Shown: positions 1 to 50,774 of the stretch, in pieces
Position numbering within the stretch: the stretch's first letter is position 1
Layout: each line of letters opens with the position of its first letter
Source of the DNA: a virus
Length of the DNA stretch: 50,774 nucleotides
Virus record (IMG/VR): IMGVR_UViG_3300025093_000029
Coordinates: 1-50,774 of that record
Direction: 5' to 3' (one strand)
Notes under the pieces: generated by a model
The model's database searches: none
Seen by the model: only the letters and a program-made list of their open reading frames with translations
Told to the model about the DNA's origin: nothing
Position numbers and translations under genes: made by a program

Positions 1-2
1 CT

Positions 3-167
3 ACTCACGAACCTATTTTTTTCACTAGAAATTCACCTTTTGGTGGTACTGGGTATGATTTACATATAAATGGTGAAAATAGTACAAACGCAAAAAGATA
101 TATAGGTAAAGGAATTGATACTATCACTCCTTGTTTAATACCCATGAAACACAATTTTTTAAATTAA
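3..167 (+). CDS. C-terminal end of an unidentified protein (start outside window)
   Basis: An open frame enters from the left edge and ends at TAA 165-167, giving the last 54 residues (ending MKHNFLN). The segment is rich in Gly, Asn and Thr (FGGTGYDLH, NGENSTNAKRY), which would fit the end of a beta-rich virion or secreted protein, but no family is recognised. A good promoter starts just downstream, so this is the last gene of its transcription unit. Confidence 0.55.
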   Translation, partial: THEPIFFTRNSPFGGTGYDLHINGENSTNAKRYIGKGIDTITPCLIPMKHNFLN

Positions 168-181
168 TTTTGTTTCGCGTA

Positions 182-212
182 TTGACAAACGATAAATTGT
201 TTACTATAATTG
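182..212 (+). promoter_or_regulatory. Bacteroidota-type promoter for the small membrane gene cluster
   Basis: TTG at 182-184 is followed after exactly 20 bp by TATAATTG at 205-212, close to the Bacteroidota housekeeping consensus TTG-N19/20-TAnnTTTG. It precedes the genes at 254, 415 and 605 and suggests they are read by unmodified host RNA polymerase. Confidence 0.6.
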
Positions 213-253
213 AAGAACGTTTTGAAAAAATAAAAAAATAAAAAATAGAAATT

Positions 254-418
254 ATGAAATTTTTAGAAAAATATTATCCAATACTGTTAGCTTTTATAAG
301 TTTTATATTCTCAGTATCATTATGGTTTTTAGGATTTAAACTAGAAGGGATTTTTGTTGGTATATGGGTACCATCAATTATTGGGTTAGCTAACTTTTTT
401 AATACAACCAAAAAATGA
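254..418 (+). CDS. Small membrane protein, 54 residues
   Basis: ATG 254 to TGA 416-418. The product is almost entirely hydrophobic, with two predicted membrane segments (about residues 7-28 and 33-50) and a short KK tail. The stop overlaps the next start (ATGA at 415-418), so the two genes are translationally coupled. With the next two genes it forms a cluster of three tiny membrane proteins behind the promoter at 182-212. Function unknown; small phage membrane proteins of this kind include holin-like and superinfection-exclusion proteins, but nothing here decides between them. Confidence 0.6.
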   Translation: MKFLEKYYPILLAFISFIFSVSLWFLGFKLEGIFVGIWVPSIIGLANFFNTTKK

Positions 419-597
419 TACAGTATATTATTTTTAGTGTTGGTTTAACTATCTTTGTTACGTATCTATATTTCTTAATGAGAATGATAAACATTACTCA
501 CAAACAACAAGAAAAAGAACACGGACCAAATGGTAACGCGACAACAAAAGAAATGGTAGAGAAGGTATTAAAGTCCTTGGAGAAATTAGAAAAATAG
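415..597 (+). CDS. Small membrane-anchored protein, 60 residues
   Basis: One N-terminal membrane segment (residues 3-22) is followed by a charged, probably helical cytoplasmic tail (EMVEKVLKSLEKLEK). It starts inside the stop codon of the preceding membrane gene (ATGA overlap) and ends 7 nt before the next. No family recognised; the N-in or N-out topology cannot be told with confidence. Confidence 0.6.
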   Translation: MIQYIIFSVGLTIFVTYLYFLMRMINITHKQQEKEHGPNGNATTKEMVEKVLKSLEKLEK

Positions 598-604
598 GGA
601 AAAG

Positions 605-817
605 ATGAGTGTTTTAATTTTTTTAATAGGGACTACTGTATTTTTATCTTATATTTTCTTTTTTTCATATTTTGAAAAAGAAGAAGAGAAGGAAATATAT
701 TTAAAAGACGATGATTATGTTGACTATGATGGTCATGGTAATTGGGGTAGAATTCCACCTAAAAAAGAGAAAAAGAAAAAAAAATTAAAAAAATTAAACA
801 AAATACTTGACAAGTAA
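605..817 (+). CDS. Small membrane-anchored protein with a lysine-rich tail
   Basis: 70 residues. An N-terminal membrane segment (residues 2-22) is followed by an acidic stretch (EKEEEKEIYLKDDDYVDYD) and then a strongly basic C-terminus built of lysines (KKEKKKKKLKKLNK). The reading frame ends just before the promoter of the vWA gene. The split acidic/basic tail could bind nucleic acid or a partner protein at the membrane; that is inference. No homologous family recognised. Confidence 0.55.
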   Translation: MSVLIFLIGTTVFLSYIFFFSYFEKEEEKEIYLKDDDYVDYDGHGNWGRIPPKKEKKKKKLKKLNKILDK

Positions 818-837
818 TAAAATGTTTATTATATTTG
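807..837 (+). promoter_or_regulatory. Bacteroidota-type promoter of the vWA/TROVE-like gene
   Basis: TTG 807-809, 20-bp spacer, TATATTTG 830-837: a full match to the Bacteroidota consensus. A TTG codon in frame with the next gene lies inside this element at 835, which argues that translation starts at ATG 859 instead. Confidence 0.7.
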
Positions 838-858
838 TATAATTCAAAATTCAGTAAT

Positions 859-2274
859 ATGTCAAATTTAATGGAAGCTTTACAAACAGAGAACACAACC
901 ACTACAAATGGGATGACTACTAATTCTTCTTCTTTGAATGAGTGTGTAAATCTGTTCTTCTCTATCGGAGCGATGAGAGGTAAGAATAAAAAAACTTTGA
1001 TTTCTTTATTCTCAAAGGCTTTTAATGAAGACCCAAGAACAGCAACAAGAATTCTTTTTTGGTCAAGGGACATTAGAGGTGGAGCTGGTGAGAGACAAAT
1101 ATTTAGAGACATCATCAGACACTTAGCTGAAAACTATCCACAAGTGGTTAAATCTAATCTTGATTTAATTCCAGAATATGGTAGATGGGATGATGTACAA
1201 GAATTATTCGGTACTGAACTAGAAGCAGATACTGTATCACTCCTTGTACAAGCTTTAATCGATGAAGATGGTTTAGCAGCTAAATGGATGCCAAGAAAGG
1301 GTATAGTCTTTAATAAAGTTCGAAAGGCTTTAAAAGTAACCCCAAAACAGTTGAGGAAATTAATTGTATCATTGTCTAATACGGTTGAACAAAAAATGTG
1401 TTCAAAAAAATGGGGTGAAATAGAATATTCTAAAACACCATCTTTGGCTATGACGAGATACATGAAGTCTTTTGGTCGTAATGACTATGAGAGGTTTTCT
1501 GAGTATATAGAATCTTTAAAAAAGGGTGAGGTAAAGGTAAACGCCGGAGCATTATACCCATATGATATTATTAAAAGCCTCAAACTAGGGGGTAATAAAG
1601 ATTTAGCCAATGAGCAGTGGAAAGCATTACCAAACTATATGGAGGGTTCTGAAGAATTGATTTTACCAATGGTAGATGTATCTGGTTCGATGCATTGTCC
1701 CGCTGGTAACAACCCAAACCTTAATTGTATGGAGGTAGCTATTTCTTTAGGTATGTATATCTCTGAAAGAAATGAAGGTGATTTTAAAGATATGTTTATG
1801 ACATTCTCTTCTGAACCTAAGATAGAAAAATTGTTAGGTCCCTTAAGTGACCGATACTCTCAACTGTCTAGAGCTGATTGGGGGATGTCTACTAATTTAG
1901 AATCAGCTTTTGGAACTCTTTTAAACCAAGCAATTAAATTTAATATCCCTCAGAACCAAATGCCGACTAAAATATTGATTTTATCGGATATGGAGTTTAA
2001 TCAAGCGGTTGGTGAATTTAACCCAACGGCTATGGGTATGATTGATACGATGTTTACCCAAGCGGGATATGTAAGACCTGGAATTATATTCTGGAATATA
2101 AACGCACGTGGTGGGAACTTTCCAGCCACTTGTAACGAGGATGGGACAGCACTTATTAGTGGTTTCTCACCCTCAATTATGAAATCAGTTATTTCTAATC
2201 CTAACAGTTTAACACCTGTGAATATTATGAAAGAAACTGTTGACTCAAAAAGATATGAGTCAGTAACAGTCTAG
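859..2274 (+). CDS. vWA-domain protein with TROVE/DUF2828-like N-terminal region
   Basis: 471 residues from ATG 859. The N-terminal two thirds is helical and carries the motif SRDIRGGAGERQIF typical of TROVE/DUF2828-type proteins (the Ro60 ring fold). The C-terminal third is a von Willebrand A domain with an intact MIDAS DVSGSM (Asp273, Ser275, Ser277) and a later LILSDMEF strand. Ro60-like proteins bind misfolded RNAs and Y RNAs; phages often carry homologues. The gene is followed by about 480 nt of highly structured non-coding sequence, which could be its RNA partner. Its own promoter lies immediately upstream. Family assignment is good at fold level, but RNA binding is inferred. Confidence 0.8.
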   Translation: MSNLMEALQTENTTTTNGMTTNSSSLNECVNLFFSIGAMRGKNKKTLISLFSKAFNEDPRTATRILFWSRDIRGGAGERQIFRDIIRHLAENYPQVVKSNLDLIPEYGRWDDVQELFGTELEADTVSLLVQALIDEDGLAAKWMPRKGIVFNKVRKALKVTPKQLRKLIVSLSNTVEQKMCSKKWGEIEYSKTPSLAMTRYMKSFGRNDYERFSEYIESLKKGEVKVNAGALYPYDIIKSLKLGGNKDLANEQWKALPNYMEGSEELILPMVDVSGSMHCPAGNNPNLNCMEVAISLGMYISERNEGDFKDMFMTFSSEPKIEKLLGPLSDRYSQLSRADWGMSTNLESAFGTLLNQAIKFNIPQNQMPTKILILSDMEFNQAVGEFNPTAMGMIDTMFTQAGYVRPGIIFWNINARGGNFPATCNEDGTALISGFSPSIMKSVISNPNSLTPVNIMKETVDSKRYESVTV

Positions 2275-2290
2275 AACCTAAAGGTGATGA

Positions 2291-2756
2291 AAGATACTCG
2301 GTATCTAGAATGTTAAGTTCTTTGAAATAAAAATATTGTGGTATTGAAGAATAATTGCAGCAAATTAATTTTCGATCTAAATATAGCTGAATAGAAAAGG
2401 CTTTGATAACCTTAAAGGTAGTGTTTCATATATAGCACTATCATATAAAAGAGTCAAACGATTCTGTTACCACAATTTTTTAGATATAAACGAATGGATT
2501 CTGCAACCTATAACTTTTAAAAATAGATAAGTAGAACAGAGGTTTTATCCCACCTTTACCCAAAAGTTATAAAGGGGGTGACCATGGGCAAGTTTAAACG
2601 TGAGATAATCTCACACTTGAGGTCATAAAACATACCCCTTGGTTTTGTCACAAGTAAAATAAAGACACTCAGTGGGGCTGAGTTACCAATATACCGTATG
2701 GACAGTCTATACGAAAAATAAATACTGAACACCATTCCGATATCAAAAAAATAAAA
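2291..2756 (+). ncRNA. Candidate large structured RNA downstream of the vWA/TROVE-like gene
   Basis: No gene-sized frame is present, but complementary pairs are dense: AGATAC-tcg-GTATCT (2291-2305); a long-range helix ATTGTGGTA (2335-2343) with TACCACAAT (2468-2476), extended by AGAAT/ATTCT; TATAACTTTT (2509-2518) with AAAAGTTATA (2562-2571); a nested hairpin 2579-2624 (TGACC/GGTCA, CAAGT/ACTTG, GTGAGA/TCTCAC); ACTCAG/CTGAGT near 2667-2683; and CGTAT/ATACG near 2695-2713. A GTTCTTTGAAAT leader-like string occurs at 2318-2329, similar to strings before the tRNA-like gene at 15249 and the tmRNA. A U-run terminator follows. It could be one RNA or two. It is not an obvious group I intron or RNase P RNA. 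Confidence 0.55.
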
Positions 2757-2782
2757 GAAGGGAGAGTAATTTCCCTTTTTTT
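2757..2782 (+). terminator. Intrinsic terminator after the structured RNA region
   Basis: AAGGGA, a 7-8 nt loop, TTCCCTT and a run of T. It closes the non-coding stretch before the next gene, supporting an RNA product ending here. Confidence 0.7.
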
Positions 2783-2839
2783 ATGCGTAAAGCTTTTTTT
2801 ATCATAAAAAAATAACTATAATTATTACAAATAAAAATT

Positions 2840-3625
2840 ATGAAGTACTTTTTTGATATAAAAGAAATAGATAAAAATTTAGCCATAGATTTTATACAAG
2901 AAAGACACTATTCAAAGGTGTTACCTAGATTAACCAAACACTGGTTAGGTTGTTTTTATGATGGTGAATTGGTTGGTGTATTAACTTTAGGTTGGGGAAC
3001 ACAACCACTACAAACCATTAAAAAATTATTTCCAAAACTAGTCTCCGAAGATTACTATGAAATTGGTAAAATGTGTATGGATGACAAAATGCCTAGAAAT
3101 TCAGAATCACAAATGATTTCTTCAGTTGTTAGATGGATTAAAAATAATTTACCAGAGAAGAAATTTTTATATACTTGGGCCGATGGAATAGTTGGTAAGG
3201 TGGGGTACGTTTATCAAGCTTCTAACTTTATGTATGGTGGTTTTATATGGACTGATATCTATATATCACCTTCTGGTGAAAAAATACACCCTAGGAGTTC
3301 AAAGTCACTATTAAAAGAAAATGCTGAATTCTTAGGAAAAGAAAAATTATTTTGGATGACTCCAGATTTTATGAAGGTTAAAGGTATAAAAAGAATAAGA
3401 GGTAAACAATTTAGGTACATAATTCCTCTAACCAAAACATCTAAAAAAATACTAAAAAAAGGTTCTACTGTTTCTTGGGGTATTGAGTACCCTAAAGAAA
3501 AAGATTTGCTTTGGAAAGAACAAGTAGCTAAGGGTAAATATGACGTTTTAAAAGAAAAACCTAAGATGGATTTAAGTGTTGTTGAAGTTAACGAAAAAAA
3601 TGTTAACGCACATAAGAATTCTTAA
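2840..3625 (+). CDS. Mom-like GNAT-fold protein, putative DNA modification
   Basis: 261 residues. Features shared with phage Mu Mom-type proteins: an N-terminal FIQERHYS segment, a GELVGVLTLGWG strand, an EIGKMCMDD strand, and a WADGIVGKVGYVYQASNF segment followed by YGGF. Mom proteins have an acyltransferase (GNAT) fold and modify adenine in phage DNA, protecting it from restriction. A second member of the family lies at 7199-7960. The C-terminal 60 residues are lysine-rich and not recognised. It could instead be another phage GNAT-type enzyme; the exact substrate is not shown by the sequence. It begins after the terminator at 2757-2782. Confidence 0.55.
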   Translation: MKYFFDIKEIDKNLAIDFIQERHYSKVLPRLTKHWLGCFYDGELVGVLTLGWGTQPLQTIKKLFPKLVSEDYYEIGKMCMDDKMPRNSESQMISSVVRWIKNNLPEKKFLYTWADGIVGKVGYVYQASNFMYGGFIWTDIYISPSGEKIHPRSSKSLLKENAEFLGKEKLFWMTPDFMKVKGIKRIRGKQFRYIIPLTKTSKKILKKGSTVSWGIEYPKEKDLLWKEQVAKGKYDVLKEKPKMDLSVVEVNEKNVNAHKNS

Positions 3626-3666
3626 TAATAAATTAATATTTATTTAATGAAATTATAGGTTTTAAT

Positions 3667-3843
3667 ATGACAAACATCGAAGAAATAGTTTACGAAGCTA
3701 ATAAAATGAATATAAGAGAAGAGTTGTTCAACAAAGTACAAGAGAACATTGTAAAAGAAGAATTCAAATATAACGACTTAAAAAAAATCTATGAAATATC
3801 ATTCAGTGAAGTTATAAATAGAGAAAAAATAAAGATGTCGTAA
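3667..3843 (+). CDS. Small helical hypothetical protein, 58 residues
   Basis: ATG 3667 to TAA 3841-3843. Entirely charged and helical in character (IEEIVYEANKMNIREELF), with no membrane segment or known motif. It follows the Mom-like gene by 41 nt and is closed by a strong terminator, so the two probably share a transcript. Short but supported by its position between gene and terminator. Confidence 0.5.
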   Translation: MTNIEEIVYEANKMNIREELFNKVQENIVKEEFKYNDLKKIYEISFSEVINREKIKMS

Positions 3844-3860
3844 AAACCAAAAACATTAAG

Positions 3861-3890
3861 AGGGGAGAGATTAGTCTCTCCTTTTTTTTT
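3861..3890 (+). terminator. Strong intrinsic terminator
   Basis: GGAGAGA-ttag-TCTCTCC followed by nine T residues. It separates the Mom-like unit from the secreted-protein cassette. Confidence 0.85.
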
Positions 3891-3907
3891 ACCCCTAATT
3901 TAAGTAT

Positions 3908-3931
3908 AAACACTTATAGGTTTAAGTGTTT
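3908..3931. repeat. Inverted repeat left of the secreted-protein cassette
   Basis: AAACACTTA (3908-3916) and TAAGTGTTT (3923-3931) form a 9-bp inverted repeat with a 6-nt spacer. A related repeat with the same AAGTG/CACTT core lies at 7044-7061 on the other side of the cassette. It may be an operator or a hairpin in the leader. Between here and the ATG at 4060 I see no clear promoter. Confidence 0.45.
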
Positions 3932-4059
3932 CTTTTTAACCCCATTCAAGTACATACCACCAATCTTATAAACCACGCCCCCTAAATTTTAGACTATACT
4001 AATGTATATGACTATCTATGTGTGTAAATAAAATAATTAACACATAAAAAAATCAAAAA

Positions 4060-5595
4060 ATGAAAACAAAACAAATTCACATAGCTTTATTATTAATAGC
4101 TTTATTTTTCTCCGCATACGTTAGCGGACAATCATCAATCTGGGCGACAGCGGATAACATCAACGATGTAAAATCTTCTGAAGAATTTTACCACTTTAAC
4201 GAGGAGTTTAATTTATCTATCACTAAACCACTCTCTAACTCACGACAATCACATTTACAACAAGTTTATGAGATTTCTTGTAACTGTGATGTTGTTGACC
4301 TATATGTGGCGATGCATAAAGTACCTGGGTTGTCTGGTATTGAATATGGACCAGTCTATGAAACTTTGGAAGAACCCGATGACTATTCCCTATTTCAAAA
4401 CTTTAATAACAACACAACATCTAGTTGGCATTTAGATTTGGTTTGGGCACAGGCAGCGTGGGATGTAACAAAGGGGATTGTACCAATCGCAATCTCAGAC
4501 CAAAACTATTGGGAAAATCATGAGGACTTAGTAGGTAAAGTACTACACTACGACAACACAAACACAGCTTCTCAAGGACATGGTACCGCGGTAGCAACTA
4601 TCGCAGCGGGTAACACTAATAACGGTGTGAGTGTAGCTAGTATAGGTTATAACACTCAACTAGGTTTATATAGAATGAATTACAATGAAGTGTTGGATGC
4701 AGCATACGCTGGGTACAAGGTTATTAATATGAGTTGGACCTCTGGTTGTAACTTTAATACCTATATCAATGACGCTCTACATGAAGTATATGGTTTGGGT
4801 ACGTTTTTAGTAGCATCTGCAGGAAATGGGAGTACTTGTGGTGGACCAACAGAATTGGTTTATCCAGCAGCTTTTGATGTGGTATTCTCAGTATCTTCAG
4901 TAGACCACAATGATTCACACGACAATCCAAACGGAGGTATACCACACCAATATAATTCATCTGTTGATTTAACCGCACCTGGTTACAACGTACCAATAAC
5001 TGCGGCACCAGGTTGGACTTTATTTGGGAGTGGTACTTCATACGCAGCACCGATGGTAGCGGGAACAGCAGGACTTATTATTTCAGCATTCCCTGGTATC
5101 ACACCAGCACAAATCAAATACATTCTACAATCAACCTCAACTAATATAGACGCACAGAACCCAAACTACATTGGTATGTTAGGAGCTGGAAGATTAAACG
5201 CGGGGTACGCAGTTAAAACAGCTTTAGCTTATTATTTATCTTCACAAAATTCTGGAGGATTAGTTAATCCTGATAAAGAAACTGTTGATGTTGGTTATGA
5301 AGTAATGGATGATGGTAACAATGGTCATGGTAATGACGAAGGTGGTTACGACCCTTCTAATCCTGGTAACAGCAACGGAAATAACGGAAATAACGGAAAC
5401 AACGGAAACAACGGAAATGGTAGACCTAACACTAATGATACTGATGGTGGATTAACAACAATAGGTGATAAATCAGCTAACACACAAAACGGTATATACG
5501 ATATGTCTGGTAGAAAAGTAAACTTAGATTGGGCACCTAATGGTATGTATCTAGTTGTTGAAGATGGTATGGTAGTTAGAAAAATTTGGAAATAA
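4060..5595 (+). CDS. Secreted subtilisin-family (S8) serine protease with T9SS sorting tail
   Basis: 511 residues. A signal peptide (LLLIALFFSAYVSG, cut near residue 23 before Gln) leads to a pro-region and an S8 domain. The triad is visible: Asp147 (AISDQ), His174 (GHGTAVATIAAG) and Ser327 (GTSYAAPMVAG); oxyanion-hole Asn256 (SAGNGS). After the catalytic domain comes a linker with an Asn-Asn-Gly repeat, then a C-terminal tail (IYDMSGRKV...MYLVVEDGMVVRKIWK) typical of type IX secretion sorting domains. Type IX secretion exists only in Bacteroidota, so the host would export and surface-anchor the enzyme. It is followed by a stand-alone T9SS tail gene. Role could be altering the infected cell surface or degrading exoproteins; unknown. 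Confidence 0.9.
   Translation: MKTKQIHIALLLIALFFSAYVSGQSSIWATADNINDVKSSEEFYHFNEEFNLSITKPLSNSRQSHLQQVYEISCNCDVVDLYVAMHKVPGLSGIEYGPVYETLEEPDDYSLFQNFNNNTTSSWHLDLVWAQAAWDVTKGIVPIAISDQNYWENHEDLVGKVLHYDNTNTASQGHGTAVATIAAGNTNNGVSVASIGYNTQLGLYRMNYNEVLDAAYAGYKVINMSWTSGCNFNTYINDALHEVYGLGTFLVASAGNGSTCGGPTELVYPAAFDVVFSVSSVDHNDSHDNPNGGIPHQYNSSVDLTAPGYNVPITAAPGWTLFGSGTSYAAPMVAGTAGLIISAFPGITPAQIKYILQSTSTNIDAQNPNYIGMLGAGRLNAGYAVKTALAYYLSSQNSGGLVNPDKETVDVGYEVMDDGNNGHGNDEGGYDPSNPGNSNGNNGNNGNNGNNGNGRPNTNDTDGGLTTIGDKSANTQNGIYDMSGRKVNLDWAPNGMYLVVEDGMVVRKIWK
5374..5421 (+). repeat. 9-bp tandem repeat coding an Asn-Gly linker
   Basis: About five tandem copies of AAYAACGGA encode an NNG-type flexible linker between the protease domain and the sorting tail. 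Such a repeat can change copy number by slippage, altering linker length without a frameshift. Confidence 0.8.
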
Positions 5596-5632
5596 ATCAA
5601 AGAATAATAAATTAAAAAAAAAACAAAAAAAA

Positions 5633-5998
5633 ATGAAAATTAAAAATTTACTTTTAGGATTAACACTTTTAATGAGTGGACAAGTATTAAGTCAAACTGA
5701 CGTTACAATAAAAGAACCTTTTAGAATAGACTATTATGGTGAGGTAACGAATGATTTCAGAGTAAGGATATACCCAAACCCTACATTACTAGGAAAAGTT
5801 AAAATGGAGTGGCCTGATTGGGCTGAGGTTAATAAAATTCAATTAAACAATACTACTACCAACCAAGTAAGGATTATTGAGGTAGAGAAAGGAATAAGAA
5901 AGATTACGGTTTCTGATTTGATTGAAGGTAGTTACTTAGTAAGATTCTTAGATGGAGATACTATATTGGGTATTAAAAAATTAAAAGTTATAGATTAA
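5633..5998 (+). CDS. Secreted protein consisting almost only of a T9SS C-terminal domain
   Basis: 121 residues. A signal peptide (LLLGLTLLMSGQVLS, then Q) is followed by about 100 residues that read as a complete type IX sorting domain: RIYPNPTLLGKVKMEW, a middle strand region, ITVSDLIEGSYLVRFL and a final KKLKVID. No other functional domain is attached. It lies 37 nt after the protease and probably shares its transcript. It might be a decoy that competes for the host T9SS, an anchor partner of the protease, or a remnant of a larger secreted protein. Confidence 0.7.
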   Translation: MKIKNLLLGLTLLMSGQVLSQTDVTIKEPFRIDYYGEVTNDFRVRIYPNPTLLGKVKMEWPDWAEVNKIQLNNTTTNQVRIIEVEKGIRKITVSDLIEGSYLVRFLDGDTILGIKKLKVID

Positions 5999-6040
5999 TA
6001 TGAAAACAAATCACAAGGTCAAAATAGATGATTTAAGGTT

Positions 6041-6076
6041 AGGAGGAGCACTGTTTGTGACAGTGCTCTTTCTCCT
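6041..6076. terminator. Bidirectional terminator between convergent secreted-protein genes
   Basis: GAGCACTGT (6046-6054) pairs with ACAGTGCTC (6060-6068), extended by AGGAG/CTCCT. It sits between convergent genes ending at 5998 and 6094. A 37-codon frame (ATG 6000 to TAG 6111-6113, with a hydrophobic GALFVTVLFLLQV stretch) runs through it and cannot be ruled out as a tiny membrane protein. Confidence 0.6.
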
Positions 6077-6093
6077 ACAAGTGACAAGGTTAA

Positions 6094-7005
6094 TTATTTT
6101 AAGTACATTCTAGCAGAAGTACCGTCTTCAAAGACCACAATTACAAGGCCAGTCGTAGATGATGGGTCTATCTCTTGTCCACTTAGTGAAACGTATCTTA
6201 GGATACGTTTTTCTTGTTTTCTATTGTCAATTACAATAGGTCCAAATATCTCTGATTCCCCATCAAAATCAAACTGAACCAAGCGGTAATAATTTATTAT
6301 TGGTTGTGGTGAATAATCTAGATAAGAATAATTAATTAATTCGGTTGAATATCCAGCTGCTGGTACTGTGGTAAGTATTCTCCAATCCACATTATCAGCA
6401 CTCCATTCTACGTTGAAGTAATCACTATTATATTCTGAAGCTGTCGACCATTTTATAAGGTTACTGTTTTCTTCTAATTCTACAGTAAAGGAAAGTAACT
6501 CAACTGGTAGAGGTGTATTAGCATCCGACAATTCAATTCTATCAACATGAGCGTATTTACCATTCAAGTTACCATTTGAACTGATAGTACTTAAATCAAA
6601 ACTGATAAGAGTGGATGTGGTAGGTATGGTAACAGTATATGTACCAGATAAACCAGAAATATCAAAACCACTCCAAGAAGAGGTTGCTCCATCATAGTAA
6701 TAGAAAGCAAACTGGTCGTTGTTTCTAAGACTAGAAGTGATAGTGAATTCTACGTTTACTTCTGACCATAGAGAAAAATCTAAAGGTTCAGATTCAAAAC
6801 TGTAATACTCTTCATCTAAATAATTACCCGATAAATTATAACACATTTCTCCGGCGTGTGAACCTGTGTTTACTTGTCCAGTAATTAATATGAATTTATC
6901 CCCAAGATTATTTATAGATGTCATCTCATCAATCCACGGAGATGTGGTTTGTGTAAAAATAGTAAAACATAATAGTGTTACTAGTGTAGTTAATAAAGTT
7001 TTCAT
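6094..7005 (-). CDS. Secreted adhesin-like protein with T9SS sorting region
   Basis: 303 residues on the minus strand. A signal peptide (LLTTLVTLLCFTIFTQ) leads to a beta-rich domain (aromatic and Thr/Ser rich, residues 25-160), then the flavobacterial linker-module signature LPVELLSFTVELEEN...WSTASEYNSDYF and YYRLVQFDFDGES. A short terminal sorting segment follows (RILRYVSLSGQEI...GLVIVVFEDGTSARMYLK). These are hallmarks of type IX-exported cell-surface or extracellular proteins. It is convergent with the stand-alone tail gene. The binding target of the N-terminal domain is unknown. Such genes are common in Flavobacteriia but unexpected in a phage. Confidence 0.75.
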   Translation of the reverse strand: MKTLLTTLVTLLCFTIFTQTTSPWIDEMTSINNLGDKFILITGQVNTGSHAGEMCYNLSGNYLDEEYYSFESEPLDFSLWSEVNVEFTITSSLRNNDQFAFYYYDGATSSWSGFDISGLSGTYTVTIPTTSTLISFDLSTISSNGNLNGKYAHVDRIELSDANTPLPVELLSFTVELEENSNLIKWSTASEYNSDYFNVEWSADNVDWRILTTVPAAGYSTELINYSYLDYSPQPIINYYRLVQFDFDGESEIFGPIVIDNRKQEKRILRYVSLSGQEIDPSSTTGLVIVVFEDGTSARMYLK

Positions 7006-7043
7006 AATTTTGGCCTTGTTTTTAATAAATTACTTATATAATA

Positions 7044-7061
7044 ATAAGTGTTTACACTTAT
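7044..7061. repeat. Inverted repeat right of the secreted-protein cassette
   Basis: ATAAGTG-ttta-CACTTAT, upstream of the minus-strand adhesin-like gene. It shares the AAGTGTTT/ACACTTATA core with the repeat at 3908-3931, so the cassette is bracketed by related sites. A regulator-binding site common to both flanks is possible. Confidence 0.4.
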
Positions 7062-7064
7062 AAA

Positions 7065-7086
7065 TATATAGTATTTTTACTATATA
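7065..7086. repeat. AT-only inverted repeat
   Basis: TATATAGTA-tttt-TACTATATA, nine paired bases with a 4-nt loop, in the 193-nt gap between divergent genes at 7005 and 7199. It may be an operator or a hairpin. Confidence 0.4.
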
Positions 7087-7150
7087 TTAAATAAAACTAA
7101 CAAAATGACCTTTAAATTTATTATTTATAGAGCTATAAATTATTATTTAT

Positions 7151-7181
7151 TTGTTTTTTTAAAAAAAAAATACTATATTTG
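7151..7181 (+). promoter_or_regulatory. Bacteroidota-type promoter of the second Mom-like gene
   Basis: TTG 7151-7153, exactly 20 bp, TATATTTG 7174-7181. The gene starts 17 nt further at ATG 7199. Confidence 0.7.
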
Positions 7182-7198
7182 TTTCAAATAATATTAAG

Positions 7199-7960
7199 AT
7201 GGACCAAAGTACTATACAAAAATTTATTGATAGAGAGGTAAAAGCAAAACATATCTTTACGATTAGAAAATTAACTAAGAGTGAAGCTTACGATTTTATT
7301 AAAAAGTATCATTACTTAGGTGATGCTAAATTTTTCTCTAAATTTGCTTATGGTTTATTCAGTAAAGAGACTGATGAGATTTTGGGTGTCACTACTTTTT
7401 CTAACCCACAAGGAGCAGCAACTATGAAGGGGTGGTTTAATTTAACCAACCAAGACCAATCTGTATTAGAACTAAGTAGGTTGTGTGTTATACCAGAATT
7501 AAATGGGACTAACGCAACTTCATTTTTATTGGGTAATAGTATTAAATTATTGAAAAGGGAAGAAATAAGAGCTGTGATAACTTTAGCTGATAATTCTAGA
7601 CATAGTGGTAGTATCTACCAAGTATGTAACTTTACATATTTTGGTTTATCCAATAAAAAAAGTGATTTCTTTTTATATATGGGTGATGGTTCATTTAAGA
7701 AAAATTTTAGAGGAAAGACGAATGATGCACAAGGTGTTTGGTTACCTAGAACTCAAAAACATAGATACGCTTATATTTTAGATAAAACATTGTTGTGTAA
7801 CTATGAACCAAAACCATATCCTAAAAAAGAGGATTTTGGTAAGAAAGATTGTACATGTGATGATGGTGTTATCCTTGACAAAAGGTTCGAAGTTAAGTAT
7901 ACTTGTCCTAACTGTACCAAAGAATTAGTTTTGGTAGAGGAAGAAAAAGAATGGTTTTAA
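7199..7960 (+). CDS. Second Mom-like GNAT-fold protein with C-terminal zinc ribbon
   Basis: 253 residues. Same layout as the protein at 2840: FIKKYHYLG near the N-terminus, ETDEILGVTTFSNP, LELSRLCVIPELNGTNATS, then ITLADNSRHSGSIYQVCNFTYFG. The C-terminus adds two CxC/CxxC-type pairs (DCTCDDG and YTCPNCTK), likely a zinc ribbon for nucleic-acid or partner binding. Mom-type proteins acylate adenine in phage DNA; the substrate here is not shown. A SET-domain gene overlaps or follows directly. The two Mom-like proteins are only distantly similar to each other. Confidence 0.55.
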   Translation: MDQSTIQKFIDREVKAKHIFTIRKLTKSEAYDFIKKYHYLGDAKFFSKFAYGLFSKETDEILGVTTFSNPQGAATMKGWFNLTNQDQSVLELSRLCVIPELNGTNATSFLLGNSIKLLKREEIRAVITLADNSRHSGSIYQVCNFTYFGLSNKKSDFFLYMGDGSFKKNFRGKTNDAQGVWLPRTQKHRYAYILDKTLLCNYEPKPYPKKEDFGKKDCTCDDGVILDKRFEVKYTCPNCTKELVLVEEEKEWF

Positions 7961-7977
7961 TACCATATTTATTTTTA

Positions 7978-8343
7978 ATGAAACCAATAAAACCACCTCA
8001 GAAAATAGAAATCAAAGAATCTCATGGAAAAGGTCATGGGGTTTTCGCAACTGAAGATATTCAGAAAGGAGAAACTGTTGAAATTTGTAAAGTTTTAGTT
8101 GTAGACTATAAAAATAAATTACTTAAAGACTATGTGTGGATGGACACTAGAATAGCTAAACAAGTAATAGCATTAGGGTACGGTTCTCTATATAATCACA
8201 CACCAAAACCAAATATTGAAAGGATATTTCATGAAGATGTGTTTTTTAAATTTGTGGCAATAAGAGATATTAAAAAAGGGGAAGAGATCTTAGTTAATTA
8301 CGGTCATGGTTATTGGGAAAATAGAAATGAACCTCCTAGTTAA
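7978..8343 (+). CDS. SET-domain protein (putative protein lysine methyltransferase)
   Basis: 121 residues from ATG 7978 (a longer frame starts at ATG 7951, inside the preceding gene; the downstream start gives a cleaner SET N-terminus). SET motifs are in order: GKGHGVFATEDIQKGE, GYGSLYNHTPKPN (the NH region of the SAM pocket) and FVAIRDIKKGEEILVNYG with the closing Tyr. SET enzymes methylate lysine using S-adenosylmethionine; short phage and bacterial members exist with unknown targets. It sits directly behind the Mom-like gene and before a cassette-bearing nuclease. Confidence 0.8.
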   Translation: MKPIKPPQKIEIKESHGKGHGVFATEDIQKGETVEICKVLVVDYKNKLLKDYVWMDTRIAKQVIALGYGSLYNHTPKPNIERIFHEDVFFKFVAIRDIKKGEEILVNYGHGYWENRNEPPS

Positions 8344-8360
8344 AAATTAATAGGTCAGTT

Positions 8361-9260
8361 ATGAAAGAAAAGATTAGAAAAATACTTAGAGAAAGACAAT
8401 TAGAATTAGATTTAAAATCTAAAGAGTATGGAACTGACTATGAAAGATGTTCTTATTTTAGTTACAACACCAAGTACCAAGAATTTTGTAAAGAACTAAG
8501 TGGTTTCAAAAGTTTTCTCCATAAGGATTTAGGTCTTAAAGATATAATAGACGAAAAAATAAAGTTGATGGGGGAAATAAAAAACCTAAATCAACAATAT
8601 CAAGAACCATTGAGTTTATTATATGGTAACCCTAATTTTAAAGAGATTCAAAAAGTGGGTGATGAATATTATCTGAAACATCTGGATAATAAGTCTGTTC
8701 TTTTTGATGGGGATGGAGAATGGCATTACGTCAATAAATTGAATACCAATTATTCCGATTTAGCGGAACTTCTAACAGAACTTTTTATTAGAACTGGTGA
8801 AATCAAAAAGATACTTGATAAAAATAAACTTTATTTAAGAAAATATTTAAAGTCTAGAAAAGAAGATTTAAAGAGATTATTAGATGAACACTTTTCATTG
8901 GATGAATATAAAGATTTTGTTAGAAACACAAAAGTATTATCCAAAGTGGGAGAGAAGGCAGAAGATGATGTAAGAGAAATATTAGAAAAGGCAGGTTTTA
9001 GAACACTCTATCAAGGAGGGCATGGAGATTTTATTGATATGGTCTTTGGTGTTGACTTAATAATGGAGTACAATGGTAAAATAGTTACAATACAAGTTAA
9101 AAATAATGATAACATAATCCTAGACGATTCAAATGATTATTCTTACAGAAGACTTGATTATATGGCAGCACCCACTAATTTTGGTATGGTCATTAAAAAC
9201 AGAGAGGGTGAAATAACAAAGTTAAATCAGGAAGGTGAAGTAATTAATGACTCCGAATAA
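8361..9260 (+). CDS. PD-(D/E)XK nuclease-like protein with capsid-targeting-like N-terminus
   Basis: 299 residues. The N-terminus MKEKIRKILRE matches the amphipathic cassette found on about 20 proteins in this window. The middle is a charged coiled-coil region (about 120-190). The C-terminal 100 residues look like a restriction-endonuclease fold: Glu198 (VGEKAEDDV), Asp232 (GVDLI) and Q-x-K at 245-247 (TIQVKNN), spaced as in PD-(D/E)XK enzymes where Q can replace E. If the cassette is a packaging signal, this nuclease would enter the host with the phage DNA. The final residues overlap the next gene by 14 nt. DNA cleavage itself is inferred. Confidence 0.7.
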   Translation: MKEKIRKILRERQLELDLKSKEYGTDYERCSYFSYNTKYQEFCKELSGFKSFLHKDLGLKDIIDEKIKLMGEIKNLNQQYQEPLSLLYGNPNFKEIQKVGDEYYLKHLDNKSVLFDGDGEWHYVNKLNTNYSDLAELLTELFIRTGEIKKILDKNKLYLRKYLKSRKEDLKRLLDEHFSLDEYKDFVRNTKVLSKVGEKAEDDVREILEKAGFRTLYQGGHGDFIDMVFGVDLIMEYNGKIVTIQVKNNDNIILDDSNDYSYRRLDYMAAPTNFGMVIKNREGEITKLNQEGEVINDSE

Positions 9261-9504
9261 AAAAATATATAATCATTCATTTTTAGGTGGATTAGGGAAA
9301 CTTAAGTTTTTCGATGAGGATGGTAATCCTTTATGTTATAAAACTCAAAACTTTTTAGAACCAGGGTATATTTTTGCGCCCTACATCCCACGAATTGAAG
9401 ACTCATCAGAATTTAAACCTAAAAGAAGTCTTAAAAGTCGATACGCACAAAGAGTTGTGAATAACAGTTTTTATGGTACGATGGAACAGGATGGAACCGA
9501 ATAA
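9247..9504 (+). CDS. Small protein resembling the C-terminal segment of a T4-like major capsid protein
   Basis: 85 residues. The segment LEPGYIFAPYIPRIED...SLKSRYAQRVVNNSFYG resembles the end of T4-type (gp23-like) capsid proteins, where an AGYIFAPYVP-like strand is followed by a Ser-Arg-Tyr element. It begins MTPNKKIYN, and the overlapping next gene begins MEPNKKIPS, so the two share a short N-terminus. It is far too short to be a capsid protein. It could be a decoration or accessory head protein, or a fragment left by duplication. Resemblance is by eye only. Confidence 0.45.
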   Translation: MTPNKKIYNHSFLGGLGKLKFFDEDGNPLCYKTQNFLEPGYIFAPYIPRIEDSSEFKPKRSLKSRYAQRVVNNSFYGTMEQDGTE

Positions 9505-9916
9505 AAAAATACCTAGTTTTTGTTTTGAATCTCCGTGGTTAAAACCATTTGACCTTGATTTAAATTCTGTAGAGATTACTGCGGGTGAAAGAAGAATCCG
9601 AACAATATGGACTCCTGAGTTAGCACAAGATTTAGAAGCTTATCATAATATTGATGCTGAGACTGAATTAACAAGACTTTTAAATGAAGAACTTCACCAA
9701 CAAACAGAAAATAATATTAGAGCTAATATTATAGCTCAAGATTTGATTTCGATACAACCTGTAGGTGGTCCACCAGGTACATTATTTTATTATAATTTTT
9801 CATTTGGTGAAATAGAAAACCCCACTATTTACGGTGATGGTTGTTGGTCTGTGGGTAATACATTTAATAGTTCTATCGGAATTGATATAGACCTAAAATC
9901 TCATAAATTTATTTAA
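9491..9916 (+). CDS. Small protein resembling an internal segment of a T4-like major capsid protein
   Basis: 141 residues from ATG 9491 (an upstream GTG/ATG extension at 9473 exists, but the MEPNKK start parallels the previous gene). The stretch ERRIRTIWTPELAQDLEAYH and following NIDAETELTRLLNEEL closely resembles the conserved helix region of T4-like gp23 proteins (RxxxAxWTxExxQDLxxxHxIDxExEL). It overlaps the previous gene by 14 nt. Together the pair carries two non-adjacent capsid-protein segments on separate small proteins. Function unknown. Confidence 0.5.
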   Translation: MEPNKKIPSFCFESPWLKPFDLDLNSVEITAGERRIRTIWTPELAQDLEAYHNIDAETELTRLLNEELHQQTENNIRANIIAQDLISIQPVGGPPGTLFYYNFSFGEIENPTIYGDGCWSVGNTFNSSIGIDIDLKSHKFI

Positions 9917-9957
9917 TCTTTTTTATAGATATTTATTAAGAAGAAAAGTATTTATAA

Positions 9958-12069
9958 ATGAAAATTTCTAGTAAGATAAATCATAAAAATTCTTGGGTGT
10001 CAGACCCTTTGAAAGTTTCTTGGGTTTTTGATAAGGTGAAACTTAATGAAGAAACTAATACAACAAAAGATTTTGATTGGATAAATGAAATCTCATCAGA
10101 GATACCAAGTTTAGAAGATAGAGATAAAGTTGATTTAAAAGAATTTTTAGAAGACTATGGTTTACTAGAAGATTACGAGAAAGGTTCACTGAAGAAAGTT
10201 TTAAAAGAAATAGAAAAAAATTCTGAATCTTGGGAATTCCTCGAAAAGGCTAAAATAATTGAAGAGTATAGTTTTTTCAGTAGAAAAAGTGATGGGCGTT
10301 ATTTTGCTTTACCTTTGAAGATTCACACAACAGAAGAGGGTATTAGTAAATTCAATGATTGTTTATATGAGGTTTTTCTAAGAAAAAAGACTGAAAAAGT
10401 TTTTATGTCAGAAGCTATTAGAGAAAAAATTGTTGAAAGTGATTTCGATTGGGCTTTAGATTTTCGATGGTCTAAAGAAGCACTAGACAACCAATTAGAG
10501 AACTGTAAGACTTTAAAAGTAGCTGCTTTTAACAAAAGAAAAAACAGACCATATACCTACGCTGGAAAACCTCACATTATTTGGATAACTAGATGTAAAG
10601 AATGGTGGGATGTGTTGAACAATTTAGGTGAAGAGAGATCTTCAACAAGAGAATGGTTCTCACCAGAAAACTATGATGAAGGTCGTTATGGTCTCCTCTG
10701 GGGTAGACATGGTTTAGTACCTAACAAATCAAACCTAGAAAACTTCGAGGGAGTCTCAGGTGATTGGGTTGGGTGGTCTGGAAATGTAGGTGCTCATTTA
10801 AATGGGGATGATTATACAGGTAGTGAAGTTTGGTTTGTGGTGGACCGAGAAAATAAACCCATCTATAAATTAATACCTAACGCATTACATAATTTCGCAA
10901 AAATTTATGAAGAATATTTTGATTTAGACGGTAGAGATTTAACTGAATCTGATGAAAGTAATGATTTTGAATGGTTATCAGATAGTAAAGGATTCCAATT
11001 CTTTGACGATTATTTTAAGAGAGAATATTTTTCTGATGATGAATATTTTGATCTACCTTATAATGAAAATGGTATTTTAATTAAAGATGATGAAATAACT
11101 TTTTTTATCGATGAGTCGGATGTTAATGATGAATTTAATTTAGATGATGATTGGATAGGTAATGAATTACTTAGTAGAGGGAGTACTAGTTTTGATACGG
11201 AGTTTGATAATGATGAATTTAATCACATGGGTAATTATTTAAACAACCAACCCATAATGGAAACTTTAAGTAGAATAATACCAAGAGAGAAAATAAATCA
11301 AAAAATAGATAATGGTGAATTTAATTATGTAATAAATTATGTTGAGTGTCCTATGTTTAAAAATTGGTTTGATGATTTTCGTGATGAAATTTTAATTCCA
11401 TGGGGTTATCAACTATCTGAAAATAGACAAAACCTTTTAGAACAAGAATGGAATGATTTACTCAAAAAGAATAACATAGAAATCTATCATAACCGTAATC
11501 TACTTGAGATTACTTTACCTACAAAAGAGTTTTGGTCTTATGTAGCTAACCCCAACCATACAGCATCTGATTTTTTGTTCGATAAATTAAGACCCTTGTT
11601 TAATCAGTCATGGTACGAAGCATATTATGATATTTGGGATGATGAGGGACTGGATTCAATAATAGAAGAGATAGGTGAAAAATATAATGAGAAATTAAAA
11701 GAAATGATTAACGAGGGTGAATTAGAGGATTGTATCTCTAATATAGAAAAATGGAAATCTAATGGTTTTGAATTTAGACAAAAAAACAATTGGAGCTCAG
11801 AAATAGATTATAGTAAACCTTTTATAAAATCAACTAAACACCCAGAAAATGTAGAGTATACCTTACAGTTAGAAGAGGATGGTGAATACGCATTAGTGAT
11901 ATGGGTAGGGGAGTCTGAATCAGGTAGTGCTTGGGACCGAAAGAAAATTACAACCAAAGATGATGTAGAAGAAGGTTTAACACCAGAAGACGTTAAACAA
12001 CGAATTAAAGAGTTTGAGGGAAAATACAAAAACCTTAAAGCTATTTACGATTACATTGGGAATGGTTAA
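9958..12069 (+). CDS. Large modular cassette protein, possible polyprotein (703 residues)
   Basis: Acidic 703-residue protein. It contains repeated D-F-D-W type motifs: TKDFDWINEI near residue 40, VESDFDWALDF near 160 (preceded by SEAIREKIVE, an I-x-E site), and ESNDFEWLSD near 340. Each resembles the start of the shorter cassette proteins elsewhere, suggesting fused units that a head protease could separate. The first third includes a Trp-rich region (ITRCKEWWDVL, GRYGLLWGRHG, SGDWVGWSGN); the rest is acidic and helical. A TATTTATA string lies 9 nt before the start. No enzyme family recognised. Confidence 0.6.
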   Translation: MKISSKINHKNSWVSDPLKVSWVFDKVKLNEETNTTKDFDWINEISSEIPSLEDRDKVDLKEFLEDYGLLEDYEKGSLKKVLKEIEKNSESWEFLEKAKIIEEYSFFSRKSDGRYFALPLKIHTTEEGISKFNDCLYEVFLRKKTEKVFMSEAIREKIVESDFDWALDFRWSKEALDNQLENCKTLKVAAFNKRKNRPYTYAGKPHIIWITRCKEWWDVLNNLGEERSSTREWFSPENYDEGRYGLLWGRHGLVPNKSNLENFEGVSGDWVGWSGNVGAHLNGDDYTGSEVWFVVDRENKPIYKLIPNALHNFAKIYEEYFDLDGRDLTESDESNDFEWLSDSKGFQFFDDYFKREYFSDDEYFDLPYNENGILIKDDEITFFIDESDVNDEFNLDDDWIGNELLSRGSTSFDTEFDNDEFNHMGNYLNNQPIMETLSRIIPREKINQKIDNGEFNYVINYVECPMFKNWFDDFRDEILIPWGYQLSENRQNLLEQEWNDLLKKNNIEIYHNRNLLEITLPTKEFWSYVANPNHTASDFLFDKLRPLFNQSWYEAYYDIWDDEGLDSIIEEIGEKYNEKLKEMINEGELEDCISNIEKWKSNGFEFRQKNNWSSEIDYSKPFIKSTKHPENVEYTLQLEEDGEYALVIWVGESESGSAWDRKKITTKDDVEEGLTPEDVKQRIKEFEGKYKNLKAIYDYIGNG

Positions 12070-12086
12070 TTTTTTTGAAGAATTTA

Positions 12087-12117
12087 TTGTTTTATCACAT
12101 TAATTTTATTATCTTTA
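12087..12117 (+). promoter_or_regulatory. Bacteroidota-type promoter of the phosphoesterase gene
   Basis: TTG 12087-12089, 20 bp, TATCTTTA 12110-12117 (one mismatch in the last base). It supports the TTG start codon at 12133, because the transcript would begin near 12123. Confidence 0.55.
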
Positions 12118-12132
12118 TCTAAAATTTATATT

Positions 12133-12831
12133 TTGGATAATAAAATAAGAATAACATTAATCTCTGACACACATTCAGACCACGATAAATTAAATCAAAA
12201 ATTAATTGATGGTGATGTTTTGATTCATGCGGGAGATATCAGTTCTAGAGGAACCCACAAAGAAGTTTCAGAATTTATAACATGGTTTAACTCCATAGAT
12301 TCTTACAAACAAAAAATTTTTATCGCTGGAAACCACGATTACCTTTTTCAAGATAATCCTAAAGAAGCGGAAGAAATAATCTCCAATAACCCAAATGTAA
12401 CTTATTTACAAGATAGTCATACCTTTCTAAATACAAATCAAAAAATTAAAGTTTGGGGTACACCTTGGCAACCAGAATTTGGTAGTTGGGCTTTTAATTT
12501 AAAAAGAGGGGGAGAAGAAATTAAAAAGAAGTGGGGAGAAATACCAGAAGATACAGACCTATTAATAACACACGGACCACCTTTTGGGAGGTTGGATTGG
12601 GTAACTAGGGATTATAAAAACGTTGGTTCAGTCGAGTTATCTAGAAGATTAGAAGTGGTTAAACCAAAAATACATGTTTTTGGACACGTACACGAAGGTT
12701 ATGGGTATACATTTGATGGTCTTACACACTATATAAATGCATCAATGATTGGGGGTAATCATGTTACATTGAGGAATGAACCGATAAATATTGAATGGGA
12801 AGCAAATAAAAACATAATTAATTTTCTATAA
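12133..12831 (+). CDS. Calcineurin-like metallophosphoesterase
   Basis: 232 residues, starting at TTG 12133; no ATG precedes the first metal ligand. All family motifs are present: ISDTH (Asp12, His14), HAGDIS (Asp35), GNHDY (Asn67, His68), THGPP (His147) and GHVHEG (His185, His187), the complete two-metal site. The size and the LITHGPPFGRLD motif match the MPPED-like small phosphodiesterases found in phages and bacteria, which hydrolyse phosphoesters or cyclic nucleotides. Substrate unknown. It has its own promoter and no signal peptide, so it acts in the cytoplasm. Confidence 0.88.
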   Translation: MDNKIRITLISDTHSDHDKLNQKLIDGDVLIHAGDISSRGTHKEVSEFITWFNSIDSYKQKIFIAGNHDYLFQDNPKEAEEIISNNPNVTYLQDSHTFLNTNQKIKVWGTPWQPEFGSWAFNLKRGGEEIKKKWGEIPEDTDLLITHGPPFGRLDWVTRDYKNVGSVELSRRLEVVKPKIHVFGHVHEGYGYTFDGLTHYINASMIGGNHVTLRNEPINIEWEANKNIINFL

Positions 12832-12846
12832 TACAATAAAAATTAC

Positions 12847-12854
12847 TATATTTG
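12847..12854 (+). promoter_or_regulatory. -7 element placed 5 nt before ATG 12859 (leaderless mRNA predicted)
   Basis: TATATTTG ends at 12854 and the ATG begins at 12859. The upstream -33 position has only TTT rather than TTG. The same 5-nt distance is seen before genes 14901, 15776, 49547 and 19908 (minus). Confidence 0.5.
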
Positions 12855-12858
12855 TAAT

Positions 12859-13242
12859 ATGAAAACTTTAAGACAAAAACACATTTTTTTATTTATCATG
12901 ATTTTTAATTTTGGGGTGATGTTATCACAAACCAATACTAGTTACTTGGTTGAAAACTATGTTACCAGTAATCCCCAAAATGTAGAAACTAAAAATTATG
13001 TTCAACAATATAATCTTTATGTAGAAAAGTCTGAAAGACAAAGAAATATAGCGACATTGGTGGGTGTTGTTGGTGGTGTTGTGGGTACAATTAGTTATAA
13101 CTATCTACCACGTAACAGTCAAACAAATCAGACCGTAATAATAGCTTCTTTGGTAACCTCTTGTATATCAACAACTTTTTATATTAGGTCGTCCATCAAT
13201 AGAAGAAAAGCCTACCGACTCAAAAAAAATACTTATTTATAA
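12859..13242 (+). CDS. Exported or membrane protein of unknown function
   Basis: 127 residues. An N-terminal signal sequence or membrane segment (HIFLFIMIFNFGVMLS followed by Q) leads to a polar region and then two hydrophobic segments (about 70-90, IATLVGVVGGVVGTISY, and 95-113, VIIASLVTSCISTTFYI), ending in a basic tail. Orientation would place the middle loop outside the inner membrane or in the periplasm. The start codon lies 5 nt after a -7 promoter element. No family recognised. Confidence 0.55.
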   Translation: MKTLRQKHIFLFIMIFNFGVMLSQTNTSYLVENYVTSNPQNVETKNYVQQYNLYVEKSERQRNIATLVGVVGGVVGTISYNYLPRNSQTNQTVIIASLVTSCISTTFYIRSSINRRKAYRLKKNTYL

Positions 13243-13262
13243 CTGATATTTATAAATAAAAA

Positions 13263-13799
13263 ATGGAGAATAGAATCGAAATGGTTAAGGAATTAGCCAC
13301 AGAACTTCATGGTGAACAAAAAAGAAAGTATACTGGTGACCCTTATGTTACCCACACTTTTAGGGTTGCTGATACCGTAAGAAAACATGGTGGTGATGAA
13401 AATATGATTCACGCGGCAATACTTCATGATGTTTTAGAAGACACCCCAACTACAGAAATACAATTGTTTAATCTTCTTAGGAGTGGTATCTTAGAACAAA
13501 AAGATGCTATCGATGTTGTTAGATTAGTAAAAGAGTTGACAGATATTTTTACAGTAGAAGATTACCCTAATATTAATAGGGGTGGTAGAAAAGAAATGGA
13601 GTCTTTTCGATTGGGTATGATTTCTGATAGAGCACAAACAATTAAATATGCTGACCTTTTAGATAACGGTGAGGATATTCTAAGGAATGACCCAAAGTTC
13701 GCTAAGATTTATTTAAAAGAAAAAGAAATGATTCTAGACAATATGACTAATGGTGATAAAACACTTTACAAAAAATGTTTAGAATCTTTGAATCTTTAA
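13263..13799 (+). CDS. HD-domain protein, MESH1/SpoT-like (p)ppGpp hydrolase candidate
   Basis: 178 residues. The single HD domain follows the SpoT/RelA hydrolase pattern: HGEQKRKYTGDPYVTHTFRV (His31), AAILHDVLEDTPTT (His55-Asp56, Glu59-Asp60), VKELTD and IKYADLLDN (Asp131). There is no synthetase or regulatory domain, as in small alarmone hydrolases. Degrading (p)ppGpp would block the host stringent response during infection; that role is inferred from family. It lies immediately upstream of the tRNA cluster. A TATTTATA string lies 16 nt before the start. Confidence 0.8.
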   Translation: MENRIEMVKELATELHGEQKRKYTGDPYVTHTFRVADTVRKHGGDENMIHAAILHDVLEDTPTTEIQLFNLLRSGILEQKDAIDVVRLVKELTDIFTVEDYPNINRGGRKEMESFRLGMISDRAQTIKYADLLDNGEDILRNDPKFAKIYLKEKEMILDNMTNGDKTLYKKCLESLNL

Positions 13800-13822
13800 T
13801 TATATTTAATTAGAACAAATAA

Positions 13823-13894
13823 GGCCCCTTCGTCTAGTGGTTAGGACGCTAGGTTTTCATCCTAGAAACAGGAGTTCGATTCTCCTAGGGGCTA
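13823..13894 (+). tRNA. tRNA-Glu (UUC)
   Basis: Cloverleaf with acceptor GGCCCCT/AGGGGCT (G1-U72 pair), anticodon stem CTAGG/CCTAG with loop TTTTCAT (anticodon TTC), and T-arm ending in discriminator A. CCA is not encoded. First of three tRNAs in a row. Confidence 0.9.
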
Positions 13895-13898
13895 CTTT

Positions 13899-13972
13899 GG
13901 TCTGGTAGTTCAGTTGGTTAGAATACCTGCCTGTCACGCAGGGGGTCGCGAGTTCGAGTCTCGTCCAGACCG
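13899..13972 (+). tRNA. tRNA-Asp (GUC)
   Basis: Acceptor GGTCTGG/CCAGACC, anticodon stem CCTGC/GCAGG with loop CTGTCAC (anticodon GTC), discriminator G. Only 4 nt separate it from tRNA-Glu, so the cluster is co-transcribed. Confidence 0.9.
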
Positions 13973-13982
13973 CAAATAAATA

Positions 13983-14067
13983 GGAAGATTGGCAGAGTGG
14001 TCGAATGCACTGGTCTTGAAAACCAGCATACCGAAAGGTATCGAAGGTTCGAATCCTTCATCTTCCG
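13983..14067 (+). tRNA. tRNA-Ser (UGA)
   Basis: Acceptor GGAAGAT/ATCTTCC, anticodon loop CTTGAAA (TGA), long class II variable arm TACCGAAAGGTA and discriminator G. Last tRNA of the first cluster, followed by a terminator. Confidence 0.9.
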
Positions 14068-14074
14068 CAAATTA

Positions 14075-14099
14075 AACCTAACCCATGTTAGGTTTTTTT
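14075..14099 (+). terminator. Intrinsic terminator after the first tRNA cluster
   Basis: AACCTAAC-ccat-GTTAGGTT followed by a T run. An ATG inside the loop at 14085 is in frame with the next gene but would start within the hairpin, so the next gene is taken to start at 14124. Confidence 0.85.
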
Positions 14100-14123
14100 G
14101 TTGGGGTAAACTATTTATTACTG

Positions 14124-14882
14124 ATGAAACTTTTTGAGGTATATGAAGATATTGTTTTTGAAAACTCTTGGTCTGAACTAGAGAGAATATTAGCCTCGAA
14201 CCTATTCCAAGAAGACGGAGATTCCAAACTAAATCAATTATTAGATGAAGCTAATCTTTTAATATTCAAGGCTTTCGGTATAGACCCAAAACAAAAAGGT
14301 GATTATTTTATCTCTGGTTCCGCTAGATTATTTAAACACCCAAGACTATTAAAAGTTTTAAATAAACATGATGAATCTTTTGGTTTAGTTCTGGGTGATT
14401 TAGATGTGGTCATACCTAATCAACAAAAATGGGAAACTCTTAATAAAAACTATATGAACGACAACTCTGAATTTATTAAAGAACTTTCACAAAAAACAAA
14501 TTTATCTCCAAAAGAAATAAAAAACAAATTCATAGAACAAAGGGGTAACATCTCCAAAGGTATTTACCGACCAGGTAATAACGGAATGGAATTAATAGAT
14601 GATGATATAGAAGCGTTTAAAGTTTGGGACCCTAGTAAGGCTAAAGACGCAAAGGATATGTCTGTTAGAAACCAAAAACAAATCTTAAAAGATGTTGTTA
14701 ATATTGGTGGTCATTACTATATGAACATTTATGATGTTTTCGATTATAAATCAAAATTAAGTAGGGAAAAAGAAAGAAAGATTGTTGAATTTTTAAATCA
14801 GTATTTGTCTGGTAAAGAGTCACCACAAAGAGCTGAAGAATTATTTAACAAAATAGGTGTTGAACTTGGAAAAAAAGAATAA
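14124..14882 (+). CDS. Nucleotidyltransferase-fold-like protein
   Basis: 252 residues from ATG 14124. The segment DYFISGSARLFKHPRL, followed about 25 residues later by LVLGDLDVVIP, resembles the pol-beta nucleotidyltransferase signature (Gly-Ser, then D-x-D). The remainder is helical and charged, with DVFDYKSKLSREKE near the C-terminus. A second NTase-like gene lies at 28198-29661. Substrate unknown (nucleotide, RNA or protein AMPylation are all possible). It starts just after the tRNA terminator; its promoter is not obvious. Confidence 0.5.
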   Translation: MKLFEVYEDIVFENSWSELERILASNLFQEDGDSKLNQLLDEANLLIFKAFGIDPKQKGDYFISGSARLFKHPRLLKVLNKHDESFGLVLGDLDVVIPNQQKWETLNKNYMNDNSEFIKELSQKTNLSPKEIKNKFIEQRGNISKGIYRPGNNGMELIDDDIEAFKVWDPSKAKDAKDMSVRNQKQILKDVVNIGGHYYMNIYDVFDYKSKLSREKERKIVEFLNQYLSGKESPQRAEELFNKIGVELGKKE

Positions 14883-14896
14883 TTTTACTATCTTTA
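14866..14896 (+). promoter_or_regulatory. Promoter with -7 box 5 nt before ATG 14901
   Basis: TTG 14866-14868, 20 bp, TATCTTTA 14889-14896. The ATG begins at 14901, predicting a leaderless transcript. The promoter overlaps the end of the preceding gene. Confidence 0.5.
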
Positions 14897-14900
14897 CAAT

Positions 14901-15188
14901 ATGAAAGGAAAAGAGTACTTCCAATGGTTTACAGAAGAGGAGAAATCCAAATGGTCCAAGAACTTTGAAAAAATAGGTTTTGATGACTTTGAAGGGTTTG
15001 ACGATGTAATGGAGACAAACTTTGGTAGTTATTTTATGTTCACTTTTGGTTGTTTCAGTGTAGATGATTCTAATGAAGGTGGAGAATATTGGACAAACCT
15101 TTTTCTAGAATATAAAAAATATGACAATTTGAGGGTTAAACCAAACTTTGGTCCTCTAGGTATTTTAAGAAAACCAAAAATTTTTTAG
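14901..15188 (+). CDS. Hypothetical acidic/aromatic protein, 95 residues
   Basis: Small soluble protein rich in Phe, Trp and Glu (YFQWFTEEEKSKWSKNFEKI, GSYFMFTFGCFSVDD). No known motif. The predicted transcript starts at or next to its ATG. It lies between the NTase-like gene and the second RNA-gene cluster. Confidence 0.5.
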   Translation: MKGKEYFQWFTEEEKSKWSKNFEKIGFDDFEGFDDVMETNFGSYFMFTFGCFSVDDSNEGGEYWTNLFLEYKKYDNLRVKPNFGPLGILRKPKIF

Positions 15189-15196
15189 AAAATAGG

Positions 15197-15227
15197 TTGT
15201 TATATTAAAATATATTTTTTATATTTG
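15197..15227 (+). promoter_or_regulatory. Promoter of the tRNA-Leu-like gene and following tRNAs
   Basis: TTG 15197-15199, 20 bp, TATATTTG 15220-15227: a perfect Bacteroidota-type match. The leader carries GTTCTTTGAAA, similar to strings before the tmRNA and in the 2291-2756 region. Confidence 0.75.
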
Positions 15228-15248
15228 TATTAGTTCTTTGAAAATATA

Positions 15249-15488
15249 ACCGTGTGGTGGAATTGGTAGACACGTACACAATCAACTAATTGAGGGTACT
15301 TGGTTTTAATGTTTTTCCTCTGAAAAGTCGATTTCAAAAAACATTGTAGTATTAATAATTAAAGATTACTGATGCGCATTAGTTGAAACAAATATTTAAT
15401 ATGATAGTAATGATTAGAAAAATCCATTTAATTTGTTGATTTGTGTATGAACGAAAGTTCGTGGAGGTTCGAGTCCTCCCTCGGTTAC
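15249..15488 (+). tRNA. tRNA-Leu-like gene with a 148-nt structured insertion in the anticodon arm
   Basis: The two ends form a class II tRNA: acceptor AACCGTG/CTCGGTT (one U-U mismatch), Leu-type D-arm GTGGAATTGGTAGACAC, 15-nt variable arm TGAACGAAAGTTCGT, T-arm GGAGG-TTCGAGT-CCTCC and discriminator A. The anticodon arm is interrupted. Instead, a 12-bp helix forms between TACACAATCAAC (15276-15287) and GTTGATTTGTGTA (15436-15448, one bulge). The insertion contains hairpin AATGTTTTT/AAAAACATT (15309-15346) and ATTACT/AGTAAT (15366-15412). TCAACTAAT (15283) can also pair with ATTAGTTGA (15379). It may be an intron-containing tRNA-Leu(CAA) or a tRNA-like RNA. No standard group I core is seen. 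Confidence 0.6.
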
Positions 15489-15518
15489 TTTAAAGTGGTT
15501 TATAACCATCTTTATAAG

Positions 15519-15602
15519 CTCGGATGGCGGAATAGGTAGACGCGTCAGACTTAAAATCTGATTCCCAGTTTGGGAGTGAGGGTTCAATTCCCTCTCCGAG
15601 TA
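15519..15602 (+). tRNA. tRNA-Leu (UAA)
   Basis: Acceptor GCTCGGA/TCCGAGT, anticodon stem TCAGA/TCTGA with loop CTTAAAA (TAA), class II variable arm, T-arm GAGGG/CCCTC and discriminator A. Normal, in contrast to the preceding Leu-like gene. Confidence 0.9.
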
Positions 15603-15607
15603 CTATT

Positions 15608-15681
15608 GGACGGGTAGCTCAGCTGGATAGAGCATCTGCCTTCTAAGCAGACGGTCGCAGGTTCGAATCCTGCCCCGTTCA
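15608..15681 (+). tRNA. tRNA-Arg (UCU)
   Basis: Acceptor GGACGGG/CCCGTTC, anticodon stem TCTGC/GCAGA with loop CTTCTAA (TCT), T-arm GCAGG/CCTGC and discriminator A. AGA is a frequent Arg codon in this AT-rich sequence, which gives the tRNA an obvious use. Confidence 0.9.
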
Positions 15682-15741
15682 CTCTCTAGGTCCTACAAAT
15701 CAGTTATAAATAACGTGTGACCAAAAACTAACTAATCATTA

Positions 15742-15771
15742 TTGCCAATCAAATTAATTTACTTATATTTG
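15742..15771 (+). promoter_or_regulatory. Promoter with -7 box 5 nt before ATG 15776
   Basis: TTG 15742-15744, 19 bp, TATATTTG 15764-15771; the ATG follows at 15776. A leaderless transcript is predicted. Confidence 0.6.
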
Positions 15772-15775
15772 TATT

Positions 15776-16030
15776 ATGAAAAAATTAAAATACATATTTT
15801 TCTCATTAATACTAACAAGCCAAGTATTTTCTCAAGAAGATAATGTATCCTATATAACACAAAATAGGGATACTCTTTTCTTGATTGATAATTATTTGGG
15901 TAAATTAATTGAGTATTCATGGGAAATAGGACCTAAAGACGTTGAGAAACCAACCATCATATTTAAATCAATGGCTTGGATAGAGAATAAAAATAAACTT
16001 AAAATCAGAAAAGATGAATTTATTAGATAA
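15776..16030 (+). CDS. Small exported protein, 84 residues
   Basis: A signal peptide (YIFFSLILTSQVFS followed by Q) leads to a 65-residue mature part with no known motif (LIDNYLGKLIEYSWEIG; basic C-terminus KLKIRKDEFIR). Export by the Sec system to the periplasm or beyond is predicted. The end overlaps the start of the next gene by 17 nt. Function unknown. Confidence 0.6.
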   Translation: MKKLKYIFFSLILTSQVFSQEDNVSYITQNRDTLFLIDNYLGKLIEYSWEIGPKDVEKPTIIFKSMAWIENKNKLKIRKDEFIR

Positions 16031-16271
16031 CATTGTTGATTATTATCAAGAAGAAGAAATACTAAAAGCCGATGGTTTTGATGAGGCGGTAATAGGTGTA
16101 GAAGAAGGTTCAATGAGATTAATTTACTCAGTTGCTAAATGTATTGAGATTTTAATGACTAGAGATGAGATGTCCATGGAAGACGCTTTGGAATATTTCA
16201 GTTACAACGTCAGTGGAGCCTACGTTGGTAAAAAAACCCCAATTTGGTGTGAAGATATGTTTTATTTGTGA
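16014..16271 (+). CDS. Conserved small phage protein, 85 residues
   Basis: Reads MNLLDNIVDYYQ...ADGFDEAVIGVEEGSMRLIY, then MEDALEYFSYNVSGAYVG and PIWCEDMF. This pattern (ADGFDEAVIG, RLIYSV, EYF-NV-GAYVGEKTPIWCED) is familiar from many T4-like and other tailed phages, but its function is not known to me. It starts inside the preceding exported-protein gene. Confidence 0.7.
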   Translation: MNLLDNIVDYYQEEEILKADGFDEAVIGVEEGSMRLIYSVAKCIEILMTRDEMSMEDALEYFSYNVSGAYVGKKTPIWCEDMFYL

Positions 16272-16292
16272 TATTTATATAATAAAAGTTAC

Positions 16293-16364
16293 ATGATTTT
16301 AAAGAATAGTTTTTCAGAACCAGAAGATGTCATCGATGAAGATGATGAATTAGATATATTTTAA
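16293..16364 (+). CDS. Possible acidic micro-protein, 23 residues
   Basis: ATG 16293 to TAA 16362-16364 encodes a highly acidic peptide (EDVIDEDDELDIF). A TATTTATA string lies 21 nt before the ATG, as before many real genes here. Length alone gives no proof; it could be chance. Confidence 0.25.
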   Translation: MILKNSFSEPEDVIDEDDELDIF

Positions 16365-16384
16365 TATATTTATAATAAAAGTTG

Positions 16385-16458
16385 GGGGGATTAGCTCAGC
16401 TGGCTAGAGCACCTGCCTTGCACGCAGGGGGTCATCGGTTCGACTCCGATATCCTCCA
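16385..16458 (+). tRNA. tRNA-Ala (UGC)
   Basis: Acceptor GGGGGAT/ATCCTCC including the G3-U70 pair that marks tRNA-Ala, anticodon stem CCTGC/GCAGG with loop CTTGCAC (TGC), discriminator A. A T-run follows directly. Confidence 0.92.
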
Positions 16459-16502
16459 CTTTTTTTTTAATTATTAGTGTTGATAGTATATTTATAGCTG
16501 TG

Positions 16503-16955
16503 ATGTTAGATGAATTTATATTAAACACGAAAGAATTAAAATTAATTCGTATTGACTACGATATGTTGGTCGAAGAGGTTAACAATAAATTAGTCTCAAA
16601 AATGTCACCCCAAGAACAAATTAATACCTATAATTTAGCATTACTATTACCTAGTAGAAGTTGTGAAGAAGAAGGTGAAACTTATTGGGACCAAATAGTA
16701 TTAGATGAATTTATATTATCTTATTTAGAACAGATTTTAAATAAACGGAAAATCAAATATACTTTAACCGATATAACCAAACATTATTATAGAAAATCTA
16801 AAACTGTTGATAAGAGTTTTATTACTGAGATTGATGAGTTTGTAGATAACCTTTTAACCATAGATGGTGTCTTAGATAGAATAAATTCTGTAGGTCTAGA
16901 TAAAATTAATTTACTTGAGTTATCTTTTTTAGAAAGGAATTCCAAGAAGATTTGA
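16503..16955 (+). CDS. Hypothetical helical protein, 150 residues
   Basis: ATG 16503 (a GTG at 16500 precedes it in frame). Contains two copies of an LDEFIL string (near residue 3 and in QIVLDEFILSYLEQ), perhaps an internal duplication, and a helical C-terminus. No known family. TATTTATA lies 14 nt before the start. It comes between tRNA-Ala and an HNH gene. Confidence 0.55.
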   Translation: MLDEFILNTKELKLIRIDYDMLVEEVNNKLVSKMSPQEQINTYNLALLLPSRSCEEEGETYWDQIVLDEFILSYLEQILNKRKIKYTLTDITKHYYRKSKTVDKSFITEIDEFVDNLLTIDGVLDRINSVGLDKINLLELSFLERNSKKI

Positions 16956-16986
16956 AAAAAACTGAGTATTTATAATAAAAGCTCAT

Positions 16987-17496
16987 ATGAAAGTATTGGT
17001 ACTAAATATGGACTATAGCCCAATAAACGTAACATCATTACAAAGAGGGTTTAAATTAGTCTTTAAAGGTAAAGCTGAAATAATCAGTCACGAAGAAAAA
17101 AAACCAATCACTACAGAGAAAAAAAATTATAAAAGACCCACAGTAATTAGACTTTTAAGATATATTTCCGTACCTTTTAGAAAAGTTAGGTTAAATAGAC
17201 AAAATGTTTTTAGGAGAGATGATTTTAAATGTGTTTATTGTGACTCAAAAAATAACTTAACACTAGACCACTTAATACCTAAATGTAAAGGGGGTCAAAA
17301 CACTTGGTCAAATCTAATCACCTCTTGTGGAAAATGTAATATTAAAAAGGGTGACAAAGAGGTGGAAACGTTTTTAGAAGAAAACAATCTAAAGATGAGT
17401 CACCAACCATTTAAACCTACGTATTTATATTTCGTAGAAAAAATAAATAATGTTAATTCAGACTGGAAACGGTTTGTTGGTATTGTGAAAAAATAA
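16987..17496 (+). CDS. HNH endonuclease
   Basis: 169 residues. An N-terminal region typical of bacterial and phage HNH proteins (VLVLNMDYSPINVTSLQRGF; AEIISHEE) precedes the HNH module: FKCVYCDSKNNLTLDHLIPK, GGQNTWSNLITSCGKCNIKKG, with two zinc-binding CxxC pairs and the DH metal-binding core. Such free-standing HNH enzymes act in packaging, mobility or host DNA degradation; which applies here is unknown. TATTTATA lies 19 nt before the ATG. Confidence 0.85.
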   Translation: MKVLVLNMDYSPINVTSLQRGFKLVFKGKAEIISHEEKKPITTEKKNYKRPTVIRLLRYISVPFRKVRLNRQNVFRRDDFKCVYCDSKNNLTLDHLIPKCKGGQNTWSNLITSCGKCNIKKGDKEVETFLEENNLKMSHQPFKPTYLYFVEKINNVNSDWKRFVGIVKK

Positions 17497-17658
<162 letters not shown>

Positions 17659-17673
17659 AATATATATAGTTAT

Positions 17674-18381
17674 ATGATTTGGGAAGGTTTTGAATGGCAA
17701 ATAGGTGAAAGATGGGGGATAGTTCACCCCAATAAACCAATATGTTATTACGATAAAGAAGCTGTTAATATAAACAGTGATGGTGAATTAGAATTATACA
17801 CACATTATAATCCTAGAAAATTCGGAGAAAATACCATTAACACTGGTGTTGGTTTAATAAACTGTAAAGAAAAGTTTGGTTATGGTAGATTCGATATTGA
17901 TATTAAACTACCTAAAGGTCCTCTTCTTTGGCCAGCCTTTTGGATGTGGTCTTTTGATTCTTGGCCACCAGAGATAGATGTTTTTGAGGCTTACTCAAAC
18001 AAAAATGGTAGTTATTTTAATTGGGGTGTGGACGCTTTATGGGGTAACTTTTGGAAGGTTAAAAGTAATTTACATCTAGGAGTACAACCAGACAACTACC
18101 AATACGGAGCCAAAAATCATTGGTTGGGTTGGGAATGTCCGAGTAAAGATTTCCATAAGTACAGTGTAGAGTGGTTCCCAAACGAAGTTAATATTTATTT
18201 CGATGATAAATTAGTTAGAAAAATAAATGACGAAAAAACAATGTCACAATTACGAGATTGTTCGATGAATGTTATTATAAATACACATATAAGACCAGGG
18301 TATCCAGACGAAGACCAAGAATTAGTAACAAAGATGGTTTGTAAAAATTTTAGATATTCACAATTATATGTGTTGACATAA
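17674..18381 (+). CDS. GH16-family glycosidase (laminarinase/agarase type)
   Basis: 235 residues. The catalytic motif is E-I-D-V-F-E (Glu100 nucleophile, Asp102, Glu105 acid/base) in the context AFWMWSFDSWPPEIDVFEAY, preceded by FGYGRFDIDIKLPKGP, the standard GH16 core. The rest of the beta-sandwich follows (YSVEWFPNEVNIYFDDKLV). GH16 enzymes cleave beta-1,3/1,4-glucans and galactans such as laminarin, agar and carrageenan. There is no signal peptide, so it may be a virion-associated depolymerase or be released on lysis. The gene lies shortly before tail genes. Confidence 0.88.
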   Translation: MIWEGFEWQIGERWGIVHPNKPICYYDKEAVNINSDGELELYTHYNPRKFGENTINTGVGLINCKEKFGYGRFDIDIKLPKGPLLWPAFWMWSFDSWPPEIDVFEAYSNKNGSYFNWGVDALWGNFWKVKSNLHLGVQPDNYQYGAKNHWLGWECPSKDFHKYSVEWFPNEVNIYFDDKLVRKINDEKTMSQLRDCSMNVIINTHIRPGYPDEDQELVTKMVCKNFRYSQLYVLT

Positions 18382-18420
18382 AAAGTTTTGTAATTATATT
18401 AATAAAAAAAATTATAAATT

Positions 18421-18858
18421 ATGGATTATTTAAATTTTGGAGGAATGGATGATGATTTATTTAGAAGAGATTTCTTAAATTTCTTAAATCAACACCAAAA
18501 AAGAATGAATGACTTTATGAAAAGAATGTACAGTAAAGATGAATTAGGTTCTGATGATACATTCAATAAACTTATGTCTAGGTTAAGTGAAGAAGGTTTT
18601 AATGTGGAAAATGGTGAGGACGAATATGGTACATGGGAAAAAAGTAACTGGACCTCTCAAGACGGTTCTATTAATTACGATTCTTATTTTAGAGAGTACA
18701 ACCCTTACAAAGAATTAAAACCACAACCAAAGAACACACAAGAGGTTAGTACTTTGGATTTATTAGAGTCTAAACTAAAGAAGGCTATCATGAAAGAAGA
18801 TTATGAATCAGCAGCTAAAATTAGAGACCTAATCAAATCTTTAGAAGATAAAAAATAA
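18421..18858 (+). CDS. UVR-motif protein, 145 residues
   Basis: The C-terminal 35 residues (LESKLKKAIMKEDYESAAKI, then RDLIKSLE) match the UVR motif, a helical hairpin that mediates protein contacts in UvrB/UvrC and Clp regulators. The N-terminal 100 residues are charged and polar with no recognised domain. An accessory role, perhaps binding host Clp or repair proteins, is possible. It is placed between GH16 and the tail-tube gene. Confidence 0.65.
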   Translation: MDYLNFGGMDDDLFRRDFLNFLNQHQKRMNDFMKRMYSKDELGSDDTFNKLMSRLSEEGFNVENGEDEYGTWEKSNWTSQDGSINYDSYFREYNPYKELKPQPKNTQEVSTLDLLESKLKKAIMKEDYESAAKIRDLIKSLEDKK

Positions 18859-18874
18859 AGATACTATTTAGTAA

Positions 18875-19429
18875 ATGGAACCTAAGAAAAGAATAAAAAA
18901 ATTTAGTGAATTTACACAAAGTAACTACCCTAGAGGTATCTTTAATAATGAGGGTGAAGAACCAACGAATCAATTAAGAAGAATCATGGAATTACCAATG
19001 GGCGATGTTTTAGGTCTTCTTAAAGTCGATTCAGAAAAACCTCAAACACAGGTTGAAACAATAGATTTACCTATAGGAATGTACTCAGAAGATTTCCCAA
19101 GAGGGATAAGAGGAAGAACGGTCTTACAACCAATAAGAATAAGGTTTAGGGATGGTATTAATGTCTCAGAAATAGAGTTACAAAATAGTATATGGGATTG
19201 GGTTAATAATAGTATAGTTGGTATTTCTAGTAGGGGTAACAAAAAAAATATTTGTATAAAGACTTTAGACCCTACAGGAGTAGAAATAGAAAGATGGGAT
19301 TTAAGAGGTTGTTTTCCTACTGATATCGGTTATTATCCCATTGGGGACAACGATGAATGTAGATATTTAGAATTATCTTTACATTATGATTATTACACGG
19401 AATACTTTCTTAATGTACCAGATATTTAA
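18875..19429 (+). CDS. T4 gp19-like tail-tube family protein
   Basis: 184 residues. The region LQPIRIRFRDGINVSEIELQ, NSIWDWVNNSI, then KTLDPTGVEIERWDLRGCFP and a YLELSLHYDYY segment matches the phage tail-tube fold family of contractile phages (beta-barrel with a long loop and a final beta strand). It might instead be a paralogue that caps or initiates the tube. It is the clearest myovirus-type structural gene in the window and is closed by a strong terminator. Confidence 0.65.
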   Translation: MEPKKRIKKFSEFTQSNYPRGIFNNEGEEPTNQLRRIMELPMGDVLGLLKVDSEKPQTQVETIDLPIGMYSEDFPRGIRGRTVLQPIRIRFRDGINVSEIELQNSIWDWVNNSIVGISSRGNKKNICIKTLDPTGVEIERWDLRGCFPTDIGYYPIGDNDECRYLELSLHYDYYTEYFLNVPDI

Positions 19430-19502
19430 TTATTGTCGGTAATATAATCACCTCCCCCGCCCAATACAAATTTACAATGGGGTTTTTATTGACAAAAAAA
19501 AA

Positions 19503-19529
19503 GGGACCTTTCGAGGTCCCAATTTTTTT
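19503..19529. terminator. Bidirectional terminator with UUCG loop
   Basis: GGGACCT-TTCG-AGGTCCC with A-run on the left and T-run on the right, between convergent genes ending at 19429 and 19528. The TTCG tetraloop makes the hairpin very stable and usable in both directions. Confidence 0.9.
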
Positions 19530-19908
19530 ATAGTTCGATTGATTTAACATCTTTGAAGTACTTTTTCACATCATCGTCATCGAATATCTTTAAATTATCC
19601 AATAACCCTTGAAGTGTCATAACCTTCCAATCTAATAAACTGTGTAGACTATCTACTTCATCTTGTATCTCATACCCCCATTCATCATAATCCTCCTCAG
19701 AAAGAGAATTTAATTTCTTTTCTATAACTTTACGTCTTTTATAAGAAGAATCATTTATTTTGGACAAAGACCACCATATAGAATTTGTATCTATCTCCCC
19801 CTTGAGGATTTCATCGATGGTAGTAAAAACTACAGTATTGTATTTGTTATTAATTTCTTTAATAGCGTTTTCTACAAAGTCTCTATATTTTTTTACCTCT
19901 TCTATCAT
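19528..19908 (-). CDS. Hypothetical helical protein, 126 residues
   Basis: Minus-strand gene rich in Lys, Glu and Asp, probably all helical (VKKYRDFVENAIKEINNKYN; DDDDVKKYFKDVKSIEL). No recognised domain. A -7 promoter element lies 5 nt before its ATG. It is 30 nt downstream of the larger minus-strand cassette gene. Confidence 0.55.
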   Translation of the reverse strand: MIEEVKKYRDFVENAIKEINNKYNTVVFTTIDEILKGEIDTNSIWWSLSKINDSSYKRRKVIEKKLNSLSEEDYDEWGYEIQDEVDSLHSLLDWKVMTLQGLLDNLKIFDDDDVKKYFKDVKSIEL

Positions 19909-19912
19909 ACTA

Positions 19913-19920
19913 CAAATATA
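19913..19920 (-). promoter_or_regulatory. -7 promoter element 5 nt before the minus-strand ATG at 19908
   Basis: CAAATATA on the plus strand reads TATATTTG on the minus strand; its last base is 5 nt from the start codon. No TTG was found at the right distance upstream, so this is a half match. Confidence 0.4.
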
Positions 19921-19937
19921 ACTATAACAAATTAATA

Positions 19938-21371
19938 TTACCCTATTTTAGAGGTATTATTTTTAATGTATTCAATAGTTTCCTGCGGTATATCTTCAGA
20001 ACTTTTTTCTAAAAAGTCATCTAACATACCGGCCTTAGTTTTAATACCGAATAAACTAGTATCTGGTTGTGACTCTAATTTTAGTTTTAACATATTAATA
20101 GTTCTATATGAAGAAGGGTCTAATGGGTCTACTTTAATTAATCTATTAATATATGCGTCTGGTGTTGATAAGAATATATAGAAGTTAGTTTCGTTATGTT
20201 GGTTTAGTTGGTCTTTTGTCATGGACCATCTTCTAAGTAAAACTTTACTATCTGTGTTATTTATTTTTTTACCATCTAATCTACTCGCTAAATTAAATTT
20301 TTGTTCATAAGAAAGGTGGTCAGATAATTTTTTCATTACCTCATAATTATTTAAGATGTGTGGGTTATTAGCCATTAACTCTACCTTTTCACTGTCTGTT
20401 AAATTATCTTCCATTTGTTTGTAATCACTAACACTAACCTCACCCTTAGTAAATTTATTTATAAAATCCATTTTTTGTTCTGGAGTTAAATCTACCGATA
20501 AAGTTTTAAAGGTATTTGAATCTAATTTCCCTTTACCAATAATCGTATCTATTACTTTTGATTTTTCTTTATCTGAAAGTAAATCACGGAATTTTATATA
20601 ATCTCGGACATTTGGTTCAGAAATAAATTTTTGTAATTGAGCCCCTAATTTCATCGCTTTATGTTTTGGGTCAAACTCTCTCACTTTATCTAACATTGGT
20701 TCAGTAACCCAATTAGGTGGATTATCATGAGGACTATCTTGAGCGTCCCACCAAGTCCACTCATTCTCACCAGCTTGACCATCAAATCTCCATTGTAAAG
20801 CGTACTTGTAATCTCTACCTGTCATAGGCATGTCCTTGTTGATAAAGAAATAAAAATTAGAATGTTTACTGTAACTATCAAAATGGGTATTACCACCACC
20901 AGCACCACTTGTTGCTGCTATACACCATTTAGAACCAGCTCCGTACTTACAAGAAGCTTGAACTGTAAATGGGGCGTAAACCACAACTTCATTATCTTCA
21001 TAAACTTTCTTGGCTTGTTTAGCGATTTTCTTTTCTTCTTCTTTTTTCTTAGCTTCCGCAACAGCATTTCTTAAATCAGATACAGACTTATAAGACATAA
21101 TATCTTTATTTTTAATTCTAACTAATTGGTTGTGGAAATCATTAACAAGCTTAACTATTGAATCGGCGGAAAAAATATCTTCCTCTTTATTTAATAAACC
21201 TAAAGCCGTTTTAGTCATCCAAGCTAAATACTTATTATTCCCAGAAGGGTCGGAGTCAGATAATCTATCGATTAGTGGTTTGTGTTCTTCTCCATATTTT
21301 TTTATCACATCTTCTTTTCTACCTTCTAATAATATGGTAGATTCTAAAATTTGATTTAAATTAAATTCCAT
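19938..21371 (-). CDS. Cassette protein with CKYGxGxKWC domain (paralogue of 38962-40431)
   Basis: 477 residues. N-terminus MEFNLNQILESTILLEGR ends in L-L-E-G, a cleavage-site-like I/L-x-E. Residues 10-45 match the paralogue at 38962 (STILLEGR, DPSGNNKYL-WMTK). The core motif is QASCKYGAGSKWCIAATSG, followed by HFDSYSKHSNFYFFINKDM, KYALQWRF and TWWDAQDSPHD. The C-terminal half is a chain of helices with L-(T/S)-x-E-Q-K units. Cys, His and Asp/Asn are conserved in all three family members, so an enzyme is possible, but no known family is recognised. Confidence 0.65.
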   Translation of the reverse strand: MEFNLNQILESTILLEGRKEDVIKKYGEEHKPLIDRLSDSDPSGNNKYLAWMTKTALGLLNKEEDIFSADSIVKLVNDFHNQLVRIKNKDIMSYKSVSDLRNAVAEAKKKEEEKKIAKQAKKVYEDNEVVVYAPFTVQASCKYGAGSKWCIAATSGAGGGNTHFDSYSKHSNFYFFINKDMPMTGRDYKYALQWRFDGQAGENEWTWWDAQDSPHDNPPNWVTEPMLDKVREFDPKHKAMKLGAQLQKFISEPNVRDYIKFRDLLSDKEKSKVIDTIIGKGKLDSNTFKTLSVDLTPEQKMDFINKFTKGEVSVSDYKQMEDNLTDSEKVELMANNPHILNNYEVMKKLSDHLSYEQKFNLASRLDGKKINNTDSKVLLRRWSMTKDQLNQHNETNFYIFLSTPDAYINRLIKVDPLDPSSYRTINMLKLKLESQPDTSLFGIKTKAGMLDDFLEKSSEDIPQETIEYIKNNTSKIG

Positions 21372-21373
21372 TT

Positions 21374-21787
21374 TTATTTCTTTTTTTTATAAATATCTTG
21401 TTTTCTCTTAAATTTCCTTAAAATTTTGTGAGATTCTTCAGTTAATCTAAAACTTTTATCCCTATTTTCTTTTTTAGGTATAAATCTAAGGTTATCAACA
21501 GACCCCACTAAATGTGGTGGTATATTCTCTAAATATGCGTGAGCTATTGAGAGTATGTGGTCTAATTCATAACAAGACGACCTACCCCAACACCTCTTAC
21601 TGTAGTTTTTGAGTTTTTTTAATGGTTGCATTTCTGTTACCAACCAAACCCTTAAATAATATAATCTTTTTTTCTTATCCCCTATATTATCTAATGATTT
21701 TTTTTTAAGTTTAGGCATTATACGATAAATTTCTGATTCAGTTGTTTCATATAATTTAAAACCTTTCTTATTTTTTTTTATTCTCAT
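21374..21787 (-). CDS. HNH-like nuclease domain protein
   Basis: 137 residues, basic. The segment CYELDHILSIAHAYLENIPP, then HLVGSVDNLRFIPKKENRDK fits the HNH pattern (D-H, then N, then N with K) found in phage-associated HNH proteins with a homing-type layout. The N- and C-termini are lysine-rich. It is immediately upstream (2 nt) of the minus-strand cassette gene and probably shares its transcript. Activity is inferred from the motif only. Confidence 0.65.
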   Translation of the reverse strand: MRIKKNKKGFKLYETTESEIYRIMPKLKKKSLDNIGDKKKRLYYLRVWLVTEMQPLKKLKNYSKRCWGRSSCYELDHILSIAHAYLENIPPHLVGSVDNLRFIPKKENRDKSFRLTEESHKILRKFKRKQDIYKKKK

Positions 21788-21832
21788 TTACAATAAACTA
21801 TTATATATTATAATTATTAAAAAATAAAGATT

Positions 21833-22018
21833 ATGACAAACGAAGAGAAAGGTAGATATTACGACCAATTATTAGAACAACACAGTAGAAAAGCAACTAG
21901 AGTATCTGATTTACAAAATAAAATAGATATGACTAAGATGGATAAAGAAGAGATTAAAAAATTAAAGGAAGAAATGGCTGAAATAAAAAGAAAAGCTTTT
22001 TCTTTAGGAACACTTTAA
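21833..22018 (+). CDS. Small coiled-coil protein, 61 residues
   Basis: Highly charged helical protein (RKATRVSDLQNKIDMTKMDK; EEIKKLKEEMAEIKRKAFSL) with heptad spacing suggesting a coiled coil. It ends 3 nt before the phosphomannomutase-like gene, so both are likely co-transcribed. No family recognised. Confidence 0.6.
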   Translation: MTNEEKGRYYDQLLEQHSRKATRVSDLQNKIDMTKMDKEEIKKLKEEMAEIKRKAFSLGTL

Positions 22019-22021
22019 ATT

Positions 22022-22729
22022 ATGGTAGCTTACGTATTTGATGTAGATGGTACCCTAACACCTAGTAGATTACCCATGGACCAAGAATTCAGTCAATTTT
22101 TTACTAATTGGTCGAGAGATAAAAAAGTATTTTTTGTTACAGGTTCAAATAGTGATAAAACTATTGAACAAGTTGGTTTAGATATATGGAAAAACATTAC
22201 CGCATCATTACAGTCTTGTGGGAATCAAATATTCATAGATGGTAAAGAAGTTTATAAAAACGAGTGGGAACCTAATGAAAAATTAATTAGTTTATTAGAA
22301 TACTTTTTAATGAGTTCTGACTATAGAAAAAGAACTTCTAACCATATTGAAGAAAGGGTTGGTTTATTAAACTTCTCTGTTGTTGGTAGAGATTGTACAC
22401 AAGAAGAGAGAGAAAATTATTACGAGTGGGATAAAACAGCTCAAGAAAGGGTCTCCATGGTAAAAGAGATTATGGAGAAGTTTCCAGAACTAGAAGCTTC
22501 TGTTGGTGGCCAAATATCCATAGACATCCACCCTAAAGGTGCTAATAAAGGCCAAGCTAAAGATTGGATATTAAATCATTTAGGTAAAGATACAAGTATT
22601 TATTTTTACGGTGATAAAACAGAATTTGGTGGGAATGATTATGACCTAGCAAAAGTACTTACAGAAGATAGACATAAAGTCTTTCAAGTAAATGATTGGA
22701 AGGAAACTTATAAACTACTAAAAAAATAG
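22022..22729 (+). CDS. HAD-superfamily protein, eukaryotic-type phosphomannomutase-like
   Basis: 235 residues. HAD motif I is VFDVDGTLTPSR (Asp7, Asp9). Later strings match the alpha-PMM family: RVGLLNFSVVGRDCTQEER, GGQISIDIHPKGANKGQ and FYGDKTEFGGNDYDLA (motif IV with Gly-Asp and Asn-Asp). PMM converts mannose-6-phosphate and mannose-1-phosphate for sugar-nucleotide synthesis. A phage could use it to make or alter host or virion glycans; compare the RmlC-like gene at 45274. It could also be a general sugar phosphatase. It directly precedes the tmRNA. Confidence 0.75.
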   Translation: MVAYVFDVDGTLTPSRLPMDQEFSQFFTNWSRDKKVFFVTGSNSDKTIEQVGLDIWKNITASLQSCGNQIFIDGKEVYKNEWEPNEKLISLLEYFLMSSDYRKRTSNHIEERVGLLNFSVVGRDCTQEERENYYEWDKTAQERVSMVKEIMEKFPELEASVGGQISIDIHPKGANKGQAKDWILNHLGKDTSIYFYGDKTEFGGNDYDLAKVLTEDRHKVFQVNDWKETYKLLKK

Positions 22730-22749
22730 ACATTATAATAATTTTTTAT

Positions 22750-22757
22750 TATATTTG
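22750..22757 (+). promoter_or_regulatory. -7 promoter element of the tmRNA
   Basis: TATATTTG, 20 nt before the tmRNA 5' end. No clear TTG at -33. The leader contains TTATTTGAAAT, similar to the leader of the tRNA-Leu-like gene. Confidence 0.5.
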
Positions 22758-22776
22758 TAGAAGTTATTTGAAATAT

Positions 22777-23174
22777 GGGGGTAGCTAGGATTTGACTTGT
22801 AATAGTTGAGATTCGTGTAAGCATGTCGTGAAATGATACTATCACGTAAATCTGTGTATTGAACTCTTAAATGGAAACATTTTTGAAAACGCTACTGTAG
22901 GTCACTTTGTGGCTGAAGGAGCAGCTGTAGTAGCCTAATTAGATTAGGATTAACTACCCATCACAACCGAGACTCCGATATCGGATTTTTGTGGTGTCGA
23001 TTTTTCGGAAACAGACTTAGTATGGCATAGTAGCCAAGTCGAACTACTATCAATGTCGTTGAGCATTGTTATAAAACTCAAATATTTTGGTGAGTTAGAA
23101 AACTTAATCCTAAACATGTAGAAAACGGTTGATGCGTTATAAGGACATGGGTTCGATTCCCATTACCTCCACCA
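22777..23174 (+). ncRNA. ssrA: Transfer-messenger RNA (tmRNA)
   Basis: 398 nt. The ends form the tRNA-like domain: GGGGGTA pairs with TACCTCC (G3-U70, the alanyl-tRNA synthetase signal), 5' TAGGATTTGAC, T-arm CATGGG-TTCGATT-CCCATT and an encoded CCA. The tag frame runs from about GGA 22873 to TAA 22936-22938: 21 codons starting GNIFEN and ending EGAAVVA. The remaining 240 nt fold as pseudoknots. tmRNA frees stalled ribosomes and tags the product for proteolysis; some large phages carry one. The long tag and its VVA end are unusual compared with host tags ending ALAA. It has its own promoter and terminator. Confidence 0.92.
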
Positions 23175-23178
23175 GATT

Positions 23179-23206
23179 AACCCTCATAGAAATATGGGGG
23201 TTTTTA
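23179..23206 (+). terminator. Intrinsic terminator of the tmRNA
   Basis: ACCCTCATA-gaaa-TATGGGGGT (one G-U pair) followed by TTTT, 5 nt after the encoded CCA. Confidence 0.85.
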
Positions 23207-23228
23207 TTTATGAAGGATATTTATTAAT

Positions 23229-24665
23229 ATGAATCTAAAAACAATCATTAAGTCAGAACTATTATTTGAATCTTTAGAAGATAGGTTAAAATCTGCCTAT
23301 CGAAAATGGTGTAAAAAGATGAAATTAAAAGACCAAGAAATCCTTGATGACATTGAGAATGCTGATGGTTTTCCAGAAGAACTTGAACAATACAATGGTG
23401 ATTTTTTGGACTATAATAGTGAGGCATATCAAGAAGCTACAGAGTTATACGATAAAGGAGATTATGAAGGTATACATAATTTGATAGCTGATGACTTATG
23501 TAGGGATGTGTGGATTGACAGAGAATTTAAAGATTGGGCTTCATATAGAAACTTAACCAAAAGCTCAGACATATTCCAATATAAAAGTGAGGGAGAACTT
23601 AGAAAAGAATTAAGGGACGCAAAAGAAAAATCATTTACCAAAAAGTTAAAGAAAGCCTCAGCGGGTGAAGATTTTGATAAAATTTGGGAGAATGATGATA
23701 TGTTGATTGTTGTCCCTAAGTCCCACGTTGGAGCTTGTAAATTTGGTCAAGGTACTAAATGGTGTACCGCTAGTAAAACTAACAATTACTTTGATTCTTA
23801 TTATAAAAAAGGTATCTTATATAGGGTACTACAAAAAAATGATAACTATAAAGAATTATTATCTAACCTTGATAAATTGGATAAACGTGACATTGAAAAC
23901 CTAAGTAAAGTCTCCATAAATCTAAGAAGAAAAGAAAACTCTATGTCGATGGTGGACAAGGTAGATTATGCTTATGGGGATAAAGTAACTTCAGAGTTTT
24001 TAAACTCCTTACCTAGTGAAGCTTATAAAGCCATTAAAAATTACCAAAGTTTAAACGAACAAAATCTAAAAAAAATTATAAGAGAAGAGGTAGAGGATTT
24101 TGATTGGTTATCAGATTATGAATTTGATGTTGATAAAGTTAAAGTTGGGGATAAATTCAAAACAGTTAATGGTGATTTTTGGTTTGAAGTAGATAAAATT
24201 AAATGGAATGAAACTAGTCCTGAACTTAGTATGGTTTATATAAAAAATCCTAATGAAAGATGGGAGAATGAATTTTATATTAAAGATATAATAAAGGGTC
24301 TGAATAGGGGTCAAATTTATGGCTCAAACGGTTTAAAAAAAATTGAAAATAAAGAAATAAAAGAATCTGATGACCTAGATTGGGTTAGAGACACAACAAC
24401 AATAGAAGTTGGGAAATGTTTTATCGTTTACAACTATGATGGAAGTATAGATGCAATAGTTACCATAAAAGAAATGGAACAAAGAGAATGGAAAGATAAC
24501 ATTTATCAAAAGGGGGGCAAATTTGACCCTGATAATATAACTATTCATTTAGTAGGAGTTACCCAAAAAGATAAAGGAAGAGTAGGGTCCAACTTTAGAA
24601 TAATTTATAATGACTTGGTAAAATATATAAATGATGGTGTCTTGGCACCCACCAATTGTGAATAA
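23229..24665 (+). CDS. Cassette protein with CKFGxGTKWC domain and internal cassette copies
   Basis: 478 residues. N-terminus MNLKTIIKSELLFES ends in L-F-E-S. Near residue 170 is GACKFGQGTKWCTASKTNNY with FDSYYKKGILY, the motif shared with 19938 and 38962. Near residue 272 a second cassette appears in mid-protein: QNLKKIIREEVEDFDWLSD, followed by a small beta-rich unit (KVGDKFKTVNGDFWFEVDKI); near residue 375 comes ESDDLDWVRD and another such unit (EVGKCFIVYNYD). The protein thus looks like three units joined head to tail, each starting with an I/L-x-E/DW motif. Protease processing into parts is inferred. It is the first gene after the tmRNA terminator. Confidence 0.65.
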   Translation: MNLKTIIKSELLFESLEDRLKSAYRKWCKKMKLKDQEILDDIENADGFPEELEQYNGDFLDYNSEAYQEATELYDKGDYEGIHNLIADDLCRDVWIDREFKDWASYRNLTKSSDIFQYKSEGELRKELRDAKEKSFTKKLKKASAGEDFDKIWENDDMLIVVPKSHVGACKFGQGTKWCTASKTNNYFDSYYKKGILYRVLQKNDNYKELLSNLDKLDKRDIENLSKVSINLRRKENSMSMVDKVDYAYGDKVTSEFLNSLPSEAYKAIKNYQSLNEQNLKKIIREEVEDFDWLSDYEFDVDKVKVGDKFKTVNGDFWFEVDKIKWNETSPELSMVYIKNPNERWENEFYIKDIIKGLNRGQIYGSNGLKKIENKEIKESDDLDWVRDTTTIEVGKCFIVYNYDGSIDAIVTIKEMEQREWKDNIYQKGGKFDPDNITIHLVGVTQKDKGRVGSNFRIIYNDLVKYINDGVLAPTNCE

Positions 24666-24666
24666 G

Positions 24667-25341
24667 ATGAATATAAGAAGAATCATAAGGGAAGAAATGA
24701 ACGACTTTGATTGGGTCATGGATACACAATCCAACCACGATATCGCACAAAATATTGTTGATAAAACTAATATGTGGATGGCAGATGATGATTTAAGAGT
24801 AAACTTACCTTTTATGACGTATGGTGAAGGTTATTCAGCTAAACAATTATTTAAAACTTTTTCATTACTTAGAGATAAGAACCCCACTATTATGTTTCTT
24901 GAATACCTACTTTATAAATATGGGATTGAGAGAACTGACCACATGGCAAATTATAATATCAACCCAAATGCTCAGGACATATGGTTTAGGTATAAAAATT
25001 TAATCACAAAAAAAGTTTTAGACAACCTTAAAGATAAACCAATAAATGAATCTAATGATTTTGATTGGTTTAATGATAGGCCACAACCATCAGAAGGTGT
25101 TGTAAAACTAGTGATACACCTACCCAATATGATTTTAGAGTATGATGTGGATTTTAAAAATGTAGAACAGTTTTTATCTTTAGTACAAGATTACGCTGTT
25201 GAAGCGGTTGAGGGTTATATGATGCCAATCGATAGAATAGGTTTGAATGGTTGGGTGGCCTTAAATAGATACCCCTCAGAGACCCAAGAACTAAAAGACG
25301 GTTTAAATAAATTAAAAAAGAAGGTAAACTCTTATTTATGA
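24667..25341 (+). CDS. Two-unit cassette protein (DFDW motifs)
   Basis: 224 residues from ATG 24667, which directly follows the previous stop. An upstream in-frame ATG at 24634 lies inside that gene. N-terminus MNIRRIIREEMNDFDWVMD shows the cassette plus D-F-D-W. A second motif, INESNDFDWFNDRP, occurs near residue 135, after an N-E-S site, and is followed by a short beta domain (VVKLVIHLPNMILEYDVD). No enzyme family recognised. Its stop overlaps the next start (ATGA). Confidence 0.6.
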   Translation: MNIRRIIREEMNDFDWVMDTQSNHDIAQNIVDKTNMWMADDDLRVNLPFMTYGEGYSAKQLFKTFSLLRDKNPTIMFLEYLLYKYGIERTDHMANYNINPNAQDIWFRYKNLITKKVLDNLKDKPINESNDFDWFNDRPQPSEGVVKLVIHLPNMILEYDVDFKNVEQFLSLVQDYAVEAVEGYMMPIDRIGLNGWVALNRYPSETQELKDGLNKLKKKVNSYL

Positions 25342-25868
25342 ATCTAAAAAAAATTATAAGGGAGGAATTAATTAAAGAATCTGGGGTAGAAAATTATCTA
25401 CAATCAATAGCTAGTATAACTTCAGGTAATCAAAAAAAGTATTACCAATGGATTCTAGATAATCTAGAACAAGTTCCTGTTGTTAGTTATCGTTCTAATG
25501 AAGAACTAAAAGATAAAATAGATTCTTTTGTTGAAAAAATGAGACGCCGTGGTAGTTTTTGTGAAAAGAAAGGTTGTTTTGATACTGCCTATAATACAGC
25601 GATGTATGTCCCTGGAGTTCATTATATAGAAGGTTATGTTCAATCCATGATACCTATTGTTCACGCATGGAATTATCTACCAGAAGAAAATATATATTTT
25701 GATTTGATTAATGATATTGCGTGGGAAGAAGAAGACTCTCACTTCAATCAATACTACAAAGTAATTGACTTAGACATGGCCGGTGTTGTAAAGTGGTCTT
25801 CTAAAACTGGTTATGGTGGTGGATTTTTAGAAAGTCCTAAATTTGTGGGACACATTTTAAAACAATAA
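25338..25868 (+). CDS. Cassette protein with papain/transglutaminase-like Cys-His-Asp pattern
   Basis: 176 residues. N-terminus MNLKKIIREELIKES carries the cassette. The core reads CEKKGCFDTAYNTAMY, YIEGYVQSMIPIVHAWNYL and NIYFDLIND: Cys80 at a helix start, His109 in HAW and Asp122 on the next strand. This order and spacing are seen in transglutaminase-like and papain-like cysteine hydrolases. Candidate activities are peptidase, amidase or deamidase. If packaged, it would act on host proteins on entry. The fold match is by pattern only. It overlaps the preceding gene by 4 nt. Confidence 0.5.
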   Translation: MNLKKIIREELIKESGVENYLQSIASITSGNQKKYYQWILDNLEQVPVVSYRSNEELKDKIDSFVEKMRRRGSFCEKKGCFDTAYNTAMYVPGVHYIEGYVQSMIPIVHAWNYLPEENIYFDLINDIAWEEEDSHFNQYYKVIDLDMAGVVKWSSKTGYGGGFLESPKFVGHILKQ

Positions 25869-25884
25869 GACAATATTTATAATT

Positions 25885-26913
25885 GTGAAAATACTAAAAA
25901 ACATAATAAAAGAGGAGATATCTAAAAATCTAAAAGAGGATAGTGACCTTCAATGGATAAAAGATAGTGACTTTCAATGGATAAAAGATATTGAACCTGA
26001 TACGGATTTAACACCTGGACAAATTAAAATTAGATACAAAACATTTCCTCTTAAATTTGTGGGACCTTCCATGGTAAATTTTAATGACATTGAGTGGGTA
26101 AATGGGAGACTAATGTTACACCTTGAGGGTTGGTTGGATTTTGCCGATTTATTTGTCGACAACGACAGCTCTCAATACGGATATGTAAACAAAATCTTGG
26201 CAAGGGCGATTTTGGATCCAGATGATTATTTTGACCACTACCATGGAGATTTTCCTTGGGATGAGGTTTGGGATACTGTGACTGATGATGAAGAACTGTT
26301 AAAATATATTAAAGAATATATTAAGGAAAAGGGTTTTATTGGTCAGGAATTAGAGAACGATGAAGACCCAGACCAAGGTGGTTTGAGAGAAGATATGTTA
26401 TTAGATGATGATCTTTTAGGTGAATTAATTGAAGAAGAATCGATGTTTTATGATTTAAAAAATGAATTAAGGTGGGCTTACTCAAGTGCTTACAGTATAG
26501 CAGAACAAGATAATATATGGAAATCCGTTAAAGGGGCAATAACAGATCTTTTTGGTGAAGGAGAATGGGTAGAAGTTGAAAAAAAGAGAAATACCCAAAT
26601 GTTAGTCTTTGATGTTACTGATAGACTTATGGAATCTGTAGAGGAGGAATTGGAACGATGTCTTGAAGCTTGTGAGAGATATTTTGACCCAGATAACCAT
26701 GTTTCGGATGAACATAGAAGTGTGGAGGAAGCTTTTGAAGAATATTGTGGGGATTGTGTAGAATACCCTTTCAATGAATGGGGTTCGTTTATTGAGTTTT
26801 TTCAAAATTATTTAGAAGAAGAAGGTGATAAATTAAACCCAAGTTTCGATCAATACCCAAGTAGAGACGAAGTAATGCCATATTTTAGGGAAGATATTTA
26901 TGGTAGGTTTTAA
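25885..26913 (+). CDS. Acidic cassette protein with tandem QWIKD repeat
   Basis: 342 residues; the start is GTG 25885, giving MKILKNIIKEEISKNLKE, a long version of the cassette. It is followed by a tandem duplication, SDLQWIKD then SDFQWIKD, variants of the D-F-D-W motif. The rest is very acidic (Asp/Glu rich) and helical, with no recognised domain. TATTTATA lies 11 nt before the start. The gene ends at a 16-bp palindrome shared with the convergent minus-strand gene. Confidence 0.6.
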   Translation: MKILKNIIKEEISKNLKEDSDLQWIKDSDFQWIKDIEPDTDLTPGQIKIRYKTFPLKFVGPSMVNFNDIEWVNGRLMLHLEGWLDFADLFVDNDSSQYGYVNKILARAILDPDDYFDHYHGDFPWDEVWDTVTDDEELLKYIKEYIKEKGFIGQELENDEDPDQGGLREDMLLDDDLLGELIEEESMFYDLKNELRWAYSSAYSIAEQDNIWKSVKGAITDLFGEGEWVEVEKKRNTQMLVFDVTDRLMESVEEELERCLEACERYFDPDNHVSDEHRSVEEAFEEYCGDCVEYPFNEWGSFIEFFQNYLEEEGDKLNPSFDQYPSRDEVMPYFREDIYGRF

Positions 26914-26928
26914 TACTACCGGTAGTAT
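26913..26928. repeat. 16-bp perfect palindrome between convergent genes
   Basis: ATACTACCGGTAGTAT, followed by another ACTACC at 26930. It overlaps the stop of the plus gene and lies just beyond the end of the minus gene. It could fold as a hairpin and act as a two-way terminator, though there is no T run; it could also be a protein-binding site. Confidence 0.6.
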
Positions 26929-26929
26929 A

Positions 26930-27298
26930 CTACCAAAGTATTTGTTTGTTATTTTCTAAAATATGATAACCCATTTTAATTTTAGATTCTATTTGTGGTA
27001 AAGAAAAATCTATGACATCATAAACAATTATTAATTCTTTATTGTCTATCCCATCTAAGTTATTACTTTCAAAAAAAATATATTTGTTTCTTAATAAATC
27101 TTTGTTAAAACTATTATAATTTTCTTTAAATTTTAATAATTCTTTTTTCATTTCCTCTAGATGTAACAGATGGGGTGATAATTTTTTTAATAAAAAGCTA
27201 TCCTCCACCAACCTTAAATAAGAAAGGAGTTTATATTGTTTTATTTCAAAGTCTAAAGGTTCTTCAAAATACCAACATAAATCTAGTCTCTTATCCAT
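26930..27298 (-). CDS. Hypothetical helical protein, 122 residues
   Basis: Minus-strand gene with alternating charged and hydrophobic residues (FEIKQYKLLSYLRLVEDSFL; LHLEEMKKELLKFKENYN), probably a helical bundle. No known motif. It stands alone on the minus strand between the cassette cluster and the PrsW-like gene. Confidence 0.5.
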   Translation of the reverse strand: MDKRLDLCWYFEEPLDFEIKQYKLLSYLRLVEDSFLLKKLSPHLLHLEEMKKELLKFKENYNSFNKDLLRNKYIFFESNNLDGIDNKELIIVYDVIDFSLPQIESKIKMGYHILENNKQILW

Positions 27299-27320
27299 TT
27301 ACATTTATTTAATAAATAAA

Positions 27321-27328
27321 TATATTTG
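27321..27328 (+). promoter_or_regulatory. -7 promoter element for the PrsW leader RNA
   Basis: TATATTTG at 27321-27328; no TTG at the -33 position. A transcript from here would begin near 27335 and contain the hairpins described next. Confidence 0.45.
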
Positions 27329-27334
27329 ATACAT

Positions 27335-27430
27335 CGTTTCCTTGTTTACTAAAACAAGGTGGTGGAGAAGTCAAAAGTTAATTTTAACTGAAGACCCCAA
27401 AAAGGCCCAAGTTATTGGGTCTTTTTATTT
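27335..27430 (+). ncRNA. Candidate small RNA or attenuating leader upstream of the PrsW-like gene
   Basis: About 95 nt between a -7 promoter element and a terminator, without a reading frame. It contains hairpin CCTTGTTT-acta-AAACAAGG (27341-27360), a short palindrome GTTAA/TTAAC and a terminator GGCCCAA-gtta-TTGGGTC followed by TTTTT (27404-27427). It may be a free small RNA, or a leader whose terminator controls the downstream gene at 27460. Confidence 0.45.
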
Positions 27431-27459
27431 TTCTAGATATTTATAGTAAAATAAAGAAT

Positions 27460-28212
27460 ATGATATTCGGATTCAACATTCAATTATTTGTGACAGTTCT
27501 TTTATTTCCGTTTATATATTCCCTAATCATTTTTTTCACATCACCTTACAAATCAGTATCTTATAAGAGGGGTTTATTGTTCTTATTGGCAGGTATCTTC
27601 TCAACAGAGGTGGTTCACTTAATTTATTTTTTCATACCTTACTTAGGGGAATCACATTCAGACTTTTTTACATATTTTGGAATTGTGGGTCCAGTTGAAG
27701 AGATATCTAAGTTTATAATGTTTTATGGTATGATGAGTTTAACTAAAGACAAGAAAGTTAGTGAACACCCATTTAAATATATGTTTTACTTTGGTATGAC
27801 TGGTTTGGGTTTTGCTCTTTTAGAAAACATACACTATGTTATGTACTATGGTGAAGAGATACTCTTACCTAGAAGTTTTACTAGTACAATAGCCCATATG
27901 ATATTCGGTTTACTCTTTGGTTATTATATTGGTTTAGGCTCCATAACCAGAAAAAGTTTCGAGAACCGTTCTATCTTTGGTGTATTGGTTAGAAAAAACA
28001 AAAAAATCAAAAAGTTTATTTATTTTCTTACTGGGTATTTATTGGCCTCTTACTACCACGGTATGTATAACTACAACCTAGCCACTTCTGATGAATCAGC
28101 TGGAATAATATTAATGATATTACTTGCTTTTGGTTTAATAATTTGTAAACTGTTAGCTGATGATTTAAATAGGAAGTGGTCATTAAGGGAAAAGAAATCA
28201 AAAATCGATTAA
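27460..28212 (+). CDS. PrsW-family intramembrane protease
   Basis: 250 residues from ATG 27460 (an earlier TTG at 27415 lies in the terminator hairpin). About seven membrane segments. Motifs of the PrsW/CPBP group: GPVEEISKF (Glu80-Glu81), GLGFALLENIHY (Glu122, Asn123), a central His146 (TIAHMIFG) and SYYHGMYNY (His200, Asn204). PrsW cleaves membrane-bound anti-sigma factors in Bacillus. In a phage it could cut a host membrane regulator during infection; target unknown. The last 15 nt overlap the convergent NTase-like gene. A structured leader with terminator precedes it. Confidence 0.75.
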   Translation: MIFGFNIQLFVTVLLFPFIYSLIIFFTSPYKSVSYKRGLLFLLAGIFSTEVVHLIYFFIPYLGESHSDFFTYFGIVGPVEEISKFIMFYGMMSLTKDKKVSEHPFKYMFYFGMTGLGFALLENIHYVMYYGEEILLPRSFTSTIAHMIFGLLFGYYIGLGSITRKSFENRSIFGVLVRKNKKIKKFIYFLTGYLLASYYHGMYNYNLATSDESAGIILMILLAFGLIICKLLADDLNRKWSLREKKSKID

Positions 28213-29661
28213 GGTACTTATTTTATTTCTAACGAAATAATGTCTAAATTTAAAATTACTAGACCAATTTAACCACTGATTATTTATACCGAAGTTAAGA
28301 GCCTTTATCTTATCTGAATAATTCGGTGAAGTTAAAAGATTTTCCATTGATTTCTTACTACGTATGGTTCTCATAGTTTCCCTAAAAATTCTATTTCTAA
28401 ACAAATTGTCTTTAATGAACCTTCTCTTAAAGAAATCAATCAGTTCCATTTGTTTTTCAATATTCTCCACCGATAAAAGTTCAAAACCAATCCCATGTTT
28501 ATGTAAGTATTTAGTAAATTTGTATAAACGATTCAAATCACTTTTCGATATAAGACCACAATTCAAATAATCTTTAGAATAAGATATAGATTTTAAAATA
28601 AAGAATTTAAACCAATATGTAGACTCTATCGGTGACCTATGTGACTCTATGATTTGTTCGTCATTATCTGGTTCAATAAAATCTAATACAGCTTTCGTCA
28701 CCTCATCACTATGTTTACCCCTAAAGAACAAATCCCAAAAAACAAGTAACTGTGACTTATCATATCTCAAAAGACTTTCTAATGATACCCCCCATAATGA
28801 TTCTATATCTAACTTAGGTAGTTCTTTTGTTGTGTAATATCTTTTTTCAAAATCACCCTCTTCAGATTTAGGTACAGAAACGAAATTAAAATTTTCTGAA
28901 AATAAAGAAATATTATTCTCCACCTTCTCAATCCAAATAGGACCTATTTGGTTTACCCCTCTGAACCTAGAACTATGTTTTAAGAGTAATAATTCCGATT
29001 CAAGATTACTCTTTATAGTATCTAATTCCTCAGCTTTTCTTTTCATTCTATAAGCTGTCTGTAATGGGAACTTTAACTCAGTCACCTCTATCCGATTGAA
29101 CAAAATAAAATCAACAAACTCATCGGTATATATAATTTTATTGTTAATCCTATCTAGACCAGCCATACAACAATTTAAATCAAAATTTTTGATGACTTCT
29201 AAATAATATTTCTCTAAAGGCATTATGATACTTAAGTCTCTTCTTAGAACCTTTAGTTTTACTTCATTTATAATCCCATCCCGACTTGTGTCAGTCATAC
29301 AAATCTCATCCCCAAAATGAGCTAAGAAATGTTGACCGTAATCTTCACCTATACATCTCTCTAAATTACTAGTGATAAAGGAATCTATTAAGTTTCTTTC
29401 GTACCTAACATCGTACCACTCACTTACACCAGTGAACTCAAATGAAAAAACATCAATGTCATTTATAATAGGTTTATCGAACCTATCTTTGTTGAACATA
29501 TAATGTAATGTATTTGCTACAGCTCCTCCAGCAATAAAATCATTTAACGAGACAACATCAAATTGAGTGCCATGGGTATGACACTCATGTTTGATTATAT
29601 TAAGGACTTCGTTGAAAGTCTCGTTAGATTCTAATCTTCGGATGATTTCTTTTCTATTCAT
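28198..29661 (-). CDS. Nucleotidyltransferase-fold protein, 487 residues
   Basis: The N-terminal region has the pol-beta type signature: FIAGGAVANTLHYMF (Gly45-Gly46) and INDIDVFSF (Asp68, Asp70). It continues with FDLNCCMAGLD and IEVTELKFPLQTAYRMKRKA, as in tRNA-nucleotidyltransferase-like or phage NTase proteins. The C-terminal 250 residues are helical and unrecognised. Possible jobs include RNA 3'-end addition, useful where the phage tRNAs lack an encoded CCA; that is inference. It forms a minus-strand unit with the small gene at 29664. Confidence 0.6.
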   Translation of the reverse strand: MNRKEIIRRLESNETFNEVLNIIKHECHTHGTQFDVVSLNDFIAGGAVANTLHYMFNKDRFDKPIINDIDVFSFEFTGVSEWYDVRYERNLIDSFITSNLERCIGEDYGQHFLAHFGDEICMTDTSRDGIINEVKLKVLRRDLSIIMPLEKYYLEVIKNFDLNCCMAGLDRINNKIIYTDEFVDFILFNRIEVTELKFPLQTAYRMKRKAEELDTIKSNLESELLLLKHSSRFRGVNQIGPIWIEKVENNISLFSENFNFVSVPKSEEGDFEKRYYTTKELPKLDIESLWGVSLESLLRYDKSQLLVFWDLFFRGKHSDEVTKAVLDFIEPDNDEQIIESHRSPIESTYWFKFFILKSISYSKDYLNCGLISKSDLNRLYKFTKYLHKHGIGFELLSVENIEKQMELIDFFKRRFIKDNLFRNRIFRETMRTIRSKKSMENLLTSPNYSDKIKALNFGINNQWLNWSSNFKFRHYFVRNKISTLIDF

Positions 29662-29663
29662 CT

Positions 29664-29951
29664 TTAGCTTAATTGGTACCTCTTTATCAATTTTTTATCA
29701 ACCAGATGTACAAGGTTTTTTTCTTTAATCAAACCCCAAGCGTGTTTGACAGCTTTTAGATGGTCGTTAAACCCACCCTCAATCAATTTATTACCGTGAA
29801 AAATTGCCGCGGTTGTGGAACCAGCTGATTTTGAAACCTCACCTTTTCTGTTCGTACCAATCTTTGGTTGTGTAATTTCGTGTCTTAATTCGTAGTAACC
29901 TAACTTACATACTAGCTTTCCATGTTTTGTAGCTCTAGATTTTGTTGCCAT
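29664..29951 (-). CDS. Small basic hypothetical protein, 95 residues
   Basis: Basic protein (MATKSRATKHGKLVCKLGYY; AVKHAWGLIKEKNLVHLVDK) located 2 nt upstream of the NTase-like gene on the same strand, so probably translated from the same mRNA. A TATATTTG-type -7 element (29980-29987, minus) lies 29 nt before the ATG. No known family. The charge suggests nucleic-acid binding. Confidence 0.55.
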   Translation of the reverse strand: MATKSRATKHGKLVCKLGYYELRHEITQPKIGTNRKGEVSKSAGSTTAAIFHGNKLIEGGFNDHLKAVKHAWGLIKEKNLVHLVDKKLIKRYQLS

Positions 29952-30039
29952 TTTTTATTTATTTTTTATTTATGTGTTACAAATATAATAATTATTTTTT
30001 ATTAAAAAAAGGGGCTAAACCGATTTTTTATTGAAAAAT

Positions 30040-30501
30040 TTATCTCCTCCTACCTTCACAAATTGGTCCGATACCAGATTTAATTGATTCTGGGGTCGTT
30101 AATTTCTTGTGACAAGCTCCACATCTTCCGTGATGATATACTTTTACCGTTGGGTATCTGTCTTGGTTATTGAAAAATTTGTTCAAGAACCATTGGAAAA
30201 CCTCCACTTTTTGGTCTTGTTGAGAGATGTGGGAATTTCTACTATGTTTGTATTTTTTATCAGAAAAACACGTTCCAATAAAAATATAATGTCCGTATTG
30301 ACCTAAAGTAGAGACAAACCATACATCCTCTTCTTTGTGTTTTTTAACTTTGAAGGTTACGTGATTGTTTGTTACAGTGTTAGCTACCGTAAACAAAGCG
30401 TTTCCAGCAAAGACAAAATCTCTTAATTGTTTTCCTCTAAGTTCACTCTCAGGAATGAATTTGTGTTTCTTTTGTTGGGTGGGGATTTTTATGAAGTCCA
30501 T
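30040..30501 (-). CDS. DUF6011-like zinc-motif protein
   Basis: 153 residues. The C-terminus GRCGACHKKLTTPESIKSGI, then GPICEG is the cysteine motif of the DUF6011 group (CxxC, then Ser, then GxGPxC), a likely treble-clef zinc site often attached to phage replication proteins. The N-terminal 110 residues are a beta-rich domain (NHVTFKVKKHKEEDVWFVST). Promoter on the minus strand at 30524-30554. Function unknown. Confidence 0.65.
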   Translation of the reverse strand: MDFIKIPTQQKKHKFIPESELRGKQLRDFVFAGNALFTVANTVTNNHVTFKVKKHKEEDVWFVSTLGQYGHYIFIGTCFSDKKYKHSRNSHISQQDQKVEVFQWFLNKFFNNQDRYPTVKVYHHGRCGACHKKLTTPESIKSGIGPICEGRRR

Positions 30502-30523
30502 TTTTTTGATTTTTGATTCAATA

Positions 30524-30554
30524 CAAATATAGTAAAAAAAAATTAAACTGACAA
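30524..30554 (-). promoter_or_regulatory. Minus-strand Bacteroidota-type promoter
   Basis: On the plus strand CAAATATA (30524-30531) and CAA (30552-30554) are 20 bp apart; read on the minus strand this is TTG-N20-TATATTTG, a full match. It drives the DUF6011-like gene. Confidence 0.65.
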
Positions 30555-30609
30555 AATTTTTAGATAAAAAAAATATTTATTTATAATTAATTTATATTTA
30601 TAGTTGGGT

Positions 30610-30798
30610 ATGTTAAAAACTAAAGTTCAAAAAGGTAATATAGAAAAGGCTTTAAAGTCTTATAAGAGTAAGATTATAAAGACTAGACAAATGAAGTTAC
30701 TAAATAGTAAAAAAGAATTCGAAAAACCTTCTGTTAAAAAAAGAAGGATGAAACAAATAGGTAAATACAAACAAAAAATAAGAAGGGAGAACGATTAA
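30610..30798 (+). CDS. rpsU: Ribosomal protein bS21 homologue
   Basis: 62 residues from ATG 30610. The sequence follows the bS21 pattern: KVQKGNIEKALKSYKSKIIK, a middle LLNSKKEFEKPSVKKRRM and a basic C-terminus. bS21 sits by the 3' end of 16S rRNA and affects initiation; in Bacteroidota it helps hide the anti-Shine-Dalgarno sequence. Phage bS21 is thought to enter host ribosomes and bias translation to phage mRNAs. Shine-Dalgarno sequences are weak or absent before most genes here. It ends in a strong terminator, and TATTTATA lies 15 nt before the ATG. Confidence 0.8.
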   Translation: MLKTKVQKGNIEKALKSYKSKIIKTRQMKLLNSKKEFEKPSVKKRRMKQIGKYKQKIRREND

Positions 30799-30811
30799 TT
30801 CTCCCTTTTTT
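30785..30811 (+). terminator. Intrinsic terminator after bS21
   Basis: GGGAGAA-cgattaa-TTCTCCC followed by six T. The hairpin overlaps the last codons of the bS21 gene. Confidence 0.85.
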
Positions 30812-30830
30812 ATTATATATGAAAAACTAC

Positions 30831-31739
30831 TTATTGAATCCTACTCATCCAGACCAACTTATCATTGTTGGTGTTAAAGATATCATTGAATAAAGCGGAG
30901 TTAATTTGACCACTCTCAATAAAGTTACTAGGTACCAAACCACTAAAGTCACCACCAATCGTATAGAAACCGTATAAAGTCATTTCAGACATGTTGTTAC
31001 CGATTATATTGGATAGAGTATAATTAGTAGTTGTACCACCGTTTATGGTGTATTGATTATTAGACACAAAGTGAAGTGTATCATTTGGGTAATTGTTAGA
31101 GAACCCATCATAGTATTTAGTTACAACCCACTTAGTCCCAACGATAGCGTTTTCTTCGGTAGACTGAGTAATTAAGCCACCATAGGTATAACCATACAAA
31201 GCGTTTGGTTGACAGCTAGTACAAGTTTCTCCTTGTTTTACAAATGTCAATGTAGAAAAGTAGTTGTAGTTTGCTCCATTAGAAGAAGCGTAACCTTCAC
31301 CCACACGAACAGTTAATATCTCTTCTGTTAATTCTAAAACAATCAAAGAACGAGAACTACCATCTTCTAAACCATTGATAGAAACAATCTCAGTAGTACC
31401 ATTCATTTCATAAGCGTGTTCACCGTTGAGAGTGAAATTAGAGTTACCGAAATTCCAAGTTGTAATATCTTGTACCAAACTATCAAATAAGACATCACTA
31501 CCATTTATTGGTTGTAAATTACTAATATTCTGATTCTCACCAAAATGGTCGTAATAAGACTTATCACCGTTGTCCATGTTTTCTAGGTAAATTCTACCAT
31601 CAGATAAAATCCAATTGTAACCGATTAATTCAGCATTGTTTTCAACGATAACAACATTGTTATCTGGAACTTCTATCACTTCTTTTTCACAAGATACTGA
31701 TAAAAAAATTAGGGTAATAAGGAAGAATAACTTTTTCAT
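30831..31739 (-). CDS. Lipoprotein with beta-rich repeat domains
   Basis: 302 residues. An N-terminal lipoprotein signal peptide (LFFLITLIFLSVSC, lipobox S-V-S-C with lipidated Cys near residue 17) is followed by a flexible E/V/N-rich linker and two lipocalin-like beta-rich regions beginning YNWILSDGRIYLE (about 45-170) and IVGTKWVVTKYYDGF (about 200-302), typical of Bacteroidota surface lipoproteins. A T-C-T-S-C-Q motif joins the two. A phage-encoded lipoprotein could block receptors (superinfection exclusion) as in phage T5, but that is inference. Promoter at 31768-31798. Confidence 0.75.
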   Translation of the reverse strand: MKKLFFLITLIFLSVSCEKEVIEVPDNNVVIVENNAELIGYNWILSDGRIYLENMDNGDKSYYDHFGENQNISNLQPINGSDVLFDSLVQDITTWNFGNSNFTLNGEHAYEMNGTTEIVSINGLEDGSSRSLIVLELTEEILTVRVGEGYASSNGANYNYFSTLTFVKQGETCTSCQPNALYGYTYGGLITQSTEENAIVGTKWVVTKYYDGFSNNYPNDTLHFVSNNQYTINGGTTTNYTLSNIIGNNMSEMTLYGFYTIGGDFSGLVPSNFIESGQINSALFNDIFNTNNDKLVWMSRIQ

Positions 31740-31767
31740 TTTTTAACTATTTTAAAATTTTATAATA

Positions 31768-31798
31768 CAAATATAAGTATTTTATACATATAAAACAA
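31768..31798 (-). promoter_or_regulatory. Minus-strand promoter of the lipoprotein gene
   Basis: CAAATATA (31768-31775) and CAA (31796-31798) on the plus strand, 20 bp apart; a full TTG-N20-TATATTTG on the minus strand. It is independent of the neighbouring plus-strand genes. Confidence 0.7.
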
Positions 31799-31855
31799 AT
31801 TTATTGTTGACAATATTCAAAAAATGTGTATTTTTTATAGTAAAAACTAAAAAAA

Positions 31856-32074
31856 ATGATGAAATATAATAGAGGTGAAGAAGTAAAAATAGTAACATAC
31901 AACCCCCCAATGAAGGCTACTGTAGCAGATTATTATGAACTACCCTTTGAACAAGTACCAATGGATAATATCACTTTGATAAGAAAATACCAAGGAAAAA
32001 ATGTTCCTATAGTTGAGGTTTTTAATAACGGTAAGTTATTATCTTTTGTTGCTGACGTTGTTAAGAAATCTTAA
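31856..32074 (+). CDS. Small hypothetical protein, 72 residues
   Basis: Starts ATGATG at 31856. Probably a small beta-barrel: YNRGEEVKIVTYNPPMKATV, then VPIVEVFNNGKLLSFVADVV. The motif order resembles small SH3-like proteins, but no family is assigned. It begins a plus-strand unit with the membrane gene that follows 9 nt later. Confidence 0.5.
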   Translation: MMKYNRGEEVKIVTYNPPMKATVADYYELPFEQVPMDNITLIRKYQGKNVPIVEVFNNGKLLSFVADVVKKS

Positions 32075-32083
32075 TTTGTTAAA

Positions 32084-32287
32084 ATGTTGATATTAAAGTT
32101 ATTACTTTTTTATTTATTAAGTCTACCTATCTCTCACTTATTATTGGGTAGAATTATTCATTTAGATTATTTATCTACTGAGAAAAAAATTAATAGGTTA
32201 AAGTCTATTTTTTATATCCCACTATTTAATATAGTTGTCTATCTAATTTATTTATTAATAGTAATCGGAAAATTTAAAAGACCTTAG
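32084..32287 (+). CDS. Small membrane protein, 67 residues
   Basis: Two hydrophobic segments (residues 3-24 and 43-62) separated by a charged loop (DYLSTEKKINRLK), with a basic end (GKFKRP). A helical-hairpin membrane protein. Function unknown; its position before the long cassette operon gives no clear hint. Confidence 0.5.
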   Translation: MLILKLLLFYLLSLPISHLLLGRIIHLDYLSTEKKINRLKSIFYIPLFNIVVYLIYLLIVIGKFKRP

Positions 32288-32313
32288 TAATATTTATATA
32301 AAAAGATATAAGT

Positions 32314-32880
32314 ATGAAAAAGAAAGTCATAAAACTTAATGAGTCCGATTTAGAATCAATAGTTAAAAAAATATTAAAAGAAGAAGGTGAAGAAAGAAGT
32401 TCACGTTATATGTTTTTTTCTAATCTAGAACAGATACATAGACAAGCGGCTATGTTGTTAGAAATGGATGAAAATATGTTAGAACAAATTCTAAACAATG
32501 GTCATGATTGGGCACAAGACCACGTAGCTGAGGCAAAAAATAACATGGACCAAGTTTTTGATTTTATTATGAATAAGATTAAAGAACCAGAAGATGTCCA
32601 CGTTGATGTGGTGGAGGAAAAATGGTCTAAAAAATATAAAAAATCAATCGATTGTAATAACCCCAAAGGTTTCTCTCAAAAGGCACACTGTAAAGGTAAA
32701 CTAAAAGAAGGATTAGTTAATGAGGAAGGTAAAAATTGTGCCGATACTGAAAAGGGTTGTATTAGAAAAAGAAAATCTGGTTGGGTTATTTTAAATAATA
32801 AAAAAGGGGGTGTTTGGCGTAAATGTGACTCCAAAAAACACTGTGAAGAAATATTAGATGCGTTTCACGCTAGTAAGTAA
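32314..32880 (+). CDS. Cassette protein with cysteine-rich basic C-terminal modules
   Basis: 188 residues. The N-terminus is the long cassette form KKVIKLNESDLESIVKKILKEEG, ending in L-K-E-E. The middle is helical and acidic (HRQAAMLLEMDENMLEQI). The C-terminus has two short Lys/Cys modules seen in many marine phage proteins: KYKKSIDCNNPKGFSQKAHC, then GCIRKRKSGWVIL...WRKCDSKKHCEEI. They are probably basic binding elements. TATTTATA lies 23 nt before the ATG; this is the first gene of the main cassette operon, which runs to 42936. Confidence 0.65.
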   Translation: MKKKVIKLNESDLESIVKKILKEEGEERSSRYMFFSNLEQIHRQAAMLLEMDENMLEQILNNGHDWAQDHVAEAKNNMDQVFDFIMNKIKEPEDVHVDVVEEKWSKKYKKSIDCNNPKGFSQKAHCKGKLKEGLVNEEGKNCADTEKGCIRKRKSGWVILNNKKGGVWRKCDSKKHCEEILDAFHASK

Positions 32881-32882
32881 TT

Positions 32883-33941
32883 ATGAAAATTAAAGAGATT
32901 ATATTAGAACAACTAATTCTTGAAGCTAAAAAGAAGAAGAAATCTAAAAAGAAGAAAGAAACTAAAAAAGATGCTTGTTACCACAAAGTTAAGTCTAGAT
33001 ATGATGTTTGGCCTTCAGCTTACGCTTCGGGAGCTTTGGTTAAGTGTAGAAAAGTTGGGGCAGCTAATTGGGGTAACTCAAAGAAAGAATCAGAAGAAAT
33101 AGAAAAACACAACTTAATCACTGAAAAAAAGAAAGGTAAAAGAAAGTTAACTAAGAAAGCCAGTTCAGAAACTAACTTAGGTGATTGGTTCAAAAGAAAG
33201 GGAGCGAAAGGTTCTTCTGGTGGTTGGATTGATTGTAACGCTCCTGATGGTAAAGGTGGTTATAAACCATGTGGTAGACAAAAAGGTGAAAAAAGAGCAT
33301 ACCCAGCTTGTAGACCTACAAAGGAAGCTTGTAAAGATAAAGGTAAAGGTAAGTCTTGGGGTAAGAAAGCTAAAAAAGAATCCATATCAGAAGGTTTACA
33401 ATATCATATAAACCATAATATACCTTTAATTGAGAATATCTACAGATGGGGTTCAGAAGAATTCTTTAAAATCATCAACGAAACAAGAGAGTTATATAAT
33501 AAAGGTGAAATAGATTTATGTTTAGTAGATAAAGAACTTATCGAAACCAACATTGGTGAAAAAGTGATGTTCGAGGGTAAAGAAGTATGGTTAGATATTC
33601 CAATGGAAAATACTGAGATACTATCTGAAGACGATAAATTTAAAGGTAAGAAGTCTGGTTCACCAACTAGAGATACTTCTGGTGGGAAAGCTTATAAAGT
33701 TTATGTTGCTGGTTGTACAAAGAAAACTGACTCAAACCCAAGGGGTATTAAATTAGTTAGATTCGGTTCTGGTGGTTTAAAAGCTAAGTTAAGTAATAAA
33801 GAAGCTAAAAAGTCTTACAACGCTAGACACGGTTGTTCTGAAGGTAGACATAATGATAAATGTAAAGCTGGTTATTGGTCTTGTAGACTACCACGCTACG
33901 CTAAAAAATTAGGATTATCGGGTGGTGGTACTTGGTGGTAA
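32883..33941 (+). CDS. Basic Lys/Cys-rich cassette protein with ARHxC/YWSC C-terminal domain
   Basis: 352 residues. N-terminus MKIKEIILEQLILEAKKKKK ends in I/L-L-E-A, the best T4-type cut site here. It is followed by small domains common in marine phages and giant viruses: DACYHKVKSRYDVWPSAYAS, then LVKCRKVGAANWG; NLGDWFKRKGAKGSSGGWID with CGRQKGEKR and ACRPTKEAC; and the C-terminal KLVRFGSGGLKAKLSN...NARHGC...AGYWSCRLPRYAK. The strong basic charge suits DNA binding inside a capsid. The end overlaps the next frame by 20 nt. Domain functions unknown. Confidence 0.65.
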   Translation: MKIKEIILEQLILEAKKKKKSKKKKETKKDACYHKVKSRYDVWPSAYASGALVKCRKVGAANWGNSKKESEEIEKHNLITEKKKGKRKLTKKASSETNLGDWFKRKGAKGSSGGWIDCNAPDGKGGYKPCGRQKGEKRAYPACRPTKEACKDKGKGKSWGKKAKKESISEGLQYHINHNIPLIENIYRWGSEEFFKIINETRELYNKGEIDLCLVDKELIETNIGEKVMFEGKEVWLDIPMENTEILSEDDKFKGKKSGSPTRDTSGGKAYKVYVAGCTKKTDSNPRGIKLVRFGSGGLKAKLSNKEAKKSYNARHGCSEGRHNDKCKAGYWSCRLPRYAKKLGLSGGGTWW

Positions 33942-35502
33942 AATAGAATGTCCTATATGTGATTGGGATTGGAAGGTCGAATCTGATGACGATAGACCCC
34001 ATCTATGCCATCAATGTGGTTATGATTCTAAACTAGGTGACTTTGATGAAGAAGCCCTCAATCAATGGAAAAAAGAAAATGGTTTGTTGGAAGAGGTACC
34101 ACAACCAGGTGAATCATCTGGAACACCAGCCAAATTTAAATCCGATTCTAAACCTATAGAAAAATTTTTGTCGGTAAAACAACTATTACAACAAGTAAAA
34201 GATATTCCTTATTATAAAGAAGTTCTAGAAGATTTAAAAAATGATGACGATTCTTGGGTGGTAACTAAAAAAGTAAAAGAATATGCTAAACACATGATGG
34301 AAAACCCTTCATCGTTAAATGATTTACCCCCTATTATTGTGATAGATGGAAAACTTCAAGATGGAGCTCATAGAATCTCAGCCATTTATTTATTATCTAA
34401 TTTATTAGACCCTAAAAGTGGGTGGGATAAAAAGAAATTAAAAACACATTTTCACAAAAAAGAGGATGTTGTACCATTCCAAGAACAAAAAGAAGAAAAA
34501 TATATAGTCAGAACTTTTTCTGAATCAATTGATGACATGGAATTAGTTTGGCACCGAGATAGAGAAGATAGAATAGTTAAAAGTTTGGGTAACACGGATT
34601 GGATGATTCAAATGGATAATGAATTACCAAGACCTTTAACAGAAATGATTTACATCCCTAAAAACACATACCATAGAGTTATTAAAGGTACTGGTGATTT
34701 AAAGGTGAGAATAAATAAACTATTCACAGAGGAAGAAAAAAAATATAGTACTATATTGATATTTGGACCTCAAGCTGTGGGTAAATCTACAATCACAAAA
34801 AAATTGGGTGAAAAACTTGGGATGAAAGTTATTGGGTCTGATGAGGTAATAGACCAAGGTGATTGGTCATCTGAAAAAATATGGAGCAAGGGTTGGAAGA
34901 TTAGAAAACAAAATGAATATAAAGGCATGATGAAATATTTAAAAAATAATTTGGGTAAACCAGTAATTTTAGATGTTGGTGGCAGTCATGGTGTGTGGGA
35001 TGGTGATATGTTAAATGAAATATTAAGTTTAGTAAAAAACTATGAAAATAGGTTTTTAATTATCCCCTCAAGTAAAGAAGGTGAAAACATAGAATTTTTA
35101 AGAGGTAGATTATTAAAAAGAGAACTGGATGCGATACCATCTAATATTAGATATTGGGAGGCAGTACTTAAAGGTGACGAATCTTTTGGTAAAGATTTTA
35201 ATTCTTATGATAAGAATGAGTTTACTAAAAGACTAGAAATCGCTAAAAAAGATAAGACAAGGGCAACTGAAATGCTTAAATACAACAAAAATAGGTATAA
35301 AGCTTTAAAGAGTGGTGTTGAGTGGATGGAATATGATGATACATCAGATAAAGAATTTGATTGGGATATAAATAAATTGGAAGATTATTCAAAATTTTTT
35401 ATTGATAATATGAAAAATTCTGGAATTGGTAATCATATTATACACAATAAAGGAAAGTCCGGAGAAGAATTAAGTAATGAAATAATAGAAAAATTAAAAT
35501 AA
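33922..35502 (+). CDS. Zinc-ribbon, ParB-like, cupin-like and P-loop kinase fusion protein
   Basis: 526 residues, start GTG 33922 within the end of the preceding gene. Four parts: a zinc ribbon (Cys10, Cys13, Cys29, Cys32); a ParB/sulfiredoxin-like segment DLPPIIVIDGKLQDGAHRIS (135-154); a cupin-like domain with WHRDREDRIVKSL (210-222) and IPKNTYHRVIKG; and a P-loop kinase with Walker A GPQAVGKST (282-290) and a later ILDVGGSHGVWDG. The C-terminus repeats KEFDWDINK, a D-F-D-W-like motif. The overlap could allow translation as an extension of the previous protein by frameshift. The combination is unusual; no substrate is evident. Confidence 0.65.
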   Translation: MVVLGGKIECPICDWDWKVESDDDRPHLCHQCGYDSKLGDFDEEALNQWKKENGLLEEVPQPGESSGTPAKFKSDSKPIEKFLSVKQLLQQVKDIPYYKEVLEDLKNDDDSWVVTKKVKEYAKHMMENPSSLNDLPPIIVIDGKLQDGAHRISAIYLLSNLLDPKSGWDKKKLKTHFHKKEDVVPFQEQKEEKYIVRTFSESIDDMELVWHRDREDRIVKSLGNTDWMIQMDNELPRPLTEMIYIPKNTYHRVIKGTGDLKVRINKLFTEEEKKYSTILIFGPQAVGKSTITKKLGEKLGMKVIGSDEVIDQGDWSSEKIWSKGWKIRKQNEYKGMMKYLKNNLGKPVILDVGGSHGVWDGDMLNEILSLVKNYENRFLIIPSSKEGENIEFLRGRLLKRELDAIPSNIRYWEAVLKGDESFGKDFNSYDKNEFTKRLEIAKKDKTRATEMLKYNKNRYKALKSGVEWMEYDDTSDKEFDWDINKLEDYSKFFIDNMKNSGIGNHIIHNKGKSGEELSNEIIEKLK

Positions 35503-35507
35503 TTACT

Positions 35508-35882
35508 ATGATAAACGTAAGTAGACAAAAAAGATTGATTATTGAAAGGGCTAACAAAAGAATGTTAGGTGAAGCTGAAATGAGTTGTCCTGAAGCAACA
35601 AAAGACAGTGAATTAAATTCAAAGAATAAAAAGAAGATTGCAGAAAACAATCAGTATGGATTACCAACAGAAGAGGCAAAAGAAAAAGGACAAAGTTGTG
35701 CTAACTGTGTTGCCTTTGACATCTCAAAAAGAATGAAAGATTGTATGGACAATCAAACTGGTGAGGTGGGTTACTGTTGGATGCATCACTTTATGTGTTC
35801 TGGTAAGAAATGGTGTGACACTTGGGTAGAAGGTGAACCTATAACTTCTGATGAGAAGTCTTATAAAAAACAAGAAGGGTAA
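35508..35882 (+). CDS. Cysteine-rich cassette protein (HiPIP-like cysteine pattern)
   Basis: 124 residues. N-terminus RLIIERANKRMLGEAEMSC contains an L-G-E-A site, a good T4-type cut. Beyond it the cysteines are arranged as SCANCVAFD, then KDCMDN, GYCWMHHFMC and KKWCDTW, a pattern resembling high-potential iron-sulfur or zinc-binding phage proteins. Such proteins occur in many marine phages. It overlaps the SNase gene by one base (TAATG) and so is co-translated. Metal identity is not shown. Confidence 0.6.
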   Translation: MINVSRQKRLIIERANKRMLGEAEMSCPEATKDSELNSKNKKKIAENNQYGLPTEEAKEKGQSCANCVAFDISKRMKDCMDNQTGEVGYCWMHHFMCSGKKWCDTWVEGEPITSDEKSYKKQEG

Positions 35883-36235
35883 TGTATACTTATAACGCAA
35901 AATTAGATAGAGTTATTGATGGTGATACTGTTGATGCTTTAGTTGATTTAGGGTTTGATACATGGAAGAAAGTAAGAATACGCTTTTATGGTATCGATGC
36001 TTACGAAAGTAGAACCAAAGACTTAGAAGAAAAAGAAAAAGGTCTTGCTGCTAAACAAAGGGTTATTGATATTTTAAAAGAAAATGATAACAAATTTATA
36101 TTGAAGTCTCACGGTGTTGGTAAATATGGTAGGTGTTTGGGTGAGATGTTTGTCAAGACTTTAGGTGAAACATCCTTACAAAAAACATTGGTTGTTGAGG
36201 GTCACGCTGTAGAATATGATGGAGGTAAAAGATGA
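35882..36235 (+). CDS. Staphylococcal-nuclease (SNase/thermonuclease) family protein
   Basis: 117 residues. Catalytic motif IRFYGIDAYES gives Arg34, Asp39 and Glu42 at SNase spacing (Arg35, Asp40, Glu43), with GKYGRCLGE supplying the second Arg84 (Arg87 in SNase). The first strand DRVIDGDTV holds another metal ligand, Asp14. All key residues are intact, so a calcium-dependent nuclease is expected. It has no signal peptide and no cassette, so it would act in the infected cell. It stands inside the cassette operon and overlaps the next gene by 4 nt. Confidence 0.88.
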   Translation: MYTYNAKLDRVIDGDTVDALVDLGFDTWKKVRIRFYGIDAYESRTKDLEEKEKGLAAKQRVIDILKENDNKFILKSHGVGKYGRCLGEMFVKTLGETSLQKTLVVEGHAVEYDGGKR

Positions 36236-36468
36236 GAAATTTAATTAAAAAAATATTGAAGGAAAGTGACTTTGATTGGGCAGGGGGTAATGTACCAGAT
36301 GTTTATAGGGTTAAACATATGAGTAGTGATACTGTTGAGGGTTATTTCACTGAAGAATCTTTTAAAAGGTGGCTTGACCGTATGAATGAGGATAGATATG
36401 GTTATGATAAGGAAATGTATGAACATGAAAGAGAATTTGATTTTGAACTTGTAACAATTAATTGGTGA
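36232..36468 (+). CDS. Short cassette protein, 78 residues
   Basis: Textbook example: MRNLIKKILKE, then SDFDWAGGNV, i.e. an amphipathic helix, L-K-E-S cleavage-like site and D-F-D-W motif. The remaining 60 residues are acidic with aromatic residues (EGYFTEESFKRWLDRMNEDR). Its first 30 bases are nearly identical to those of the genes at 36468 and 41660. It overlaps SNase by 4 nt and the next gene by 1 nt. No other domain. Confidence 0.65.
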   Translation: MRNLIKKILKESDFDWAGGNVPDVYRVKHMSSDTVEGYFTEESFKRWLDRMNEDRYGYDKEMYEHEREFDFELVTINW

Positions 36469-36881
36469 TGAGAAATTTAATTAAAAAAATATTGAAGGAG
36501 GGTGTTGGTGGTAATTATTATTATTTAATAACCACTAAAGACGGTAAGTATTACTTAAATGATGGTGATGGTTTTGATACTCTTGATGAACTGTTCCCTT
36601 TAGATGGGACACTTGATTATGAAGAATTAGATAGGTTACACAACCCAAGTAGTGGAGCTAATAGACTTTTTACATCAAGTGAAAGAGCTGGAAGTGTGTT
36701 AAAAAATCTACCAAAAGCCTATGATGATATTTTGAATAGTCCAGGTTGGTCACAAGACGAGTATTTTCTTCGCCAAAGAAAAGCCCTCATCAATCAAATG
36801 GAAGAATTAGGTTACACTTGGGGTGATTTAGAAGTTAGAGAATATTATTTAGGATTAATACCCACAAATACGAATATATGA
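36468..36881 (+). CDS. Cassette protein, 137 residues
   Basis: ATG 36468 shares one base with the preceding stop (TGATG); upstream TTG 36462 and GTG 36465 are also in frame. MRNLIKKILKE is identical to the preceding protein, followed here by GVGGNYYYLI. The rest is mixed alpha/beta (SGANRLFTSSERAGSVLKNL; YTWGDLEVREYYLG) without a known family. The exact N-terminal match between two adjacent proteins with unrelated bodies suggests that the cassette moves as a unit. Confidence 0.6.
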   Translation: MRNLIKKILKEGVGGNYYYLITTKDGKYYLNDGDGFDTLDELFPLDGTLDYEELDRLHNPSSGANRLFTSSERAGSVLKNLPKAYDDILNSPGWSQDEYFLRQRKALINQMEELGYTWGDLEVREYYLGLIPTNTNI

Positions 36882-37210
36882 AAAACTTGATTAGAAATAT
36901 ATTATTAGAGGAGATAGGTAAAGTTGAGTACCAAATAAGAGACATCGGTGGTCCTGTTTATTATAAACGACACAAAGGTGAGAAATGGTCTTTTATTGAA
37001 GAAGCAGATTTTTATAAAAACTCTAATAAAAATAATCTAGTTAAGTGGGAAGAAAAAAAACCTAAAAAGGGTCCTAAAGTAAAACAAATTGATGTTCCAC
37101 AGAAAGATATCGATACTTTAGAATATTTAAAGATATACTACCAAAACTTATCACCTAATGATTATTCAGTGAGTGTGAAAGAGGGTCAAATTATTATTGA
37201 GATAAAATGA
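36878..37210 (+). CDS. Cassette protein, 110 residues
   Basis: N-terminus MKNLIRNILLEEIGK keeps the amphipathic pattern and ends in L-L-E-E. The body is basic in the middle (KWEEKKPKKGPKVKQIDVPQ) and finishes in a short beta segment (YSVSVKEGQIIIEIK). No known family. Overlaps by 4 nt on both sides (ATGA), so it is part of a coupled series. Confidence 0.6.
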   Translation: MKNLIRNILLEEIGKVEYQIRDIGGPVYYKRHKGEKWSFIEEADFYKNSNKNNLVKWEEKKPKKGPKVKQIDVPQKDIDTLEYLKIYYQNLSPNDYSVSVKEGQIIIEIK

Positions 37211-38883
37211 AAAGTTTAATTAAAAAAATATTAAAAGAGGTGAACACAAAGTCAGAGGTTTACAACATCTTCGAAGAAGAAGAGTTCGACCCATTTGGAC
37301 ATATCACAGACCAAAGTGAAGAGGATTTAGAACTCTCAGAGATGGGTATAGATATGGAAGAAGATTGTGTGTTAGGTTTCTCTAAAAACAATGCTAAATT
37401 AGATTGGCCTTATTTTTCATTACCAGCAGGTTATACTTGTCCATTCGCAACTGTTTGTAAAAACTTTCCAGCTAAATGGGAAGGACCCATCAAAGGTGGT
37501 GAATTTAAAAAACCTTCTTCTTGGGAAAAGAATGTTAAAGCTGGACCCAAAGCTGAAATGATGTGTTACGCAGCTAGAGCTCAAGGACAATATTCAGGGG
37601 CCAATGTACAAGCTTTCAAAAACCTAGATTTAATAAAGAAAATGAAAACCAAGGAAAAGATTGCTGATTTAATAGTTAAATCAATGAAGTACCATGGTTT
37701 AGGTGATATCGATGTTTTAAGAATACATGAAGCTGGTGACTTTTTTAGTCAAGAGTATTTTGACGCTTGGGTAGAAGTTGCTAAGAGAATGCCAAAGACA
37801 CTATTTTACGCGTATACAGTCTCACTACCATATTATATGGCTAGAAAAAATAGTTTACCTAAGAATTTTAAAGTAATTGCTTCAATGGATAAAAATAACG
37901 AAGATTTTATTTTAGATAATAATTTAAGATATTCTAGGGTTGTTAATTCAGTTGAGGAAGCCAAAGAGTTAGGTCTACCAATAGACGTTGATGATTCATT
38001 AGCGTGGGGTTCTGATGATAACTTTGCTTTAATAATACATGGACAACAACCTAAAGGTTCTGAAGCCGCTCAAGCTTTAAAGAAAAACATAGAATCTGGT
38101 TTGTATGATAAGATGAAAAAAATTAAGAAAATGAATATACCTAAAAAGAGTTCTTTAAGAGATAGAATAAAAAAAGAATTAAGAAACGAAGACTTGACTT
38201 ATTGGGGTGTAAAGGATGACAAAATGGGTCCTTTAAAAGAAGATGATTTTTCGTGGACTGATGATAGTAACCTTGATGGTGTTATTTTTAAAAGTAAATA
38301 TAGTCCAGACTTAACCTATATCATTAAAGATGATAATTACTCTACTGTTAGGGTTTATATAAAAGATGGTGAGCATGTTAATAATATTGTAAGGGATTAT
38401 GTTAACCGAAAATTTAAATCTGGAGATTGGTACGTAATAGATGACAAACCTATCAACGAAGAGGAATCAGAATTTGGTTCAGAAAATGATGAGGTAACTT
38501 CATTAAAAGGACATAGAGATTATGATGATTGGGTGTTTGTTCATAGAAATTTAAATAGACCACCCTATTTCTCCATTAAAGCTGGGAAGAGTGGTGGACC
38601 AGTTATTGGTTACGACACAGACCTTCATTTAAAAGATGTGTTATTTAAAGTACAAAAAGGTGGTCAAAGTCGTGTTAGAAAAGAAAAAAGAAAAAATGTT
38701 CACGCTGGGGTTGTTGGTAAAATAGTTAGTTCAGGTGGTCATTACAACACTGATGATTGGGTGTTGATAACTTATAATCCATATAAACATGACTCTTTTG
38801 TTGAATATGAGACAGAAGAACCTATATTTAAAGCGAGTGAAGTTATTTTAAAGAACGAAAGGGAGGTGTGGGCTAAAAAATGA
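37207..38883 (+). CDS. Cassette protein with GP88-like domain and extra C-terminal units
   Basis: 558 residues. MKSLIKKILKEV is followed by an acidic region, then a GP88-type domain (about 50-290): SLPAGYTCPFATVCKNFP, MMCYAARAQGQYSGANVQAF, DVLRIHEAGDFFSQEYFDAW and FYAYTVSLPYYMA, with conserved cysteines. Near residue 315 a second cassette-like helix appears (LRDRIKKELRNED), then KEDDFSWTDDS and two more small beta domains, the last with SGGHYNTDDWVLITYNP. The layout suggests fused units. GP88 proteins are phage-specific; function unknown to me. It overlaps the micro-gene at 38880. Confidence 0.7.
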   Translation: MKSLIKKILKEVNTKSEVYNIFEEEEFDPFGHITDQSEEDLELSEMGIDMEEDCVLGFSKNNAKLDWPYFSLPAGYTCPFATVCKNFPAKWEGPIKGGEFKKPSSWEKNVKAGPKAEMMCYAARAQGQYSGANVQAFKNLDLIKKMKTKEKIADLIVKSMKYHGLGDIDVLRIHEAGDFFSQEYFDAWVEVAKRMPKTLFYAYTVSLPYYMARKNSLPKNFKVIASMDKNNEDFILDNNLRYSRVVNSVEEAKELGLPIDVDDSLAWGSDDNFALIIHGQQPKGSEAAQALKKNIESGLYDKMKKIKKMNIPKKSSLRDRIKKELRNEDLTYWGVKDDKMGPLKEDDFSWTDDSNLDGVIFKSKYSPDLTYIIKDDNYSTVRVYIKDGEHVNNIVRDYVNRKFKSGDWYVIDDKPINEEESEFGSENDEVTSLKGHRDYDDWVFVHRNLNRPPYFSIKAGKSGGPVIGYDTDLHLKDVLFKVQKGGQSRVRKEKRKNVHAGVVGKIVSSGGHYNTDDWVLITYNPYKHDSFVEYETEEPIFKASEVILKNEREVWAKK

Positions 38884-38972
38884 CAGAAATAGTATTATTA
38901 CTATTTTGTTTTATTTTTTTAAGTGTATGTTCATCTCTTGATAATGAAATAAATGAAAATGATGAAGTTTAG
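38880..38972 (+). CDS. Possible lipoprotein-like micro-protein, 30 residues
   Basis: ATG 38880 overlaps the preceding stop (ATGA), as in other genes of this operon, and the frame ends at TAG 38970-38972, 11 nt past the next start. It reads as a hydrophobic segment (IVLLLFCFIFLSVC) with a lipobox-like L-S-V-C, then an acidic tail. It could be a tiny membrane peptide. The coupling is the best evidence; length is too short for more. Confidence 0.4.
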   Translation: MTEIVLLLFCFIFLSVCSSLDNEINENDEV

Positions 38973-40431
38973 TCTATCAAATATAATCAAGTCTACAATA
39001 CTACTTGAGGGTAGGTTGGAGAATGTGATTAAAAAGTATGCGGATGAGGCCAGCGAGAGTGATTTGGAGGTAATAGAATACCTATCTAAAGAAGACCCAT
39101 CTGGAAACAACAAATATCTTGATTGGATGACAAAAGTTTATTTAGGCCTCACCAACGAAATGGAGTTAGATGAGGAAATATTAAATACGGTTAAAAAGTT
39201 TCATCAGAACATAAGTAGAATACCAAACAAAGATATAAATAGTTACGCCACTATTGCAGATTTAAAAATAGCTGTTGATGAGGCTATGAGAAAAGTCTAT
39301 ACTAAAAAAGCTAAGAAAAATGTCATGAAGATTTTCGAAGATGACGATATTTTAGTCTTAGCTCCTTTAAGTATTGAGGCTTCTTGTAAGTATGGTTCTG
39401 GTACTAAGTGGTGTATTGCCTCAACAAATGACCAAATGGTGGGTAACCCACACTTTGCTGATTACATCGAACACTCCAATTTTTATTTTTTAATAAATAA
39501 AAATATGACACCAAAAGATAACCCCAGAGATTATAAATACGCTTTACAATTTAAACGTAATAAAGATGTGGGTGCTTTGACTTGGTGGGACGCACAAGAT
39601 GATCCACATGAAGTAAAACCATCATGGGTTACTAATGAAGTATTAAAAACTATCATATCAAAGAATCCAGAAGTTAGTAAAAAACTACTACAATCAAAAA
39701 TTAAAGAGTTTCTAGAAGAACCAAGTATTACCAAGTATCGTGAATTTAGAGAATTTTTAACTGACGAACAAAAAAAACGAGTTATAGATGAGTTAATAAA
39801 AAAAGGACTTAACACAAGTTTTTTTGATGTTCTTGAAAATGATTTATCTCATCATCAAATGAAGTTGTTGCTGAATAGTTTTACTGGCTTATCACCCATT
39901 AAGATTAGAGACTTCCATAAGTTCAAAAAATATCTAAATGAAAAACAACTTTTATCACTTCTAGAAAATAACGTAACTTCTTTACTTGAGGATTCGTCTG
40001 TACTTAATTGGATAGATGAAAATTATCCTACAGAGTTTAAAAATAATTTAATGAATAAAGTGGGTGATAAAATTAAAAAATTATCTACAGACCTTACTAG
40101 TAAACTGTTGTTTAAAAAGTGGCAAATGTCAGACGAAGAATTAAAAGCGGTTGAGGAAACCTCCTATTATGTCTTTTTATCTTCTGGTGATTGGGATAGT
40201 GGTGAAAGAGAAAACTTTATCGACTCTTTAGTCAAGGTAGACAAGTTAGACCCAAACTCACATAGGACATTAAATATGATGAAAATGAGAAAACAATTCC
40301 AACCAGCAACTAAAATGTATGGTATTCAAACAACAGCTGGTTTGTTGGATGATTATGTGGGTATGTCTGATGACCAAATAGATGAACCAATATTAAAATC
40401 AATAAAAGAAAAAGCGATTGAGCTAAGGTAA
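38962..40431 (+). CDS. Cassette protein with CKYGxGTKWC domain (paralogue of 19938-21371)
   Basis: 489 residues from ATG 38962 (in-frame ATGs at 38953 and 38959 also exist; the paralogue supports MKFSLSN). N-terminus MKFSLSNIIKSTILLEGR ends in L-L-E-G. The core EASCKYGSGTKWCIASTND, then HFADYIEHSNFYFLINKNM, KYALQFKR and TWWDAQDDPHE matches the minus-strand paralogue; the C-terminal helical chain and final RTLNMMKMRKQFQP...YGIQTTAGLLDD also match. Both share the DPSGNNKYL stretch. The conserved Cys pair and WWDAQD suggest a catalytic or binding pocket. No known family. Confidence 0.65.
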   Translation: MKFSLSNIIKSTILLEGRLENVIKKYADEASESDLEVIEYLSKEDPSGNNKYLDWMTKVYLGLTNEMELDEEILNTVKKFHQNISRIPNKDINSYATIADLKIAVDEAMRKVYTKKAKKNVMKIFEDDDILVLAPLSIEASCKYGSGTKWCIASTNDQMVGNPHFADYIEHSNFYFLINKNMTPKDNPRDYKYALQFKRNKDVGALTWWDAQDDPHEVKPSWVTNEVLKTIISKNPEVSKKLLQSKIKEFLEEPSITKYREFREFLTDEQKKRVIDELIKKGLNTSFFDVLENDLSHHQMKLLLNSFTGLSPIKIRDFHKFKKYLNEKQLLSLLENNVTSLLEDSSVLNWIDENYPTEFKNNLMNKVGDKIKKLSTDLTSKLLFKKWQMSDEELKAVEETSYYVFLSSGDWDSGERENFIDSLVKVDKLDPNSHRTLNMMKMRKQFQPATKMYGIQTTAGLLDDYVGMSDDQIDEPILKSIKEKAIELR

Positions 40432-41195
40432 TGAAAGATTTGATTAAGAAAATATTAAAAGAAGATTTTAATCCTGAAGACTTTGATTGGATTAAAGAGA
40501 TAGACCCAACAGATTCATTTAAGGAGTGGATAGAATCAACCAGTTTAGTACGAAAAGATGGTGTTGGTGCTAAAACTGAAAGACAATGGTTAGACTACAT
40601 AGAAAGAACTAGAACTGGGGTTGAAGATTTGACGGATGAAACACATACATTATTAGAATATGTAGAAAATTTAAATAGTTCAGCTGGTTTAGAACACACA
40701 GAAGATATGCTTGATGTCATAAAGGATTACATGGGTACCCAAGATGGGGATGTATACGGTTATTATGTAGATATTTGTAGAGATAGCCAACGTTCATTAC
40801 GAACCTTTTTAAAATACTTTGGGGTATACGGTAAAAAGTATAATCTAACACTAAAAGAGTTACTAGACGTATCACACCAATATTTCGAAAAAAAGGTAGA
40901 CGATGATATAAAAAAATCAGAGTCAATAAGAGAATATAATGACCGTGAAAAAAGAAGTACCACAGAAATTACAATGGCTTTATTAAATGAGGCAGCAGAC
41001 CATTTCGCTGAAGGTTTAAGATTGATTGAATCAGCAACTCAATTCGCTTATGATTCAAACAATGAAGATTTGATTAGAGATTTAGAAAAACTAAGAATGT
41101 CTATTCAAAGTGGGGGTGATAAAATGTGGGCCGAAAATCCAAACAGTATGAATATTGTTAATAAGATTAATGACATCATTCGAAAATACAGTTAA
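40431..41195 (+). CDS. Cassette protein with DFDW motif, 254 residues
   Basis: MKDLIKKILKEDFNPEDFDW then IKEIDP: cassette, L-K-E-D site and motif. The rest is helical and charged, with a long coiled-coil-like stretch (EITMALLNEAADHFAEGLRL). No domain recognised. Start shares its A with the preceding stop (TAATG). Confidence 0.6.
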   Translation: MKDLIKKILKEDFNPEDFDWIKEIDPTDSFKEWIESTSLVRKDGVGAKTERQWLDYIERTRTGVEDLTDETHTLLEYVENLNSSAGLEHTEDMLDVIKDYMGTQDGDVYGYYVDICRDSQRSLRTFLKYFGVYGKKYNLTLKELLDVSHQYFEKKVDDDIKKSESIREYNDREKRSTTEITMALLNEAADHFAEGLRLIESATQFAYDSNNEDLIRDLEKLRMSIQSGGDKMWAENPNSMNIVNKINDIIRKYS

Positions 41196-41663
41196 ATGAG
41201 AGATAGGATTAGAAAAATATTAAAAGAAGCTACGGGACCTATAAATGGAACCTCTATACCAGATAAATGGGTTGATGGTAACACAAAGGCTTTTTTTGAA
41301 TCAGATGGTATTAAGTATCGTGTGATATTTCCATGGAACCATGAGAGGAATGGTACAATACGTACACAAATAATTCCTTATAATAATGAAGATTCGGCTG
41401 TTTGGGAAAAATTTAAGGATTTAGGTCCTTACGGTCAAGATGCTTACTATGATACCGGCCAAATCTATGAATGGAAAAATGAAATAGGTTCAAAATTATA
41501 TAATATCTTAAATTCATTTATTGGTAGTAATCATAACTGGAGTGTTATAAAAAGACAAGAGGAGGATGGTATGTTAATTTACGCATCACTAAATGTTTTT
41601 GAATTAGTGGAAGATTATTTTCACATGGCTGATGATGGGAACCCTTTTGATAAAATAAAATGA
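41196..41663 (+). CDS. Cassette protein, 155 residues
   Basis: MRDRIRKILKEATGPINGTS: the cassette ends in L-K-E-A, a near-ideal T4-type site. The body is mixed alpha/beta (YRVIFPWNHERNGTIRTQII; WSVIKRQEEDGMLIYASLN) with no known family. It starts directly after the preceding stop codon and overlaps the following gene by 4 nt. Confidence 0.6.
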   Translation: MRDRIRKILKEATGPINGTSIPDKWVDGNTKAFFESDGIKYRVIFPWNHERNGTIRTQIIPYNNEDSAVWEKFKDLGPYGQDAYYDTGQIYEWKNEIGSKLYNILNSFIGSNHNWSVIKRQEEDGMLIYASLNVFELVEDYFHMADDGNPFDKIK

Positions 41664-42226
41664 GAAATTTAATTAAAAAAATATTGAGGGAGTCTGATTT
41701 TGATTGGGTAGAGAGTGTAAGAACGAACCCATTTTACAATGACTTTGTTGTAGTAAACTTTGATGTTAAATTAACTACTTCCGATGTTGATAGGTTACTT
41801 GGTTTAGTAAATAGTGCTGGTATTAGTCTTGATGATTATCCACATGCAGCAAAGAAACTTATTAAATATAGTCCAGGTGGTTACGTTAGAGTTTACAATA
41901 ATACGATTACAGGAATAAAAGAGTTTGGTTATGGTAGTTCACCAGCCATATTTAATCGTATGTCTACAGGTTTTGATTATGAACAATATAAATTTAGTGA
42001 ATTATTTGGTGATGGGGGTAATAAGAGTATTAACGAGTCTTACTTCAATTCTAACAAACTTTACAATAAAAGTTATATAGACAGTGTCACAAAAAACGCT
42101 GACAGAAATATAAAAAGAATCGTTAAAAACTTAGAGATAATTAATTGTATAGATAAAAATAATAATCCCACACAATGTGTGAAAATTCCAGAAGTGTTAT
42201 TTATTTACATAAGTGGTAGATATTAA
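41660..42226 (+). CDS. Cassette protein with DFDW motif, 188 residues
   Basis: MRNLIKKILRE, then SDFDWVESV. Its first 30 bases nearly match those at 36232 and 36468, 5 kb away. The body contains a beta-rich region (NDFVVVNFDVKLTTSDVDRL) and a basic helical end. A second I-N-E-S occurs near residue 125 (NKSINESYFNSN), a possible internal cut. No known family. Confidence 0.6.
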   Translation: MRNLIKKILRESDFDWVESVRTNPFYNDFVVVNFDVKLTTSDVDRLLGLVNSAGISLDDYPHAAKKLIKYSPGGYVRVYNNTITGIKEFGYGSSPAIFNRMSTGFDYEQYKFSELFGDGGNKSINESYFNSNKLYNKSYIDSVTKNADRNIKRIVKNLEIINCIDKNNNPTQCVKIPEVLFIYISGRY

Positions 42227-42231
42227 AAATT

Positions 42232-42936
42232 ATGAAAGATTCAATTAAAAAACAAATCATATTAGAAGGTAGGTATGACTCTTTGGTTAGAACAATAACT
42301 AAAGACATCTTCAACGAGATTAAAAAATCTGAAGGTGGTGTTGGTGTCACTCATTTAGAACTTCCTTGGGATATAAAGGAAATTCCGGCGTATAATCATG
42401 AATCTGGTCTTGTTATAGAAGTGGCTTTAGTAATCAATAGAACTCATGATACCATACTTTACGGTAATAGAGAATTACCTTATTACATAAATACTTACAT
42501 GTCTGATGATGAGTCTATTGTAATAGAAGTAACTTTAGATGAAACATATGGTAAAGGTTTTTACGAAGAGATATTTTACAAAATCAATGAAGATATCAGA
42601 CATGAAATAGAACACTTCTTACAGGATATGAGTGTCGGTGATAGGGAAGAAAGAGATAGAGATGATACCTCAGCTTATGAATCTACATTTGAACACCATA
42701 AAGACAAGGGTGAGATACCAGCTCTAGTACATGGTTTTTATAGAAGAGCAAAACTAGAAAAGAAACCCATAGATGTTGTTATGATAGACGACATAAAAAA
42801 GAATATCCAAGATGGTCTGTTAACTCCATCTGAAGGTGATACACTATTACAATTGTGGATTAATTATTCTATCAAAAATCTACCAAAGGCTCAATATAGA
42901 AACGAGGTTAAGAGACGTTTTATTTTCGAAAAGTAA
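42232..42936 (+). CDS. Cassette protein with HExxH metallopeptidase motif
   Basis: 234 residues. N-terminus MKDSIKKQIILEGRYDS ends in I-L-E-G. A metallopeptidase-type motif RHEIEHFLQD gives His124, Glu125 and His128 (gluzincin/metzincin-type zinc site), preceded by a strand with SIVIEVTLDE and followed by an acidic region. The third zinc ligand is not certain. A similar HExxH occurs in the cassette protein at 48314. Peptidase activity is a hypothesis; injected phage proteases acting on host factors would fit. It is the last gene of the coupled operon. Confidence 0.55.
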   Translation: MKDSIKKQIILEGRYDSLVRTITKDIFNEIKKSEGGVGVTHLELPWDIKEIPAYNHESGLVIEVALVINRTHDTILYGNRELPYYINTYMSDDESIVIEVTLDETYGKGFYEEIFYKINEDIRHEIEHFLQDMSVGDREERDRDDTSAYESTFEHHKDKGEIPALVHGFYRRAKLEKKPIDVVMIDDIKKNIQDGLLTPSEGDTLLQLWINYSIKNLPKAQYRNEVKRRFIFEK

Positions 42937-42998
42937 TTTTAAGCTTTAATTTATTAAATAAAAATCGTATTATTTGAATAAATAAAATACAATAATTA

Positions 42999-43168
42999 TG
43001 CCAAAATCAAGAAATAGAAAAAATCATAAGAAAAAAGTAGAGGCGAGAAGAAAAAGAATGGACGCCAAAAAAAGAACTATGGAAAACCAATTTAGAAGAA
43101 TGGTGGAACAGAGAATGAATGAAATGAGAAAAAATAACGAAGGAGAAAATACCGAACAAAATGTCTAG
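42999..43168 (+). pseudogene. Frameshifted small basic phage protein (MPKSRNRK type)
   Basis: ATG 42999 gives MPKSRNRK, then the frame shifts at an A run (43019-43023) and stops; the -1 frame continues NHKKKVEARRKRMDAKKRTM and ends at TAG 43166-43168, overlapping the next ATG. Together this is a typical 56-residue Lys/Arg-rich protein known from marine phages. A missing A (homopolymer indel) or programmed -1 slippage at AAA would explain it. There is no AAAAAAC-type slippery site, so an indel or assembly error seems likelier. Confidence 0.55.
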
Positions 43169-43799
43169 TAAAGAAAGTAAAGTTTTAGAGAGTTCGTTGG
43201 TCTATGATGGTTATCATAAAATAGAGGAAGTGGAAAGAGAACATGAGGGTGATGTTATTAATGGAGAAGTCATAAAGAAAGGACAAACTGTTTCTGCGGT
43301 CATCTACAATACAGAAAAGAAAAAATATATTTTTGTTGAGCAATATAAAGTTGCTGCGGATGGTGTGACTGTTGAGATTATTAATGGTAGTGTGGGTGAA
43401 AATGAAAAACCACAACAAACAATAAAAAGGTTGGTAACTGAGTTGACTGGTTATAAAGTAGAAGTAGTTAAAGAAATAACAAACTATTATATGGACACTA
43501 ATAACTCTGATGAAGTTTGTTCTTTATACTATGTAGAAGTTAATGAAAAAGTTATTGATGACTTAGATTTTAATGGTTATAAACTAGTCGAAGTTGAGAA
43601 GTTAGGTCTAGGTGGTAAGTTATTCGTTCAAGACCCAATAAACATGATGAGTTTCAATACCGAAGAAGATAAAAAAATGATACCACCATATCAGAGTATA
43701 GATGCTAAATCTTTGATAGCTGTGATGTGGGTTGAGAATAATAACATATTAAAAGAAGTGGCGGAATTAATAACCAACGCTAAAATAAGGAGTTTATGA
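43161..43799 (+). CDS. Nudix-hydrolase-like protein with degenerate Nudix box
   Basis: 212 residues. The fold signature resembles ADP-ribose pyrophosphatases: KGQTVSAVIYNTEKKKYIFV, EIINGSVGE, then the box G-x5-E-x7-R-L-V-T-E-L-T-G. The consensus REUxEExGU is changed: the Glu after Arg is Leu and the second Glu is Leu, so key metal ligands are lost while the first Glu and Gly remain. Catalysis may be weak or absent; it may bind a nucleotide-sugar or NAD derivative. The next genes form a coupled set with an isochorismatase-like protein that also lacks its nucleophile. Confidence 0.6.
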   Translation: MSSKESKVLESSLVYDGYHKIEEVEREHEGDVINGEVIKKGQTVSAVIYNTEKKKYIFVEQYKVAADGVTVEIINGSVGENEKPQQTIKRLVTELTGYKVEVVKEITNYYMDTNNSDEVCSLYYVEVNEKVIDDLDFNGYKLVEVEKLGLGGKLFVQDPINMMSFNTEEDKKMIPPYQSIDAKSLIAVMWVENNNILKEVAELITNAKIRSL

Positions 43800-44002
43800 T
43801 GGATGAGAAAGTTATAGATGCTTTAAGAACAAAGTACCAATATGATATGAAGAGGGCCGTGTCATTGATTGACACAGAATTAAAAAACCCAGGTTTCAAT
43901 TCCATTGATAGTGTAGATAAATACGTAGGTGATTTTTATCAAGCCAAAGAAAAGGCTTCTTATCTAGAAGCCATTGTCAAAAATTTAAAAGGAGAAGAAT
44001 AA
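43796..44002 (+). CDS. Small helical protein, 68 residues
   Basis: Helical, charged (KYQYDMKRAVSLIDTELKNP; FYQAKEKASYLEAIVKNLKG). Overlaps its neighbours by 4 nt (ATGA, with a second ATG at 43799) and 1 nt, so it is translated with the Nudix-like and isochorismatase-like genes. No family recognised. Confidence 0.6.
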   Translation: MMDEKVIDALRTKYQYDMKRAVSLIDTELKNPGFNSIDSVDKYVGDFYQAKEKASYLEAIVKNLKGEE

Positions 44003-44667
44003 TGGAAAATACTAAAATATTTTTTAACATAGATACACAACAAGATTTCTTTGATAGAGAGTCTGTTGACATACCAAACGGTGAGTCTGTTTTAGATAAT
44101 TTAAAATCAGTTAACGATTATCTGAAAACAAATCAAATGAAGACTATTCACACTATTAGATGGTTCAATGAGAACTCAGATTTCTTTTCTGAAATGCCTG
44201 ACTATGTTAGTAAATTTCCTAAACATTGTGTTAAAGATAGTAAAGGAGCTAGATTCATGAATCAAACAGCACCCACTGGTTATTTCTTAATTAATTGGGA
44301 AGGTGGTAATTTAGTTTTTCCAGAAATACATAGAAACTCAAACATCGTGGTAACTAAGAAAACACCAGATTTGTTTGAGGGTAATTCTTTTTCTGAGGCC
44401 TTAATAAATAATTTGGGTATTCCTATAATGCAGAGACCATCTTTTTACTTGTATGGGGTATCTGTAGGTAGTACCGCTTTATCTCTATTGAGAAGAGGTT
44501 ATTCTGTTACAGTAGTTAATGATGCTAACATAAACTTGAACGGACAAGTCTTTAAGAAAGAAGATATAATCAATAGTGCTATAAATCCAGAAACTGGTAA
44601 ACAAGTTAATGAGGTCTTACCTTTAAATTTTATAACAACAAAAGAGTTAATAGATGGAAGTAAATAG
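44002..44667 (+). CDS. Isochorismatase/nicotinamidase-like protein lacking the catalytic cysteine
   Basis: 221 residues. The fold is recognisable from IFFNIDTQQDFFD (Asp11), the NIVVTKKTPDLF strand (Lys119) and FYLYGVSVGSTALSLLRRGY followed by SVTVVNDAN. In active cysteine hydrolases the segment is G-V-x-T-D-x-C-V; here the Cys position is Thr158, so hydrolysis of nicotinamide or isochorismate by the usual mechanism is not expected. It could be a binding protein or a decoy. It lies in a coupled operon with the degenerate Nudix protein, hinting at a shared NAD-related role. Confidence 0.7.
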   Translation: MENTKIFFNIDTQQDFFDRESVDIPNGESVLDNLKSVNDYLKTNQMKTIHTIRWFNENSDFFSEMPDYVSKFPKHCVKDSKGARFMNQTAPTGYFLINWEGGNLVFPEIHRNSNIVVTKKTPDLFEGNSFSEALINNLGIPIMQRPSFYLYGVSVGSTALSLLRRGYSVTVVNDANINLNGQVFKKEDIINSAINPETGKQVNEVLPLNFITTKELIDGSK

Positions 44668-45277
44668 TAAATCAATAGAAAGGTGGGGTTCGATGGGACT
44701 CTTAGAAGGTTTACCCATATGGGAAAAAAACGAATTAGCTTTAATCTTAGATAACGCTACAAAAGTAGTGATAGACCAAATAGAGAGAAAATCCTTAAAT
44801 GATGACTTTTTAGATGTTTACGATACTGTATACATACCTATTTGTAGGAGATTATATAGAAGAGTTGGTCCTAGGTTTGATGTTATTAAAATGATGGATA
44901 AATTATTTGAAGAGTTATCCAATAATTTTAAGACATTGAAAGCTGATATTGAATCTGAAAGAAATGAAAAGTTAAGTCAAAAAGACCCAGTAGTAAATTT
45001 CTGTATTAATTTTTCTGATTCCTATGAAGATGAAGAAACACTTAAAAGTTTACTATCAACAGAAGACTACGAAAATAAAGTAGATTTAATTTTACAAAGA
45101 GTGAGAGATGTTTTATTAAATAATAGAAATGTCCTCAGTTTTAAAAAAAATGATGTTGATTGGGATATAAAGTTATCAGAAGAAGAAAGGTCTATCGCAC
45201 ATGTTAGGTTTTGGAATCAAAAAATGTCTAACACTTTTCTATTACAAGCTTTATCGGATATAAATAAAGGAATATGA
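44654..45277 (+). CDS. Hypothetical helical protein, 207 residues
   Basis: Starts 14 nt before the end of the isochorismatase-like gene and ends 4 nt into the next. Entirely helical in character (LALILDNATKVVIDQIERKS; DVYDTVYIPICRRLYRRVGP; FDVIKMMDKLFEELSNNFKT). A C-terminal ALSDINKGI closes it. No known family. Many T4-like phages have a structural or morphogenesis gene with a similar YDTVYIPICRR segment, but I cannot name it. Confidence 0.55.
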   Translation: MEVNSKSIERWGSMGLLEGLPIWEKNELALILDNATKVVIDQIERKSLNDDFLDVYDTVYIPICRRLYRRVGPRFDVIKMMDKLFEELSNNFKTLKADIESERNEKLSQKDPVVNFCINFSDSYEDEETLKSLLSTEDYENKVDLILQRVRDVLLNNRNVLSFKKNDVDWDIKLSEEERSIAHVRFWNQKMSNTFLLQALSDINKGI

Positions 45278-45762
45278 GAGAGAAAGCTGAAAAAATAAAA
45301 AACTGTATTTTTTTTGATGAAAGAGGTTCCTTTAGTCCATTATCACTCAAGTTACTAGACAAGGTTTGGGTTCAAAGTAATGTTAGTGTTAACCCTAAGA
45401 AATGGACACTCAGAGGTCTTCATTTTCAAAAGGGTTGGTACTCACAAGCTAAACTAATAAAAGTTATAAAAGGGGAGATATTGGACTTTGTGGTGGATTT
45501 AAGAGACGATACACCATCAAAGGTTGAATTCTTTGAGATGTCAGAGGGTGACGAGATAATTGTACCAAAAGGTTATGCTCATGGGTTTATTACTTTAGAG
45601 GATTACACAGTGGTTCAATATTTGGTGGATAATGAGTACAACCCAAGTTCAGAAGGTAACTTAGTGTGGACTGAATTTGACTCTATTTTAGACAAAATAA
45701 AAGAGATTTCACCAGAATTTGAGGTTTCTGAGATAACGATTTCAGAAAAAGATTTAATTTAA
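45274..45762 (+). CDS. RmlC-like dTDP-4-dehydrorhamnose 3,5-epimerase family protein
   Basis: 162 residues. Cupin-fold motifs: TLRGLHFQKGWYSQAKLIKV (His50 in RGLHFQ), GEILDFVVDLRDDTPSKVEF, IIVPKGYAHGFITLEDYTVV and QYLVDNEYNP. These match RmlC/RfbC, which epimerises dTDP-sugar intermediates of rhamnose synthesis. It is shorter than usual (about 180), and the C-terminal region lacks a clear active-site DP motif, so activity is uncertain. Phage RmlC-like genes may alter glycans. The TAA is followed after 12 nt by a promoter. Confidence 0.78.
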   Translation: MREKAEKIKNCIFFDERGSFSPLSLKLLDKVWVQSNVSVNPKKWTLRGLHFQKGWYSQAKLIKVIKGEILDFVVDLRDDTPSKVEFFEMSEGDEIIVPKGYAHGFITLEDYTVVQYLVDNEYNPSSEGNLVWTEFDSILDKIKEISPEFEVSEITISEKDLI

Positions 45763-45774
45763 TTTAAAAAAGGG

Positions 45775-45805
45775 TTGACCATTTAAAATAAATTAAGTAA
45801 TATTG
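45775..45805 (+). promoter_or_regulatory. Promoter of the aberrant tRNA pair
   Basis: TTG 45775-45777, 20 bp, TAATATTG 45798-45805 (one mismatch in TAnnTTTG). The transcript would carry a 145-nt leader with a GGGGG-taaaa-CCCCC hairpin at 45932-45946, directly before the first tRNA and probably used in processing. The leader contains no reading frame of note. Confidence 0.55.
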
Positions 45806-45951
45806 TTTTATAATTAAAAACAGAGAAGTCTGAGAAAAAGAAAGAAGAGAAACTTTTTAAAATTAATTATCGAATTGAATTAAAAAGTTGAAAACTTAAA
45901 TATTGAAGAGAGACTTAATGTTTGAAATAGGGGGGTAAAACCCCCATATAA

Positions 45952-46023
45952 GCGGGTGTAGTTTAACAGTAAAACATTTGACATCCAGTTAGAAGTTGGC
46001 GGTGCGAATCCGACCTACCCGCT
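45952..46023 (+). tRNA. Aberrant Gly(UCC)-like tRNA, copy 1
   Basis: Acceptor GCGGGTG/TACCCGC, D-arm GTTT/AAAC and T-arm GGCGG-TGCGAAT-CCGACC. Oddities: the anticodon loop CATCCAG has A at position 33 (normally U), and C32/G38 can pair, giving a 5-nt loop ATCCA; the 3' strand of the T-stem has a bulged A (CCG-A-CC); the D-loop has AG where GG18-19 is expected; the T-loop starts TG instead of TT. The acceptor and anticodon suggest tRNA-Gly. All unusual points except the D- and T-loop changes are shared with copy 2. Confidence 0.6.
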
Positions 46024-46057
46024 CAAATAAATAAGACAACAAAGTTGTCAAATATAA

Positions 46058-46129
46058 GCGGATGTAGTTTAATGGTAAAACGTTTAACATCCAGTTAGAA
46101 GTCAGGAGTTCGATTCTCACTCATCCGCT
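46058..46129 (+). tRNA. Aberrant Gly(UCC)-like tRNA, copy 2
   Basis: Acceptor GCGGATG/CATCCGC, D-arm normal (AATGGTA loop), anticodon stem TTTAA/TTAGA with loop CATCCAG, T-arm AGGAG-TTCGATT-CTCACT. It repeats A33, the C32-G38 pair and a bulged A in the T-stem (CTC-A-CT), so these features are conserved between the two copies although their stems differ. A hairpin GACAAC-aaa-GTTGTC separates the copies. Decoding ability is doubtful; specialised roles are possible. Confidence 0.6.
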
Positions 46130-46157
46130 CAAATTTAAAAAAGTTAACTCAACTAAA

Positions 46158-46307
46158 ATGAGAAAAAAACATTTGACTAAAAAATACGCTGAGTTAATAT
46201 CTTTCCGACTTTTAGCAACCGCAAAACACGAAGACTATAAGTGGTTGGAGGAAGTCCTTTCGGATTTAATCGATAAAGTAAATAAAAAAAATAATTTAAG
46301 ATGGTGA
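46158..46307 (+). CDS. Small phage protein, 49 residues
   Basis: ATG 46158 to TGA 46305-46307, starting 28 nt after the tRNA pair. Basic and helical (ELISFRLLATAKHEDYKWLE; VLSDLIDKVNKKNN). The end overlaps the next gene by 7 nt, which supports it being real. A similar small protein occurs in other phages, but function is unknown. Confidence 0.55.
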   Translation: MRKKHLTKKYAELISFRLLATAKHEDYKWLEEVLSDLIDKVNKKNNLRW

Positions 46308-46510
46308 AAAAAAGAACTTTAAATGAATATCGACAAGTAAAGGATAGTGTCTATAAACAACCTAAAGTCAAACAACACCAAGAAGATGATTCTTCTAACC
46401 TTGATGCCTTAATCGAGATGGTTAAAAAGTACCCCAATGATTGGGAACTAGGTCGTAAGGTTAGAGAATTTTATGTTACTAACATAAAAGAGGGAAGGAC
46501 CCTTAACTAA
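46301..46510 (+). CDS. Small hypothetical protein, 69 residues
   Basis: Charged, with a basic N-terminus (MVKKRTLNEYRQVKDSVYKQ) and a helical C-terminal part (ALIEMVKKYPNDWELGRKVR). It starts inside the preceding gene, so the two are coupled. The helix after residue 35 resembles small phage DNA-binding or scaffolding pieces, but no family is recognised. Confidence 0.55.
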   Translation: MVKKRTLNEYRQVKDSVYKQPKVKQHQEDDSSNLDALIEMVKKYPNDWELGRKVREFYVTNIKEGRTLN

Positions 46511-46540
46511 TAATTTTTATTATAACAACAATAAAAAAGA

Positions 46541-46702
46541 ATGAAAATGGATAAAGTAAAAGAAATCGTTAATTCATCATGGTTCAGAGCAGCTTTAGCG
46601 GGTGTTGCTGGAGTAGGTTTATTAATTAAAGGTGAAGTACTTTATGCTGGTATCGCTATTGGTATTGGTGTTAGAGAATTCTTACTAGCATTTAAATCTT
46701 AG
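46541..46702 (+). CDS. Small glycine-rich membrane protein, 53 residues
   Basis: ATG 46541 to TAG 46700-46702. Two hydrophobic stretches rich in Gly and Ala (AALAGVAGVGLLI and VLYAGIAIGIGVREFLLAF) form a helical hairpin; short size and amphipathic start resemble small phage membrane or holin-like proteins. It is followed 14 nt later by a terminator, so it ends the tRNA-containing unit. No proof of lysis function. Confidence 0.6.
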   Translation: MKMDKVKEIVNSSWFRAALAGVAGVGLLIKGEVLYAGIAIGIGVREFLLAFKS

Positions 46703-46716
46703 TAAAAATAAAATAA

Positions 46717-46744
46717 AAGGCTGTATATCTGTACAGCCTTTTTT
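46717..46744 (+). terminator. Intrinsic terminator
   Basis: AAGGCTGTA-tatctg-TACAGCCTT followed by TTTT; nine paired bases. Separates the tRNA unit from the HAD gene. Confidence 0.9.
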
Positions 46745-46768
46745 ATGCCCTAATATTTATTAATTAGT

Positions 46769-47104
46769 ATGAGAATTTCTTTTGACTTTGATGATACACT
46801 TTCTTTACCAGAAGTTCAGAAAATAGCTAAACGATTTGTGGATGATGGTAATGATGTTTGGGTTACTACTGCTAGAAGCCCCAAAAGTTCTATTATTTAT
46901 GATAATACAGATGTAGAAGAAGTGTGTCAAAAAATAGGTATACCTTTGGAAAAAATTAGATATACAAACTTAAAACCTAAATACCTTTTTTTAAAGAATT
47001 ATGACTTACATATCGACAACGACCCTAGAGAAATAATGGGTATAAAATCCAACCTACCTAAAACAAAAGTTTTATCTACATTAGAATTAATTAATAACTA
47101 TTGA
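46769..47104 (+). CDS. HAD-family hydrolase, short form
   Basis: 111 residues. Motif I is FDFDDTLSLP (nucleophile Asp6, Asp8), then VWVTTARSPKSS (motif II Thr), a Lys near KYLFLKNYDLHI and the final HIDNDPREI (motif IV-like). The cap region is minimal. It is similar to phage HAD phosphatases and polynucleotide-kinase 3'-phosphatase-type domains; substrate unknown. TATTTATT lies 15 nt before the ATG, after the terminator. Confidence 0.8.
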   Translation: MRISFDFDDTLSLPEVQKIAKRFVDDGNDVWVTTARSPKSSIIYDNTDVEEVCQKIGIPLEKIRYTNLKPKYLFLKNYDLHIDNDPREIMGIKSNLPKTKVLSTLELINNY

Positions 47105-47136
47105 TTTATCTTTTTTATTTTATTACATTTTTATAA

Positions 47137-47607
47137 ATGGGATATAAGAAAGAAGAAATAGTTAAAATGAATGACGGTAGGATTGTCAGAATAATAAACC
47201 TACCAACTTCTTTTATGGCTAATGGTTCTTACGAAGTAGTTCAATGGGTAGATGGATTAGGTGATATGGGTAAAGTTTTTTGGGTTAAACCAGAAGAGTT
47301 AATGTACTCTATCAAAACAGAGATGATTGACGACATCAACCACTACTTTGAAGTTATATGGGATGAAGATGGTTTAAACTTAGTACCTAAAGACTTACTC
47401 TCAGTGAATATAAAATCTGATAGAGAAGATTTTAATAGGATAGAATTTAATTGTTCTGAAGGTAGAAAACACAACACCATTAATATTCATATTGGTGATA
47501 CACCGATTAATGATAAAGATAAAGTGACTGTTAGACCCAAGAAAAAGAAAAAAAGTAAAGTAGAAAAAATTATAAATGTTTTAAAAGAAAAAGAAGATGA
47601 AGTATAA
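47137..47607 (+). CDS. Hypothetical protein with basic tail, 156 residues
   Basis: The N-terminal region YKKEEIVKMNDGRIVRIINL has beta character, followed by an acidic middle (TEMIDDINHYFEVIWDEDGL) and a very basic tail (RPKKKKKSKVEKIINVLKEK). It overlaps the following gene by 11 nt. No family recognised. Confidence 0.5.
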   Translation: MGYKKEEIVKMNDGRIVRIINLPTSFMANGSYEVVQWVDGLGDMGKVFWVKPEELMYSIKTEMIDDINHYFEVIWDEDGLNLVPKDLLSVNIKSDREDFNRIEFNCSEGRKHNTINIHIGDTPINDKDKVTVRPKKKKKSKVEKIINVLKEKEDEV

Positions 47608-48025
47608 AATTCCTGTTGTGATCAAGATGTTCCCCAATTACTATATTGGGGGAGATTATGATATTGTCCATGAAGATTTAGAAAAAGGTGGTTTTATTAA
47701 TTATGATGGGAAACTTGATGGGGGTTATATAGATTGGCAATTGATTTCTGAAACGGGAGCAGAGAGATATAAAAATCCTTCTACCATGGTTCAAATAATG
47801 CGTTTATTTGCTATACAATTAACTAAACAATTGGTTAACGATGAAGCCTATGTAGACCAAATAAGAGACGAACCTAAGTTTCATCTAACTGATGAAGAAA
47901 AAGAAAACTTCCAACAAATATATTTAAAGTTACTAGAAGGTTTAAATGAAGCTCTAGATAAAAGTAATAACCAAGTTGTAATAAAAAAGAAACCAAAATT
48001 TAATTTTAGTGAAAATGATGAATAA
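47597..48025 (+). CDS. Hypothetical protein, 142 residues
   Basis: Mixed alpha/beta, opening with IPVVIKMFPNYYIGGDYDIV and a helical second half (PSTMVQIMRLFAIQLTKQLV; FQQIYLKLLEGLNEAL). No known motif. Overlaps the gene before by 11 nt and the next one by 11 nt, so the three are coupled. Confidence 0.55.
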   Translation: MKYKIPVVIKMFPNYYIGGDYDIVHEDLEKGGFINYDGKLDGGYIDWQLISETGAERYKNPSTMVQIMRLFAIQLTKQLVNDEAYVDQIRDEPKFHLTDEEKENFQQIYLKLLEGLNEALDKSNNQVVIKKKPKFNFSENDE

Positions 48026-48281
48026 AGAGAAAAAATTATATGAAATAATATCGGACAATGGTTCCTATATCTATTTAGATGAGTTAAACAACGTTATCTA
48101 TGACGCAGACTTTAAAGTTGTGTTAGGTAAAATAAGTGATGAATTTAGATTCATACCAAAGTCTAGTACAGTCTTAGAACAAGGTTTAACACCACAGATG
48201 TTAAGTTTAATTTCTAACTTAATTAAAAAGAAAGCTGGTATTGGTGAAAAAAGAGCCGAACCTATCGAAGTAGAGGATTAA
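48015..48281 (+). CDS. Small hypothetical protein, 88 residues
   Basis: Starts ATGATG at 48015/48018 (a GTG at 48009 is also in frame), inside the preceding gene. It has a beta hairpin-like start (YEIISDNGSYIYLDELNNVI) and a helical end (MLSLISNLIKKKAG). No known family. Confidence 0.5.
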   Translation: MMNKEKKLYEIISDNGSYIYLDELNNVIYDADFKVVLGKISDEFRFIPKSSTVLEQGLTPQMLSLISNLIKKKAGIGEKRAEPIEVED

Positions 48282-48313
48282 TATTTATTTAATCCCCAAC
48301 ATATTTATATAGC

Positions 48314-49498
48314 ATGGGGGTAAGTTCTATAATAAAATCTTTTTTAATAAACGAGGTTGGTGGTATCTCTTTTGAGGTAAGAAAATGGTCTGAAATAATA
48401 GAAAAATATGTTTCAGATATATTAAAAAAAGAAAGAGAAAAAAACACGCCAACTTACGATAATTCTCCTTATAATTCTTGGGGTGATGAAATATCTCATC
48501 TTGAGAATTATTTTGGTCAAAAAGTAGAAAAAGCTTATCTTTATGGATATGATTTGTCAACATACGCAGATTTTGACCAACCCATAGAAGATTATTTATT
48601 TTCAGTAGAAATAGATAATGGTGAAATTTATTTAGATGTAGTTGAAGGTGATGAATCTAAATTAGGAGAGGATGATTACAATAACATTTGGGATATCATT
48701 GATGAGTACAGATTTGGTGAAAGTGGTTTATTAGTGGATACTGATAATAATGATGTGAAAGTAGTCTATAAAGACGAAGAAACATACAACACAACCCCAA
48801 GATTTTCCTTACCAACGATTAATAAAATAGAAATAGAAGGAAAAGATTTTCCAGAAGCTTATGAAAATTTTAAGGTTGACAAGTGGATTATAAATAACTC
48901 AAGTAGAATAGAATATGACCATTGGAAATCTGGTTATAACGAAGAAGGTGAATATGTTGTTTATTTAAACATGCCAATTTATTCTGTTGGTGGTTCAGCA
49001 TTAGTACATGAAGTTAAACATTCTTTCGATGATTGGAATAGAATGAGTAAGGGAGCCCAACCAATTAGGTCTAGTTGGGAAGTTAAAAATATATATACTC
49101 CAGATTTTGAGAAGTTAGTTTTGGGTGGTAGTCACAGTTTTGGTAATGAATTATCTGATATTATAAAAAGTTATTATATGGGGTCTAAATTAGAGACACC
49201 AGCTTACTTAGAGAATGAGTACGACTATCCTAAAGTTAAAACTTATAGAAAAGTTGCTAAAAAAATGATGAATTTTAAAGCTTCTGATTATCTAGGTAAG
49301 GATGGTAACTTTAGTAAATACTTACAAAAGAGTTGGTCTGATTTAATAGATAAATACGATATACCGTTTTTTAGAAAATTTAAAAATGTTGGGGACTTTT
49401 TAAAATATACAGAAAAACATTTTAATAAAAGAGGTAGAGATATTTTAAGACGTATTGATAAGATGCTCTACTTACATGGTAAATTAGATAAAAAATAA
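48314..49498 (+). CDS. Cassette-like protein with HExxH metallopeptidase motif
   Basis: 394 residues. N-terminus MGVSSIIKSFLINEVGG is a variant of the cassette (I-N-E-V). The middle is acidic and aromatic. The metal motif is GGSALVHEVKHSFDDW, giving His232, Glu233 and His236, in a helix typical of zinc peptidases (compare 42232). The C-terminus is basic and helical (FNKRGRDILRRIDKMLYL). If packaged, it would be a second HExxH protein among the injected set. A third zinc ligand is not identified. TATTTATA lies 12 nt before the ATG. Confidence 0.55.
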   Translation: MGVSSIIKSFLINEVGGISFEVRKWSEIIEKYVSDILKKEREKNTPTYDNSPYNSWGDEISHLENYFGQKVEKAYLYGYDLSTYADFDQPIEDYLFSVEIDNGEIYLDVVEGDESKLGEDDYNNIWDIIDEYRFGESGLLVDTDNNDVKVVYKDEETYNTTPRFSLPTINKIEIEGKDFPEAYENFKVDKWIINNSSRIEYDHWKSGYNEEGEYVVYLNMPIYSVGGSALVHEVKHSFDDWNRMSKGAQPIRSSWEVKNIYTPDFEKLVLGGSHSFGNELSDIIKSYYMGSKLETPAYLENEYDYPKVKTYRKVAKKMMNFKASDYLGKDGNFSKYLQKSWSDLIDKYDIPFFRKFKNVGDFLKYTEKHFNKRGRDILRRIDKMLYLHGKLDKK

Positions 49499-49534
49499 TT
49501 TATCTTTTACCTTTTCTTATATAACTTTTTTTAT

Positions 49535-49542
49535 TACAATTG
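49535..49542 (+). promoter_or_regulatory. -7 element 5 nt before ATG 49547
   Basis: TACAATTG, one mismatch from TAnnTTTG, ends at 49542 and the ATG begins at 49547. No TTG at -33. It repeats the 5-nt distance seen at four other genes. Confidence 0.4.
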
Positions 49543-49546
49543 TGAT

Positions 49547-49741
49547 ATGGATAATAGTTATATAATTAAGAAAGTTATGGCTGATGCTAAAGGTGAGAAA
49601 AAACATGTCTTACTTTTAAATTCACAAAGTGAAGTTTTAGAAATATCTTCTATGGAGGAAGCTAATAAACTGATTGATATCTTAAACCTTAATTCAGATA
49701 GTGGTTGGGTTTATGAAATAATAGAAATTAAGAACAAATAA
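49547..49741 (+). CDS. Small hypothetical protein, 64 residues
   Basis: Alpha/beta character (YIIKKVMADAKGEKKHVLLL; EISSMEEANKLIDILNLNSD; WVYEIIEIK), like a ferredoxin-fold or beta-alpha-beta mini domain. No known family. Predicted leaderless start. It lies 7 nt before the HNH gene, so the two are co-transcribed. Confidence 0.5.
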   Translation: MDNSYIIKKVMADAKGEKKHVLLLNSQSEVLEISSMEEANKLIDILNLNSDSGWVYEIIEIKNK

Positions 49742-49748
49742 ATTTGAC

Positions 49749-50111
49749 ATGCCTTGTGTGGGTGAGCCTTTTTGGGCGAAGAAAAGTGTTGAGAGGTGGG
49801 AGCAGTTAAAGTTTAACTTAAAATTTTTAAGAAAAACACAAACTGAAAATGGTGAACTACATTGTGAGTATTGTGGTAAGGAAAATTTGGTGATTTATGA
49901 TTGGTGTGAAAGACCTAAATTTAGAGATGTGGCTACTGTTGACCACTTTTACCCTAAATCCAAGTACCAAGACTTAAAACAAGAAGAAAAAAATTTAGTT
50001 GTTTCATGTTACAGTTGTAACAACAAAAAAAAGGATATGTTGTGGGAAACAGAAAAAATAAAACACCCACTTAATGATGATAAAATAAAAAAATTAAAAG
50101 ACATTGTTTAA
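49749..50111 (+). CDS. HNH endonuclease, 120 residues
   Basis: HNH module: LHCEYCGKENL, VATVDHFYPKSKYQDL and NLVVSCYSCNNKKKD, with two CxxC pairs and the central D-H, N and N/K positions. It starts MPCVGEPFWAKKSVERWEQL, an unrecognised N-terminus. Similar to phage HNH proteins that help terminase. It overlaps the following gene by 8 nt. Confidence 0.8.
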   Translation: MPCVGEPFWAKKSVERWEQLKFNLKFLRKTQTENGELHCEYCGKENLVIYDWCERPKFRDVATVDHFYPKSKYQDLKQEEKNLVVSCYSCNNKKKDMLWETEKIKHPLNDDKIKKLKDIV

Positions 50112-50577
50112 AGCTGTTTTCGAGTTTGAGAATTTTTTACATAGGTTAAAACCTGTCACAGCTATTATATCTTTTCTTTTTCCTCTCACTATTTTAATTA
50201 CTCTAGGTCCTTTAGATTCTATATCTGCTTCATGGGAAACCTCATTACAACCAATGTTCATTGTAACTAACGCTTTAACTAGTTATTTCTTTTTCGAACT
50301 TAAAAAGTGGAGACTACCAGCATTTTTTCTTTTACTATTAACCGCCTTTAATTTTAACGATTATGAAATAGTACACAACATTTCTGCTGTATTATTTTTT
50401 ATTCTTTGTATAAGAGGACTTTATTTCATAAAAAAATTCAGAATCTATGTCCTTATATACATGTTATCACCTATTATATGGATAATTTCTAACCTTTTTT
50501 GGTTTGAAGTTTACGCAATTTCCACTTTATGTCTTTACCATTTGAATTTAATTTATTATATTAGATACAAATTATAA
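50104..50577 (+). CDS. Multi-pass membrane protein, 157 residues
   Basis: Starts at TTG 50104 inside the HNH gene; no better ATG is available before the first membrane segment. About five membrane segments (AIISFLFPLTILITL; PMFIVTNALTSYFFF; LPAFFLLLLTAFNF; ISAVLFFILCIRGLYFI; IYVLIYMLSPIIWIISNLFW), with a basic end. No known family. Confidence 0.6.
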   Translation: MFKAVFEFENFLHRLKPVTAIISFLFPLTILITLGPLDSISASWETSLQPMFIVTNALTSYFFFELKKWRLPAFFLLLLTAFNFNDYEIVHNISAVLFFILCIRGLYFIKKFRIYVLIYMLSPIIWIISNLFWFEVYAISTLCLYHLNLIYYIRYKL

Positions 50578-50580
50578 AAT

Positions 50581-50745
50581 ATGTACGAAATTAATCAAAA
50601 AACAGTAGGTAGTTTAACAATTTCAGAAGCTAAAAAACTTTTAGAACCGATAGCTTTAAGTTATGGGTTAAAGTTAAATAGGTTACGTGATTTCAAATTA
50701 GCGAGATTAATTTTAGTTAACTTGTACAATAGAGAATTGTTATAA
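50581..50745 (+). CDS. Small helical protein, 54 residues
   Basis: ATG 50581 to TAA 50743-50745, 3 nt after the membrane gene. Helical and charged (SLTISEAKKLLEPIALSYGL; LNRLRDFKLARLILVNLYNR). No known family; the tight spacing supports it as a real gene. Confidence 0.5.
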   Translation: MYEINQKTVGSLTISEAKKLLEPIALSYGLKLNRLRDFKLARLILVNLYNRELL

Positions 50746-50768
50746 TAATTAATTAAAAATAAAAAAAA

Positions 50769-50774
50769 ATGAGT
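50769..50774 (+). CDS. Likely start of the next gene, cut by the window edge
   Basis: ATG AGT at the end of the window after an A-rich leader (AATTAAAAATAAAAAAAAA), spaced as other gene starts here. Only two codons are visible, so nothing can be said about the product. Confidence 0.3.

Follow-up and report, generated by a model that had tools for sequence, protein, structure and literature searches.

The 50.8-kb virus record that we analysed as a whole (the window) encodes 19 products that begin with a 9-23 residue amphipathic-helix leader ending in I/L-x-E. These leaders (cassettes) are probably capsid-targeting sequences of a T4-type head assembly, used by about 50 genes and serving, among other cargo, polyprotein-like chains that would be cut in the prohead. 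In one genome this predicted cargo takes up 15% of the coding capacity. Most of the proteins lack known domains, and Pfam and PHROGs gave names to few cargo domains.

N-terminal cassettes in the window and its relatives

The window is colinear with ~308-355 kb of IMGVR_UViG_3300030102_006934, a 380-kb close relative (G001). At the DNA level, its cassette operon had no match among isolated phages. In the nearest isolate by capsid protein, Mel-JY01, enrichment was weak and no FDW strings were seen. An earlier note on this DNA had claimed that about 20 proteins share a cassette ending in I/L-x-E, which agrees well with the 19 found when every ORF in the window was read. The operon genes without one are 33922 (P-loop kinase-like) and 35882 (SNase). 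The features are listed below, with a slash at each predicted cut.

8361..9260, + strand: MKEKIRKILRE/RQ; PD-(D/E)xK-like C-terminal half, by eye; the orthologue G001 312283 keeps the cassette
9958..12069, + strand: multi-module protein in which no N-terminal helix is clear; I/L/V-x-E marks boundaries after residues 31, 160 and 330
19938..21371, - strand: MEFNLNQILESTILLE/GRKEDVIKKY; GRxEDVxKKY family, [IL]xE kept family-wide while the helix varies
23229..24665, + strand: MNLKTIIKSELLFE/S; internal KIIRE/EVEDFDW (predicted cut after nt 24086) and KEIKE/SDDLDW (after nt 24365)
24667..25341, + strand: MNIRRIIRE/EMNDFDW; internal site KPINE/SNDFDW (after nt 25050); fused to the 25885 body in G001_331738
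25338..25868, + strand: MNLKKIIREELIKE/SG; orthologue G001 330179, 92% identical
25885..26913, + strand: MKILKNIIKEEISKNLKE/DSDLQW, GTG start; the body recurs as a module inside G001_331738 and G004_215639
32289..32297, + strand: late-promoter-like NATATTTAT, 16 nt upstream of the operon; further copies precede 9958, 23229, 25885, 48314 and 19938 (- strand)
32314..42936, + strand: cassette operon of 14 genes; an N-terminal cassette in 12 of them
32314..32382, + strand: cassette MKKKVIKLNESDLESIVKKILKE of gene 32314-32880; leader shared with the head-cluster gene G001 152592
32883..32924, + strand: cassette MKIKEIILEQLILE of gene 32883-33941; cross-genome matrix and orthologue comparison
35508..35573, + strand: weaker cassette ...KRMLGE/AEMS of gene 35508-35882; from ORF reading
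36232..36264, + strand: cassette MRNLIKKILKE/SDFDW of gene 36232-36468; cross-genome matrix
36468..36500, + strand: cassette MRNLIKKILKE/G of gene 36468-36881; cross-genome matrix
36878..36910, + strand: cassette MKNLIRNILLE/E of gene 36878-37210; cross-genome matrix
37207..38883, + strand: MKSLIKKILKE/V; GP88 domain, internal GPLKE/DDFSW (after nt 38241), L5 gp82-like domain
38953..40431, + strand: MKMMKFSLSNIIKSTILLE/GRLENVIKKY; related to a PA5oct virion protein
40431..40463, + strand: cassette MKDLIKKILKE/DFNPEDFDW of gene 40431-41195; homologous to an internal module of G004_84997
41196..41228, + strand: cassette MRDRIRKILKE/A of gene 41196-41663; cross-genome matrix
41660..41692, + strand: cassette MRNLIKKILRE/SDFDW of gene 41660-42226; cross-genome matrix
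42232..42936, + strand: MKDSIKKQIILE/GRYDSL; HEIEH motif; matches the C-terminal module of chain G007_40204 (PLLKE/GRYDR)
48314..49498, + strand: MGVSSIIKSFLINE/VGGIS; HExxH family, whose members also occur within chains behind SITE/ or TITE/

With gene starts taken from a simple caller, [ILM]xE ends at residues 8-18 in 28 of 65 window proteins, compared with 12.9±3.1 after shuffling the N-termini and 10.3 from the interior rate. The relatives behave alike against their shuffles: 124 vs 70.9±7.6 in G001, 99 vs 61.5±7.0 in G007, 76 vs 41.2±5.4 in G004 and 47 vs 25.0±4.0 in G005. Among the control phages, the same shuffle test revealed no enrichment in crAss001 (z=-1.3) or in T4 1-50 kb (z=1.0). 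When trained exclusively on other genomes, a position matrix called 13 of 73 window genes (1.2 expected), 49 genes in G001, 47 in G007, 22 in G004, 21 in G005, 15 in G008 and 18 in G009; the expectations, 1.2-4.6, were derived from interior sites and may take too little account of compositional bias at N-termini. Four softer members (19938, 38953, 42232 and 48314) are supported by family conservation of [IL]xE just before the body. The weakest cassettes are those of 8361, with Arg at P1', and 35508, which has no orthologue in G001.

Two families illustrate this conservation. Full-length homologues in the GRxEDVxKKY family carry [IL]xE just before the body behind many different helices; the motif is absent from the shorter paralogues of the head cluster and from G005_33010. 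In the HExxH family, [IL]xE precedes the body at 15 of 15 loci, including three internal ones, and the 48314 model shows low confidence for the leader to residue 16, with order directly after. Model confidence was moderate overall and comparison with the PDB gave no confident fold match, so we describe the HExxH proteins as metallopeptidase-like solely on the basis of sequence.

In PA5oct, the homologue of 38953 has the N-terminus MKLFEVFTLYE/D and carries an annotation as structural protein based on ESI-MS/MS. Across PA5oct virion proteins motif N-termini were not enriched (11 of 75 detected vs 19 of 92 undetected), in a comparison that covered 1-200 kb of a distant phage and mixed in tail proteins and enzymes. 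With this one homologue and a negative bulk comparison, packaging stays a prediction.

Head genes and a late-promoter-like motif

No gp21-type protease gene was found in the window, a fragment without head genes. The protease (Peptidase_S77) and Gp23 are both present in 6 of 6 relatives with their head genes covered, including the closest one. In an alignment of the relatives' proteases with those of T4 and PA5oct, the catalytic triad (H85, S140 and D168 in T4) is invariant; an S77 match is present in T4, PA5oct and SCTP-2 and absent from crAss001. The gp23 propeptide boundary reads [LI]I[SNE]E in all six relatives, and its I-x-E aligns with the known cleavage position of T4 gp23. The capsid-targeting reading in the earlier note, which proposed looking for a prohead protease and for sites in head proteins, thus finds both in the relatives, while the window itself offers no protease.

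The location of some cassette genes lends this reading further support. In G001, 152592, 152917 and 153796 (- strand) lie between the protease gene and a scaffold-like gene; two more, 158543 and 158962, come after the capsid gene. Cassette, head and tail genes also have NATATTTAT in common. This motif occurs close upstream of starts and is strand-biased (70 in G001 vs 16 for ATATTTAT). It precedes 19 of 19 orthologues of T4 late genes and 1 of 7 orthologues of early genes; among cassette genes the share is 71% in G001, 81% in G007 and 86% in G004 (Fisher 1.8e-4, 2.9e-7 and 1.5e-4, respectively). Since the motif was discovered in the same genomes, the association is suggestive of late expression of the cassette genes with the head genes and is not a transcript measurement. 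Before many start codons it lies at 4-8 or 13-18 nt, hinting at leaderless or very-short-leader late mRNAs.

Small genes like pieces of the gp23 capsid protein occur in the window at 9247-9504 (resembling gp23 residues ~531-590), 9473-9916 (~359-413) and 44654-45277 (N-terminal, ~21-148), with counterparts in the relatives.

Internal I/L-x-E sites and module chains

The earlier note described the N-terminal cassettes correctly and missed that I/L-x-E also occurs at junctions inside multi-domain proteins, dividing their products. Stand-alone cassette proteins align with internal stretches of longer proteins in other genomes. Where an N-terminus corresponds to an internal position, 33 of 57 junctions carry [ILM]xE (11.4 expected), compared with 7 of 79 junctions in cassette-less pairs (12.8 expected). 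Many modules start with S-x-D-x-F-D-W. FDW-like motifs follow [ILMV]xE in 12 of 16 cases in the window (3.1 expected), 52 of 71 in G001 (13.2 expected), 23 of 40 in G007, 15 of 25 in G004 and 10 of 15 in G005; the distant G009 (2 of 14, 2.1 expected) and G008 (1 of 7) are at chance level. About nine modules are strung together in each of the proteins at G001 109811 (1254 aa) and 359567 (1467 aa), and several chains lack an N-terminal helix.

At the internal sites, information is concentrated at P3 (L/I), P1 (E) and P1' (S), and positions further upstream are nearly free. In the stricter count, embedded modules, which lose the helix, retained I/L-x-E in 43 of 46 homologous pairs, which together with orthologues are not independent, compared with 45% retention for other [ILMV]xE triples. 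In two of the three non-retaining pairs the called start lies at the site itself, and one of these two has an upstream start that gives a cassette. A looser first count of internal FDW sites gave a retention of 0.46 and no excess; its motif was loose and caught unrelated proteins, and the two counts should be read together. Contigs fetched solely by a DNA pattern for E-S-N/D-D-F-D-W contained strings in 27 of 32 cases, two of these contigs (L124 and L126) overlapping. Because E and S are prescribed by the pattern, only the hydrophobic P3 counts as independent in this result. In the model of G001_331738, the stretch 130-148 around the internal site E134/S135 has pLDDT <50; the models place the I/L-x-E sites in stretches of low confidence, probably flexible, next to ordered domains. 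FDW may belong to the domain fold instead of marking a processing site.

From these features we infer docking, packaging, cleavage, injection and effector roles for the cassette proteins. The cargo genes would be transcribed late in infection together with head and tail genes, and the amphipathic N-terminal helix would dock each precursor into the prohead core, where the gp21-type serine protease would cut after I/L-x-E. In some precursors, additional I/L-x-E sites, mostly with S-x-D-x-F-D-W after them, would split a string of modules. One helix would be enough for a whole chain, internal junctions keeping the cleavage motif alone. Cutting in the prohead would free many proteins of ~100 residues, which would remain with the DNA and enter the next host. 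Whether the chains are such polyprotein cargo, with up to about nine small proteins sharing one targeting helix, cut in trans by the capsid-maturation protease in the prohead and perhaps bearing S-x-D-x-F-D-W as a tag for retention or ejection, is in our judgement evenly balanced.

Alternative explanations and known systems

The cassettes could target the capsid while their cargo is mainly prohead core or scaffold, cut and then discarded or retained, and not injected effectors. Some cassette proteins adjoin the protease and capsid genes, like T4 gp67/gp68, and T4 core proteins are cut at several sites (PMC5694885). However, most cargo genes are far from the head cluster and variable between relatives, and the cargo has enzyme-like domains (HExxH motifs, PD-(D/E)xK-like, GP88), which makes this explanation unlikely. 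A helix that is an uncut docking or localisation signal, with the internal I/L-x-E-S a linker left by gene fusion at cassettes, is in our view distinctly unlikely. Cleavage at the cassettes is a prediction, and near-identical cassette DNA could favour fusions; yet the internal sites drop the helix and retain P3, P1 and P1', families that differ in their bodies and have no FDW also keep the motif, and the same site is kept in the capsid protein.

The nearest known concept for the chains is that of the polyvalent proteins, multidomain proteins presumed to be delivered along with the DNA and afterwards split by embedded metallopeptidases (Iyer et al. 2017, PMC5512222). These proteins carry several distinct domains in one delivered polypeptide; our chains are strings of modules whose delivery is predicted, and HExxH modules terminate G001_116643 and G007_40204. 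No HExxH was seen by eye in the two longest chains, G001 109811 and 359567, so an embedded peptidase is not general here. The boundary motif is instead the gp21-type motif of the capsid protein, matching a separate capsid protease behind a capsid-targeting leader, and it also ends cassettes of proteins unrelated to the chains. Splitting by the chains' own metallopeptidase domains is therefore very unlikely. Chance or AT-rich N-terminal composition could produce single I-x-E sites, the motif being short and the N-termini rich in Lys, Ile and Leu; as an explanation of the cassettes it is scarcely credible, given the shuffles, the cross-genome training, the control phages and the retention across orthologues.

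Capsid targeting of a T4 type, the reading that we favour, has close precedents. T4 IPI, IPII, IPIII and Alt have 10-19 residue propeptides whose last residues govern cutting, and T4 shares with the viruses studied here the short N-terminal propeptide ending in I/L-x-E, as found in the window cassettes, the S77 protease gp21 and a gp23 with a cleaved propeptide (PMC9026906). T4 differs in having four such proteins, compared with ~15-50 predicted in the relatives, and another helix sequence; here many internal sites belong to chains. The prohead protease of phiKZ and SPN3US (gp175/gp245) likewise acts in heads with many packed proteins, x-x-E cleavage and ejection proteins, whereas it belongs to the S80 family and recognises another motif, mostly after long propeptides; the parts of these sources available describe no module strings (PMC5694885, PMC10052503). 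We found no report in the open-access literature of polyprotein cargo cut by a prohead protease, and the marking of junctions inside multi-domain proteins by I/L-x-E appears to be new.

Proteins delivered first by a phage often serve anti-defence or takeover, and genomes normally do not reveal them. If our reading is right, the head cargo of uncultivated huge phages can be predicted from a sequence label, the leaders could be used as loading tags for phage heads, and loading cargo as a polyprotein that the capsid protease cuts would be a route not reported before.

The window virus appears to be a huge phage with a Bacteroidota host. Like huge freshwater Bacteroidetes phages, it has a bS21 (ribosomal protein S21) gene, at 30604-30798. 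A Bacteroidota-type secretion tail domain (Por-secretion) at 5633-5998 is a weak match, below the cut-off; together the two fit huge phages of Bacteroidota. The bS21 phages have predicted Bacteroidota hosts, a head cluster with a prohead protease and a bS21 gene, and the available part of that source does not describe capsid-targeted cargo (Chen et al. 2022, PMC9723584). The Por-secretion domain belongs to a small secreted-looking protein that follows a subtilase gene (4060-5998), without homologue among the relatives compared. The window also encodes a DUF2828/DUF7788 protein (835-2274), a paralogue pair (2840-3625 and 7199-7960) of which the first is a Mom-family DNA-modification protein by Pfam, a SET-domain protein (7951-8343), a GH16 glycosyl hydrolase (17674-18381) and six tRNA genes within 13823-16459.
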